Assembly: GCF_002735695.1 (NCBI RefSeq)
Contig: NZ_PDZH01000027.1
Coordinates: 1-43,917 of the forward strand
Reading direction: 5' to 3'
DNA: 43,917 nucleotides
From: Chitinimonas sp. BJB300
GTDB taxonomy: Bacteria; Pseudomonadota; Gammaproteobacteria; Burkholderiales; Chitinimonadaceae
The position numbers and the translations under genes were made by a program. Shown piece by piece: positions 1 to 43,917 of the stretch. The notes beneath the pieces are model-generated. The model was not told the DNA's origin, did not search any database, and was given only the letters and a program-made list of their open reading frames with translations. Positions within the stretch are counted from its first letter, which is position 1. Every line of letters starts with the position of its first letter.

Positions 1-116
1 AATGCCTGAGCATCAAGACGCAGAAGAACCCATTCGCACTTTGCCGCAAGTTACTGATCAACGCCTCCCGCGCGGCTTATGATCAGTTACAGCTGCTTCT
101 CGCAGCTACTGCGTAA
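1..116 (+). CDS. C-terminal end of an unidentified protein (partial)
   Basis: An open frame enters from the left edge (first whole codon at base 3) and ends at TAA 114-116, giving 37 residues. The composition is protein-like and amphipathic-helical, with a stretch reading NPFALCRKLLINASRAAYDQ before an alanine/leucine-rich tail. This recalls the helical ends of phasin-like granule proteins, but that is a guess from composition only. It is convergent with the PqaA-like gene that ends at 149. A second forward frame is also open from the edge to a TGA at 80-82, but its residues look less natural. Inverted copies of a GTTACTGATCA-type word (50-60 and 80-90) and a perfect AGCTGC/GCAGCT hairpin (91-107) lie inside this end and may act in termination. 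Confidence 0.45.
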   Translation, partial: CLSIKTQKNPFALCRKLLINASRAAYDQLQLLLAATA

Positions 117-148
117 CATCAGTTACTCAAATTATGTCTGGCGATACC

Positions 149-1633
149 TTATTTCGTATGGGTGGCAGCACTGCCTTGACTCAGCGTTAGCGTGCCATAG
201 TTTAAAGGCACGGGTTGACCGCCAGGGTAGGTACGTGGCCAGATCAAGGGCGGTGAAGTCAATGGCAGCCCTTCGCTTTCCAGCTCGATAAAGTACGACT
301 GCCAGCCGGTTTGGGAAGGGTCGGGTTGGTAGCTGAACCGGCAGCCATTGGCATTGCATCCGCCGCTGACTTCATGTTGTTGATAGTTGATGTTGGAGCG
401 CAGGCGGAAGTCACGTTTCGTTGGATTGATCGCTACCCAGGCACGTGCATTGGTGGCTTGCGTATCGGTTTCCAAGGTGACCATGCCTGATGCCGGGTCG
501 GACGAAACTGTGACGCGTGGTGTACGCTGACCTTCCAATGTATGCGTCAGATATTTACCCATATTCTCCAATACCAACGCGCCGTTGATAGCATGCGACT
601 GGTTCGGCAGGTAACGGACCAGGGTAGTGCCGGTAAATTTTGGCAGGTAGGCCCAGGCTGAATCCGGTACGGCAAAGTCGTCGCCCGCGGCCGATATCAT
701 GTATTTATCCAGCCTTGCCATCTGGGTTGGGTAGTTCACCACATCTTCAAACGCCGTCAGGCGGTCAAGTGCTGGTGTGCTTGCCAAAATGTCATCGACC
801 ACTTTGTTATCCACATAGTTACGTAACGCCACCGGCCATTCGTTGCCATAGCTGCGGTAAACATGCGTGAAGTTCTCTTTTACATTCCAAAAGTCCGCCA
901 CGATAGGCACGACAGCCTTGACGCGCTCGTCGTTCAGGCCGGTAAGCCATGCAGTCCAGCCACGCTTGGATGCGCCGGCCAGCACGAAACTGGCGGTACC
1001 CTGGGTTTGCTGTTGCTGCACCACATTCATCGCTTCACGCACGGCTTGCGCCATTGGCAGGTGCAAAGAGCTGAAGCGTTCTGTCTCTGGCGCATCGATA
1101 AACCGCCGCCACGTAAACGCCACCAAGTCATCTTCACGGCCCGGCGGGCGTCCATCCAGCGACAATTGCTGGTTGGGCACGAAGTACAGGTCGGCAACGA
1201 CAATGCCCAACTTGTTCGCCAGTACCTTGCCAGGGAAGTCCACCGGCTTGCCCTTGATATCGTCTGGTGTTGGTAGATTGATGCCACTGTTGATGTAAAG
1301 CAGGGTAGGCGCATTGGCGCGCAGGTTTTTCGGCCTGTAGATGCGTAGTTCGTGCTGCCATTGCGGCGTGTCGCTGGTCAACGTGGAAAAGTTGCGCGGC
1401 CAGGTTTGTGAGACAAAGCGATAACGGCGTGTTTGCACCTGCCCATCGAGTGATTCGTCAATGAGTTCTGCGGGCTTGGCAGTGGGCGCTGCGGCGGCAA
1501 AATAGTCTCGGACAATGCCTTGTTCACTGTGTACCGGCGGGTTGTTGCTGATGCAGGCACTTAACAGTGTCAATGCACCTATCCCGAACAAGGAACGGGC
1601 CAGCGGTTTCCTAATAGCTAATTTCACAAGCAT
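149..1633 (-). CDS. PhoPQ-activated pathogenicity-related (PqaA-type) lipoprotein, alpha/beta hydrolase fold
   Basis: About 494 residues, with a lipoprotein signal ending in a lipobox LLSAC, so it is probably anchored in the envelope. The body matches the PqaA/PhoPQ-activated protein family: a serine-nucleophile elbow GASKRGW, an acid region AAGDDFAVPD and a late histidine in NQSHAI, in alpha/beta-hydrolase order, followed by a C-terminal beta-rich domain. The natural substrate of the family is not settled; a peptidase or esterase role is only inferred from the fold. The start is uncertain. The ATG at 1633 gives a normal lipoprotein signal but its AAGG lies directly against the start codon; an upstream TTG at 1672 has GAGG one base before it and would add 13 residues. 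The gene stands alone, convergent with the partial gene at the left edge. Confidence 0.85.
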   Translation of the reverse strand: MLVKLAIRKPLARSLFGIGALTLLSACISNNPPVHSEQGIVRDYFAAAAPTAKPAELIDESLDGQVQTRRYRFVSQTWPRNFSTLTSDTPQWQHELRIYRPKNLRANAPTLLYINSGINLPTPDDIKGKPVDFPGKVLANKLGIVVADLYFVPNQQLSLDGRPPGREDDLVAFTWRRFIDAPETERFSSLHLPMAQAVREAMNVVQQQQTQGTASFVLAGASKRGWTAWLTGLNDERVKAVVPIVADFWNVKENFTHVYRSYGNEWPVALRNYVDNKVVDDILASTPALDRLTAFEDVVNYPTQMARLDKYMISAAGDDFAVPDSAWAYLPKFTGTTLVRYLPNQSHAINGALVLENMGKYLTHTLEGQRTPRVTVSSDPASGMVTLETDTQATNARAWVAINPTKRDFRLRSNINYQQHEVSGGCNANGCRFSYQPDPSQTGWQSYFIELESEGLPLTSPPLIWPRTYPGGQPVPLNYGTLTLSQGSAATHTK

Positions 1634-2386
1634 CCTTAATGTAAAACAGGTCGGTATTACCCGGATTGCCAAGCCTCGTTGCCTAGGTGGTCTTGAGGGG
1701 GCGGTCTATTCCGGCTCCCTTCGTCGTACTTGCCCGGCACTGGTTCACCGTTGTGGCTGAAGAGGCGGCAATATAATTTCCGTCACATTTGTGCCCAGCC
1801 ATTGGCCGGTAAGGCACTAAATGACGGTGAAGGGTTGGACAGGCTCGGGTACTGATTCTTCGACTCGAAAGTATCACAGAGGATGTTGTGGCTGTATGGG
1901 GCTTAATGAGAGCGAAATGAACTAGTACTTCAAAGCGCCGCTACATTTAGAGTCTGCTGACGACCTATAGCCTGTAGATATTGGGTAAATGGGTTGCAAC
2001 AAGCCAATCGCATAAATCCCGATTAGATGGGTACAGAGGATAGAAATGAGATGGGTGCTTTTTCGCTGATAACGATTTGGCGATCAGACTGGATGAACCA
2101 GAAAAGACCGGACCAAGCACTGGTGAGGGTACCGAGGAGCAGCTTGATCGCAAAAGAGGCACCTGCAGGGGGGACAGCCAGGGAGTGGGCTCTGCAGATG
2201 CCTCGCTAACCGTTGAAACCTGTTCAACATCTTAAATTACGCGTTATCTAAGTTGGAGCTTATGTGTTGCTCGTGAGCCCTTCTTAGAAATTCGTAGCCT
2301 GATGGACTATGTAGATTCCGGTATCCGGGCTACGCATCACCCCGCTAAGAGTTTCGCGCTAAAGACGATTGAACGGGTTTCGGTGT
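1634..2386. other. Intergenic region of about 750 bp without a supported gene
   Basis: Short open frames occur on both strands (for example 1683-1877 and 1965-2162 reverse, 2027-2209 forward), but none has a convincing ribosome site or protein-like composition. A small nested palindrome lies at about 2311-2334 (GTAG...CCGG-TAT-CCGG...CTAC). It follows the stop of the reverse-strand BON gene and may be its terminator or a decayed REP-like unit. An ACCTGTTCAAC word near 2219-2229 weakly resembles the ends of the short repeats found later in the window. Confidence 0.5.
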
Positions 2387-2740
2387 TTAGTTGGTTTTTA
2401 CTTGTAGATCGTCCTGAACGCCCTTGACGCCTTCAACTTGCGCTACGACTTGCAGGGCACGTTCGCTGGCTTGTGCGTTATTGACCGAACCGCTCAATGT
2501 GACTTGCCCACCACGTGTGGTGACCTTGATATCAAGGGCAGAAAGGCTCTTGTCTGCGACCAATGCTGCTTTTACCTTGGCAGTGATGGCTGCATCGTCG
2601 AGTTGGTTCTCAGTCTTGACGATAGGGCCTGCGCCGGCGATTTCAGCTGGCTTTACATCAAGGGCAAATGCTGGGCTGGCGAGTGCTGCTGCGAAAGCAA
2701 GGGCTGCGGCGATGCTGCTGATAGTTTGACGATTCTGCAT
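2387..2740 (-). CDS. BON-domain periplasmic protein (OsmY-like)
   Basis: A precursor of 117 residues. A cleavable signal peptide (about residues 1-26, ending ASPAFA) is followed by a short linker and one BON domain of about 65 residues. The domain has the family pattern: DDAAITAKVKAAL helix, a strand with KVTTRGGQVTLSGSV, and a final VEGVKGVQDDLQV strand. BON proteins are periplasmic, bind phospholipid and are commonly induced by envelope or osmotic stress. The start at 2740 is preferred over the longer open frame (to 2890) because AAGGA lies 8 bases upstream and the signal peptide begins there. Transcription probably starts from the sigma-54 promoter at 2817-2832, about 80 bases upstream, which is unusual for an OsmY-type gene. 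Confidence 0.9.
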   Translation of the reverse strand: MQNRQTISSIAAALAFAAALASPAFALDVKPAEIAGAGPIVKTENQLDDAAITAKVKAALVADKSLSALDIKVTTRGGQVTLSGSVNNAQASERALQVVAQVEGVKGVQDDLQVKTN

Positions 2741-2816
2741 TGGGAAAGTCCTTTTTCGTAAGCTTGTAAGCGGATCAACAAGGCGCATTAGGATCAGCGC
2801 CACGCTTGTCCTATTT

Positions 2817-2832
2817 AGCAAACCGCGTGCCA
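2817..2832 (-). promoter_or_regulatory. Sigma-54 (-24/-12) promoter of the BON gene
   Basis: Reading the reverse strand, the site is TGGCACG-CGGT-TTGCT, which matches the RpoN consensus TGGCACG-N4-TTGC without a mismatch and has the required GG-N10-GC spacing. It points at the BON-domain gene, whose ATG is about 77 bases downstream of the -12 element. No enhancer-binding-protein site was identified upstream. Such a match arises rarely by chance, but only transcript mapping would prove use. Confidence 0.8.
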
Positions 2833-3262
2833 GATAATAAAATCCTTTATATTTCAAATGGATAGATTTCTTTTCTGTGTGCTGTTGCAATGGGAAGGCG
2901 CGTAGTGCTATGCAAAATTGTCGGCTTAGGGCGACATACTGTGTGCTGTGTGCTTATTTGGATGGGTTTTGCGGGCTCAAGAAGTAAGCCTAGCCGATTT
3001 TTGGCTGCCACCCATTGAAATACGAACGGGATTTTCGTGATGGCTAGTAGTTTGATCTGTAAGGTAAACCACGGGGATTTTGCAGGCCATGCACTGTGTG
3101 AAGCAGGGTTCTGAGATTATATATTCTTCTTGTCGTGGTTTCGCGACGCTGCGTTGCTGACGCGTGTGACCGTTACTCAGCGAAAAGCAAATCAAGCTAG
3201 CAAATCAGGGTGCAAGCCAGTCTATCAGCGCCTATTTGCACCCTTGCTGCGCAAAGCGGACT
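2833..3262. other. Intergenic region with a strong hairpin (3207-3244)
   Basis: No gene is supported here. Open frames at 2977-3195 (reverse) and 3130-3381 (forward) lack ribosome sites and run into the repeat element. A perfect 9-bp inverted repeat, AGGGTGCAA at 3207-3215 and TTGCACCCT at 3236-3244, encloses a 20-base loop. It lies downstream of the reverse SnoaL-like gene and could be a terminator or RNA-processing hairpin, although no T-run follows on either strand. Confidence 0.5.
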
Positions 3263-3365
3263 TTAGAACCTATTTACGATCTTACTGCGCAGCTGCGGTC
3301 AGGGCTCATGTGCCGCCCTTCACCCAGCTGACAGCTGCTCGTGACAGATCGGAAACAGGTTCTTA
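3263..3365. mobile_element. MITE-like element A with TTA target duplication
   Basis: A 97-bp unit (3266-3362) has 17-bp terminal inverted repeats: GAACCTATTTACGATCT at the left end and, on the opposite strand, GAACCTGTTTCCGATCT at the right end (15 of 17 identical). Directly outside lie TTA (3263-3265) and TTA (3363-3365), fitting a 3-bp target-site duplication. It has no coding capacity. Ends beginning GAACCTG and a TNA duplication are features of the IS1031 group of the IS5 family, so it is probably mobilised in trans by such an IS. The right TTA is the complement of the TAA stop codon of the SnoaL-like gene, so the element seems to have inserted at that stop codon. Confidence 0.75.
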
Positions 3366-3734
3366 CATATCGCTGTCGTAGAAGAATTCCTCGCGCACAA
3401 TCTTGCCGTTCTTCACCGTATACAGGCCTATCTCATCGAGCTGCATACGTTTGCCGGAGGGTTTGTTCGTGACGTCGTACTGAAACCGAATGGCAAAACG
3501 GTCGCCGTGCGGCCATGGTCCGGTAATGTTGGCGGAATGGACTTCATGATTCTCTATCCACCATTTGCCTTTGCCTTTGATAGCGGTGTGGCCTTTCACC
3601 TCTTTCTGCCCGTTCGGCATCTCCAATGCTTCCACGCTCAGTGCATCAGCTGCATATAACGTATCAAGTGCTTCGTCGGTCTTTCTTTCCTTGCAAAGGG
3701 CGACCAATTGTTTTGCGATTGACATCGTGCTCAT
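3363..3734 (-). CDS. SnoaL-like / NTF2-fold protein
   Basis: A protein of 123 residues in the NTF2-like superfamily. It has an N-terminal helix pair (ALCKERKTDEALDTLYA), a central conserved GHTAIKGKGKWW segment with the HEVHSANITGPWPHGDRFAI strand pair, and an acidic final strand KIVREEFFYDSD. This layout is typical of stand-alone SnoaL-like domain proteins. Relatives are small cytoplasmic proteins of varied or unknown function, and no catalytic residues can be assigned with confidence. The start at 3734 is well supported by AGGAGG about 7 bases upstream. No signal peptide is present. Its stop codon coincides with one copy of the target duplication of repeat element A, so the element directly abuts the coding end without changing it. 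Confidence 0.85.
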   Translation of the reverse strand: MSTMSIAKQLVALCKERKTDEALDTLYAADALSVEALEMPNGQKEVKGHTAIKGKGKWWIENHEVHSANITGPWPHGDRFAIRFQYDVTNKPSGKRMQLDEIGLYTVKNGKIVREEFFYDSDM

Positions 3735-3994
3735 ATGATTTCCTCCTGGTGGATAAAGGTACGTAAAGGCCGAAGCAGTTTAGTACTTCTGTTCTGGCCC
3801 TATGCATTGAAATGCCGTGTTCTAGCCAGTGCTTAAACCTATGGGCAGCCGCTTGATCTAAATAGGTAAGCCCGCAGCCAAGCTAGACGAGCAGATGCTT
3901 TCTGGAGACGGCGCTGAAAATAGGTATGCTATGCAATGGGTTAGGTGGACTACTGCGAACAACTAACCTCGACTGAATATAATAGGAGGTGACG

Positions 3995-4390
3995 ATGGTG
4001 AGGCAGAATGTCGTGAGTAAATGGCTAGCGGTATTTCTTCTGGCTTGTGTGGCCTTTACTGCACAGGCGAAAGAAGTCGGGACCGTATACTGGGTGCCGT
4101 TTCAGATTCAAACCTATCTACCCGTCACGGTCGACGACATTGCCACCATGATGGACGCGCCCTGCGTCTTAACGTCGGAAGGCGCGATACGGGATATTGT
4201 CGAGGCGGCCAAGCCTACCCAAAAGCCTTTCAATGGGAATGCGGTAAGGGCAAAAATCAGCGAGGGGAAGGCAACACTTGTCGTTGATAACCAGGGCACC
4301 TTGAACATGGGCGGAAAAATGCTTGCCATGAGCGAGGAAACTCTAAAGGAAGTCGTACTAAAGCATGGCGGCTGTCCAATAGAAAAGTAG
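3995..4390 (+). CDS. Small secreted protein of unknown function
   Basis: About 131 residues. The ATG at 3995 is preferred because AGGAGGT (3984-3990) sits at a suitable distance; the GTG at 3989 overlaps that site. Residues 1 to about 26 form a signal peptide (hydrophobic WLAVFLLACVAF, cleavage after AQA), so the product is probably periplasmic. The mature part has a strand-rich start, a helix-rich middle and two cysteines, one in DAPCVLTS and one near the C-terminus in GGCPIEK, which could form a disulfide. I do not recognise a family. It is a single gene, divergent from the SnoaL-like gene across about 260 bp. Confidence 0.7.
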   Translation: MVRQNVVSKWLAVFLLACVAFTAQAKEVGTVYWVPFQIQTYLPVTVDDIATMMDAPCVLTSEGAIRDIVEAAKPTQKPFNGNAVRAKISEGKATLVVDNQGTLNMGGKMLAMSEETLKEVVLKHGGCPIEK

Positions 4391-4821
4391 TTAGTTTTCC
4401 GGTGCTGCGAATGCCCCGATTTTCCTAACCATGATCAAGTTCATCCTGGTATTACTCGCTTGTTTGCAACAGGCGGCAACTCCTCATTTTGAATAAGCCT
4501 ATACAGCGATTGACGGTTGTCCATCGCTGCTTGGCGTGACCGTCTACAAGACCATTTCTGTTTAAATGAGAGTTAATCAAGCATTTGATTTTAAAGTTTT
4601 ATTTCCGTAATTCCTTTGGTGTGTAAGGAACAAATGTACTGGCTCTGTTGTGTTGCTACGACAACTATGCGTTCAGTGAAATACAAATATATGACCACTT
4701 ATTGGAATTGGTTAAGCTTTGCGCCGGGCAAGGCTGGCAGGGGTGCCAGTTGCGCCTGTGTGTTGGCGAGAGCCAATCGGGTTCGAGGACCGATCAAATC
4801 TAATAAAGTGGAGATACTAAT
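4391..4821. promoter_or_regulatory. Porin upstream region with two palindromes
   Basis: No gene is supported in this 430-bp gap. Two palindromes precede the porin: AATCAA-GCAT-TTGATT at 4575-4590, in an AT-rich stretch, and CTGGCA-GGGG-TGCCAG at 4734-4749, about 75 bases before the start codon. The second has CTGG...CCAG half-sites like the candidate GntR operator upstream of the GlcNAc kinase at 17963-17979, but with different spacing, so shared control is only a suggestion. A clear -10/-35 pair could not be assigned. Confidence 0.35.
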
Positions 4822-5850
4822 ATGCTCAAGCGCGTGATGATCGCGGCTGTAGTTGCAGCGGCATTTTCCGCACCAGCGTTTGCCGGCCTCAATCTTGGTG
4901 GTACTGCTGAGCTAAATTTCGTCTACGACAAAGGCAAAACCGAATACACCGACAATGCTTGGCGGTCGGGACTGGACCGCGCCATCGTGATCAATATCGA
5001 TGGCGAGACCAAGCTTGATACTTTAGGCAGCCTGAACTTCCGTGTGTCGCAAAAAGTCGCAGAGGGCGACCGGACGCCGGCAGTCGGGTCGCGTGAAGCA
5101 TGGGTTGGCCTGACAGGCGACTGGGGCACTTTCCGTGGAGGTCGCCAATTTTTAAATAGTTATCTCACCCTGGACTGGCCGTACGGCCAAGGCGGTTTTT
5201 GGGAACTGGCCGAGCGCGACCTGGGCAATTGGGGCGGCAGTGGTAAGGTGACTGCGCCTATCTATATGTCGCAATCGCTGAATTACCTGTCACCCAAAAT
5301 GGGCGGTTTCAGCTACAGCGTGCAATACGCCTGGGCCGAAAAGTCCAACGATGCAAAGTTGCGCGAGGGAGCCACAACCGATATTTCCTTGAACTATGCG
5401 GCGGGCGACCTGAGCCTGAACGGTGGGTTTCTCACCGCCAAGGGCGTGAACAACTTTGATGGCAAGACAGACCAAAGCGACAAAGACCAGCAGTACTACT
5501 TTGGCGCTACCTACAACGTGGGCGGGGGGCTATTGGTTCGGGGTTTGTACACGGGCTACGAGCACAAGAGTACAGCGGGTGATAAAGCCAAGGGCAGCGA
5601 CTTGATTACGGGGCTGACCTACAGCTGGGCCAAACACTATGTGAAGCTTGGTTTGTTGCACCGTGTGGACAAGGCTTCGATGCTGACCACTCGCAAAGAC
5701 TTCAATCTGGTCAAGGCGGAATACGGCTACAGCTTGGCGTCGAATGTCGTGGGTTATATGCGGGTAAGCCAGAAGAAATGGGGCAAGGAATCAATGGGCA
5801 AGGGCGAAAGCTATACCCAGTTCCTGACTGGAGTATGGGCTGGTTTTTAG
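4822..5850 (+). CDS. Outer-membrane porin (general Gram-negative porin type)
   Basis: A precursor of 342 residues. A signal peptide (residues 1-21, ending APAFA) is followed by a beta-barrel sequence of alternating polar and aromatic strands, with the motif WVGLTGDWGTFRGGRQF, many GxxY/F strand ends and a terminal VWAGF. A C-terminal phenylalanine is the usual recognition signal for the BAM assembly machinery. Length and layout fit betaproteobacterial 16-strand porins of the OmpC/Porin_4 type, which form trimeric diffusion channels. The start has GGAGA about 7 bases upstream. Because two sugar-uptake operons lie in the window, a role in oligosaccharide entry is possible but cannot be read from the sequence. 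The gene is monocistronic, with a hairpin at 5886-5910 after it. Confidence 0.85.
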   Translation: MLKRVMIAAVVAAAFSAPAFAGLNLGGTAELNFVYDKGKTEYTDNAWRSGLDRAIVINIDGETKLDTLGSLNFRVSQKVAEGDRTPAVGSREAWVGLTGDWGTFRGGRQFLNSYLTLDWPYGQGGFWELAERDLGNWGGSGKVTAPIYMSQSLNYLSPKMGGFSYSVQYAWAEKSNDAKLREGATTDISLNYAAGDLSLNGGFLTAKGVNNFDGKTDQSDKDQQYYFGATYNVGGGLLVRGLYTGYEHKSTAGDKAKGSDLITGLTYSWAKHYVKLGLLHRVDKASMLTTRKDFNLVKAEYGYSLASNVVGYMRVSQKKWGKESMGKGESYTQFLTGVWAGF

Positions 5851-5885
5851 CAGGTGCTCACCGGACGGTTCAATGCATGCCTGGA

Positions 5886-5910
5886 AAGAGGGCGCTGCGG
5901 TTGCCCTCTT
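5886..5910 (+). terminator. Hairpin terminator after the porin
   Basis: A perfect 8-bp stem, AAGAGGGC (5886-5893) and GCCCTCTT (5903-5910), with a 9-base loop, lies 36 bases after the porin stop. The U-tract is weak. Outer ATGCCTGG and CCAGGCAT arms (about 5877 and 5942) can form a larger enclosing stem. Confidence 0.6.
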
Positions 5911-6049
5911 GTCATGTTGGCAGAATGCGGTGCGCTGCCTGCCAGGCATTGGATGTGTGCTTAATCCACTAAGCTGGCGTTTGCGATTAGGTCCAGTGAA
6001 TTACTCGCGGTGTAGAATCGGATTTCTACAAATCTAATTTCCTTCAACG

Positions 6050-7408
6050 ATGCGAGATGTAGTTCAGGCAATACGTCAGCAACGCTTGCACGAATTGGAC
6101 TCCTGGCTGGAGCGCATCGTGATTTGGGGCGCTGCTGCCGGTGTCGGACTGGTCATCGTGCTGTTTGCCCGCCTTAGCGATTACCTGGGCCAGCATTTCC
6201 ATCTGCTTCAGGCCGATTACAGCTGGGCCCCGCTTCTACTGACCCCACTTGGGGGCATGCTGATTGTCTAAACTGCGCGCCGCTGGTTTATGGGAGCTGA
6301 AGGCAGTGGCATTCCACAGACTATTGCTGCATTACAGGTTATTGGGCCGGACGCCAAGGTTGAGCGTTTTCTTTCGATGAAGATTGCGTTTGCCAAAGTA
6401 ATGCTTGGCTCAACGGCGGTTGGCCTGGGTTTCTCGATGGGGCGGGAAGGGCCATCGGTGCAGGTGGGGGCCAGCATCATGTATGCAATACGCCGCTTCT
6501 TGCCGCTCGACCATATTACGGCGCCCCATCATTTGATTCTGGCGGGCGGCGCGGCCGGGATTGCTGCAGCGTTCAATACGCCTTTGGCCGGTATCATCTT
6601 CGCGATAGAAGAGCTATCGCGCAAATTCGAGCAGAAGACCAATGGGGTGTTGCTGACGGCTATCGTATTGGCTGGGGTTGTGTCGATTTCTCAGCAAGTT
6701 AACTATCTCTACTTCGGCCATTTCGCTGTCTCGCGCATCGATTCCGCCATTATCCTGCCCGTTTTGGTTTGCAGCCTTGTATGTGGCGTCATCGGTGGCT
6801 TGTTCAGCCGCACCTTGCTGTGGGCGACGCAGCCCTGGCCCGGTTCAATCGGGCGGTTTCGCAGCCTGCATCCCGTCTGGTTCGCCGGTGGTTGCGGCTT
6901 GTTGGTAGCGTTGTTGGGTTTGCTGACACATGGGGCCAGCTATGGATCGGGCTACGACGCCACCCGTGAAATGCTGCTTAGCCCTCAGGTGGCATCCTGG
7001 ACCTTCGCCCCAGCCAAGTTGTTTGCAACGTTGATTTCCTACTTCAGCGGTGTACCGGGCGGTATTTTCGCCCCCAGCCTCGCCGTTGGCGCAGGGATAG
7101 GTCACAATTTGGCGCCCTTGCTGGGCCAGGAAATTCCCAGCGCCAGCATCTATGTACTCTGCATAGCGGCCTTTCTGGGCGCGGTGAAGCAAGCACCTAT
7201 CACTGCTTTCATCATTGTCATGGAAATGATTGATGGCCACGAGATGGTGCTGAGTCTGATGGCGGCGACGTTGATTGCCTCGCTCGTCGGCAAATTGTTC
7301 AGTCCACCGCTTTACCACACGCTGGCGCAGCGCCAGCTTGGATTGACCCCAACCGATACAACCGTGCAAAAAATGGAAGCGGAAGCACAAAAGAAACCGG
7401 CACCATAA
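6050..7408 (+). pseudogene. ClC-family chloride/proton antiporter with an in-frame TAA
   Basis: Frames 6050-6271 and 6290-7408 are the same reading frame, separated only by TAA at 6269-6271 and six further codons. Read through, they give about 452 residues, normal for a ClcA-type ClC protein. All signature motifs follow the stop: GSGIPQ, GREGPSVQ with the gating glutamate, AIEELSRKF with the internal proton glutamate of antiporters, and GGIFAPSLAVGAG. The first 73 residues, a cytoplasmic helix and the first membrane helices, precede the stop. A restart at the ATG at 6290 would lack helices needed for the fold, so the gene is probably inactive unless the codon is read through or is a sequencing error. 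The rest shows no frameshift, so the lesion looks recent. No clear ribosome site precedes 6050. Confidence 0.8.
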
Positions 7409-7469
7409 GATAAGCGCACATTCTGTCGAGCCCTGGTAATAGGGCGTTAACGAACCACTGGGAAGCGAA

Positions 7470-7784
7470 ATGGCGAATGACCAAGCAGTGTTTATTTATC
7501 TCGACGGTATCAATTTGCCGGAAGAAATTTACGAAAAATTCGACGTCGCCACGCTGGAAGAACAGCTTGTCAAGGCAATCAAAACGCAAGGGCTGGGTGA
7601 GTTCGACGGGAATGAGTTCGGCACCACCGAGGTAATGCTCACGCTGTATGGGCCGTCGGCCGAGAAACTTTATGCAGGCATCGAATCCATTATCGCCCGC
7701 TACCCACTGTGTAAAGGTGCGCGCGTTATTCTGCGCAGTGGTGGGCCGGGTTCGCCAGAGCGGGAGTTACGGGTTCGGACTTAA
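7470..7784 (+). CDS. Conserved-looking small cytoplasmic protein of unknown function
   Basis: A protein of 104 residues, without signal peptide or membrane segment. It is acidic at the N-terminus (YLDGINLPEEIYEKFD), with a helix that looks regulatory (TLEEQLVKAI), the segment GEFDGNEFGTTEVMLTLYGP, and a basic C-terminal tail (GGPGSPERELRVRT). It resembles small uncharacterised proteobacterial proteins of this length, but I cannot name a Pfam family with confidence. A GGGAAG stretch lies about 8 bases before the start. It is 61 bp downstream of the broken ClC gene in the same direction, and repeat element C begins within 10 bp of its stop. Confidence 0.7.
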   Translation: MANDQAVFIYLDGINLPEEIYEKFDVATLEEQLVKAIKTQGLGEFDGNEFGTTEVMLTLYGPSAEKLYAGIESIIARYPLCKGARVILRSGGPGSPERELRVRT

Positions 7785-7792
7785 TGGGATTC

Positions 7793-7865
7793 TAAGTACT
7801 TGTCTAAAGTCTGCTAAGCGTCGGCAATACGGCATTGAAAAAGTAAGATCGCAGGCAGGTTCTAA
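7793..7865. mobile_element. MITE-like element C (67 bp) with TAA duplication
   Basis: The unit 7796-7862 is flanked by TAA at 7793-7795 and 7863-7865. Its left end (GTACTTGTCTAAAGTCT, then GCTAAGCGTCGGCAATACGG) matches the inverted right end of element B. Its right end, read on the reverse strand, is GAACCTGCCTGCGATCTTAC and matches the left end of element A. It is therefore a chimera of the two types and begins only 8 bp after the stop of the 7470-7784 gene. Confidence 0.65.
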
Positions 7866-8007
7866 GAACCTGTCTAAAGTCTCGCGAGCTAAGGCAAGAT
7901 AAGGCGAAAACAGCCGAGGAAGCGGAGTTTACAAGTGGTAAATGAGCATTCCGAGGGTGTTTCAACGCCAGATTGCCGACGCACAGCAGACTTTAGACAG
8001 GTTTTAA
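7863..8007. mobile_element. MITE-like element B (139 bp) with TAA duplication
   Basis: The unit 7866-8004 has terminal inverted repeats GAACCTGTCTAAAGTCT (7866-7882) and, on the other strand at the right end, AAACCTGTCTAAAGTCT (16 of 17 identical). TAA occurs at both borders (7863-7865 and 8005-8007); the left TAA is shared with element C, so the two are in direct contact. The interior is non-coding. It lies between convergent genes, 14 bp past the stop of the reverse ABC ATPase gene, and may serve as its terminator. Confidence 0.75.
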
Positions 8008-8020
8008 GCTGAATGTCTCT

Positions 8021-9109
8021 TCAAGCCAATACAGTCTCCTCCCGCCGCACCGGCATCATCACTTTTCCATCCTCTCCAAATACATGGCAGGTCTCTGGGG
8101 TGATGGCGATGCGTACCGTGCTGCCATTGGCGGGTGGGGTGTGGTTGCTGGCGAGTTTGACGGCCAGGGGGTCTTTGATGTCCTTTACCCTCACGTAGGC
8201 TATTTGCGTGTCGCCCAGGTGTTCAACGATATCGACTACGGCAGCCAGGCCTTCGTAGCCGAGGCCAATGTGCTCGGGGCGGACGCCGATGGTGACGGGC
8301 GTGCCATCGGGCAGGGGCAATTGAATATCCAGCTCTGCTTTATCGGCTAGTTGCAAGCCGTGGCCTGCAACCTTGGAGGGTAGGAAGTTCATTCGTGGTG
8401 AGCCAAGAAAACCGGCGACGAACAAGTTCGCTGGTTTTTCGTACAATGCCAACGGGGTGCCAACCTGTTCGATACGCCCGCCATTGAACACCGCAATACG
8501 GTCACCTAGTGTCATGGCTTCAACTTGGTCGTGCGTGACGTAGACCATGGTCGTTGCCAATTCCTTATGTAATTTGGCCAGTTCGATGCGCATTTGTATA
8601 CGCAGCGAGGCATCAAGGTTGGACAAAGGCTCGTCGAACAGGAATACATCGGGTTTGCGCACAATGGCGCGGCCGATGGCAACACGCTGGCGCTGGCCGC
8701 CCGAAAGCGCTTTGGGTTTGCGGTCAAGTAAATGGGTGATTTGTAAGATATCAGCAGCTCGATGTACTGCAGCCTCAACGTCTGCTTTGGGTTGCTTGGC
8801 CAGCCTCAGGCCAAAGCCCATGTTTTCGCGCACGGTCATGTGTGGGTAAAGCGCATAGCTTTGGAAAACCATGGCAACACCGCGTTTGGCCGCGGGAACG
8901 TCGTTGACTACCTGCTTGCCAATGATCAATTCGCCGCCGCTTATGTCTTCCAAGCCTGCAATCATGCGCAGCGTGGTGGTCTTACCGCAGCCGGAAGGGC
9001 CGACGAACACCATGAATTCGCCGTCGCGGATATCCAGGTTGATACCGTGGATGACGGTAGGGCCGTCCTCATAGGTTTTTTGCAGTTGCTTCAGCTTCAG
9101 TTCGGCCAT
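8021..9109 (-). CDS. Sugar ABC transporter ATPase (UgpC/MsmK/MalK type) of the GlcNAc operon
   Basis: A protein of 362 residues that powers import through the two permeases encoded upstream in the operon. It has Walker A GPSGCGKT (37-44), the Q-loop in VFQSYALYPHMTV, the signature LSGGQRQRVAIGRA, Walker B VFLFDEP with the D-loop SNLD, and the switch histidine in VTHDQVEAMT. These are followed by a C-terminal TOBE/MalK regulatory region of about 120 residues with GVRPEHIGL. AAGGA lies about 10 bases before the start. It is the last gene of the reverse-strand operon, 70 bp after the GH3 hexosaminidase. A second ATPase of the same type belongs to the gts operon (42627-43739). In other species a single such ATPase can serve several sugar importers, so exchange between the two is possible. 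Confidence 0.93.
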   Translation of the reverse strand: MAELKLKQLQKTYEDGPTVIHGINLDIRDGEFMVFVGPSGCGKTTTLRMIAGLEDISGGELIIGKQVVNDVPAAKRGVAMVFQSYALYPHMTVRENMGFGLRLAKQPKADVEAAVHRAADILQITHLLDRKPKALSGGQRQRVAIGRAIVRKPDVFLFDEPLSNLDASLRIQMRIELAKLHKELATTMVYVTHDQVEAMTLGDRIAVFNGGRIEQVGTPLALYEKPANLFVAGFLGSPRMNFLPSKVAGHGLQLADKAELDIQLPLPDGTPVTIGVRPEHIGLGYEGLAAVVDIVEHLGDTQIAYVRVKDIKDPLAVKLASNHTPPANGSTVRIAITPETCHVFGEDGKVMMPVRREETVLA

Positions 9110-9179
9110 GGTGGTGTTTCCTTTTGGCTAGCATTTCGGTACGACAACAACCAGGTTCTCAGACGCAAGTAGATTGGTT

Positions 9180-10706
9180 TTACGGAATGGGCATCACCGG
9201 TGCAGCAAGATCATGCACCTGCCCCAATGCCGCAGGCAGGGTACCCGTGGCCTCTAACTCGCCTTTCAGCCAGCCGACTACCGCATTTAGCGCTGCATCG
9301 GCAAACCCATAGGTGACCAACGCGGGGCAAGCCAAGTCGCCGGCGGCGTAGGGGTTCCACAGGGCCAGATGCAAGTTAGGTTGCCAGCGGGTGTGCTGCT
9401 CATTGTCGTAGCGCTCGCGGGTGGTGGAGGCCACGATGGTGAACGCGCCATCCTGCGGCAGGGTGGCCCAGTCCAAGTCGCTGCGCTTTTGGTAGGTCAC
9501 GACTTCCAGGTCGTATAGCGGGGCCAGTTTTTCAATCAGCACGCGGGCGGAAAGGCCGGCTTCCGATACCCCATCGGATGGGGCATCGGCCTGCAGTACC
9601 AGCCGTACCTTACTGCCAAGATCGGGTCGGCAGACATAGCCTACCAATGTCAGGGCGTTGGCCCAGGCGCGGGCGAACAGTGCGCGGTCGGCGGCGTCTT
9701 GTTCAGCGCTGTATTCACGCTGTTGGGATGAAAACCGCGCGGCCATAGCGCTGACGCGGGCATCGGCCTGGGCGAGCCGTTCGATGTGGATTTCACCAGT
9801 GGTGACCGCGTCGATCAATGCTTGCTTGGCGGCTGCCATCTCTTCGGTGAATTGCAGCACGAGCGACAGGTCGGCACCGGCCGCCAGCGCCATGACGGTT
9901 CCTTTGGCCTGGCCCCAGCGCTCGCGTATGGCCTTCATGTTCATGCCGTCGGTAATTGTCACCCCCTCATAACCCCAATCGTCGCGCAATAGGGTTTGCA
10001 GGATGGTGGGTGATAGGGTGGCGGGCAGGGTGCTGTCAAAAGCTGGGAAGATAATATGTGCGCTCATCAAGCCGGGTGTTTGCTTGAGCAGCGCATGAAA
10101 GGGCGACAGTTCGTATTGCTCTAGCGCGGTACGCGTTTTATTGACCAAGGGCAAGTCGAGGTGCGAGTCGGTATGGGTGTCGCCATGGCCGGGGAAATGC
10201 TTGACGCAGGTGGCGACGCCTTCGCCTAGATGCCCTGCCATCCACGCCCCGGCTAGCCTTGCTGCCTTTACTGGGTCTGCGCCAAAGGAACGCTCGGCAA
10301 TTACCGGGTTTTTGGGATTATTGTTCAGGTCCAGCACCGGGGCGTAATTCCAGTTCACCCCCAGTGCCGCCAAGCCACGCGCAACAGCCGCCCCTACCTG
10401 ATATGCCAGTGTTTCGTCACCCACTGCGCCCAGTGCCATGGCGGAGGGGGCTTGGGGTAGAAAGAGTGTACGCATCACGGCGCCACCTTCCTGGTCCATG
10501 CCGATCAACACATCATTGCCAATAGTGGCTTTCAGGTCGGTAATCAGCTTGCGCGTGGTTTCCAGGTTGCTCACGTTGCGGCGAAACAGGCAGATGGCAC
10601 GTATATGGTGCTGGCGCAGGAAGCTGGCTTCGTCGGCGGTCAGGGTATCACCCGCGACATCCACCATCAGGGCGCGGCCGGCTAGTTTGTTCAGGTCTTG
10701 GGTCAT
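9180..10706 (-). CDS. nagZ: GH3 beta-N-acetylhexosaminidase (NagZ-like, cytoplasmic chitobiase)
   Basis: A protein of 508 residues without a signal peptide, so cytoplasmic. The N-terminal 340 residues are a glycoside hydrolase family 3 TIM barrel with the NagZ-type motif KHFPGHGDT (169-177), whose His-Asp pair acts in acid/base catalysis, and the nucleophile aspartate D253 in ITDGMNMKA. About 150 further residues form a C-terminal domain that short NagZ enzymes of 340 residues lack; this two-domain form is common in GH3 enzymes near sugar ABC transporters. It lies between the permease and ATPase genes of an operon with nagA, a deaminase and a GlcNAc kinase, which argues for hydrolysis of imported chitobiose or other GlcNAc oligosaccharides rather than a purely peptidoglycan-recycling role. 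The symbol indicates family, not proven function. Confidence 0.9.
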   Translation of the reverse strand: MTQDLNKLAGRALMVDVAGDTLTADEASFLRQHHIRAICLFRRNVSNLETTRKLITDLKATIGNDVLIGMDQEGGAVMRTLFLPQAPSAMALGAVGDETLAYQVGAAVARGLAALGVNWNYAPVLDLNNNPKNPVIAERSFGADPVKAARLAGAWMAGHLGEGVATCVKHFPGHGDTHTDSHLDLPLVNKTRTALEQYELSPFHALLKQTPGLMSAHIIFPAFDSTLPATLSPTILQTLLRDDWGYEGVTITDGMNMKAIRERWGQAKGTVMALAAGADLSLVLQFTEEMAAAKQALIDAVTTGEIHIERLAQADARVSAMAARFSSQQREYSAEQDAADRALFARAWANALTLVGYVCRPDLGSKVRLVLQADAPSDGVSEAGLSARVLIEKLAPLYDLEVVTYQKRSDLDWATLPQDGAFTIVASTTRERYDNEQHTRWQPNLHLALWNPYAAGDLACPALVTYGFADAALNAVVGWLKGELEATGTLPAALGQVHDLAAPVMPIP

Positions 10707-10753
10707 TATTTCGGTGTCCGTTGAGAAGCCATAACGGTTCGCTAGGTACTACG

Positions 10754-11635
10754 CTATTTCACCGCGCCTTCAAAGCCACGTAGGAAGTAGCGTTGGGTAA
10801 ATAGGAACATGATCAGGATAGGCAGTACCGTGAGTACCGCCCCGGCCGCCACCAGCCTTGTCTTGAAGCTGAAAGCGCCCTTGAGGTAGGAGACGCCCAC
10901 ACTGAGCGGAAAGTTCTCGACACTGGTCATGACGATGGAGGGCCAGATGTACTGGTTCCAGGCACTGACGAGGGTAAGAATGGCCAGTGCACCCAGGGCG
11001 GGTTTGGCAAGGGGGAGCATGATCTTCCAGAACACTTCCCATTCGTTGGCCCCATCGACCTTGGCGGCGTCGATCAAATCTTGCGGCACCGCTTCGAAGG
11101 CTTGCTTCATCAGAAAGATGCCAACCGCACCGGCAAGATTGGGTAGCACTACACCGCTGATGGTGTCGGTCAGGCCCAGTTTGGAAACCGTGATGAAGTT
11201 AATCAGGAAGTTGACTTCGCTGGGCAGAATCATGGTGGCGACGATGGCCCCGAATACGAAATTCCGTCCGGCGAAGCGCATGCGGGCAATAGGGTAGGCG
11301 GCGAGGCTACAGATGATGAGCGTACCGACTACGGTAGCACCCGAGATCAGAATCGAATTCTTGTAGAAAGCCCAGACATTGATGGTTTGGAACACTTCAA
11401 GGAAGTTTTGCAAGCCTGGCTCGGTAGGCAGTAGTGCAGGCGGGAAGGCATAGACTTTGCCGGCGGTGGAGACGGCGGTGACCAAGGTCCACCAAAATGG
11501 ATAGACCGTGATGACGGCCAGCGCAGACAACACAAGATAGTGCAGGCTGCGGTTGAGCCAACGTTGGTAATTGAAAGTTTTACTGCGTGTGGCCGGCGTA
11601 GCAGCGGATGCCGGCAGGGTGGTGATGTCAGTCAT
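10754..11635 (-). CDS. Sugar ABC transporter permease 2 (MalG/UgpE type)
   Basis: A protein of 293 residues with about six membrane helices and the permease loop DAAKVDGANEWEVFWKIMLPL, the EAA-type motif that docks on the ATPase. It ends in QRYFLRGFEGAVK, which is typical of MalG-type partners of carbohydrate uptake transporter family 1. It follows the first permease with a 6-bp gap, so translation is probably coupled, and precedes the hexosaminidase gene by 47 bp. With the binding protein at 12593-13861 and the ATPase at 8021-9109 it forms a complete importer whose substrate, from operon context, is chitobiose or another GlcNAc oligosaccharide. Confidence 0.92.
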   Translation of the reverse strand: MTDITTLPASAATPATRSKTFNYQRWLNRSLHYLVLSALAVITVYPFWWTLVTAVSTAGKVYAFPPALLPTEPGLQNFLEVFQTINVWAFYKNSILISGATVVGTLIICSLAAYPIARMRFAGRNFVFGAIVATMILPSEVNFLINFITVSKLGLTDTISGVVLPNLAGAVGIFLMKQAFEAVPQDLIDAAKVDGANEWEVFWKIMLPLAKPALGALAILTLVSAWNQYIWPSIVMTSVENFPLSVGVSYLKGAFSFKTRLVAAGAVLTVLPILIMFLFTQRYFLRGFEGAVK

Positions 11636-11641
11636 GGTGGC

Positions 11642-12511
11642 CTACTTGGTCTTGGGCGTGAGGTAGCGAAAGTTGAGCCATGCAAGCGCCATACAGAACA
11701 GCGACACAATGAAACTGGCTGCCAGTGCCCGACCAAAGTTAAGTGACTTCATGCCGAATTCGTAGGCGTAGTAAAGGGCGGTAAACGTGGATTGGTAGGG
11801 GCCGCCCTGGGTCATAATCTGTACTTCCTCGAATGCCTTGACGGCGGCAAGCACCGACATGATCGAGCACAGCAAGATGGTAGGCATGAGCAATGGCACG
11901 GTGATGCGCCAGAACTTTTGCCATGCGTTCGCGCCATCCAGCGTGGCAGCTTCGTAGACATCCTGCGAAATGGCTTGCAAGCCGGCCAGATACAACACCA
12001 TGTACCAGCCAAGACCACGCCAGATGGTGACGAACATCACCGCCAGCAATGCAATCCGGTCGTCATTCAAGAAACCGATGGGCTCGTTGACGATATGCAA
12101 CCAACGCAGGATGCCATTCAGAGCACCATCCTCGGTGTACATGAAGTTCCAGATCACACCGATAACCGATACGGTTGTCACTACCGGCAGGTAGTAGGCC
12201 GCCCTGAAGTACTTGATGCCGGGCAGGTTGTTGTTTACCAGTACCGCGAGGAGGATGGCGAAGACTTGGATGATCGGCACCACTAGTAGGTAGATGGCCG
12301 AGTTCTTCAGCGATAGCAGGAACAATTCGTCATCGAGCAATTCACGAAAGTTATCGAGCCCTACCCACTGAGGGGCGTCGATCAGGTTGTACTTGGTAAA
12401 AGCGATATACGAACCAAAACCTACCGGCCAGAACGAAAATACCAATAGCAACGCGATGGCTGGCGTCAAAAAGGCATAGGCCGTGAGGTTGGCTTTGCTT
12501 GAATACTTCAT
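11642..12511 (-). CDS. Sugar ABC transporter permease 1 (MalF/UgpA type)
   Basis: About 289 residues from the ATG at 12511, chosen over the longer open frame because GGAG lies about 9 bases upstream and the N-terminus MKYSSKANLTAYAFLTPAI is typical of the family. Six membrane helices are visible, with the EAA-type loop EAATLDGANAWQKFWRITVPL. It is inner-membrane and pairs with the second permease to form the channel. A strong hairpin (12540-12571) separates it from the binding-protein gene and may reduce its expression relative to the binding protein. Confidence 0.92.
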   Translation of the reverse strand: MKYSSKANLTAYAFLTPAIALLLVFSFWPVGFGSYIAFTKYNLIDAPQWVGLDNFRELLDDELFLLSLKNSAIYLLVVPIIQVFAILLAVLVNNNLPGIKYFRAAYYLPVVTTVSVIGVIWNFMYTEDGALNGILRWLHIVNEPIGFLNDDRIALLAVMFVTIWRGLGWYMVLYLAGLQAISQDVYEAATLDGANAWQKFWRITVPLLMPTILLCSIMSVLAAVKAFEEVQIMTQGGPYQSTFTALYYAYEFGMKSLNFGRALAASFIVSLFCMALAWLNFRYLTPKTK

Positions 12512-12539
12512 GGGCTTCACTCCGAAGCAACCCTGGCGG

Positions 12540-12571
12540 GCATCTGGCACCGGTATCTCAGCGCCAGATGC
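12540..12571 (-). terminator. Intercistronic hairpin between binding protein and permease
   Basis: A perfect 9-bp inverted repeat, GCATCTGGC (12540-12548) and GCCAGATGC (12563-12571), with a 14-base loop, lies 21 bp past the binding-protein stop. No U-tract follows, so it is better seen as an RNA-stabilising or partial-termination hairpin. The gts operon has an analogous hairpin in the same position (40694-40717). Confidence 0.6.
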
Positions 12572-12592
12572 GATTAGACTGAAAACAGGCGC

Positions 12593-13861
12593 TTACTTGG
12601 TTGCCAGCTTCACGTTCCAAAAATTGGCTGCTTCATCAAGCGCCGCTTTGGCAGTTTTGCGGCCGGTTACAGCCAGCTCGACGGCAGCGCCCAATTTGTT
12701 CGACAACACTTCCGAATCCTTCACCCCGCTCAGGAAAACAGTACGGGTGTTGTCGAGGTTCTTGGCTGCTTGGGCGATAGCCTTTTCCACTGCGCCGGCA
12801 TTGGCGGGGAGGATTTGGAAATAGGGATGCTGTGCGGCTTTCCTGGCGGTGGGTAAGGCACCAGCGAGTTTGGCGAACGCCAGCTGGTTTTCCGCGTTCG
12901 TGAGGTAGTTACCCAGTTTGCCAATTTCCGGCAACAGTGCCTTGTCGACGTTTTTGGCCACACCGTAGTTGAACATCCACCCGCCTGATGCGATGCCGGT
13001 TTTGCCCACCGGTGCGCCGGCAACTTCCGTTACCTTGTAGATGGCGGGTGCATCGTCCCGTACACGGGTCATCGAGGACGGTACCGAAACCAGCATGGCC
13101 ATACGCCCACTGTTATAGGCGGCCATTGATACCTGGAAATTGTCTTGCGAAAACAGGCTGTCCTTCAAGAATGCACCTGATTTGTAGGCATCGGCCAGCT
13201 TTTTCACCAAGGCGATGTGTGCGGGTGAGTTGAACACCGCCTTACCGTCCTTGATGACATCGAGTCCTTCCTGTAGGAAGAAGCCTTCCACTTTGGTCGG
13301 GCCCAGTGCGGGCGCGAAGCCAGCTATGCCGGTTTTGGCCTTGATCTGCTTGGCGTAGGCGATCTGCATATCCAGGCTGTTAGGTGGTGTTTTCGGGTCA
13401 AGCCCTGCTTTCTTGAATATGTCGGTGTTGTAGGCAATGACATTGGCCCCGTTGTAGAAGGGGAAGGCCCAGGTTTTGCCCTCAAACTGGACGTCCTGCA
13501 AGGCGCCTGCAACGTACTGCGCTTTGTCGATCAAACCATCCAGCGGTTGGATGAGACCATCCTGTTTGTAATCGTAAGTCCAGGGCACGTTCAGGTTCAC
13601 CAGCGCAGGGGGCTTGCCTGCCGCCACGGCAGCCGTGAACTTGGTCTGAATCACATCCCATGGGTAGTCCGTCCACACGACTTCCACATTGGGGTGCTGG
13701 GCGTTGTACTTATCCAGCATGCCTTTGAAGAAGTCGTTGAACTTGGGTGCGAGGCTCATGGTCCAGACTTCGAGTTTTTGCTTTTCGGCTGAAAAAGCCG
13801 GGGCGGAAGCGGCGAAGCTGGCGGCAACGACTGCGGCGGTCATCAATTGCTTGAATTTCAT
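12593..13861 (-). CDS. Sugar ABC transporter periplasmic binding protein (family 1)
   Basis: A precursor of 422 residues with a Sec signal peptide (about residues 1-25, ending APAFSA). The mature part begins with KLEVWTMSLAPKFNDFFKGM, the pattern of family-1 solute-binding proteins for oligosaccharides (MalE/UgpB group), and has two lobes. The ATG at 13861 is chosen because the signal peptide begins there; the 66 extra residues of the longer frame are Arg/Pro-rich and implausible. The ligand is probably chitobiose or another GlcNAc oligosaccharide, inferred from the operon's hexosaminidase and GlcNAc enzymes. It is separated from the upstream deaminase gene by 213 bp, a long gap for this operon. 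Confidence 0.92.
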   Translation of the reverse strand: MKFKQLMTAAVVAASFAASAPAFSAEKQKLEVWTMSLAPKFNDFFKGMLDKYNAQHPNVEVVWTDYPWDVIQTKFTAAVAAGKPPALVNLNVPWTYDYKQDGLIQPLDGLIDKAQYVAGALQDVQFEGKTWAFPFYNGANVIAYNTDIFKKAGLDPKTPPNSLDMQIAYAKQIKAKTGIAGFAPALGPTKVEGFFLQEGLDVIKDGKAVFNSPAHIALVKKLADAYKSGAFLKDSLFSQDNFQVSMAAYNSGRMAMLVSVPSSMTRVRDDAPAIYKVTEVAGAPVGKTGIASGGWMFNYGVAKNVDKALLPEIGKLGNYLTNAENQLAFAKLAGALPTARKAAQHPYFQILPANAGAVEKAIAQAAKNLDNTRTVFLSGVKDSEVLSNKLGAAVELAVTGRKTAKAALDEAANFWNVKLATK

Positions 13862-14074
13862 GGGTGTCCATCCAAAAAGTGTCTGCGAGCAGGTTCTGAG
13901 TCGTGTAAGGGCTTGTGGCGGATGCCACCAACCAACTTTTTGCGCCGTCGGGGTTCGAGGAGGACAACGGTGCTTCCTTCTTCTTTGTGTCGTGATGCTG
14001 TTGTTTTTATGTACTGCGGTACGGCTTGCAACGGCTGGCAGGGTGGGTAGGCCAGTCATTGATTGGGTCTGTGT
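13862..14074 (-). promoter_or_regulatory. Long operon gap before the binding-protein gene
   Basis: A 213-bp gap inside an otherwise tightly packed operon. It contains inverted CTGGC (14035-14039) and GCCAG (14051-14055) half-sites and a GTGGC-GGAT-GCCAC hairpin (13915-13928). An internal promoter or processing site for the transporter half of the operon is plausible. CTGG/CCAG half-sites also occur in the candidate operator upstream of the kinase gene, but the spacing differs. Confidence 0.35.
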
Positions 14075-15097
14075 TTAGTGTGTCAGGGTGACTTTGTTCA
14101 GATGGCGCGGTTGGTCCGGGTCAAGTTCTCTCGCTCGGGAAAGGGCTTCCACCATAGGGTAGAAGGCTGCGATGGCGGTAATCGGGTCCAACTCTGCCAC
14201 CGGGGCAGGTGGCAACAGCAAGTCGCGGCTGGTGATGTCGGCCGGGGCGGCGAGTAACACCCGTGCACCCCGGTTGCGCATTTCTTCTGCGAGCTTGATC
14301 TGCCCGCCTTGGGCGGGGCCGCGTGGGGCGAAAATCAGCAGCGGATAGCCTTTATCGACCAGTGCCATCGGGCCGTGTTTTATTTCTGCACCGGAAAACG
14401 CTTCTGCCTGGATTGCTGCGGTCTCTTTGCATTTGAGTGCCGCTTCCATGGCAATGGGCAGCGTCAGCCCACGGCCGATTACCATGATGCGTTCGGCGTC
14501 CCGCAATATCTCGACGGCAGCAGACCAATCGGTTTCCTGAGCTTGTGCCAACGTATCAGGTAAGGCGGCAAGGCCGTCGAGCAGCGCGGTATCGTTGGTC
14601 CAATGGGCGATAATGCGTGCGCTGGCAGCCAGACTGGCGATATAGCTTTTGGTGGCGGCTACGGCGTATTCAGGGCCGGCTTCAAGCGGTAATGTCCACT
14701 CGGCGGCCTCGCCCAGCGGCGAGGTTGCGTCGTTGACGAGGGCAACGGTTTCGGCGTGGCCTGTGCGAAAGCGCTTGATGGGCTCGACCACATCGGGGCT
14801 GCGGCCCGACTGGGAAATAGCGACGGCGATGGTGCCGGCCACATCGAGTGGTGCGTCGTATAAGGTAACCAGCGACATAGGCAGCGATACCGCCATACGA
14901 CCCAGGCGCAGCATGGTGAGGTAGGAAAGATAAGCGCAGGCATGGTCCGAACTCCCACGCGCAACCGTTATCATGGCGTGGGGGTCCGTCTCGCGCAGGC
15001 GTTGGCCCAGTGCCTTGAAGTGGGCATTCTGTTTATCCGCTTGGCGCGCAACGACGGCAGGGCCTTCGCGCATCTCTTTCCACATACAGGTAGTCAC
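14075..15097 (-). CDS. SIS-domain glucosamine-6-phosphate deaminase (NagB-II type)
   Basis: About 340 residues with two SIS (sugar isomerase) domains. The first has VARGSSDHACAYLSYL and the serine-rich phosphosugar loop SQSGRSPD; the segment GPEYAVAATKSY closes the first domain and AEAFSGAEIKHGPMALV lies in the second, as in the NagB-II/AgaS and GlmS isomerase families. It has no glutamine amidotransferase domain, so deamination of GlcN-6-P to fructose-6-P and ammonia is the likely reaction rather than synthesis. The GTG at 15097 is preferred: GGAG lies 9 bases upstream and the resulting start resembles other NagB-II proteins; ATG codons at 15085 and 15073 are alternatives. It follows nagA by 87 bp, placing the last two steps of GlcNAc catabolism side by side. 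Confidence 0.88.
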   Translation of the reverse strand: MTTCMWKEMREGPAVVARQADKQNAHFKALGQRLRETDPHAMITVARGSSDHACAYLSYLTMLRLGRMAVSLPMSLVTLYDAPLDVAGTIAVAISQSGRSPDVVEPIKRFRTGHAETVALVNDATSPLGEAAEWTLPLEAGPEYAVAATKSYIASLAASARIIAHWTNDTALLDGLAALPDTLAQAQETDWSAAVEILRDAERIMVIGRGLTLPIAMEAALKCKETAAIQAEAFSGAEIKHGPMALVDKGYPLLIFAPRGPAQGGQIKLAEEMRNRGARVLLAAPADITSRDLLLPPAPVAELDPITAIAAFYPMVEALSRARELDPDQPRHLNKVTLTH

Positions 15098-15184
15098 TCG
15101 TTGCTTCTCCACAGTTACATCGCCAAGAGTCTGAAAAGCCTGCTGCGCACCAACAAAACGATATTGCAAATACTCCGGGTTGCG

Positions 15185-16285
15185 TTAAGCCGGCACCAGC
15201 TCACCTTCGACATAGACGGCTTTCAATCTCAGATTGCGATCGATAACCACAATATCCGCCTGCGCATCGGGCTTGAGTACGCCGCGGTCATCCAGGTCCA
15301 GCATTTCGGCTTGGTAGGTTGATAGCCGCCGCGCTGCATCATCGACCGGCAACCCAAGTCCGACCAGATTCCGCAGTGCTTCGTCCAGCGTAAGCGTCGA
15401 GCCGGCCAAGGTGCCATCGGACAGGCGTACGCCGCCCATGCACTTGGTGACGGTATGCCGGCCGAGCTTGTAGTTGCCGTCGGGCATGCCGGCTGCGGCG
15501 GTAGAGTCGGTAACGCAATACAGTTTCGGAATGGCGCGCAGGGCGGCCTTGATGGCACCTGGGTGTACATGCAACAGGTCGGGGATCAGCTCGGCGTATT
15601 CGGCATGGGCTAGGGCTGCACCTACCATGCCAGGCTCGCGGTGGTGCAGGCCACTCATGGCGTTGAAAAGATGCGTAAAGCTGATGGCCCCGTGCTGCAT
15701 GGCCTCAACACCGTCTTCATAGCTTCCCAGCGTATGGCCGAGCTGAACGCGGATGCCGCGCGTGACGAGGTCCCCAATCAAGGCCATGTGGCCATTTACC
15801 TCTGGAGCTAGCGTGAGCACCTTGAGTGGCGCGAACTCGCTGAAACCAGCGATCTCCTCAAGCATGCCATCACGGGTAAAGTTGGGCTGGGCCCCTAGCT
15901 TGCCCGGGTTGATATACGGCCCTTCCAAATGCACGCCCAGTACGCGCGCGCCGCCTGGGGTACGCTGCGCCATCGCGCGTTTGACTCCTTGCAACGCCAG
16001 CTCTATCTCCTGCTTGGGCGCAGTCATCGTCGTGGCCAGGATGCTGGTGGTGCCATGGCGCGCGTGGGTGCGGCTGATGGTATCGAGCGCGTCGCCGCCT
16101 TCCATGACATCACGACCGCCACCGCCGTGGACATGCAGGTCGATAAAGCCGGGTAGGAGGTAGTCGTCGTTGTTGTCGGCCGGGTCGGCAGCAAGCGCTT
16201 CAATACGGCCGATCTTATCGCTGAAGTGCAGCGCACCGTGTTGCCAGCCTGTGGGGGTGAGGATATTGCCGCGCAGGGTATGCAT
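15185..16285 (-). CDS. nagA: N-acetylglucosamine-6-phosphate deacetylase
   Basis: A protein of 366 residues in the amidohydrolase superfamily that removes acetate from GlcNAc-6-P to give GlcN-6-P. Metal and substrate residues are visible: H51 and H53 in HVHGGGG, E121 in HLEGPY, H184 in GHT, H205 in THLFNAM and the catalytic aspartate D260 in VTDSTAAAG. Length is normal for NagA. It sits between the GntR regulator (27-bp gap) and the SIS deaminase, matching the order of reactions. Confidence 0.95.
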   Translation of the reverse strand: MHTLRGNILTPTGWQHGALHFSDKIGRIEALAADPADNNDDYLLPGFIDLHVHGGGGRDVMEGGDALDTISRTHARHGTTSILATTMTAPKQEIELALQGVKRAMAQRTPGGARVLGVHLEGPYINPGKLGAQPNFTRDGMLEEIAGFSEFAPLKVLTLAPEVNGHMALIGDLVTRGIRVQLGHTLGSYEDGVEAMQHGAISFTHLFNAMSGLHHREPGMVGAALAHAEYAELIPDLLHVHPGAIKAALRAIPKLYCVTDSTAAAGMPDGNYKLGRHTVTKCMGGVRLSDGTLAGSTLTLDEALRNLVGLGLPVDDAARRLSTYQAEMLDLDDRGVLKPDAQADIVVIDRNLRLKAVYVEGELVPA

Positions 16286-16312
16286 ATTATTTTTTGGTCT
16301 TTTATTGGCGCA

Positions 16313-17059
16313 TTAACGGCGCAGCTCGGCGACAAAGTCGTAGTAGTCGTTGCGGCAGTAGGAATAGGTCAGCTCTACCGGTAGGCCGCTCTCCAGATAG
16401 CCGATGCGCGTAATCATCAGCATGGCCGAACCGGATGGAATGCCGGCCAATTGGGCAATTTCATCGCTGGCATTGATGGCCTTGATGTGTTGCAGGGCAC
16501 GGGTTACCGGTGTGCTGCGGCTGTCGAGCCAGCTGTAAAGTGAATCACCCATCGCGGTGGGGTCGGGCAGGTAGCGACTGGGTAGTGTGGATGTCTCGAC
16601 GGCCATCACGGTGTTGTCGGCCATGCGCAGACGCTTTATTCGGGCTACCGTGGCGGCAGGTGATAGCCCCAGGCGGAGCACTTCTTCCTGGCTGGCGATG
16701 CTGATGATACGGCTGAGCCAGCGTGAGGCTGGCGCAAAACCGCGATTGCGGATCTCTTCTGAAAAGCTGGTCAGGCGCGAAAGCGGTTGGACCAAGCGCG
16801 GGGCGATGTACGTGCCCGAACCTTGTCGCCGCACGATCAAGCCTTGCTCGAACAGGATATCCATGGCTTTGCGGGCGGTTACCCGCGAAATTTCGAGTAT
16901 TTCACACAGTACACGCTCGGATGGCAGCGCTTCATCGGCCTGCCATAATCCGGCCGAAATGGCGCTGGAGAGTTTGCTGGCCACCTGCAAATACAGGGGG
17001 GTGCTGCTTTCGGCATCTGGCTTGATAGCCAATAGTGCAGCTTCACGTGCCTTATCCAT
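16313..17059 (-). CDS. GntR/HutC-family regulator (NagR/DasR-like)
   Basis: A protein of 248 residues. An N-terminal winged helix-turn-helix (about 17-85: PLYLQVASKLSSAI, LPSERVLCEILEISRVTARKAM, the wing with RRQGSGTYIAP) is followed by a UTRA ligand domain (about 95-245). This is the HutC subfamily, whose members NagR, DasR and NagQ are released from DNA by GlcN-6-P or GlcNAc-6-P. It overlaps the kinase gene by 8 bp and precedes nagA by 27 bp, so it is almost certainly the local repressor of the operon. The candidate palindromes upstream of the kinase gene (17963-17979 and 18001-18017) are its likely targets. Confidence 0.92.
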   Translation of the reverse strand: MDKAREAALLAIKPDAESSTPLYLQVASKLSSAISAGLWQADEALPSERVLCEILEISRVTARKAMDILFEQGLIVRRQGSGTYIAPRLVQPLSRLTSFSEEIRNRGFAPASRWLSRIISIASQEEVLRLGLSPAATVARIKRLRMADNTVMAVETSTLPSRYLPDPTAMGDSLYSWLDSRSTPVTRALQHIKAINASDEIAQLAGIPSGSAMLMITRIGYLESGLPVELTYSYCRNDYYDFVAELRR

Positions 17060-17921
17060 TGATATGTTTCCGAATCAAGTACAGCGCGCCAGTGGCGGAG
17101 TCGCCCAGAGGCTGGCGGGCGCGGTTGACCAATGCTGTAGGCAGCCAGGGGCGAAGCGCCTCGGCCAGGCCACCACACAGCGCGAACGGCAAGGTTTCGT
17201 CTGGGTCGAGCGCATGCGCAATCGCCGCGATTTCTTCCCCTGCGAGGGCCAGGATAGTAGCAGCGGCGGCATCCTGCTGCCCGTAGGCCAACACCAGCGT
17301 TGCAAGTTGTGCGTAAGTGGTCTGGTTCGCTTGGCTCAGCCAGATAAAGGCCGGGTCGACCGAGCCGCCAAAATGGGTGATGACAGCGTCTGCCAATGGC
17401 CCTCGCATGGCGCGGCCATCCAGGGCTTTTTGCGCCAACTGAGCGGCGCGTAGGCCAATCCAGGCACCACTGCCCTCGTCACCAACGGGGAATCCCCAAC
17501 CTGACACAGTGCGTTTATTGTCGCCGCCAAACCAGGCTTCCCCTACGCTGCCGGTGCCGACAGCCACAATCACACCCGGCTGGCCGGCATGTGCGCCCAG
17601 CAGCGTGGTGAAGCCATCGTTATCAAGTCTGATTGCCGGGAAACTTGGCGCTTCGGCCAGGAAGGCCTGGGCCCAACTGGCGTTATGTACCCCTGCCAAC
17701 CCAAGGCCAATGGCGCAATGGGTGGGGTTGAAGGTTTGCCCCAGGTGGGCAAAGGCTTGTTCTGCGCAATGGCTGATGGCGCGCCAAGCCGCGCTGACGC
17801 CGAGCCCGAGGCCAGAGGGACCGCCTGTGGCGTGACTCAGTATCTGGCCGTCGCGATCTGCCAACAGCAACCGGGTTCCGGTGCCGCCGCCATCGACACC
17901 AATGAAAAAATCGAAGGACAT
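17052..17921 (-). CDS. BadF/BadG/BcrA-type N-acetylglucosamine kinase
   Basis: A protein of 289 residues with the ASKHA ATPase fold. The phosphate-1 motif is VDGGGTGTRLLL (residues 8-19); the phosphate-2 region contains IVAVGTGSVGEAW and is followed by GWGFPVGDEGSGAWIG, typical of GlcNAc kinases of the BadF family. It would phosphorylate GlcNAc released by the hexosaminidase, supplying nagA. It is the first gene of the reverse-strand operon and overlaps the GntR gene by 8 bp. The promoter region immediately upstream carries two palindromes. Confidence 0.9.
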   Translation of the reverse strand: MSFDFFIGVDGGGTGTRLLLADRDGQILSHATGGPSGLGLGVSAAWRAISHCAEQAFAHLGQTFNPTHCAIGLGLAGVHNASWAQAFLAEAPSFPAIRLDNDGFTTLLGAHAGQPGVIVAVGTGSVGEAWFGGDNKRTVSGWGFPVGDEGSGAWIGLRAAQLAQKALDGRAMRGPLADAVITHFGGSVDPAFIWLSQANQTTYAQLATLVLAYGQQDAAAATILALAGEEIAAIAHALDPDETLPFALCGGLAEALRPWLPTALVNRARQPLGDSATGALYLIRKHING

Positions 17922-17962
17922 TACGTCTGCTCCAGGGGGCCGTTGATACCGGTCTTATTGTG

Positions 17963-17979
17963 ACTGGTTGGATACCAGT
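17963..17979 (-). promoter_or_regulatory. Candidate GntR operator of the GlcNAc operon
   Basis: A perfect inverted repeat, ACTGGT (17963-17968) and ACCAGT (17974-17979), with a 5-base centre, about 42 bp upstream of the kinase start. The half-sites equal those of the DasR consensus ACTGGTCTAGACCAGT, but the centre is one base longer. Control by the operon's own GntR protein is inferred. Confidence 0.6.
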
Positions 17980-17995
17980 TGAATACAATACCGAT

Positions 17996-18022
17996 TCAAT
18001 ACCACCTGATGGGTGGTGTCAA
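17996..18022 (-). promoter_or_regulatory. Candidate promoter with a palindrome in the spacer
   Basis: On the reverse strand TTGACA (18022-18017) is followed after 15 bases by TATTGA (18001-17996). The spacer is short, so the -10 is doubtful. A perfect palindrome, ACCACC (18001-18006) and GGTGGT (18012-18017) with a 5-base centre, fills the spacer, a usual place for a repressor site. Confidence 0.4.
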
Positions 18023-18143
18023 CGCTTTTTCGGGACCGACAGAGGCAGTGATGGTGTGGGGAAAGGTAAAACATGCCCGGACTCGCGAGGCGAGTATGGC
18101 AAGGGATGTATGGAATGTAACGGCCCGAAAAAGATGTGCCGGG

Positions 18144-18965
18144 TTACTTGGCTTTTCCGGTGGGGAAGAGCATTTGAGAGGCGTCTTCTGCACCCAGGTA
18201 TTTTTCGAGAATGCGCTTGAGCGTACCGTCGCGCCGCATGGATTCGATCAAATCGCTTACCCGTTGTGCTTGCTCAGCCGAAAAGCGTGCTTTCGATAGC
18301 ATCAGGCACACGGGGGCGCGCGCGTCTTCAGGCACCCAGTCTTCTACGCTGAAGTCATTCTCCAGTTGTTGTGCGGAGAGCATCGCGCGATACGCTGGTG
18401 CGGAAGAGATGATGGCTTGCACACGGCCAAGGCTCAGTATGTTGTAGAGTGCCTTGATGTCAGCCACTTCCAGTACGCGGCCTTGTTCTTGCAGTGTGGT
18501 GACAATCTTGGCGTAACCGGGCCCGTGTGAAAACGTGCGCCCGATGGCGATCTGCAACTGTGGGTTGGACATGAAAGCCTCCTTGCTACGCACTGGGGCG
18601 GCAGTCTTCCTGACAATGGCAAAGTTTCGGTGATAGATATAAGGCACCATCCAGGCGATTTTTTCGCGTTCCGGCGTTTGGAATTTGTGCCCGGCCATGT
18701 CGGCCGTCCCCGCCTCAATACGGCGCAGGATGCGTATGTTCGACTCGATATCTACTATTTTACGGCAGCCCATCCGACGTGCAATTTCGTCAAACAGCTC
18801 ATGATCAATCCCTGCGGGTTGCTTATCGGGTGTAAAGAAGTAATAGCGGCCAAATTCGTCGGCAGCGATGTGTAATTCCCGATCACAAGGGCTCGCCCAA
18901 GTGCTGGTTGGCGAGAATAGCAAACCGAGTATGAAACACCACAGACCTATCAGATGTACCCACAT
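18144..18965 (-). CDS. Orphan amino-acid-type substrate-binding protein (SBP family 3)
   Basis: About 273 residues. The ATG at 18965 is chosen because GGGAGG precedes it by 5 bases. A signal peptide (to about residue 25, TSTWAS) leads into a family-3 solute-binding fold, with the FFTPDKQPAGIDHELFDEIA opening and a segment ADMAGHKFQTPEREKIAW. Such proteins bind polar amino acids or act as sensors. No permease or ATPase of the polar amino-acid type lies beside it. It follows the DUF1854 gene in the same direction across 130 bp, so it may be co-transcribed with the cyanophycin accessory genes; binding of arginine, aspartate or a dipeptide is therefore possible but unproven. Confidence 0.8.
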   Translation of the reverse strand: MWVHLIGLWCFILGLLFSPTSTWASPCDRELHIAADEFGRYYFFTPDKQPAGIDHELFDEIARRMGCRKIVDIESNIRILRRIEAGTADMAGHKFQTPEREKIAWMVPYIYHRNFAIVRKTAAPVRSKEAFMSNPQLQIAIGRTFSHGPGYAKIVTTLQEQGRVLEVADIKALYNILSLGRVQAIISSAPAYRAMLSAQQLENDFSVEDWVPEDARAPVCLMLSKARFSAEQAQRVSDLIESMRRDGTLKRILEKYLGAEDASQMLFPTGKAK

Positions 18966-19094
18966 TGCCACCTCCCAATGCCGCTAGCACGGCATAGTCC
19001 CTGGATGTTTCTTTAGCATAGTGGGTTGATGCCCAAGTACGCAGTAAGCGTAATGCTTTGGTGCGGCGGGCTTGAGGCATGACGCGGGGCTATG

Positions 19095-19565
19095 TCAAAG
19101 GAAGCGGTCCAATAAGCGGCGGCTGGTCTTATCCAGTTTGGACAGATCACGAATCAGGAACTGTATACCGTGGCTGTCGAGCACCAGCAAGCCGTCCCGT
19201 CCCAGGCGGCGGATATCCTCTTCGCCTTTGAGAACAAGCGTGGTGGGGCCCCGGTCGGTGCGGACAGTCCAGGTGCTGGGCGTGGCGAAGCTGGATACCG
19301 CAATCAGCTGTTGCAGCTGCGGCATGAATTCGCGACTGGCCAATTCTTCTTCAATTAATAGGCGTTGGCTTTCCGGGAGATCGCTCAGGCGATCTACCCA
19401 GCCTACTTCGTGGCCGTCGGTGTTGATCAGCGAGATGCCGGCACCAGGGTCGGCAACGGGAAAAGCGCGAACGGGCACAACGCCCTCGTATCTGCCAGCA
19501 TCGGCAGATTCGAGCACCAAGCGGCCGAAGGCATTGCGCTGCAATTGAAATTTGGGTTGCGTCAT
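19095..19565 (-). CDS. DUF1854 protein associated with cyanophycin genes
   Basis: A protein of 156 residues, soluble and without a signal. The sequence follows the DUF1854 pattern: an N-terminal FQLQRNAFGRLVLE strand pair, GVVPVRAFPVADPGAGISLI, a middle helix with LIEEELASREFMPQL, and a C-terminal LVLDSHGIQFLIRDLSKLD. The family's function is unknown. It is regularly found next to a DUF1854-associated ABC transporter and cyanophycin synthetases, which is exactly the setting here: the ABC gene ends 14 bp upstream and the two cphA genes are divergent. It ends in a helix with several charged residues (KTSRRLLDRFL). Confidence 0.85.
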   Translation of the reverse strand: MTQPKFQLQRNAFGRLVLESADAGRYEGVVPVRAFPVADPGAGISLINTDGHEVGWVDRLSDLPESQRLLIEEELASREFMPQLQQLIAVSSFATPSTWTVRTDRGPTTLVLKGEEDIRRLGRDGLLVLDSHGIQFLIRDLSKLDKTSRRLLDRFL

Positions 19566-19579
19566 AGTTTTGTTCTCGC

Positions 19580-21844
19580 TTATTCGCTGTCGTCCGGGTC
19601 GGTATCGACGTTGCGGGCCTGCGCCTCATAGAGCCTGTAGTAAGCGCCTTCGCGAGCCATCAATTCGTTATGTGGGCCGACCTCGACGATTTCGCCGCGG
19701 TCCATGACCACCAGCCGGTCGGCTTGGCGCAGGGTGGAGAGGCGGTGGGCGATGGCGATGGTGGTACGGCCGCGCACGAGGTTGTCGAGCGCTTTTTGGA
19801 TCTCCTTTTCCGTTTCGGTATCTACGGACGACGTGGCTTCGTCGAGGATCAAAATACGGGGGTCGATCAGCAGCGCGCGGGCGATGGATATGCGCTGGCG
19901 TTCGCCACCCGACAAACCCTGGCCCCGTTCGCCCACCAGCGAGTCGTAACCGAGCGGTAAACGCAGAATGAACTCATGGGCATGGGCGGCACGGGCGGCG
20001 GCGATGATTTCCTCGCGTGAGGCATCGGGTTTACCGTAGGCGATGTTCTCGGCAATGGTGCCGAAGAAGAGAAAGGGCTCCTGCAACACCAGGCCGATAT
20101 TGCGGCGAAAGCTGCTGACAGTCAGCGAACGGATATCGGTGCCATCCAGCAGAATGGCCCCTTCGCTGACATCATAAAAACGGCAAATCAGATTCACCAG
20201 TGTACTTTTGCCCGACCCGCTGTGGCCGACCAATCCCACCATCTCGCCGGGTTTGATGGTGAGGGCAAGGTTTTTGATGACGGCGCGGTTGCCGTAGCGG
20301 AAGCGGATATTGCGCAGCTCTATTTCACCTTTGACGGGCCCCAGGGCGATGGGCTTGGTGGGCTCCGGCACATTTGAGACATGGTCGAGGATGTCAAATA
20401 TACGCTTGGCGGCGGCGGCGGCTTTCTGCGTGACCGACACAATGCGGCTCATCGAATCCAGCCGGCCATAGAAGCGGCCGATGTAAGCCAAAAAGGCCGT
20501 CAGCGTGCCAACAGTGACATTGTGGTGTGCAATCAGCCAAATACCGAAGGCCCACACCACCAAGAGGCCCATGTCGGTCAGCAACGACACGGTCGGCGAG
20601 AACAGCGACCAGACCTTGTTCAGCTTGTCGTTGATCAGGAGATTGTGCTTGTTGGCATCCCGAAAACGCGCAGCTTCCCGCGTTTCTTGCGCAAAGGCTT
20701 TCACGACGCGAATGCCGGGGATGGTGTCTGCCAGCACGCTGGTGACTTCGCTCCAAGTGCGGTCGATCTTCTCAAAGCCGGTACGCAGGCGGTCTCGCAC
20801 CAAATGGATCATCCAGGCAATCACCGGCAAGGGCAGCAGGGTGGCGAGCGCCAGCCAGGGGTTGATGCTGAACAGGATGACCGTGGTCATCAGGAGCATC
20901 AACACATCGGTGATGAAATCCAATGCATGCAGGGAAAGGAAGACACTGATCCGATCTGATTCAGAGCCGATTCGCGACATCAGGTCGCCTGTGCGCTTAC
21001 CGCCAAAATATTCCAGCGAGAGTTGCAGCAGGTGTTCGTAGGTGGTGGTGCGCAGGTCGGCACTGATGCGTTCGCTGACCAGGGCCAGGATATAGGTCTT
21101 TGCCCAACCCAGGCTCCAGGACACCATGGCTGCCCCCAACATGCCGGCAAGGTAGAACGCCACGATTTCAGGTTGGATATGTTCGCCGTTCTGAAAAGGG
21201 ATCAGCACTTTGTCCATCAGCGGCATGGTCAGGTAAGGGGCGACCAGGGTGGCGGCCGTTGAACCGAGCATCAGCAGAAAGCCGGCGAGCAATTGGCCTT
21301 GGTAAGGTTTGGCGAAGCGCCACAGCCGCAAGAGCGTCCATGTGGAGGGCGGTTGGTGGATTTCCCGACTGCACACCGGGCACTCTTCAGTGTCGGCATT
21401 CAGCTCACCCTTGCACTTGGGGCATAGATTCTTTTTCGGCGGTTGTACCGGATCGCCCGTCAGGACGCTTTGCAGCTGTTGCTGGAATTGGTCGATCAGT
21501 CGTAGTGCCGCCGGGCTGTTGGCCAGCGTGTAGCGCCACAAAGCCAACCTGCCGGTGCTATCGTGAAGCTCAAGGGCGGCGACGCCGGCGTGGTCGTGTT
21601 GGCTCAGTACCAACCCTGCGCGAAACGGAAAATTCAGCCAGCCGGTTTGGCCGGCAGGTTTGCTCAGGAGGCGTTGATTGGTCAGCAGAAGGAGGCCTGT
21701 GCCGAAGTGCAGGCGGTTGTCGAGATCTTGCTCGGCCCAGCTGACCAGCTCTTCATCGGCCCCCAGTTGAGCTGCGGCATCCACTTGCCATGTATCGGGT
21801 AGCGGATGCGGGATTACAGCATTGGCAGCGTGTTCGAATATCAT
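19580..21844 (-). CDS. Cyanophycin-associated ABC exporter with PH-like and zinc-ribbon N-terminus
   Basis: A protein of 754 residues with an unusual layout. Residues 1-130 resemble a bacterial PH-like domain (LLLLTNQRLLSKP and following strands). A zinc-ribbon follows, with C141, C144, C155 and C158 (CPKCKGEL...CPVC). Six membrane helices of an exporter fold span about 180-470. The nucleotide-binding domain has Walker A GHSGSGKST, signature LSGGERQRISIARALL, Walker B ILILDEATSSVD and the switch IAHRLSTL. Transmembrane and nucleotide-binding domains are fused, so it would act as a homodimer. It forms a unit with the DUF1854 gene (14-bp gap) and is divergent from the cphA pair. Such proteins are seen with cyanophycin genes, but the substrate is unknown; an exported peptide or a granule- or membrane-linked role are both possible. 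Confidence 0.9.
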   Translation of the reverse strand: MIFEHAANAVIPHPLPDTWQVDAAAQLGADEELVSWAEQDLDNRLHFGTGLLLLTNQRLLSKPAGQTGWLNFPFRAGLVLSQHDHAGVAALELHDSTGRLALWRYTLANSPAALRLIDQFQQQLQSVLTGDPVQPPKKNLCPKCKGELNADTEECPVCSREIHQPPSTWTLLRLWRFAKPYQGQLLAGFLLMLGSTAATLVAPYLTMPLMDKVLIPFQNGEHIQPEIVAFYLAGMLGAAMVSWSLGWAKTYILALVSERISADLRTTTYEHLLQLSLEYFGGKRTGDLMSRIGSESDRISVFLSLHALDFITDVLMLLMTTVILFSINPWLALATLLPLPVIAWMIHLVRDRLRTGFEKIDRTWSEVTSVLADTIPGIRVVKAFAQETREAARFRDANKHNLLINDKLNKVWSLFSPTVSLLTDMGLLVVWAFGIWLIAHHNVTVGTLTAFLAYIGRFYGRLDSMSRIVSVTQKAAAAAKRIFDILDHVSNVPEPTKPIALGPVKGEIELRNIRFRYGNRAVIKNLALTIKPGEMVGLVGHSGSGKSTLVNLICRFYDVSEGAILLDGTDIRSLTVSSFRRNIGLVLQEPFLFFGTIAENIAYGKPDASREEIIAAARAAHAHEFILRLPLGYDSLVGERGQGLSGGERQRISIARALLIDPRILILDEATSSVDTETEKEIQKALDNLVRGRTTIAIAHRLSTLRQADRLVVMDRGEIVEVGPHNELMAREGAYYRLYEAQARNVDTDPDDSE

Positions 21845-22122
21845 TAGGGGCTACTTGCTTGAGTCAAGGCAGCATGACTCGGGTTGGTGGCAGGATTGCG
21901 CAATACATTTTTGCAATGTAAATGTTGTGGTTGCGCAAGGTAGTGCAGGCGACGATTGGTTGGCAAGATCAGCATAGGCTGATTTGTGTTAAGCCGAACT
22001 TAAGCTTGCATAGCTCAGTATTCACGATTATACCCGCGCCCCTGAGCTCGCCGAATTAGTCTGTCACTGGCTCGCTCGCAATTGGATGGATGCGTGTTTG
22101 CCTTTCCCTTGATTATTGGATC
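21845..22122. promoter_or_regulatory. Divergent control region between exporter and cphA' genes
   Basis: About 280 bp between the reverse ABC exporter and the forward cphA' gene, presumably holding both promoters. Repeated GGTTG/TTGCGCAA words occur near 21890-21945 and a TTAAGC...CTTAAGC pair near 21989-22005. No sigma-54 site and no unambiguous -10/-35 pair was found. Confidence 0.4.
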
Positions 22123-24285
22123 ATGAAGAAAAATATCGAGTTTCTCCGCGTCGCTTATCTAGGCGGCCCAAATATCTGGACCTATCGGCCAGTGGTCGAA
22201 GCCTGGGTTGATATTGGCGCGCTGGAAGATGCGCCCTCCAATACCATCCCCGGTTTTTACGAACGTTTGACTGATTGGCTGCCCGGTTTGATAGAGCATC
22301 GTTGCGGCGTAGGCGAGCGTGGCGGCTTTCTGCAGCGCTTGCGCGAGGGTACTTGGGCGGGCCACATCATGGAACATGTGGCAATTGAGCTACAGAATCT
22401 TGCTGGCCTGAAAGTGGGTTTCGGCAAGGCGCGTGGTGTGGGTAAGTCTCATCCGGGCATCTACAAGGTTGCTGTCCGTGCCCGTAACGAACAGGTAGGT
22501 ATCGCCGCAATCCACGCCGCACGTGATTTGGTCATGGCGGCGGTTGAGGATCATCCTTACGATGTGGCGGCCACGGTAGTCAAATTACGCGATCTGATCG
22601 ACGAACATCATCTTGGCCCCAGTACGGCGGCCATTGTCGATGCGGCAGCCGAGCGGCGCATTCCTTATATCCGTCTTAACGGCGGCAATTTGGTTCAGCT
22701 TGGGTATGGCGCCAGTCAGCGCCGTATCTGGACGGCTGAAACAGACCAGACCAGTGCGATTGCTGAGGGTATTTCCAGCGACAAGGATATGACCAAGCGG
22801 TTGTTGCGGGCTTGCGGCGTGCCGGTGCCCGATGGCGAGGTGGTGGATAGCCCTGCTGCGGCGTGGCAAGCGGCGCAAGACATCGGCCTGCCCGTCGTAA
22901 TCAAGCCCACCGATGGTAATCATGGCCGTGGTATCACTCTGGATGCACGTGAGCAGACTGATATCGAGGCGGCCTACCATTTTGCCGAGCGGCACGGTAG
23001 CGAAGTGATGGTCGAGCGCTTTATTCCCGGTAATGAACATCGCCTGTTGGTAATAGGTGGCAAAGTTGTTGCCGCAGCGCGTGGTGAAACCGCCTGGGTG
23101 AAGGGAGATGGCACATCGACCGTGGTTGAATTGGTGGAGCGCCAACTCAACAGCGACCCACGTCGGGGCGATGCCGAGGCTTTCCCATTGAGCCGAATTG
23201 ATATCGACGAAGACGGAGCCATCTTGAATGACCTTGCTCGTCAGGGTTTGACTGCCGATTCCGTGCCGGCGGCCGATCAAGCAGTATTGATTCAGCGCAA
23301 TGGCAATGTAGCCAATGAAGTCAGCGATTTGGTGCACCCGGATGTTGCCGCGACAGTTTCACTGGCTGCACGTATTGTTGGCCTTGATATTGCCGGGGTG
23401 GATGTCGTTGCCGAGGATATCGGCCGTCCGCTCGAAGAGCAGGGTGGCGCTGTCGTGGAGGTCAATGCGGGCCCTGGCTTGCTGATGCATTTGAAGCCGG
23501 CGGGCGGCGAAGCCCAACCTGTTGGGCGTGCGATCGTGGATCACCTTTTCCCTGCAAGTAGCGCCAGTGCTGGTCGTATTCCGGTGGTGGGGGTGTGTGG
23601 AACAGAACAGACTCAGCAAGTGGCACGATTGGTTGCGCGCCTGTTGCAGTTGTCGGGCTTGCATACGGGCTTGGCATGCAAGGATGGGCTCTTTCTGGAC
23701 CGCCGCTGTTTCGACGCCGGCGATGGTACAGCGCTTCAAGCCGGCCAACGTCTGCTGATCAACCGGTCAGTGCAGGCTGCCGTGTTTGAGAACAGCGCCG
23801 AGACGATTCTGCAGCAAGGCCTGAGCTATGATCGCTGTAATGTGGGCATCGTGACGGACGCCAACGGTGTCGAGGCACTCAGCCCGTTTTATATCAATGA
23901 TGAAGATCAGCATTACAACGTACTGCGTACGCAGGTTGATGTCGTGTTACCAAGCGGTTCGGCGATATTGAATGCGGATGATGAACGGGTGCTTGAGCTG
24001 GCGGACCTGTGCGACGGCGAGGTCATTCTGTATGGCCTGGATGCAGCATCGCCCGCCATGGTCGAGCATTTGGCCCAAGGTGGGCGTGCGGTGCTGGTGC
24101 GAGCCGGCGAATGGCTTTTGGTGCAGGGTGATGTGGAAACCCGCCTGGGTGTCTTGCCCGTAGGGCGCACTCTTACTCCTGCAACCTTGTTGGCTGCGAC
24201 GGCTGCGTCGTGGGCCATGGGTTTGCCAGTTGAACTGATTGGTGTGGGTATCGAAACCTTTGTCAGCGAGTCGAATCTGGGCTGA
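22123..24285 (+). CDS. cphA': Cyanophycin synthetase-like protein CphA' with degenerate ligase half
   Basis: About 720 residues, homologous to CphA along most of its length. The N-terminal domain and ATP-grasp domain are intact in appearance (LGPSTAAIVDAA, PVVIKPTDGNHGRGI, MVERFIPGNEHRLLVI, EVNAGPGLLMHLKP). The Mur-ligase-like half is degraded: where CphA has GTNGKTTT, this protein has GTEQTQQV (from residue 493), without the lysine and threonine that hold ATP phosphate, and the C-terminal Mur domain is missing. It probably keeps one ligation activity only, as in CphA2/CphA' proteins that join beta-Asp-Arg units. The ATG at 22123 is preferred for its homology with CphA; both it and the ATG at 22090 have weak ribosome sites. 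It precedes cphA by 65 bp. Confidence 0.88.
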   Translation: MKKNIEFLRVAYLGGPNIWTYRPVVEAWVDIGALEDAPSNTIPGFYERLTDWLPGLIEHRCGVGERGGFLQRLREGTWAGHIMEHVAIELQNLAGLKVGFGKARGVGKSHPGIYKVAVRARNEQVGIAAIHAARDLVMAAVEDHPYDVAATVVKLRDLIDEHHLGPSTAAIVDAAAERRIPYIRLNGGNLVQLGYGASQRRIWTAETDQTSAIAEGISSDKDMTKRLLRACGVPVPDGEVVDSPAAAWQAAQDIGLPVVIKPTDGNHGRGITLDAREQTDIEAAYHFAERHGSEVMVERFIPGNEHRLLVIGGKVVAAARGETAWVKGDGTSTVVELVERQLNSDPRRGDAEAFPLSRIDIDEDGAILNDLARQGLTADSVPAADQAVLIQRNGNVANEVSDLVHPDVAATVSLAARIVGLDIAGVDVVAEDIGRPLEEQGGAVVEVNAGPGLLMHLKPAGGEAQPVGRAIVDHLFPASSASAGRIPVVGVCGTEQTQQVARLVARLLQLSGLHTGLACKDGLFLDRRCFDAGDGTALQAGQRLLINRSVQAAVFENSAETILQQGLSYDRCNVGIVTDANGVEALSPFYINDEDQHYNVLRTQVDVVLPSGSAILNADDERVLELADLCDGEVILYGLDAASPAMVEHLAQGGRAVLVRAGEWLLVQGDVETRLGVLPVGRTLTPATLLAATAASWAMGLPVELIGVGIETFVSESNLG

Positions 24286-24350
24286 GCCCAAACGATGAGT
24301 CATTGGCAGTGCTGATGGTGCCGCCGTTTTACGTTTTAGGATAAGCACGA

Positions 24351-26921
24351 ATGGAAGTTTCACGTATCCGCGCCTTGCGCGGCCCCAATCTGTGGAGTCG
24401 GCATACGGTTATCGAGGCAGTTGTTTCCTGCAGCGAAGATGAATGCGCCATTGCCAACATTCCCGGTTTTGAAGCTCGCCTGCGCGCCTGCTTTCCCTAT
24501 ATTGCGACATTGCAGCCCATGGGGCATGAAGACCCGGTTTCGATGGCCCATGCACTTGAGCTTGCTGCTTTGGGCTTGCAGGAGCATGCAGGGTGCCCGG
24601 TTACTTTCAGCCGTACTGTCCAGACGCTTGAGACCGGGGTGTTTCAGGTTGTGGTTGAGTACAGCGAAGAAGTGGTTGGCCGGTTGGCTTTTGACTTGGC
24701 TCAGGCGCTTTGCCTTGCAGCCCTCGACGATACCCCGTTCGATTTGGCCGATGCTTTGGCGCGTTTGCATGAATTGGATGAGGATGAGCGATTGGGCCCG
24801 AGTACGGGCGCCATTGTGGATGCTGCATTGGCACGGGGTATTCCATTCCGCCGCCTGACCCAGGGTAGCCTGGTGCAGTTTGGCTGGGGTAGTAAACAGC
24901 GCCGGATTCAAGCGGCGGAAATAGATCGCACCGGTGCCATTGCAGAAGCGATCGCGCAGGACAAGGAGTTGACCAAGACCCTGCTGCATGCCGCTGGTGT
25001 GCCGGTGCCGCTGGGACGGCCGGTGCGGGATGCCGAGGATGCCTGGGCCGCTGCGATGGAAATTGGCCTTCCTGTTGTGGTGAAGCCGCAAGATGGCAAC
25101 CAGGGCAAAGGTGTGACAGTGAACATTGTTACGCGAGACCACCTGGAGATTGCATATAGATCGGCACGGGAGTTTCGCGACGACATCATGGTCGAGCGCT
25201 ATCTGCCTGGACACGACTTCCGCTTGCTGGTTGTCGGTGACAAGCTGATTGCTGCCGCACGGCGTGACCCACCGCAAGTCATTGGCGACGGCGTACATAC
25301 GGTTCGGCAACTGGTTGACCAAGTGAATACCGACCCACGTCGTGGCGAAGGCCATGCCACATCATTAACCAAGATCCGCTTTGACGACATCGCCATGGCT
25401 CGCCTTGCGGTGCAGGGCCTGACTGCCGATGCCGTGCCGGTTAAGGGCCAGCGGGTGGTGTTGCGCAATAACGCTAATCTCAGCACCGGCGGTTCCGCTA
25501 CCGATGTGACCGACAATGTCCACCCTGAAGTGGCGGCCCGCGCGGTTGCGGCAGCCAAAATGGTGGGTTTGGACATCTGTGGCGTGGATATGGTGTGCGA
25601 TAGTGTGCTCCAGCCCTTGGAAGAGCAGGGTGGCGGTATTGTCGAAGTGAATGCAGCACCCGGTCTGCGCATGCATTTGAGTCCTTCATACGGTAAAGGC
25701 CGGGCGGTGGGTGAAGCCATCGTTACCGAATTGTTTGGTCATGGTGATGATGGCCGTATTCCCGTCGTGGCGGTGACGGGTACCAATGGCAAGACCACTA
25801 CCGTGCGCCTGATAACCCACTTGATCATGCAAAGTGGCTTGCGCGTTGGCATGACCAACACCGATGGGGTTTACGTTAATGGTAAGCGCATCGATAGCGG
25901 CGACTGTAGCGGCCCACGCAGCGCCCGTAATGTGCTGTTGCATCCCGATGTGGACGCTGCCGTGTTTGAAACCGCACGGGGTGGTGCTTTGCGTGAAGGC
26001 TTGGCGTTCGACCGTTGCCAAGTGGCGGTGGTCACCAATATCGGCATGGGTGATCACCTTGGGTTGAACTACATCACGACGGTCGAGGACCTGGCTGTAC
26101 TCAAGCGCGTTATTGTGCAGAACGTAGCGTTGAACGGCACGGCCGTATTGAATGCGGCTGACCCCTTGGTCGTCAAGATGGCGGCACACTCACCGGGTGA
26201 AGTTATCTTCTTTGCCGCTGACGGGCACAACCCTGTCATGGTCATGCAGCGTACCCAGGGTAAGAAGGTGGTATTCGTTGAAGGTGGCCAGATTATCGCG
26301 GCGGAAGGCAATTTCCGTTATGCCATTCCATTGATAGGCGTACCCATCACTCATGGCGGCAGTATTGGCTTCCAGGTTGAGAATGTGATGGCTTCTGTGG
26401 CGGCTGCTTGGGCGCTGAATCTGGATTGGAAGATTGTTGCGATTGGTTTGGCGAATTTCGCCAACGATGCCAATAACGCCCCCGGCCGTTTCAATTTGTT
26501 CAACTACCGTGGTGCGACGGTAATAGCAGACTATGGCCACAACCCTGATGCTATGCTGGCTTTGGTTCAGGCAGTGAAGGCGATCCCAGCCAAGCGGCGT
26601 TCGGTGGTGATCAGCGGTGCGGGTGATCGGCGCGATGATGATATCCGCCAGCAAACCCAGATTTTGGGTGCAGCCTTTGAAGAAGTACTGCTTTATCAAG
26701 ATGCCTGCCAGCGTGGACGTTTGGATGGTGAGGTGATCGGCTTGTTGAAAGAAGGCCTCAAGAATGCACCATGCACAAAATACGTTGTAGAGATTCGCGG
26801 TGAGTTCCTCGCGATCGACACAGCCTTGGCGCGCTTGCAGCCGGGCGATCTTTGCCTGATTCTGGTCGATCAGGTCGAGGAAGCATTGGCCTATATCACC
26901 CAGCAGGTTACCGCAGGTTGA
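24351..26921 (+). CDS. cphA: Cyanophycin synthetase
   Basis: A protein of 856 residues, the normal length for CphA, which builds the Asp-Arg storage polymer from ATP, aspartate and arginine. An N-terminal domain (1-160) is followed by an ATP-grasp domain that adds aspartate (LVQFGWGSKQRRI, PVVVKPQDGNQGKGV, MVERYLPGHDFRLLV, EVNAAPGLRMHLSP). The Mur-ligase-like domain that adds arginine has an intact P-loop GTNGKTTT (477-484), FETARGGALREGL, VVTNIGMGDHLGL and the late NAPGRFN and DYGHNPDA motifs. Cytoplasmic. It forms a two-gene unit with cphA' and ends with a strong hairpin at 26984-27013. No cyanophycinase gene is seen within the window. Confidence 0.95.
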   Translation: MEVSRIRALRGPNLWSRHTVIEAVVSCSEDECAIANIPGFEARLRACFPYIATLQPMGHEDPVSMAHALELAALGLQEHAGCPVTFSRTVQTLETGVFQVVVEYSEEVVGRLAFDLAQALCLAALDDTPFDLADALARLHELDEDERLGPSTGAIVDAALARGIPFRRLTQGSLVQFGWGSKQRRIQAAEIDRTGAIAEAIAQDKELTKTLLHAAGVPVPLGRPVRDAEDAWAAAMEIGLPVVVKPQDGNQGKGVTVNIVTRDHLEIAYRSAREFRDDIMVERYLPGHDFRLLVVGDKLIAAARRDPPQVIGDGVHTVRQLVDQVNTDPRRGEGHATSLTKIRFDDIAMARLAVQGLTADAVPVKGQRVVLRNNANLSTGGSATDVTDNVHPEVAARAVAAAKMVGLDICGVDMVCDSVLQPLEEQGGGIVEVNAAPGLRMHLSPSYGKGRAVGEAIVTELFGHGDDGRIPVVAVTGTNGKTTTVRLITHLIMQSGLRVGMTNTDGVYVNGKRIDSGDCSGPRSARNVLLHPDVDAAVFETARGGALREGLAFDRCQVAVVTNIGMGDHLGLNYITTVEDLAVLKRVIVQNVALNGTAVLNAADPLVVKMAAHSPGEVIFFAADGHNPVMVMQRTQGKKVVFVEGGQIIAAEGNFRYAIPLIGVPITHGGSIGFQVENVMASVAAAWALNLDWKIVAIGLANFANDANNAPGRFNLFNYRGATVIADYGHNPDAMLALVQAVKAIPAKRRSVVISGAGDRRDDDIRQQTQILGAAFEEVLLYQDACQRGRLDGEVIGLLKEGLKNAPCTKYVVEIRGEFLAIDTALARLQPGDLCLILVDQVEEALAYITQQVTAG

Positions 26922-26983
26922 TCGCGTCGATATAAGATAGCACTGGCACGACCCAGTTGCCCCGCAGGACTGTGAATGGTTCT

Positions 26984-27013
26984 AGGCCCGTCAATCTTCT
27001 GGTTGGTGGGCCT
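26984..27013 (+). terminator. Hairpin terminator of the cphA unit
   Basis: A 12-bp stem with a few G-U pairs, AGGCCCGTCAAT (26984-26995) and GTTGGTGGGCCT (27002-27013), with a 6-base loop, is followed by TTGTGTC. It lies 62 bp after the cphA stop. Confidence 0.7.
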
Positions 27014-27092
27014 TTGTGTCTCTGTTATTAGTTGCTATTGGAAAAGCGCATCAGACGCTTAAAGTTGCTAACTTTTTTGCTTGGACTTTGCT

Positions 27093-27614
27093 GTGTCTGC
27101 CCCAATCTGGAAACCTAATACTACTGTTGCTGCCGTTGTTGAACACCAAGGCCTTTTTCTATTGGTGGAAGAAGAGACCGAAGCCGGCTTGCGTTTTAAC
27201 CAGCCTGCTGGCCACCTTGATGCTGATGAGTCCTTGCTGCTGGCGTGCGTACGTGAAACGCGTGAGGAGACAGCCTATCTGGTTAAGCCAACAGCCCTTG
27301 TCGGTATTTACCAATGGTCGCCACCGACAAAGCCGGGGCTGACCTACTTACGCTTTGCCTATGCGGCGGAAGTGAAGGTCGAGGGCAATCCGATGCTGGG
27401 AGTAACAGTCAATAACGTTGCCCTTGCTGCTATTCAAAGTGATGGCATGACCATGGCTAGGCTCGACAAAGGTATTGTCCGTGCAGTTTGGCTCAGTTAT
27501 GAGGAAGTCTTGGCCTGCCGCTATCGTCACCGTAGCCCCTTGGTATTGCAATGCATCGAAGATTACCGCGCAGGGCGGCGTTTTCCGCTCGATTTGATAC
27601 GCCACTATGACTAA
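27093..27614 (+). CDS. nudJ: Nudix hydrolase, NudJ-like (phosphatase of nucleotide or HMP pyrophosphates)
   Basis: About 173 residues from a GTG at 27093; a TTG at 27081 would add four. The Nudix box is recognisable: G40, then five residues, E46, then REtrEE at 54-59, which coordinates the metal. The usual glycine after EE-x is alanine here (EETAYLV instead of EETG). C-terminal segments [23 protein letters not shown] match NudJ. There are about 20 extra residues between ATEVKVEG-like strands and the [12 protein letters not shown] segment compared with the E. coli protein. It overlaps mnmA by 8 bp, and nudJ-mnmA adjacency is also found in E. coli, which supports the assignment. The start codon is the least certain part. 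Confidence 0.85.
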
Positions 27615-28677
27615 TTCCACCACCCGTATCGTTGTCGGTCTTTCCGGCGGTGTTGACTCCTCTGTGACAGCCTCATTGCTCAAACAGCAAGGTTACGACT
27701 TGCTTGGCGTGTTTATGCAGAACTGGGAGGACGACAATGACGACGCTTTTTGCTCGATCAAAGAAGACTCACGTGATGCGATAGCAGTGGCGGATATTGT
27801 CGGCATTGATATTGAATTGGTGAACTTTGCTACCGAGTATAAAGATCGAGTCTTCGCCTATTTCTTGGCGGAATACCAAGTAGGTCGAACCCCCAACCCT
27901 GATGTCCTCTGTAATGCTGAAATCAAATTCAAGGCATTTCTTGACTACGCCCTGAGTATGGGAGCCAGCAAGATAGCCACTGGGCACTATGCCCGTACCG
28001 ACATTGGTCCCGATGGTAAGACCCGCCTATTGCGTGGGCTTGATGAAAGTAAGGACCAAAGCTACTTCCTCTATCGGCTTTCGCAATATCAGGTGTCGCA
28101 TGCCCTGTTTCCCTTGGGTGAGCTAAAGAAGACTGAAGTACGTAGGCTGGCCGAAGAAGCGGGTTTGCCTAACCACGCCAAGAAGGATTCGACGGGTATC
28201 TGCTTTATTGGCGAGCGGCCGTTCCGGGATTTTCTCAACCGGTATTTACCGAAGGAGCCTGGGCAGATGCTTACGCCAGAAGGTAAGCGGGTAGGGGAGC
28301 ATATGGGCTTGATGTACTACACCTTGGGTCAGCGCCAAGGATTGAATATCGGTGGCCCGGGCGAGCCCTGGTACGTGGCCGGTAAGAATATGGAGAAGAA
28401 CGAACTGATTGTGGTGCAAGGGCATGATCACCCACAGTTGTTGAAAAACAGTTTGACGGCCGATCAACTGAGCTGGGTTGCTGATACAGCGCCACCGCTT
28501 GGGCGTTACACCGCCAAGACCCGCTACCGTCAGGCAGATGCCAGCTGTGAGCTGATTAGTATTATGGATGGTATTGCCCACGTGCACTTTACTGAGCCGC
28601 AATGGGCTGTCACGCCAGGGCAGTCGGTTGTCTTGTACGAAGGCCCAGTTTGCCTGGGCGGCGGCATTATTATTTAG
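27607..28677 (+). CDS. mnmA: tRNA-specific 2-thiouridylase
   Basis: A protein of 356 residues that inserts sulfur at C2 of the wobble uridine of tRNAs for Lys, Glu and Gln. The PP-loop GLSGGVDSS (11-19) binds ATP. The two catalytic cysteines are present: C102 in [12 protein letters not shown] and C199 in [12 protein letters not shown]. The segments TGHYAR and [10 protein letters not shown] also match the family. Its start lies inside the end of the Nudix gene (8-bp overlap), so translation is probably coupled. The length is that of a complete MnmA. Confidence 0.97.
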
Positions 28678-28877
28678 ATGCTCAGCGAGGCCGATTGATG
28701 GGGAATCATGCTTGGCCCTAGAGGTATTGCCATCAGGCGCTTTGCTGTCACTTCCTATGAGATTTCTTGTATGCTGATTGCATGCCCTGGCTGTGAGTAT
28801 GGGTTGCAGTATAGGAACATTACCCTCGACTCATAGTCTCAGACAGATCGTTCAATCCTCGACAAGGAGGAAGCAGC

Positions 28878-29990
28878 ATGAGTTTATGGAGCAAACTGAC
28901 CGCCGAATTCATTGATATTGTTGAATGGACGGAAGACCGACCCGATGTGCTGGTGCATCGCTTCGACCGGTACCAGAACGAAATCAAGATGGGCGCTAAA
29001 CTCACTGTGCGTGAAGGCCAATTGGCTGTAATGGTGAACGAGGGGCAATTAGGCAAGGGGCAGGTAGCGGATGTATTCGCCCCAGGTATGTACACGCTGT
29101 CGACAGAGAACATGCCACTCTTGTCCACGCTGAAGGGGTGGAAATACGGCTTCAATTCTCCCTTCAAAGCGGAAGTGTATTTCTTCAATACCAAAATCTT
29201 TACTGATTTGAAGTGGGGTACACCCGGCCCGGCTACCATGCGCGACCCGGAATTTGGTGTTGTTCGGGTGACGTCCTTTGGTCTTTACGCCATTCGTGTC
29301 AAAGATCCGAAGACGATGTTGGTGGATTTGGTAGGTACAAAGGCGGAATTCACTGTCGGCGATATTGAAGAGAATTTGCGCGGCAAGGTAGGCACCCGAA
29401 TCAAAGAAGTAATGCCGGAAGCCGGTGTGCCGGTGATCGACCTGGAGAGTAAGGTAACCTTGCTGGGTGAGCGCATTCGCGAGAAAATTTCCGCCGACTT
29501 TGAAAAATTCGGTTTGGAACTGACCGAGGTCCAGGTTCAGGACATTGGCTTGCCAGAAGAGGTGGAAAAAGCCATCGACCAACAAGGTGCGATGCGCGCC
29601 ATTGGCAATATGCAGCAGTTCGGGCAATACCAAGCTGCACAGGCGATGCGCGAAGCTGCGCAAAACCCTGGCACTGTCGGTGGTGTCATGGGATTGGGCG
29701 TCGGAATGGGGTTGAATCAAGCGATGGGTGGTTTGTTCCAACAGCCGGCAGCGTCTGGTGCGACGACACCGCCGCCATTGCCGACCCAAGCGGCCTTTTT
29801 TGTAGCGATGAATGGGCAGCAAACTGGGCCATTTGATATGGCCACGCTGCAGTCTCAGGCTCAAGCTGGCCAACTCGGGCGGGATACCTTGATCTGGAAG
29901 CAGGGTATGGTCAGCTGGGCTGCGGCAGGCGAACAAGCGGAACTGGCAAATTTATTTGCGCAGACACCACCGCCATTGCCCCCACAGTAA
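28878..29990 (+). CDS. SPFH-domain protein with C-terminal GYF_2 domain (YdjI-like)
   Basis: A protein of 370 residues. Residues 1 to about 270 form an SPFH/band-7 domain of the YdjI or 'virion core' type (VLVHRFDRYQNEIKMGAKL, RDPEFGVVRVTSFGLYAIRV, LTEVQVQDIGLPEEVEKAI). A glycine/methionine-rich linker follows, then a Pro-rich stretch, a GYF_2 domain at about 318-362 (AMNGQQTGPFDMATLQ, DTLIWKQGMVSW) and a final PPPLPPQ. SPFH proteins scaffold membranes; in Bacillus the YdjI relative acts with a PspA-like protein and a zinc-ribbon protein (YdjG) in membrane stress. A zinc-ribbon gene follows here at 30908. AAGGAGGA lies 6-10 bases before the start. No PspA homologue is seen nearby. Confidence 0.88.
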   Translation: MSLWSKLTAEFIDIVEWTEDRPDVLVHRFDRYQNEIKMGAKLTVREGQLAVMVNEGQLGKGQVADVFAPGMYTLSTENMPLLSTLKGWKYGFNSPFKAEVYFFNTKIFTDLKWGTPGPATMRDPEFGVVRVTSFGLYAIRVKDPKTMLVDLVGTKAEFTVGDIEENLRGKVGTRIKEVMPEAGVPVIDLESKVTLLGERIREKISADFEKFGLELTEVQVQDIGLPEEVEKAIDQQGAMRAIGNMQQFGQYQAAQAMREAAQNPGTVGGVMGLGVGMGLNQAMGGLFQQPAASGATTPPPLPTQAAFFVAMNGQQTGPFDMATLQSQAQAGQLGRDTLIWKQGMVSWAAAGEQAELANLFAQTPPPLPPQ

Positions 29991-30007
29991 GTGGGATATA
30001 TCTGATA

Positions 30008-30036
30008 CGCGTGGGGTTTACGACCAACCCTACGTG
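30008..30036 (+). terminator. Hairpin after the SPFH gene
   Basis: An 11-bp stem with two G-U pairs, CGCGTGGGGTT (30008-30018) and AACCCTACGTG (30026-30036), lies 18 bp after the stop. No T-run follows, so factor-independent termination is doubtful. Confidence 0.5.
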
Positions 30037-30292
30037 CTATCTCAATCGTGTTCACCAATACTTCAAAACCCGATCACTGTCTCACGGCACATGCACATCC
30101 CTTATCGGGGTTCAGTGCTGCTCGAAATCTTCATATACCTATGTACACCCCAGTGCCTGTGCTAGGCCTTGCTGAGTAGTGTTCGCGACGGGTTTTGAAG
30201 TGGTTTTTAAGTACTACTTCTTCACTGCTTCTTTCGGTAACAGCTAGCCTTTACTTTGATGGTCATCGTAAAAAGGCTGTGTTTGTCAGAGC

Positions 30293-30451
30293 CTAATGAG
30301 GGGGAGGATTATGTTCGGTAAACATGAAGCCGATACACAACGACATCCCGATAAGCAGGAGCAGGTCGGCGACAAGACCCGTACTGCCTGCAAACCCCAG
30401 TAAGCCAGACAAAATCGAAATAGTGAAGAACGCAACGGTCCAGTAGAGCAT
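30293..30451 (-). CDS. DUF1328-like small membrane protein
   Basis: A protein of 52 residues encoded on the reverse strand, too short for many ORF thresholds. It starts at the ATG at 30451 with a strong CAGGAGG 7 bases upstream and ends at TAG 30293-30295. The sequence opens MLYWTVAFFTISILSGLLGF, followed by AGSTGLVADLLLLIGMSLCIGFMF in two hydrophobic stretches and a short polar tail. This is the pattern of the YtjA/DUF1328 miniproteins: a start MLxW or MLYY, GFxG in the first helix and two inner-membrane helices. Those proteins are linked to envelope stress but have no defined function. It lies antisense between the SPFH and zinc-ribbon genes. The tail FTEHNPPPH is longer than usual, and some family residues in the second helix differ. 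Confidence 0.8.
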   Translation of the reverse strand: MLYWTVAFFTISILSGLLGFAGSTGLVADLLLLIGMSLCIGFMFTEHNPPPH

Positions 30452-30907
30452 GGCAATCCTCCTGACTAATCAAATACTGCGACTGACAAGTTCACCTAGT
30501 GGTCGGCTTGTGATACCACCGGAGCAACACCTGGGTGACGATGTTAGTCAGCCTTGGGTGCGCCCAACTTGCCATGCCGCTGAATGCCCAAATTTGCAAA
30601 TGGTGTGGGCAATTCATCTCTTGGTTGTGCTTATCTTTACTGTGGGCAAGAGACAAGCCATCAGTAGTCAGACTAAGCATGGGTCGTAATGTTCACGACT
30701 TTTTAATGCTTTGTCATATTTATTTTTTACGTTGTTCTATTTCTTATTAATAATCAATTGCTTGTCATTTTTCCAGTTGTGGATAACTTATATTTCGATT
30801 GGCAGACTTGCTGTGCAATGATTTTGTAATAAGTAATTGATGTGTAAGTAAATTTTTTTATGGCCTTCGTTCTTTCTATCGGGATGTCTCTGCGAAATCG
30901 GAACAAA
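30452..30907. other. Intergenic region upstream of the zinc-ribbon gene
   Basis: Overlapping open frames at 30450-30689 (forward) and 30492-30680 (reverse) have no ribosome site and no coherent hydrophobic or domain pattern, so no gene is called. From 30700 to 30860 the sequence is very AT-rich (poly-T runs and AATAATCAATTGCTTGTC), fitting a promoter for the gene at 30908. The TTAATAATCAATTGCTTG word resembles one upstream of gtsA (39215-39234). Confidence 0.4.
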
Positions 30908-31990
30908 ATGAGCACACGTTTTTATCCCTGTACTGCTTGTGGTGCAAAATTGACTTACGCTCCTGGGCAGCACATGCTGAGTTGCCCTTATTGCGGCGCG
31001 AACAATCCGATTCCTGAAGCCTTACCTGAGCAAACTACCGATGCATTGGCAGAATTGGACTACGCCGCTTTTCTAGATCAGGCCGCGGGTGATGAGCCCG
31101 CTATAGAGAGACAGACGGTACAGTGCCCAGGGTGCGGGGCAGCTTCGCAGCTGGCGGAAAATATTGCCGCTGATCGGTGCCCGTTTTGCGCCATCCCGTT
31201 AATCGCCAGTAATGCCTATGACGGGCGTACTTTGCGGCCAAAGGCTGTGGCGCCTTTTGATATCTCCGAGCAAGTAGCGCGCCAGAAGTTTCGTGATTGG
31301 ATCCACGGACTATGGTTTGCGCCGAATGCACTTAAGGATGCATTTCGGGCTGCGGGCGGATTAAAGGGCATGTATTTGCCCTACTGGACCTATGACAGTG
31401 AAACGCACACGCCCTACCATGGAGAACGTGGCGATCATTATTATGTAGGCGAGTCATATGTGGAAAACGGTGTAAGTAAAACTCGCCAAGTCCGTCACAC
31501 ACGTTGGTCCAGCGTTTCTGGTGAAGTCGATGTCAGCTTTGATGACGTGATAGTGCCGGCCAGCCAGTCATTACCGCGAGACTATTTGGAAAATCTGGAA
31601 CCTTGGCATTTGAAAAGCCTGCAGCCTTATCGCGAAGACTATCTGGCAGGTTTTACGGTTGAGGCTTATCAAATCGGCTTGAAAGCGGGTTTTGACAACG
31701 CATGCGGCCGAATGGAGTCGGTGATCCGAAATGCGATCTGCAGCGAAATTGGAGGCAATGAACAACGCATCAATAGCATGACGCCAGAGTACCGTGACAT
31801 TCGTTTCAAGCACATTTTGTTACCAGTATGGTTGTCTAGCTACCAATACAGTGGCAAGGCTTGGCGCTTTTTGGTGAATGGGCAAACAGGCGAAGTGCAG
31901 GGCGAACGCCCCTGGTCGGCATGGAAGATTGCTTTTGCCGTATTGGGTGTATTGCTGGTGTTGATCTTATTCAATTACCTACGGCAATAA
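30908..31990 (+). CDS. Double zinc-ribbon membrane-anchored protein (YdjG-like)
   Basis: About 360 residues. The ATG at 30908 is chosen because GGA lies 7 bases upstream and the first zinc ribbon begins directly after it. Two zinc ribbons are present: CTACGAK with CPYCGANN (about 8-37) and CPGCGAAS with CPFCAIP (about 77-103). A region of about 200 residues with DWIHGLWFAPNAL, GMYLPYWTYDSET and LLPVWLSSYQYSG follows. The C-terminus is one membrane helix (WKIAFAVLGVLLVLILFNYL). This layout resembles 'TFIIB-type zinc ribbon' proteins and YdjG, which work with SPFH proteins in membrane-stress systems. The SPFH gene lies 917 bp upstream in the same direction. Cytoplasmic with a C-terminal anchor is the likely topology. 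Confidence 0.85.
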   Translation: MSTRFYPCTACGAKLTYAPGQHMLSCPYCGANNPIPEALPEQTTDALAELDYAAFLDQAAGDEPAIERQTVQCPGCGAASQLAENIAADRCPFCAIPLIASNAYDGRTLRPKAVAPFDISEQVARQKFRDWIHGLWFAPNALKDAFRAAGGLKGMYLPYWTYDSETHTPYHGERGDHYYVGESYVENGVSKTRQVRHTRWSSVSGEVDVSFDDVIVPASQSLPRDYLENLEPWHLKSLQPYREDYLAGFTVEAYQIGLKAGFDNACGRMESVIRNAICSEIGGNEQRINSMTPEYRDIRFKHILLPVWLSSYQYSGKAWRFLVNGQTGEVQGERPWSAWKIAFAVLGVLLVLILFNYLRQ

Positions 31991-32000
31991 TAAACCCATC

Positions 32001-32031
32001 TACCGCGGCCGAACTGAGATCCGGCGCGGTA
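32001..32031. terminator. Bidirectional terminator between convergent genes
   Basis: A hairpin with TACCGCG (32001-32007) and CGCGGTA (32025-32031), extended inwards by CCG/CGG after a one-base bulge. It lies between the zinc-ribbon gene (ends 31990) and the VWA gene (ends 32053), with A/T-rich flanks on both sides. Confidence 0.65.
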
Positions 32032-32052
32032 ACGATAATTTAGGGCGTAGTA

Positions 32053-33759
32053 CTATTCCCGTGTAGATCCTACTTTAACGGAATTACCAGCTAAGCTTTC
32101 CGCCAAACCCAGCATACGTACGAATTCACCACGATATCCAAAGCGGTCATCGCCGCGTGCGCCGGCTGCTAGCATACGGATTTGAGCGAAGTCGTAGTTA
32201 CCCAGGTATTTCCCGCCATCACCTAGCCTTTGCCCAAAGGCGGCGACAGCGGCGGCGAAGCGGAAGTCGCTTGACATTTCAGGTTTGATGGCGGCCCGGC
32301 TGACCGGGAATTCCATCAGCTGGCTTGGTTGCCCTTGTGCTGACTTGTAACGTAGGCGTAGGAAACCGAGCTCAAGGTCTTTACCTGTCAGCTGTGGTTT
32401 GTTGATGCGATAACGCAGGGGTTCCAAGCTACCCTTTTGACCGGTAAGGCTGATCTCATACAAGGCTGTTACCCGGTGGCCCGCACCAATTTCTCCTGCA
32501 TCGACTTTATCGTTGCTGAAATCTTCTCGTTTGAGCGCACGGTTTTCAAAGCCGATCTGACGGTATTCCTTCACGGTTGCCGGGTTGAATTCAAGTTGGA
32601 TCTTCACATCGCTCGCCACGGTTGCCAGGGTGGAAGTGAATTCATCAACTAGCACCTTCTGCGCTTCCTGCAGTGTATCGATATAGCTGTAGGCGCCATT
32701 ACCGGCGTCGGCAATTTGCTCCATCAATTGCTCGTTGTAATTGCCGGTGCCAAAACCGAGTGAGGAAAGCGACACGCCGGACTTTCGTTTTTCCTCCACG
32801 AGGTTTTTCAAGGCATCGAAGTTGGTGATGCCGACATTGAAATCACCATCGGTCGCCAACAGAATGCGGTTGATGCCCTTGAGCATAAAGGCTTGTTCAG
32901 CCATCTGGTAAGCCATCTGAATCCCTGCTGCCCCGGCGGTAGAGCCGCTGGCATTCAAGTTATTGATAGCGGCCAGAATGGTGGTTTTATCGTTACCCGA
33001 GGTCGGTGGCAGTGCAATGGCTTCGCCACTTGCGTAAGTAACAATCGATAGTTTGTCCTGTGGCCGCAGCTGCTGGACAAAGAGCTTCAGTGCGTTCTTC
33101 AATAACGGCAGTTTTTCGGGGGAATTCATCGAGCCTGAGATATCGACCAGCAGGACGAGGTTGGCTGGCGGCAGGCTGTCCTTGGCTGGATCGGTTGCCT
33201 GGATGCCAATGCGCAGCAATAGTGTATTGGGGTTCCAGGGGGTGGTGGCCAGTTCCGTGCTCACTTCGAATGGGCGGTCCCCTTTGGGGCGTGGATAGTC
33301 ATAGGGAAAGTAATTGACCAACTCTTCTATCCGTACGGCATCGCGCGGAGGAAGCCGACCCTCATTCAAAAAACGGCGCAAATTGCTGTAACTGCCGGTG
33401 TCGACATCAATGCTGAAAGTGGAAACAGGCTGTTCGGCCACACTGATCACGCCATGGCGTTCGGTTTTCTGATAGCGCTCACGGTCTTCTTGCCGAATGG
33501 CGGCGATTGCATCGGCGCTAGGTGGTGACCTCAATATGGACCGTTGATTGCTCATGGCCACCTGTGCACTCATTTTGACGGCAGACTGGGGGGCGGGAGC
33601 GGCTTGTGGTGAGTTAGCTGTCTGCACTGGTGCTGATGCTGGTACGACCTCCGCCGGTATCGCGTTGGCCCCTTCCCCTGCTGGGGGTTTGGTTTGAGAG
33701 CAGGCGGCCACCAAGATAGCCACACAAAATAAGGAATATCGATGGGTAGGGCGATGCAT
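32053..33759 (-). CDS. VWA-domain lipoprotein (YfbK-like)
   Basis: About 568 residues. The ATG at 33759 is chosen because GGAG lies 9 bases upstream and the protein then starts with a lipoprotein signal with lipobox VAAC (cysteine at residue 20). After an Ala/Pro/Gln-rich linker comes the YfbK N-terminal domain (TFSIDVDTGSYSNLRRFLN, DAVRIEELVNYFPYDYP), then a von Willebrand A domain with the MIDAS motif DISGS (206-210) and the later T/D metal residues, and a DUF3520-like C-terminal domain. Family members are envelope proteins of unclear function. It is transcribed with the DUF2339 gene, 89 bp downstream of it, so a joint role in the envelope is likely. Confidence 0.9.
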   Translation of the reverse strand: MHRPTHRYSLFCVAILVAACSQTKPPAGEGANAIPAEVVPASAPVQTANSPQAAPAPQSAVKMSAQVAMSNQRSILRSPPSADAIAAIRQEDRERYQKTERHGVISVAEQPVSTFSIDVDTGSYSNLRRFLNEGRLPPRDAVRIEELVNYFPYDYPRPKGDRPFEVSTELATTPWNPNTLLLRIGIQATDPAKDSLPPANLVLLVDISGSMNSPEKLPLLKNALKLFVQQLRPQDKLSIVTYASGEAIALPPTSGNDKTTILAAINNLNASGSTAGAAGIQMAYQMAEQAFMLKGINRILLATDGDFNVGITNFDALKNLVEEKRKSGVSLSSLGFGTGNYNEQLMEQIADAGNGAYSYIDTLQEAQKVLVDEFTSTLATVASDVKIQLEFNPATVKEYRQIGFENRALKREDFSNDKVDAGEIGAGHRVTALYEISLTGQKGSLEPLRYRINKPQLTGKDLELGFLRLRYKSAQGQPSQLMEFPVSRAAIKPEMSSDFRFAAAVAAFGQRLGDGGKYLGNYDFAQIRMLAAGARGDDRFGYRGEFVRMLGLAESLAGNSVKVGSTRE

Positions 33760-33848
33760 ATTGGTAGCTCCAGTTGGCGGACACGCAATTGAACGAAGCA
33801 AGGACGCATTCGGGGTGAATTATTTTCAACCACGTAAGGTTGTCATTG

Positions 33849-36530
33849 CTATTGGTCATTCGCCTTGTCCTGTTCGGCACTGGGTGCGGGAGCCAGGTAG
33901 CCAATGATGACCAGTAGTAGACCAACGCCGAGGAAAGACACAATACGCGCCATGCTGCCTGCACCGGCAAGGTCGACCAGGAAGAGTTTGAGGACGGTTG
34001 CGCCAATCAGCACGGCGCCAGCCAACCAGAGCGCACGCCACCGACGCCATTTTGCAATGAGCATGACCACTACTGCGCAGAGTGTCCAAAGCAATGCAAG
34101 TGCGGCTTGGTAGCTATCGTCTAGCCAAAGCACCGATGCTTGGAAAGGTTGGTCGGCCAGATGATGAAACGCTCGTGCCAATTGGCTGTTTAACCAGTTG
34201 AAGAGGCCTAGCCCCAGTATTGCCTGTATGGCGGCGCTATCTGGCGCTAAGCGTCTGCGGCAATAAGGGAGACGTAACCAGCGAAGCAGACCATAGGCAG
34301 CCAGTACACAACCGAGGTCGAGCGGATTGAGAAGCGGGAGGTAGGTAAAAGGTGCGGCATCGCCCGAACTGGCCCAAGGCGCGATGAGAAGCAGGATGAA
34401 TCCCAGGCCAGCAATAGGTAATGGTGCGTGCCAGCGGTATGTCAGACGATAGCGCCGGGCGGGCCAGCGTAGCTGTAAAGCTCGGCTTGCCAAGCCTGCC
34501 AACAATAAGCCAAAGGCTACCATCGCTCCTGCCCATGGCCAAGCCGAGCCGTTGCCTACGCGGCTGGCTGAATCGGCCAGCGTCCAAACCAGTAACACGC
34601 CAAACAGCCAAGTACTGGTTACATGTGCAAATTGTCGACCTGCACGTGGCAACTCGGACTCGTTGTAACGTAACCCTCCTGCCAACACGAGCAGGGCGAG
34701 CGGCCATACCAACCAACCCGCATGTTGCAAAGGACCTGCTTGCTGCTGCGCTGATTGCAGTAGTACCAGCCCAAGTAAAGGCGCCAGCCCCAATAAAGGC
34801 AAACGTAGCGCCGGCCAACCCAATATGCGCGCCAATCCGGTACTTAAGGCTGCTGTTCCGGCCAGGAGTGCAATGGTGCTGGCGATGTCGTAAGGCTTGT
34901 CCACAAAGTGCAGCACGGTGGCCATGCTACCGCATAGCCAGATGATGAGCCCCCAGCCTAACAAGGGCAGGTGGGGAGACTGTGGTCTGTTGCGCCATAC
35001 GGCTGCACCAGCCAGCCAACTTGCTGCCCATACCACGCAGGATGCGATCAGCGCGCTACTTAACCAGCTGTCACTGCTGGAAAGCTCCTGTAGCTGTGCC
35101 AATGCAATCAAACCGGCAGCGGCGATGAGCGCATATCCTGTGGTACGGCTGAGCTTGCGGTCCTGTCGGCAGCCCAACCAGATAAGGCCCGCACCTTCCA
35201 ACGCCCAGCTGGCGCAGGTCCAGTAGACTCCCATCGCTAAAGGGATAGTGATTGTCGCAAAGCCAGCAGCCAGGATGCCGAAGGCTTGGGCCAACAATGC
35301 CATGCTGGGGCGATGGCGCAGTGCTTGCCAGCTTAAGGCATAGACCACCGCCATGCTGGTGGCAGACCAGGCCATCGCATGTGCATCGCCTCGGACAAGC
35401 GCGGTTTGCAGGCCGAACCCCACCAGCGGCACACCGAATACCAAGCTCGCATCGACCGGGTCGCGCACCAGCGTGCCCAGGTTGGCTTTACTGTCGGTTT
35501 GACGTCGATAGGTGAAGACAATGGACAAGCCAACATAGAATAACCAGAAGCCAATCAGGAATGGCTCGGTACTAGAAAAATGGCTTGGTTGGTACCGCAA
35601 TACGCCCCACGCTGTACCAATCACAAACGTGAACAGGAAACCCAGTAAGTTCAAGCTGCGCCAAGCGCGTGCGTGGGCGACCCAGCCAATACCAAGGTTG
35701 AGGATGGCGTAGTAGGTGAATAAGGCAACGTGGCTGCCTTGGTTGCTGCTGGTCAGGATAGGTGCGAGGAACCCTCCCGCCAGCCCGATCAGTGCAAGCG
35801 ACTGTGCCGATTGTTTAACGGCCAATGCACCCGCACAGGCTGCCAAGCCTGCCAACAGGGCAAAGGCTGCGCCGCCAGGAATGAGATGGTGTAGGCGGAA
35901 TGCACTGAATATGGTGAGAAAGCCCACGCCCAGCGCACCACCCAGTAAGGCATGTGCAAAGTCGGGTTTGTCATTACGCTGCCGCCAAGCGAACCCAGCG
36001 GCGATGCCTGCACCTGTTAATACCCCCAGATAACGGATCTCCACAGGGAAACGTACATATTGAGCCGCATATTTAAGTAGGAAAGCTGCACCCATCAACA
36101 GCAGCAGCACCCCCACTTTGACCGCAGGATTGCCCCGTAGCAACCACTGCAGCGCAGGGTTGTTGGTTGAGCTTGGTGTAGCTGCCGTGGTGGTGGGCGG
36201 GACGGATTGACGAGGTGTGGTTACGCGTTGCGGAGGAGCCGGTTCGGTCAAGGGCGCTGAAATAGGCGCAATGTCTTTGCTTGCCGGTGTAATGACGGTA
36301 TCGGGTATGAAAGCCGGTTTCGTCAGGGCGGGTGTGCTGATTGGCGTATCTGGTACTTTGATTGGGAGCGCCTCTAATCGTGTCAGTCGTTCAGTCAATT
36401 GCCGCAGCGCAATGCTTTGCTCGCGTTCGCGACCGATCAACCAACCAAGTATTGCTCCGACGACGATGCCGGGCCCTTGCCAGAACAAGCCACCTAACAA
36501 CAGCCCTATAAATAGACCCAACAACGCCAT
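33849..36530 (-). CDS. DUF2339 large multi-pass membrane protein
   Basis: About 893 residues from the ATG at 36530, which has AAGGA 8 bases upstream; the longer frame (to 36590) is not needed. It starts with one membrane helix (MALLGLFIGLLLGGLFW), then a charged stretch (REREQSIALRQLTERLTRLE) likely to form a short coiled coil, a Pro/Thr-rich linker, and then about 20 or more hydrophobic helices to the C-terminus. This layout and segments such as NPAVKVGVLLLLMGAAFLLKY and DKPDFAHALLGGALGVGFLTIF fit DUF2339. The function of the family is unknown. It is the first gene of the pair with the VWA lipoprotein and is divergent from the two-component regulator gene at 36907. Confidence 0.88.
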   Translation of the reverse strand: MALLGLFIGLLLGGLFWQGPGIVVGAILGWLIGREREQSIALRQLTERLTRLEALPIKVPDTPISTPALTKPAFIPDTVITPASKDIAPISAPLTEPAPPQRVTTPRQSVPPTTTAATPSSTNNPALQWLLRGNPAVKVGVLLLLMGAAFLLKYAAQYVRFPVEIRYLGVLTGAGIAAGFAWRQRNDKPDFAHALLGGALGVGFLTIFSAFRLHHLIPGGAAFALLAGLAACAGALAVKQSAQSLALIGLAGGFLAPILTSSNQGSHVALFTYYAILNLGIGWVAHARAWRSLNLLGFLFTFVIGTAWGVLRYQPSHFSSTEPFLIGFWLFYVGLSIVFTYRRQTDSKANLGTLVRDPVDASLVFGVPLVGFGLQTALVRGDAHAMAWSATSMAVVYALSWQALRHRPSMALLAQAFGILAAGFATITIPLAMGVYWTCASWALEGAGLIWLGCRQDRKLSRTTGYALIAAAGLIALAQLQELSSSDSWLSSALIASCVVWAASWLAGAAVWRNRPQSPHLPLLGWGLIIWLCGSMATVLHFVDKPYDIASTIALLAGTAALSTGLARILGWPALRLPLLGLAPLLGLVLLQSAQQQAGPLQHAGWLVWPLALLVLAGGLRYNESELPRAGRQFAHVTSTWLFGVLLVWTLADSASRVGNGSAWPWAGAMVAFGLLLAGLASRALQLRWPARRYRLTYRWHAPLPIAGLGFILLLIAPWASSGDAAPFTYLPLLNPLDLGCVLAAYGLLRWLRLPYCRRRLAPDSAAIQAILGLGLFNWLNSQLARAFHHLADQPFQASVLWLDDSYQAALALLWTLCAVVVMLIAKWRRWRALWLAGAVLIGATVLKLFLVDLAGAGSMARIVSFLGVGLLLVIIGYLAPAPSAEQDKANDQ

Positions 36531-36906
36531 CAAACGGTTCCTTGAATATATGCCACATGGTGGATGAGTGTTGCCAGCAGGGCAAGACACGATGCGATAT
36601 TGCTTATATATGCTGTTTCCAGTGCAGGCTGACCTCTAGACGACATAGAATCGACAGCGGCTTCCAATCTTTTTTGTTCCGTACAATAGGCTGTTCGAGT
36701 AGTGCTTTTGTGCGACAAACGCTGAACCTGTTCCCGCTCTTGGTTCTAAGTACCTGTTCAATGTTTTCTTCACTTCATTGATAGAGCGTTGAGAACGCGC
36801 TTGGGATGCTTTTACCTTATGTAAACTCCGCTGCCTATAAGGTGTCTCACGCTAACGCGCGAAACTTTGAACTGGTTATAACGACATCTTCGACGGTTTG
36901 ATTGCC
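36531..36906. other. Divergent control region; possible repeat end
   Basis: About 375 bp between the DUF2339 gene (reverse) and the response-regulator gene (forward). No small gene is supported. At 36745-36758 the word TTCTAAGTACCTGT closely matches the left border of repeat element C (TTCTAAGTACTTGT at 7790). Without a matching second end it is at most a relic. A CAATG...CATTG inverted pair follows at about 36760-36780. Confidence 0.35.
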
Positions 36907-37578
36907 ATGAAATTATTTCTTGCAGAAGACGACGCTGTCCTGGCCGACGCACTGCTTACCAGTTTGTCTCGACTGGGATTTGCGGTTGAGCATGCAGCCG
37001 ATGGGCATCTGGCTGCGCAACGTCTGTTGGAAGCGGAATTTGATGCCGTGGTGCTGGATATCGGCCTGCCGAGCAAAGATGGCTTGGATGTTTTGCGCCA
37101 AGTACGCGCCCAGAAACCCACGTTACCGATTTTGCTGTTGACGGCATTGGATGGGGTGGAAGACAGGGTGGCTGGTCTGGATGCCGGTGCAGATGATTAC
37201 TTGGCCAAGCCATTTGAGTTTGTCGAGTTGGAAGCCCGCTTGCGCGCACTGCTAAGGCGAAGCCGAGCCAGGGAAGGGCGTCGTGATGAGGCGCGCTTCG
37301 GTAATCTATGGCTTGACCGCACCGGGCAGCGTGCCTGGGTGGGAGAAAACCCGATTGATCTTTCAGCCCGGGAGTTGGCGGTGCTGGATGTATTGCTGAC
37401 GCATTCTGAAAAAGTCGTTACCAAGGAACAGATCGCGGCTGAATTGGGTGGTGAGGACTTGGGCGTGAATGCCATTGAAGTGTATGTCCACCGATTACGA
37501 AAAAAGATCGAACCCTCAGGTGTAGGGGTACGGGCAGTGCGAGGGTTGGGTTATCTGTTGGACGCAAGAGGGGATTGA
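36907..37578 (+). CDS. OmpR-family response regulator (TctD/QseB type)
   Basis: A protein of 223 residues. The receiver domain (1-115) has the acidic pocket EDD (7-9), the phospho-acceptor D51 in VVLDIGLPSKDG, a switch threonine in LLTALD and the conserved lysine in YLAKPFE. A winged-helix DNA-binding domain (about 128-220, ELAVLDVLLTHSEKVVTKEQI and VYVHRLRKKI) follows. The ATG at 36907 is preferred over a TTG at 36898, although the ribosome site is weak. The stop TGA is directly followed by the GTG start of the kinase gene, so the pair is translationally linked. Confidence 0.93.
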   Translation: MKLFLAEDDAVLADALLTSLSRLGFAVEHAADGHLAAQRLLEAEFDAVVLDIGLPSKDGLDVLRQVRAQKPTLPILLLTALDGVEDRVAGLDAGADDYLAKPFEFVELEARLRALLRRSRAREGRRDEARFGNLWLDRTGQRAWVGENPIDLSARELAVLDVLLTHSEKVVTKEQIAAELGGEDLGVNAIEVYVHRLRKKIEPSGVGVRAVRGLGYLLDARGD

Positions 37579-38982
37579 GTGGCCCGTGCGCCTGCACTGT
37601 CGTTACGCCGGCAGTTGTTGATTTGGCTATTGCTGCCCCAATTGGTGTTGTGGCTGACGGCAGCTTTCATTACCTATTCTGTGGCGCTGCGTTACGCCAA
37701 TGAGGTGATCGACCGTAGTTTGGCGGGTTCCAGTCGTGCGTTGGCGCGGTTGGTCAAACCCCTGGGGGAAGGCTTATATATTGATTTCCCCCGCGCTGCC
37801 CGTGAAATTCTTGAGGAAGATCCAAGCGACCGGCTTTATTACATGGTCAGTACGCCACCCGGCGCATTTATTCTGGGCGAAAAGGCCGTACCCATGCCGC
37901 CCCCGGGACAGGGACAAACCTATCATCAGCCGTATTTTTACGATGGTGTATTGCAGGGAAAGGCGGTGCGGGTAGCGGCACTTTATCTGCCAGTGGGAAG
38001 TGCCAGTCACCCTCAATCGATATTGGTGCAGGTTGCCAAAAGCACTGCGCTGCGTACGCAATTGGCGCGCGACATATTTGTTGATACCGTTTTGCCACTG
38101 TCAATACTCATTGTCCTGACCAGCTTATTGGTTTGGATGGGTATCAGCCGTGGTTTGCTGCCCTTACGGCATTTACGTAAATTGGTCGAGAATCGCTCCT
38201 CGCGTGATCTGGCGCTGCTTGAGGTTGAAGATGCGCCGGCTGAAGTACGTGCCTTGGCGCAGGCAATTAATGGTCTGTTGGGTGAAGTCAATGCCCAGGT
38301 GGCCAATCAGCGGCGTTTCATTGCCGATGCGGCACATCAGTTACGTACGCCATTGGCTGGGCTGAAGTCGCAAACCGAACTGGCGCGAGTGGAACTGGAT
38401 GAGCCTGAACCCGATCATGCAACTCTGGCCCAGCGTCTGGGTTTGGTCGAGACCAGCGTGGCGCGCGCTATCCGCCTTGTGAATCAGCTCCTGGCGTTGG
38501 CGCGGGCCGAGCCGGAAGCTCCACTGTCACATATGCCTGTCGACTTGGCCCGTTTAGCCCGCGAGGTGACGATGGAGGCGGTACCACGAGCCTTGGCCGA
38601 TCAAATTGATCTAGGCATCGATACAGTTCCAAGCCAGTTGCTGATCAGTGGACACGAATCCCTACTGCGTGAACTTCTAAGTAACCTGATCGACAACGCG
38701 ATTCAATACTGTCCCCCGGGAAGTAAGGTGGATATCAACGTGCTGGATGAAGGCGCTGTGGTCACGGTGGAAGTTGCCGACAATGGGCCGGGTATACCGG
38801 TGCAAGAGCGCGACCGTGCGTTTGAACGCTTTTATCGGGGCCGTATGGAAGGGCAGGGCAAAGGCTGTGGCCTGGGATTGGCTATCGTGCAGGAAATTGC
38901 GCGACGCCATCATGCCGAAGTCCAACTGGCGGATAACAAGCCGCAGGGCTTGCGCGTTTCAGTCTATTTTCGTTTGCCCTAG
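37579..38982 (+). CDS. Sensor histidine kinase (TctE-like)
   Basis: A protein of 467 residues starting with GTG. Membrane helices at about 12-36 and 168-189 enclose a periplasmic sensor domain of about 130 residues of the 2CSK_N type found in TctE-like kinases. The phosphorylation site is H253 in FIADAAHQLRTPL, followed by the N box NLIDNAIQYC, G1 DNGPGIPV and G2 GCGLGLAI of the ATPase domain. It partners the response regulator directly upstream. Because a glucose-type ABC operon starts 420 bp downstream, it may sense sugar, as the GtrS/GltR pair does for gts genes in Pseudomonas; TctE itself senses tricarboxylates, so this is open. Confidence 0.92.
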   Translation: MARAPALSLRRQLLIWLLLPQLVLWLTAAFITYSVALRYANEVIDRSLAGSSRALARLVKPLGEGLYIDFPRAAREILEEDPSDRLYYMVSTPPGAFILGEKAVPMPPPGQGQTYHQPYFYDGVLQGKAVRVAALYLPVGSASHPQSILVQVAKSTALRTQLARDIFVDTVLPLSILIVLTSLLVWMGISRGLLPLRHLRKLVENRSSRDLALLEVEDAPAEVRALAQAINGLLGEVNAQVANQRRFIADAAHQLRTPLAGLKSQTELARVELDEPEPDHATLAQRLGLVETSVARAIRLVNQLLALARAEPEAPLSHMPVDLARLAREVTMEAVPRALADQIDLGIDTVPSQLLISGHESLLRELLSNLIDNAIQYCPPGSKVDINVLDEGAVVTVEVADNGPGIPVQERDRAFERFYRGRMEGQGKGCGLGLAIVQEIARRHHAEVQLADNKPQGLRVSVYFRLP

Positions 38983-39405
38983 CTGATTTCAGATGCGCTG
39001 TGCTTGGCGCATTCCTGTTCAGTTTTGTAATCCTAATGCTCCGCTCATTGTGATTCGTCCTTTACCTCTTTGTCACGCCCGATTGTTGGTGCTACCTGGT
39101 GGCTGGAAAGGTAATTTAGTGTCCTTCTGGCTGTGGTGAGTTAGGGCATGACAGTCACGCTGGGTGGAGTAAGTTTCACTTTAAATAAGAGCTAAAGCTC
39201 TATATTTTATTATTATTAATCAAGCGATTGCTTGTTTTGTAGGTATCTGTTTCTAACTGTATTTTCAAGGAATATTTTATTTTTCCAGCTGGAAGCTTAC
39301 GTAATTCTTACTAAAATGCTTCACAAAACTTGCACGGATCGCTTATATTTCGAGTCGCCGCTCCACTGCTCGGGCGGCCACCTATTCCAACAAGGAGCGA
39401 GACCG
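38983..39405 (+). promoter_or_regulatory. Promoter region of the gts operon with two palindromes
   Basis: No gene is supported in this 420-bp gap; the open frame from 39232 is an upstream extension of the gtsA frame. The AT-rich part contains AGAGCT-AA-AGCTCT (39188-39201) and CAAGC-GATT-GCTTG (39221-39234), both perfect. They are candidate sites for a sugar-responsive regulator. Confidence 0.45.
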
Positions 39406-40647
39406 ATGCAACCCCGTCGCCTGACTTTGGCGCTTACCGTCGCCTGTGCGTTTTCTCTTCCCGCAGCTGCCGGCACCGTCGAGGTCCTACACTGGTGGAC
39501 TTCTGGCGGTGAAGCCAAATCTGCCGCTGAACTGAAGAAGATGATTGAAGCACGCGGCCATACCTGGAAGGATTTTGCCGTAGCGGGTGGTGGCGGCGAT
39601 AACGCGATGACTGTACTGAAGACCCGCGTTGTATCGGGCAACCCGCCAGTCGCTGCCCAGGTTAAGGGCCCAGCGATTCAGGAGTGGGCTGCCGAAGGTG
39701 TACTGGCTAATCTCGATGCCGTTTCGGCTGCCGAAAAGTGGGATACCTTGTTACCACCGGTGGTTGCCAATGTAATGAAGTACAAAGGCCATTATGTGGC
39801 TGTGCCGGTGAATGTGCACCGCGTCAACTGGATGTGGGCCAACCCCGAAGTATTCAAAAAGGTTGGTGTAGAACCGCCCAAGAGCTGGGATGAGTTTGAT
39901 GCCGTCGCCACCAAGATCGAAAAGGCTGGCTTCATTGCGGTAGCGCATGGCGGCCAGCCTTGGCAGGACAATACGGTATTTGAGTCAGTAGCATTGGGTA
40001 TCGGTGGCGCTGCCTATTACAACAAGGCTTTTGTGAAGCTGGAACCTGCCGCTATTAACAGCCCGACCACCATCAAAGCGTTCGATACCCTGCGTATGGT
40101 GCGTAAGCATATGGATAAGGACATGCCGGGCCGTGATTGGAACCTCGCGACTGCGATGGTAATCAACGGTAAGGCCGCCATGCAGTTCATGGGCGACTGG
40201 GCCAAGGGTGAGTTCGCTGCGGCAGGTAAAGTGCCGGGTAAGGATTATCTTTGCTTGGCTGCGCCGGGCACTGCGAATGCTTTTACCTTTAACGTTGACT
40301 CCTTCATTGTGTTTGCGCAAAAGAACAAAGACATGAAGCCAGCAAGCGACTTCGCCTCGACGATTTTGTCGACGCCATTTCAGGAAGTGTTCAATCAGAA
40401 CAAGGGATCTATTCCTGTCCGTCTTGGCCACGATATGAGTAAATTCGATGACTGCGCCAAGAAATCTGCCGCCGATTTTGTGGCGTCGAACAAGTCGGCC
40501 AGTTTGGTACCGTCGTTTGCCCATCAGATGGCCCAGCCTTCGGCGGCACAGGGTGCGATTCAGGACGTGGTATCAAGCTTCATGAACTCGAACATGACCA
40601 GCAAGGAAGCGGTTGCCAAGCTATTGGAAGCCGCCAAGAAGAAGTAA
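39406..40647 (+). CDS. gtsA: Glucose/mannose-type ABC transporter binding protein
   Basis: A precursor of 413 residues with a signal peptide (about 1-21, ending LPAAA). The ATG at 39406 is chosen for its GGAG 9 bases upstream. The mature start VEVLHWWTSGGEAKSAAEL, the segments DFAVAGGGGDNAMTVLKTRV and GNPPVAAQVKGPAIQEWA, and the later QFMGDWAKGEF match the GtsA group of family-1 binding proteins, which take up glucose and mannose in pseudomonads. It is the first gene of gtsABC-ATPase and is followed by an intercistronic hairpin (40694-40717), a usual way to raise binding-protein output relative to the permeases. Confidence 0.9.
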   Translation: MQPRRLTLALTVACAFSLPAAAGTVEVLHWWTSGGEAKSAAELKKMIEARGHTWKDFAVAGGGGDNAMTVLKTRVVSGNPPVAAQVKGPAIQEWAAEGVLANLDAVSAAEKWDTLLPPVVANVMKYKGHYVAVPVNVHRVNWMWANPEVFKKVGVEPPKSWDEFDAVATKIEKAGFIAVAHGGQPWQDNTVFESVALGIGGAAYYNKAFVKLEPAAINSPTTIKAFDTLRMVRKHMDKDMPGRDWNLATAMVINGKAAMQFMGDWAKGEFAAAGKVPGKDYLCLAAPGTANAFTFNVDSFIVFAQKNKDMKPASDFASTILSTPFQEVFNQNKGSIPVRLGHDMSKFDDCAKKSAADFVASNKSASLVPSFAHQMAQPSAAQGAIQDVVSSFMNSNMTSKEAVAKLLEAAKKK

Positions 40648-40693
40648 GCCCGAGCAGACAAAATTCTTTTGTTCGCTAATGTGAAACAGCCAC

Positions 40694-40717
40694 GCCGACG
40701 GACTCTGGTCTGTCGGC
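40694..40717 (+). terminator. Intercistronic hairpin between gtsA and gtsB
   Basis: A 10-bp stem with one mismatch, GCCGACGGAC (40694-40703) and GTCTGTCGGC (40708-40717), with a TCTG loop, lies between the binding protein and the first permease. No U-tract follows. It occupies the same place as the hairpin at 12540-12571 in the other sugar operon. Confidence 0.6.
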
Positions 40718-40763
40718 AATCTTGCTTATTCCCCTCTTCCCTAACCCAAACAAAGGAAACGCC

Positions 40764-41675
40764 ATGACAGCTTCCCGTCAAGGCGCACCGGGCTTTTCGC
40801 TCAGTCGCTTCGCCGACACGATCCTGCCCAAGTTGGTTATTGCCCCCACGGTATTGGCCTGCTTGATCGGGTTCTACGGCTTTATCGGCTGGACTGCCTG
40901 GCTCTCGTTCACCGAATCACGTCTCTTGCCCAAGTATGAATGGGCAGGGTTTGTCCAGTATGTCGAGTTGTTTGGTAACGACCGCTGGTGGATGGCGATG
41001 CAAAACCTTGCGGTTTTCGGCGGGCTGTTTATTTTCTTTGGTTTGGCAATCGGCTTGATCATGGCGGTGCTGCTGGATCAGCGGATTCGCGGTGAAGGTG
41101 CTATCCGTACTATCTATCTTTACCCGATGGCGTTGAGCTTTATCGTAACCGGCACGGCGTGGAAATGGATACTCAACCCAGGGCTGGGTATCGAGAAGCT
41201 ATTGCACGACTGGGGTTTCAACAACGTTGTTTTTGACTGGATCATCAACCCGGATTTCGCCATCTATACCGTCGTTATCGCCGGTATCTGGCAGTCGTCG
41301 GGCTTTGTGATGGCGCTATTTCTGGCTGGCTTGCGGGGCGTGGATGACAGCATTATCAAAGCAGCCCAAATGGACGGTGCGTCGCTACCGACGATTTACC
41401 GCCGCATCATCATCCCCAGCTTGCGGCCGGTTTTCCTTAGCGCCTTTATGATCTTGGCCCATATCGCTGTGAAGAGCTTTGACTTGGTCATGGCTTTGAC
41501 GGCTGGTGGCCCCGGGTTCGCTACCGATCTGCCTTCCATCTTCATGTACCAGCATGGTTTCAGTCGTGGTCAGCTTGGCCTGGGTGCAGCCAGCGCCATG
41601 ATGATGTTGTTCACCGTTGCTGCCGTGGTGATGCCATTTCTGTATTCCGAATTGCGGAGGGAGCGTCGTGGCTAA
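40764..41675 (+). CDS. gtsB: Glucose/mannose-type ABC transporter permease 1
   Basis: A protein of 303 residues with six membrane helices and the EAA-type loop KAAQMDGASLPTIYRRIIIPSL. The ATG at 40764 has AAAGGA about 7 bases upstream and replaces the longer frame from 40722. It belongs to the MalF-type permeases, with GtsB-like segments such as YGFIGWTAWLSFTESRLLP and MALSFIVTGTAWKWILNP. It overlaps the next permease gene by 8 bp, so the pair is probably made in equal amounts. Confidence 0.92.
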   Translation: MTASRQGAPGFSLSRFADTILPKLVIAPTVLACLIGFYGFIGWTAWLSFTESRLLPKYEWAGFVQYVELFGNDRWWMAMQNLAVFGGLFIFFGLAIGLIMAVLLDQRIRGEGAIRTIYLYPMALSFIVTGTAWKWILNPGLGIEKLLHDWGFNNVVFDWIINPDFAIYTVVIAGIWQSSGFVMALFLAGLRGVDDSIIKAAQMDGASLPTIYRRIIIPSLRPVFLSAFMILAHIAVKSFDLVMALTAGGPGFATDLPSIFMYQHGFSRGQLGLGAASAMMMLFTVAAVVMPFLYSELRRERRG

Positions 41676-42546
41676 TCTCGCCTACCATCAGACAACGCAC
41701 GCCAAAGTCGCGCGTTACGCCATCTATGCCGTGCTGGGGCTGATGGTTCTCTTTTATCTGGCTCCGTTGTTTGTTATGTTGAGCACCAGCTTCAAATCGC
41801 TGGATGAAATCCGTACGGGTAATCTTCTGTCGCTACCCGGCGTACTCAGATTTGAAGCCTGGCAAGCAGCGTGGAGCAGTGCCTGTACCGGTATGGAGTG
41901 CACGGGCATGGCACCGTATTTCAGCAATAGCTTGAAGATGATGGTTCCAGCAGTACTCATTTCGACATTGGTTGGCGCTTTCAATGGGTACATCTTATCC
42001 ATGTGGCGTTTCAAGGGTGCAGACACCTTTTTCCTGCTGCTTCTGATCGGTACTTTCCTGCCATTCCAGGTCATCATCCTGCCCATGGCCCAAGTGCTGA
42101 GCATGCTGGAAATCGAGAACAGCACAGCACGGTTGGTACTGGTGCATGTTATCTACGGCCTGCAGTTCACCACCCTGTTTTTCCGCAATTACTACGTTAC
42201 CGTGCCTTCAGAACTCGTTAAGGCAGCGCGGATCGATGGGGCTGGTTTCTTCCGTATTTTTTTCAAGATTCTGCTGCCGATATCGATTCCCACGATCATG
42301 GTTTGTCTTATCTGGCAAACCACGCAGATTTGGAATGATTTCCTGTTTGGGGTGATTTTCAGCTCGGGTGACGGGCAGCCGATTACCGTGGCACTGAATA
42401 ACCTGGTCAATACCTCTACCGGGGTGAAGCAATACAACGTGGATATGGCGGCAGCCATCATCGCGGCGCTGCCGACGCTGATTGTCTATGCCATTGGCGG
42501 CAAATATTTCGTGCGTGGCCTGACCGCCGGCGCAGTTAAAGGCTAA
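41668..42546 (+). CDS. gtsC: Glucose/mannose-type ABC transporter permease 2
   Basis: A protein of 292 residues starting with GTG inside the end of gtsB, with GGAGGGAG upstream. It has six membrane helices, a periplasmic insertion with two cysteines (SACTGMECTGMAPYF) typical of GtsC-like permeases, the EAA loop KAARIDGAGFFRIFFKILLPI and the MalG-type end KYFVRGLTAGAVKG. It pairs with GtsB and precedes the ATPase gene by 80 bp. Confidence 0.92.
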   Translation: MANLAYHQTTHAKVARYAIYAVLGLMVLFYLAPLFVMLSTSFKSLDEIRTGNLLSLPGVLRFEAWQAAWSSACTGMECTGMAPYFSNSLKMMVPAVLISTLVGAFNGYILSMWRFKGADTFFLLLLIGTFLPFQVIILPMAQVLSMLEIENSTARLVLVHVIYGLQFTTLFFRNYYVTVPSELVKAARIDGAGFFRIFFKILLPISIPTIMVCLIWQTTQIWNDFLFGVIFSSGDGQPITVALNNLVNTSTGVKQYNVDMAAAIIAALPTLIVYAIGGKYFVRGLTAGAVKG

Positions 42547-42626
42547 ACGGAGCGGTGTGAGGGAAAAGGCGAGGGCGGTAATTTTCTGCTTTCCCACTCA
42601 CGCCATACTTCTTTCGGAGAAACAAA

Positions 42627-43739
42627 GTGGGTGCACTCAGTATTCGCAACGTCAAGAAAAGTTATGGGAATACCCATATCCTCAAAGGGATCGACCTGGA
42701 AATCGAAAAGGGCCAGTTCCTGATTCTGGTTGGTCCTTCTGGTTGTGGTAAGTCCACTTTGCTGAACATGATCGCTGGGTTGGATGACATCACTTCGGGT
42801 GAGATCGCCATTGCTGATCAAGTGGTGAACAACCTGTCCCCCAAGGACCGCGATATTGCCATGGTGTTTCAGAGCTATGCGCTCTACCCCAACATGAGCG
42901 TGCGCAAGAATATTGCCTTTGGCTTGGAGATCCGCAAGGTGCCCAAGGGTGAACAAGACCAGATTATTGCCCGGGTTGCCAAAACCTTGCAGATTGAGCA
43001 CCTATTGGGCCGCAAGCCCAGCCAATTGTCAGGTGGTCAGCGCCAGCGCGTGGCGATGGGGCGTGCACTGGCACGTAACCCGACTTTGTTCTTGTTTGAC
43101 GAACCCTTGTCAAACTTGGACGCCAAGCTGCGTGTCGAGATGCGTACCGAGATCAAGCTGTTGCATCAGCGTCTCGGCACGACCATCGTGTATGTTACGC
43201 ATGATCAGATTGAAGCCATGACGTTGGGTGACAGAATCGCCGTCATGAAAGACGGTGAAGTACGTCAGTTCGGCTCACCGCAGCAGATCTACGATGAACC
43301 TGCCGATCTGTATGTGGCGGGCTTCATCGGCTCACCTTCAATGAACTTCATCCCGGTTGATCTGACCGAGCAACAAGGGCACGCAGTAGTCACGTTGGAT
43401 AACGGCCATGCTGAATTGCACGTCAAACTTGGTGTGATCAACGATGCGCAGCGGGCATTTGTTGGCAAGCGAGTTATTCTTGGCATTCGCCCGGAGCAGC
43501 TGACTGACCCTGATAGCGCACATAGTGACCGCGGCAATTTTCAGACTTTGAAAGCGATGGTGGCGATTACTGAACCTACAGGCCCCGATACGCTGGTAAC
43601 GGTAACCTTTAACGGTGTTAAGACCGTAGCCCGATGCCACCCTCGTGCTGCAGGTAATCCTGGTGATTTGGTGCAGCTGGTGCTTGACCCGACCAAGGCA
43701 TTGCTGTTCGACCCCGCTACAGAAAAGCGCTTGGCCTGA
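42627..43739 (+). CDS. Sugar ABC transporter ATPase (UgpC/MalK type) of the gts operon
   Basis: A protein of 370 residues starting with GTG, GGAG 9 bases upstream. Motifs are Walker A GPSGCGKS, Q-loop VFQSYALYPNMSV, signature LSGGQRQRVAMGRALA, Walker B FLFDEPLSNLD, switch VTHDQIEAMT and a C-terminal TOBE region with LGIRPEQLTD. It closes the gts operon, is paralogous to the ATPase of the GlcNAc operon (8021-9109), and is followed by an intrinsic terminator. Confidence 0.93.
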   Translation: MGALSIRNVKKSYGNTHILKGIDLEIEKGQFLILVGPSGCGKSTLLNMIAGLDDITSGEIAIADQVVNNLSPKDRDIAMVFQSYALYPNMSVRKNIAFGLEIRKVPKGEQDQIIARVAKTLQIEHLLGRKPSQLSGGQRQRVAMGRALARNPTLFLFDEPLSNLDAKLRVEMRTEIKLLHQRLGTTIVYVTHDQIEAMTLGDRIAVMKDGEVRQFGSPQQIYDEPADLYVAGFIGSPSMNFIPVDLTEQQGHAVVTLDNGHAELHVKLGVINDAQRAFVGKRVILGIRPEQLTDPDSAHSDRGNFQTLKAMVAITEPTGPDTLVTVTFNGVKTVARCHPRAAGNPGDLVQLVLDPTKALLFDPATEKRLA

Positions 43740-43767
43740 TTAGGCTATCAACCGTTTGGTGAGATTG

Positions 43768-43794
43768 GGGCGCGACAGAGTTCGTGCCCTTTTT
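43768..43794 (+). terminator. Intrinsic terminator of the gts operon
   Basis: An 8-bp stem with one G-U pair, GGGCGCGA (43768-43775) and TCGTGCCC (43782-43789), with a 6-base loop, is followed by five T residues (43790-43794), 28 bp after the ATPase stop. Confidence 0.8.
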
Positions 43795-43797
43795 CAT

Positions 43798-43917
43798 GTG
43801 CGCCCAGCATGGGCGCACTCCTGCGGGTGGAAGTCCCGCCGTAAGTTGATCACAGCGAACGAAGTGAAGCGCAACTGCGTGAGGGCGACCGAGCGTGGGA
43901 AGGAAGCGTGGATCGTA
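43798..43917 (+). mobile_element. 5' end of a group II intron (continues beyond the window)
   Basis: From 43798 the sequence begins GTGCG, the canonical group II 5' splice sequence, and continues CCCAGCATGGGCGCAC, giving a perfect 8-bp stem (43798-43805 with 43811-43818). It then reads CTGCGGGTGGAAGTCCCGCC, AGTTGATCACAGCGAAC and GAGGGCGACCGAGCGTGGG, the domain I pattern I recall from bacterial group II introns carrying LtrA-type reverse transcriptases. The maturase and 3' end lie outside. It starts three bases after the T-run of the gts terminator, the preferred location of terminator-targeting introns. The class cannot be fixed from 120 bases. Confidence 0.7.

What the first reader, a model, noticed from the sequence alone, without database searches (positions are those of the whole stretch)
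18144..26921. Cyanophycin locus with an unexplained exporter module
An ABC exporter with an N-terminal PH-like domain and a four-cysteine zinc ribbon, and a DUF1854 protein, are divergent from cphA' and cphA. Polymer synthesis needs no exporter, so the module implies an undescribed step: membrane or granule attachment, export of Asp-Arg peptides, or signalling of nitrogen surplus. Recurrent association of these families with cyanophycin genes is known from annotation, but the role is not.
Basis: partly seen in the sequence, partly recalled or inferred. Interest (0 to 1): 0.7.

Follow-up and report, generated by a model that had tools for sequence, protein, structure and literature searches.

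The report
Exporter-linked split cyanophycin synthesis system
Four neighbouring genes, a two-part enzyme resembling the one that makes the nitrogen polymer cyanophycin plus a membrane exporter and its small partner, form a fixed set in many bacteria that lack the usual genes for breaking the polymer down inside the cell, which hints that they make it to send it out rather than to store it.

Summary
In detail: an ABC exporter with an N-terminal PH-like domain and a four-Cys ribbon, and a DUF1854 gene, are divergent from cphA' and cphA. NCBIfam already names both after cyanophycin metabolism, and one paper noted the ABC gene beside two cphA copies without cphB. No role was found in the papers searched. 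The four genes behave as one unit: in 200 genomes of the order, ABC and DUF1854 occur in the same 68, all with cphA. Of 8 other cphA genomes, 6 have only a conventional cphA, 1 has its ABC gene cut by a contig end, 1 is incomplete. Cyanophycinase above 200 bits occurs in 7 of 200, exactly the 7 with conventional cphA. IaaA is in 7/7 of those, 16/67 module-only and 26/124 cphA-negative genomes. CphA' and CphA split catalytic sites: CphA' keeps the N-domain hydrolase (57/57) and has mostly lost an Arg-ligase residue (51/57); CphA is the reverse. Best reading: a synthesis-and-export branch of cyanophycin metabolism, with DUF1854 and the PH/ribbon domain coupling synthetase to exporter. Export, substrate and product length are inferred. 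ABC-DUF1854 pairs also occur in two cphA-less genomes, so the pair is not confined to cyanophycin.

The parts
19095..19565 (-). DUF1854 protein (156 aa), partner of the exporter
   Evidence: PF08909 171 bits; NF052234 231 bits over 150; same 68 of 200 genomes as the ABC gene
19580..21844 (-). ABC exporter (754 aa) with N-terminal extension
   Evidence: NF052233 1404 bits over 880; PF00664 and PF00005
21458..21796 (-). PH-like domain of the exporter (residues 17-129)
   Evidence: AlphaFold pLDDT 84; Foldseek top hits PH/PTB-type folds, E 3e-3, probability 1.0
21371..21424 (-). four-Cys ribbon, CxxC-x10-CxxC (residues 141-158)
   Evidence: sequence; Cys columns at least 90% conserved in 60 rows; a simple pattern finds it in 47 of 58 in a second set. 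Metal binding not tested
20465..21292 (-). transmembrane domain (residues 185-460)
   Evidence: PF00664 1.9e-45
19829..20275 (-). nucleotide-binding domain with intact Walker A and signature motif
   Evidence: PF00005 3.2e-35; in 58 ABC proteins compared (window and two cphA-less ones included): Walker A 58, LSGGE 57, ILDEATS 46, IAHRL 53
21845..22089 (.). shared divergent intergenic region (245 bp)
   Evidence: no clear regulator site
22090..24285 (+). CphA' (731 aa; possible start Met12 at 22123): N-domain hydrolase site and conventional G-domain loop kept, Mur-ligase domain truncated and degenerate
   Evidence: TIGR02068 694 bits, no PF02875; residues
22297..22377 (+). HxC (22297-22305) and HxxEH (22363-22377): N-domain primer-making hydrolase site
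   Evidence: H57, C59, H79, E82, H83 equivalents 57 of 57 in CphA'; site defined in PMC9262961
23590..23616 (+). degenerate Mur-ligase P-loop of CphA' (GVCGTEQTQ)
24351..26921 (+). CphA (856 aa): Mur ligase intact, N-domain site lost, G-domain loop altered (NQGKG)
   Evidence: TIGR02068 961 bits, PF08245, PF02875; residues
25779..26066 (+). Mur-ligase P-loop GTNGKTTT (25779-25802) and GMGDHLGL (26043-26066) of CphA
26984..27013 (+). terminator-like hairpin after cphA (13 pairs)
   Evidence: the number of such sites in the region (9) is no more than in shuffled sequence (mean 8.6)

Best explanation
This is a synthesis-and-export branch of cyanophycin metabolism. CphA' and CphA act together as a two-component synthetase. 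CphA' supplies an ATP-grasp (Asp-adding) site and the N-domain endo-hydrolase that cuts chains into short pieces; CphA supplies the Mur-ligase (Arg-adding) site. The product, most likely short beta-Asp-Arg chains, is not stored for intracellular breakdown. The dedicated type IV ABC exporter moves it across the inner membrane. DUF1854, made next to the exporter, and the exporter's PH-like/ribbon extension serve as the docking and gating platform that ties synthetase to transporter. Shown here: the four-gene unit, its separation from cytosolic-type cyanophycinase, the lack of IaaA enrichment, the reciprocal loss of N and M sites, conserved exporter ATPase motifs and the PH-like fold (predicted). 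Inferred: export, substrate identity, chain length, complex formation, cytosolic side of the extension, and what the exported material does outside.
For: (1) Unit: ABC and DUF1854 in the same 68 of 200 genomes of the order, all 68 with cphA. Of 80 named loci fetched by DUF1854, 75 hold CphA' and/or CphA; the other 5 hold neither and have the pair at or near a contig end; 57 divergent, 18 in one co-directional run ABC-DUF1854-CphA'(-CphA). In G366 and G329 module and cphA pair lie far apart on one contig, yet both are kept. (2) No dedicated catabolism: cyanophycinase above 200 bits in 7 of 200 genomes, exactly those with conventional CphA; among 80 tested CphA+ genomes, 10 of 10 conventional-only versus 0 of 69 module-only. 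IaaA (PF01112): 7/7 conventional, 16/67 module-only, 26/124 cphA-negative, the last two not different, p = 0.71. The window's genome has no cyanophycinase hit above 136 bits and no IaaA or IadA hit at E 1e-30. That 136-bit protein, and those of G205, G251, G285 and G366, have signal-peptide-like N-terminal sequence judged by eye, in G000 and G285 after choosing a later start. (3) Division of labour: N-site residues 57/57 in CphA', C59 0/54 in CphA; D585+H586 in 6/57 CphA' and 54/54 CphA. CphA', CphA and conventional CphA each lie on one side of a branch of the unrooted tree, SH-aLRT 100. (4) In 53 of 79 loci DUF1854 can start with a 4-nt overlap on the ABC stop, which suggests translational coupling. 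(5) Exporter motifs conserved.
Against: No transport, no product and no interaction were measured. A search for one known enzyme family does not exclude an unknown cytosolic cyanophycinase, which Sharon and Schmeing suggested. CphZ was not searched, and IadA only in 65 genomes; IadA was also absent from the 7 conventional genomes there, so its absence from module genomes carries no weight. ABC-DUF1854 pairs also occur in two cphA-less genomes (G184, G001), so such a pair can serve another substrate. The G domain of CphA is conserved with a coordinated H267Q/R269K change rather than decayed; two extra CphA genes of G239 and the one seen in G553 also carry Q, so Q may be active and the split may be N/M only. 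Six CphA' keep D585 and H586, and 19 keep the P-loop Lys. Three module-only genomes have a cyanophycinase-family hit over the curated cut-off (G000, G205, G285). Nearly all module genomes belong to one order, so counts are not independent.
Confidence: 0.48

Rival explanations
1. Storage after all: CphA'/CphA make ordinary cytosolic granules broken down by an unrecognised enzyme, and the exporter module anchors synthesis or granules at the membrane, or exports something else.
For: Sharon and Schmeing propose unknown cyanophycinase isozymes for beta-proteobacteria. A PH-like domain is a typical attachment domain (recalled; fold). The N-domain of CphA' belongs to a family with endo-cyanophycinase activity, so it could take part in breakdown.
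Against: No further gene recurs near the unit: in a crude clustering, beyond the core families the commonest neighbour is in 9 of 81 loci. IaaA is not enriched in module genomes. ATPase motifs are conserved, which an anchor alone would not need.
Confidence: 0.3
2. DUF1854 or another module protein is the missing cyanophycinase.
For: DUF1854 tracks the systems without cytosolic-type cyanophycinase.
Against: Its conserved residues show no evident catalytic triad or metal site (reading by eye); the predicted fold gave no confident match, only weak hits to polo-box domains and others with TM about 0.2. DUF1854 also occurs beside an ABC gene without cphA.
Confidence: 0.06
3. The module is a nitrogen- or arginine-surplus safety valve or signal: the exporter moves arginine, dipeptide or a regulator, and cphA is only co-regulated.
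For: Two module genomes keep the pair and cphA far apart. ABC-DUF1854 pairs exist without cphA. An ArgR-like palindrome is slightly over-represented between the divergent genes: 17 of 35 regions with at most 4 mismatches against 65 of 210 local shuffles, p = 0.05.
Against: Strict linkage to the CphA'/CphA type and not to conventional cphA suggests coupling to the product. The ArgR signal is weak: 2 of 12 permuted control palindromes reach 19 of 35, and the window's own best site has 5 mismatches.
Confidence: 0.16

Closest known systems
Cyanophycin metabolism-associated ABC transporter (NCBIfam NF052233) and DUF1854 protein (NF052234)
   Same: The window proteins are members, well over both curated cut-offs
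   Different: The families carry a name by association; no mechanism is stated in the model descriptions seen
Conventional cyanophycin system: one CphA1 with CphB and dipeptidase
   Same: Same synthetase superfamily and domains
   Different: N, G and M sites in one CphA in 10 of 12 full-length proteins compared, cyanophycinase in 10 of 10 conventional-only genomes, IaaA in 7 of 7, no ABC/DUF1854 hit in the conventional-only genomes
'Group 1' cphA clusters of activated-sludge bacteria (PMC10687191, section 11 read)
   Same: Two cphA copies, an ABC transporter, no cphB
   Different: The section read does not mention DUF1854, suggests a composite transposon, and leaves the role open. Here the DUF1854 proteins of the window and of one cphA-less genome match nothing in 72,556 plasmid records at E 1e-5
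Type IV exporters such as MsbA and the cyclic glucan exporter
   Same: Among the best general matches of the transporter core (MsbA model 482 bits, glucan exporter model 402 bits)
   Different: Both below their curated cut-offs; the matched stretches begin at residues 172 and 262, so they leave out the PH-like/ribbon extension

Membership tests
NF052233 CphA-associated ABC | whole-protein score over 880 bits | tested here: met
   1404 bits
NF052234 CphA-associated DUF1854 | whole-protein score over 150 bits | tested here: met
   231.4 bits
Cyanophycin synthetase TIGR02068 (CphA) | score over 850 bits | tested here: met
   961 bits
Cyanophycin synthetase TIGR02068 (CphA') | score over 850 bits | tested here: not met
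   694 bits
Storage-type CphA1 | N-, G- and M-site residues in one polypeptide | tested here: not met
   in the window the N site is only in CphA' and the M site only in CphA; 57 CphA' and 54 CphA compared
Storage-type cyanophycin system | cytosolic cyanophycinase (CphB type) in the genome | tested here: not met
   own genome: one hit, 136 bits (over the 126.6 cut-off, far below the 214-260 of conventional systems), with signal-peptide-like start by eye
Storage-type cyanophycin system | isoaspartyl dipeptidase (IaaA or IadA) | tested here: not met
   own genome: no hit at E 1e-30 for PF01112 or TIGR01975; CphZ not searched
Storage-type cyanophycin system | intracellular granules | not testable with these tools
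   needs microscopy or extraction
ABC exporter, type IV | fused TMD-NBD with Walker A and signature motif | tested here: met
   PF00664, PF00005; motifs
PH superfamily | seven-stranded fold capped by C-terminal helix | tested here: met
   predicted model and Foldseek; no significant sequence match to a solved structure
Zinc ribbon | two CxxC knuckles binding zinc | tested here: inconclusive
   Cys pattern present; that stretch of the model has pLDDT about 65; metal not testable

The most novel reading that the evidence does not exclude
A second biological use of cyanophycin: many beta-proteobacteria and relatives make short beta-Asp-Arg chains with a heteromeric synthetase and export them through a dedicated ABC-DUF1854 machine as an extracellular or envelope material rather than a nitrogen store. 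This would explain the known absence of cyanophycinase in these bacteria.
Probability: 0.4. Interest if true: 0.82.

Novelty: new variant of a known kind. Interest (0 to 1): 0.64.

Why it matters
In print, the near absence of cyanophycinase from cphA-bearing beta-proteobacteria (found in 2.8% of 903 genomes, PMC10206079) is called unanticipated and is put down to a possible unknown enzyme, because cyanophycin is only known as a store. The genome pattern found here offers another answer: those bacteria carry a distinct synthetase pair tied to an exporter. If true, cyanophycin is also an exported polypeptide, nitrogen budgets inferred from cphA in wastewater and soil bacteria need revision, and DUF1854 gets a first testable role. 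The missing-cyanophycinase question becomes testable with a few gene deletions.

Tried and rejected
Regulation: in 35 divergent intergenic regions, sigma-54, NtrC and sigma-70 consensus matches did not clearly stand out from shuffles. An ArgR-like palindrome did, weakly: 17 of 35 regions with at most 4 mismatches, against 25 of 105 simple shuffles and 65 of 210 local shuffles, p = 0.05; 2 of 12 permuted control palindromes reached 19 of 35, so I do not build on it. Promoter-like and terminator-like counts in the window do not clearly exceed shuffles. Mobile element: the window's DUF1854 protein and that of G184 match nothing in 72,556 plasmid records, so plasmid carriage is not supported; transposon ends were not looked for. 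A further recurrent gene in the cluster: none in a crude ORF clustering. DUF1854 fold identity: no confident match. First idea dropped: that the G domain of CphA is dead because H267 is Q in 52 of 54. H267A is inactivating in SuCphA1 and the four distinct solved enzymes have H, but Q also occurs in CphA genes of G239 and G553 outside the split pairs, and the other G-loop residues examined are conserved, so I claim only an altered site. The wide DUF1854 alignment could not be used for a collection scan; a narrower one was used and the best 80 of 245 confirmed matches were kept, so the 80 named loci are close relatives and say nothing about cphA-free ones. cphA-free pairs were seen in only two genomes (G184, G001), with a DUF1854 fragment in a third (G043) without an adjacent ABC exporter; their neighbours gave no functional clue.

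Rows dropped: G319 (79% complete, partial CphA) was left out of the cyanophycinase search because of the 80-handle cap, so that call covers 80 of 81 CphA+ genomes; one search covers it and lists no hit for it. Weak cyanophycinase-family hits in module genomes G258 and G189 (31 and 21 bits) were not examined further. The 54 CphA rows exclude fragments under 800 aa; the 57 CphA' and 54 CphA come from the loci fetched, not from all 68 genomes. One CphA' row (G091) could not be aligned in the G loop. G305 lacks a full ABC gene only because its contig ends. The tree used 63 chosen rows. IadA was searched in 65 genomes (7 conventional, 29 module, 29 cphA-negative). The figure of about 40 module genera in one Fisher test is approximate. 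Of the 5 named loci without CphA, L234 has 5.9 kb free on one side and 0.6 kb on the other, so a divergent cphA' is absent there and a co-directional one would be off the contig.
Full report
WHAT IS THERE. The window is one whole contig of a 4.74 Mb, 374-contig genome. Its nearest named relative by the DUF1854 protein is Chitinimonas taiwanensis (76% identity). On the minus strand lie an ABC exporter (19580-21844) and, 14 bp downstream, a DUF1854 gene (19095-19565). Divergent from them, after 245 bp, are cphA' (22090-24285) and cphA (24351-26921). NCBIfam already has models for both accessory proteins, named after cyanophycin metabolism, and the window proteins pass them easily. The first ORF of the stated range, an SBP_bac_3 protein, is a bystander: no relative of it is in the 80 named loci.

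ARCHITECTURE. Residues 17-129 of the exporter are predicted, mostly with pLDDT above 90, as a short helix, seven strands and a capping helix. Four cysteines at 141-158 form a CxxC-x10-CxxC ribbon; their columns are at least 90% conserved in 60 relatives, while a simple pattern finds the ribbon in 47 of 58 proteins of a wider set. In those 58 (the window and two cphA-less ones included) Walker A is found in 58, LSGGE in 57, ILDEATS in 46 and IAHRL in 53. DUF1854 is predicted as a two-part beta-rich protein (pLDDT 87, pTM 0.53) with only weak matches, best to polo-box domains at TM about 0.2; I see no evident hydrolase site.

A FOUR-GENE UNIT. In 200 genomes of the order, NF052233 finds the ABC gene in 68, PF08909 finds DUF1854 in the same 68, and all 68 have CphA at E up to 1e-150. 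Eight further genomes have CphA without the ABC hit: six carry only conventional CphA, G305 has its ABC gene cut by a contig end, and G319 is 79% complete with a partial hit. In the wider class sample of 185, CphA over the cut-off occurs in 7, the ABC gene in 3 and DUF1854 in 6: the three ABC genomes all have CphA, and the three extra DUF1854 genomes have none over the cut-off. In a phylum sample of 299 DUF1854 occurs in 16, of which 15 belong to the same order and one (G553) lies outside the class. Of 80 named loci brought in by DUF1854 (the best 80 of 245 matches), 75 hold CphA' and/or CphA, 57 divergent and 18 in one direction as ABC-DUF1854-CphA'(-CphA); the other 5 hold neither and have the pair at or near a contig end. 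A blastp search with two conventional cyanophycinases found none in the 80 loci. In a crude clustering no other gene recurs in more than 9 of 81 neighbourhoods. In 53 of 79 loci DUF1854 can start with a 4-nt overlap on the ABC stop codon. In G366 and G329 the two halves are far apart on one contig, yet both present.

TWO KINDS OF CYANOPHYCIN SYSTEM. Cyanophycinase (TIGR02069) above 200 bits occurs in 7 of 200 genomes, exactly the 7 with conventional CphA (six conventional-only and G239, which has both kinds). Among 80 tested CphA-bearing genomes from the order and class samples it is in 10 of 10 conventional-only and 0 of 69 module-only genomes. Weaker hits over the curated cut-off of 126.6 (131 to 164 bits) occur in three module-only genomes (G000, the window's own, G205 and G285), in G239 as a second copy, and in three cphA-negative genomes. 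I read the N-termini of those of G000, G205, G239 (second copy) and G285, and of the sub-threshold ones of G251 and G366: they contain signal-peptide-like stretches, by eye only, in G000 and G285 after choosing a later start. They resemble extracellular scavenging enzymes. IaaA (PF01112, E up to 1e-30) is in 7 of 7 conventional, 16 of 67 module-only and 26 of 124 cphA-negative genomes, so module genomes show no enrichment (p = 0.71). IadA (TIGR01975) was found in 1 of 65 genomes, a cphA-negative one, and in none of the 7 conventional ones either, so it does not discriminate. The window's own genome has neither dipeptidase at the thresholds used. CphZ was not searched.

DIVISION OF LABOUR. Published work places a primer-making endo-cyanophycinase (Cx19HxxEH) in the N domain of CphA1, and uses E82Q, H267A and D585A/H586A as inactivating changes of the N, G and M sites (PMC9262961; passages and discussion read). 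On an alignment of 57 CphA', 54 CphA and 12 full-length conventional CphA, the five N-site residues are present in 57 of 57 CphA'. C59 is absent in 54 of 54 CphA and HxxEH is broken in 52 of 54. D585 and H586 are both present in 54 of 54 CphA and only 6 of 57 CphA'; the P-loop Lys is in 54 of 54 CphA and 19 of 57 CphA'. Of the 12 conventional proteins 10 keep the N site and H267; the 2 exceptions are both from G239. The G-domain loop is NHGRG in most CphA' (H267 in 55 of 57) and NQGKG in most CphA (Q in 52 of 54). The four distinct solved enzymes have His there. Because Q also occurs in the two extra CphA genes of G239 and in the CphA of G553, which keeps its N-site motif and a GDHLG motif, I treat this as an altered and not a proven dead site. 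In an unrooted tree of 63 rows CphA', CphA and conventional CphA each lie on one side of a branch, SH-aLRT 100. I saw no report of this partition in the search listings or in the passages read; most subscription papers, including the Ralstonia eutropha study by Adames et al. 2013 (seen only in a reference list), are not held, so this is not a claim of absence from print.

WHAT IS KNOWN. The lack or rarity of cyanophycinase in beta-proteobacteria is in print (PMC10206079, 2.8% of 903 genomes, passages; PMC5178258, passages; for one species PMC5670224, passages). The cluster of two cphA genes with an ABC transporter and no cphB was described for activated-sludge taxa, and its role left open (PMC10687191, section 11 read). 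The word DUF1854 occurs in no paper of the library. So the association is known. What is added here is its strictness, DUF1854 as a constant companion in this order, its separation from cytosolic-type cyanophycinase, the lack of IaaA enrichment, and the split of active sites.

MECHANISM. The data fit a pathway that makes beta-Asp-Arg chains with a two-component synthetase and exports them. A chain-cutting site kept in every CphA' examined, and an exporter with conserved ATPase motifs, would give short, transportable chains; DUF1854 and the PH/ribbon extension, both taken to lie in the cytosol (inferred), would couple synthesis to export. The main rival is storage with an unknown cyanophycinase and a membrane-attachment role for the module. 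ABC-DUF1854 pairs in two cphA-less genomes (39/33% and 36/22% identity to the window pair) show that the pair is a wider transport module; that it was recruited to cyanophycin is inference. I put export of the CphA'/CphA product at about 0.48.

LIMITS. All the evidence is comparative or predicted, nearly all module genomes are from one order, and Fisher values ignore relatedness. Genus counts (6 conventional genera, all with cyanophycinase, against roughly 40 module genera without) reduce but do not remove that problem.

Noticed in passing
L040:7480-10218 (G184), L041:2606-5304 (G001): ABC exporter with N-terminal extension and two CxxC pairs next to DUF1854 in genomes without cphA over the cut-off; neighbours include a winged-helix regulator and NnrS in one, a periplasmic binding protein in the other. 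The substrate of this wider module is unknown.
   Followed up: partly
L042:9944-10276 (G043): Short DUF1854 ORF (110 aa) without an adjacent ABC exporter, in a locus whose neighbours resemble those of G184: perhaps a decaying copy.
   Followed up: no
L295:6281-11782 (G553): ABC-DUF1854 divergent from a CphA that keeps the N-site motif and GDHLG with Gln in the G loop; a possible intermediate before the CphA'/CphA split. The contig ends inside the gene, and the genome is listed with 8% contamination.
   Followed up: partly
L131 and L156 (G239): One genome holds both systems: two extra CphA genes near cyanophycinase and IaaA, and a separate CphA'/CphA/ABC/DUF1854 unit; a natural test case.
   Followed up: partly
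L046:12192-13877, L048:14155-15831, L135:10686-12443, L193:9803-11542, L194:6823-8541, L196:3077-4795: Beside six conventional cphA genes lies a 558-585 aa protein that matches the Mur-ligase part of CphA (30-36% identity) and keeps its P-loop and DH residues.
   Followed up: no
L043:8733-10715 (G091): CphA' with a diverged ATP-grasp loop that could not be aligned, although the N-site motif is intact.
   Followed up: no
L128:3024-4292 (own genome, contig 336): Cyanophycinase-like S51 protein with signal-peptide-like start, beside genes that look by eye like sugar-nucleotide enzymes; possibly extracellular.
   Followed up: partly
window 12593-17921: Genes that look by eye like a sugar-binding protein, a SIS-type sugar isomerase, a NagA-like deacetylase and a GntR-type regulator, with a BadF-type ATPase (PF01869): probably an amino-sugar utilisation operon.
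   Followed up: no
window 28878-31990: SPFH-domain protein with a GYF_2 domain (28878-29990), followed by a protein (30860-31990) with several CxxC pairs near its N-terminus and a hydrophobic stretch at its end, by eye.
   Followed up: no
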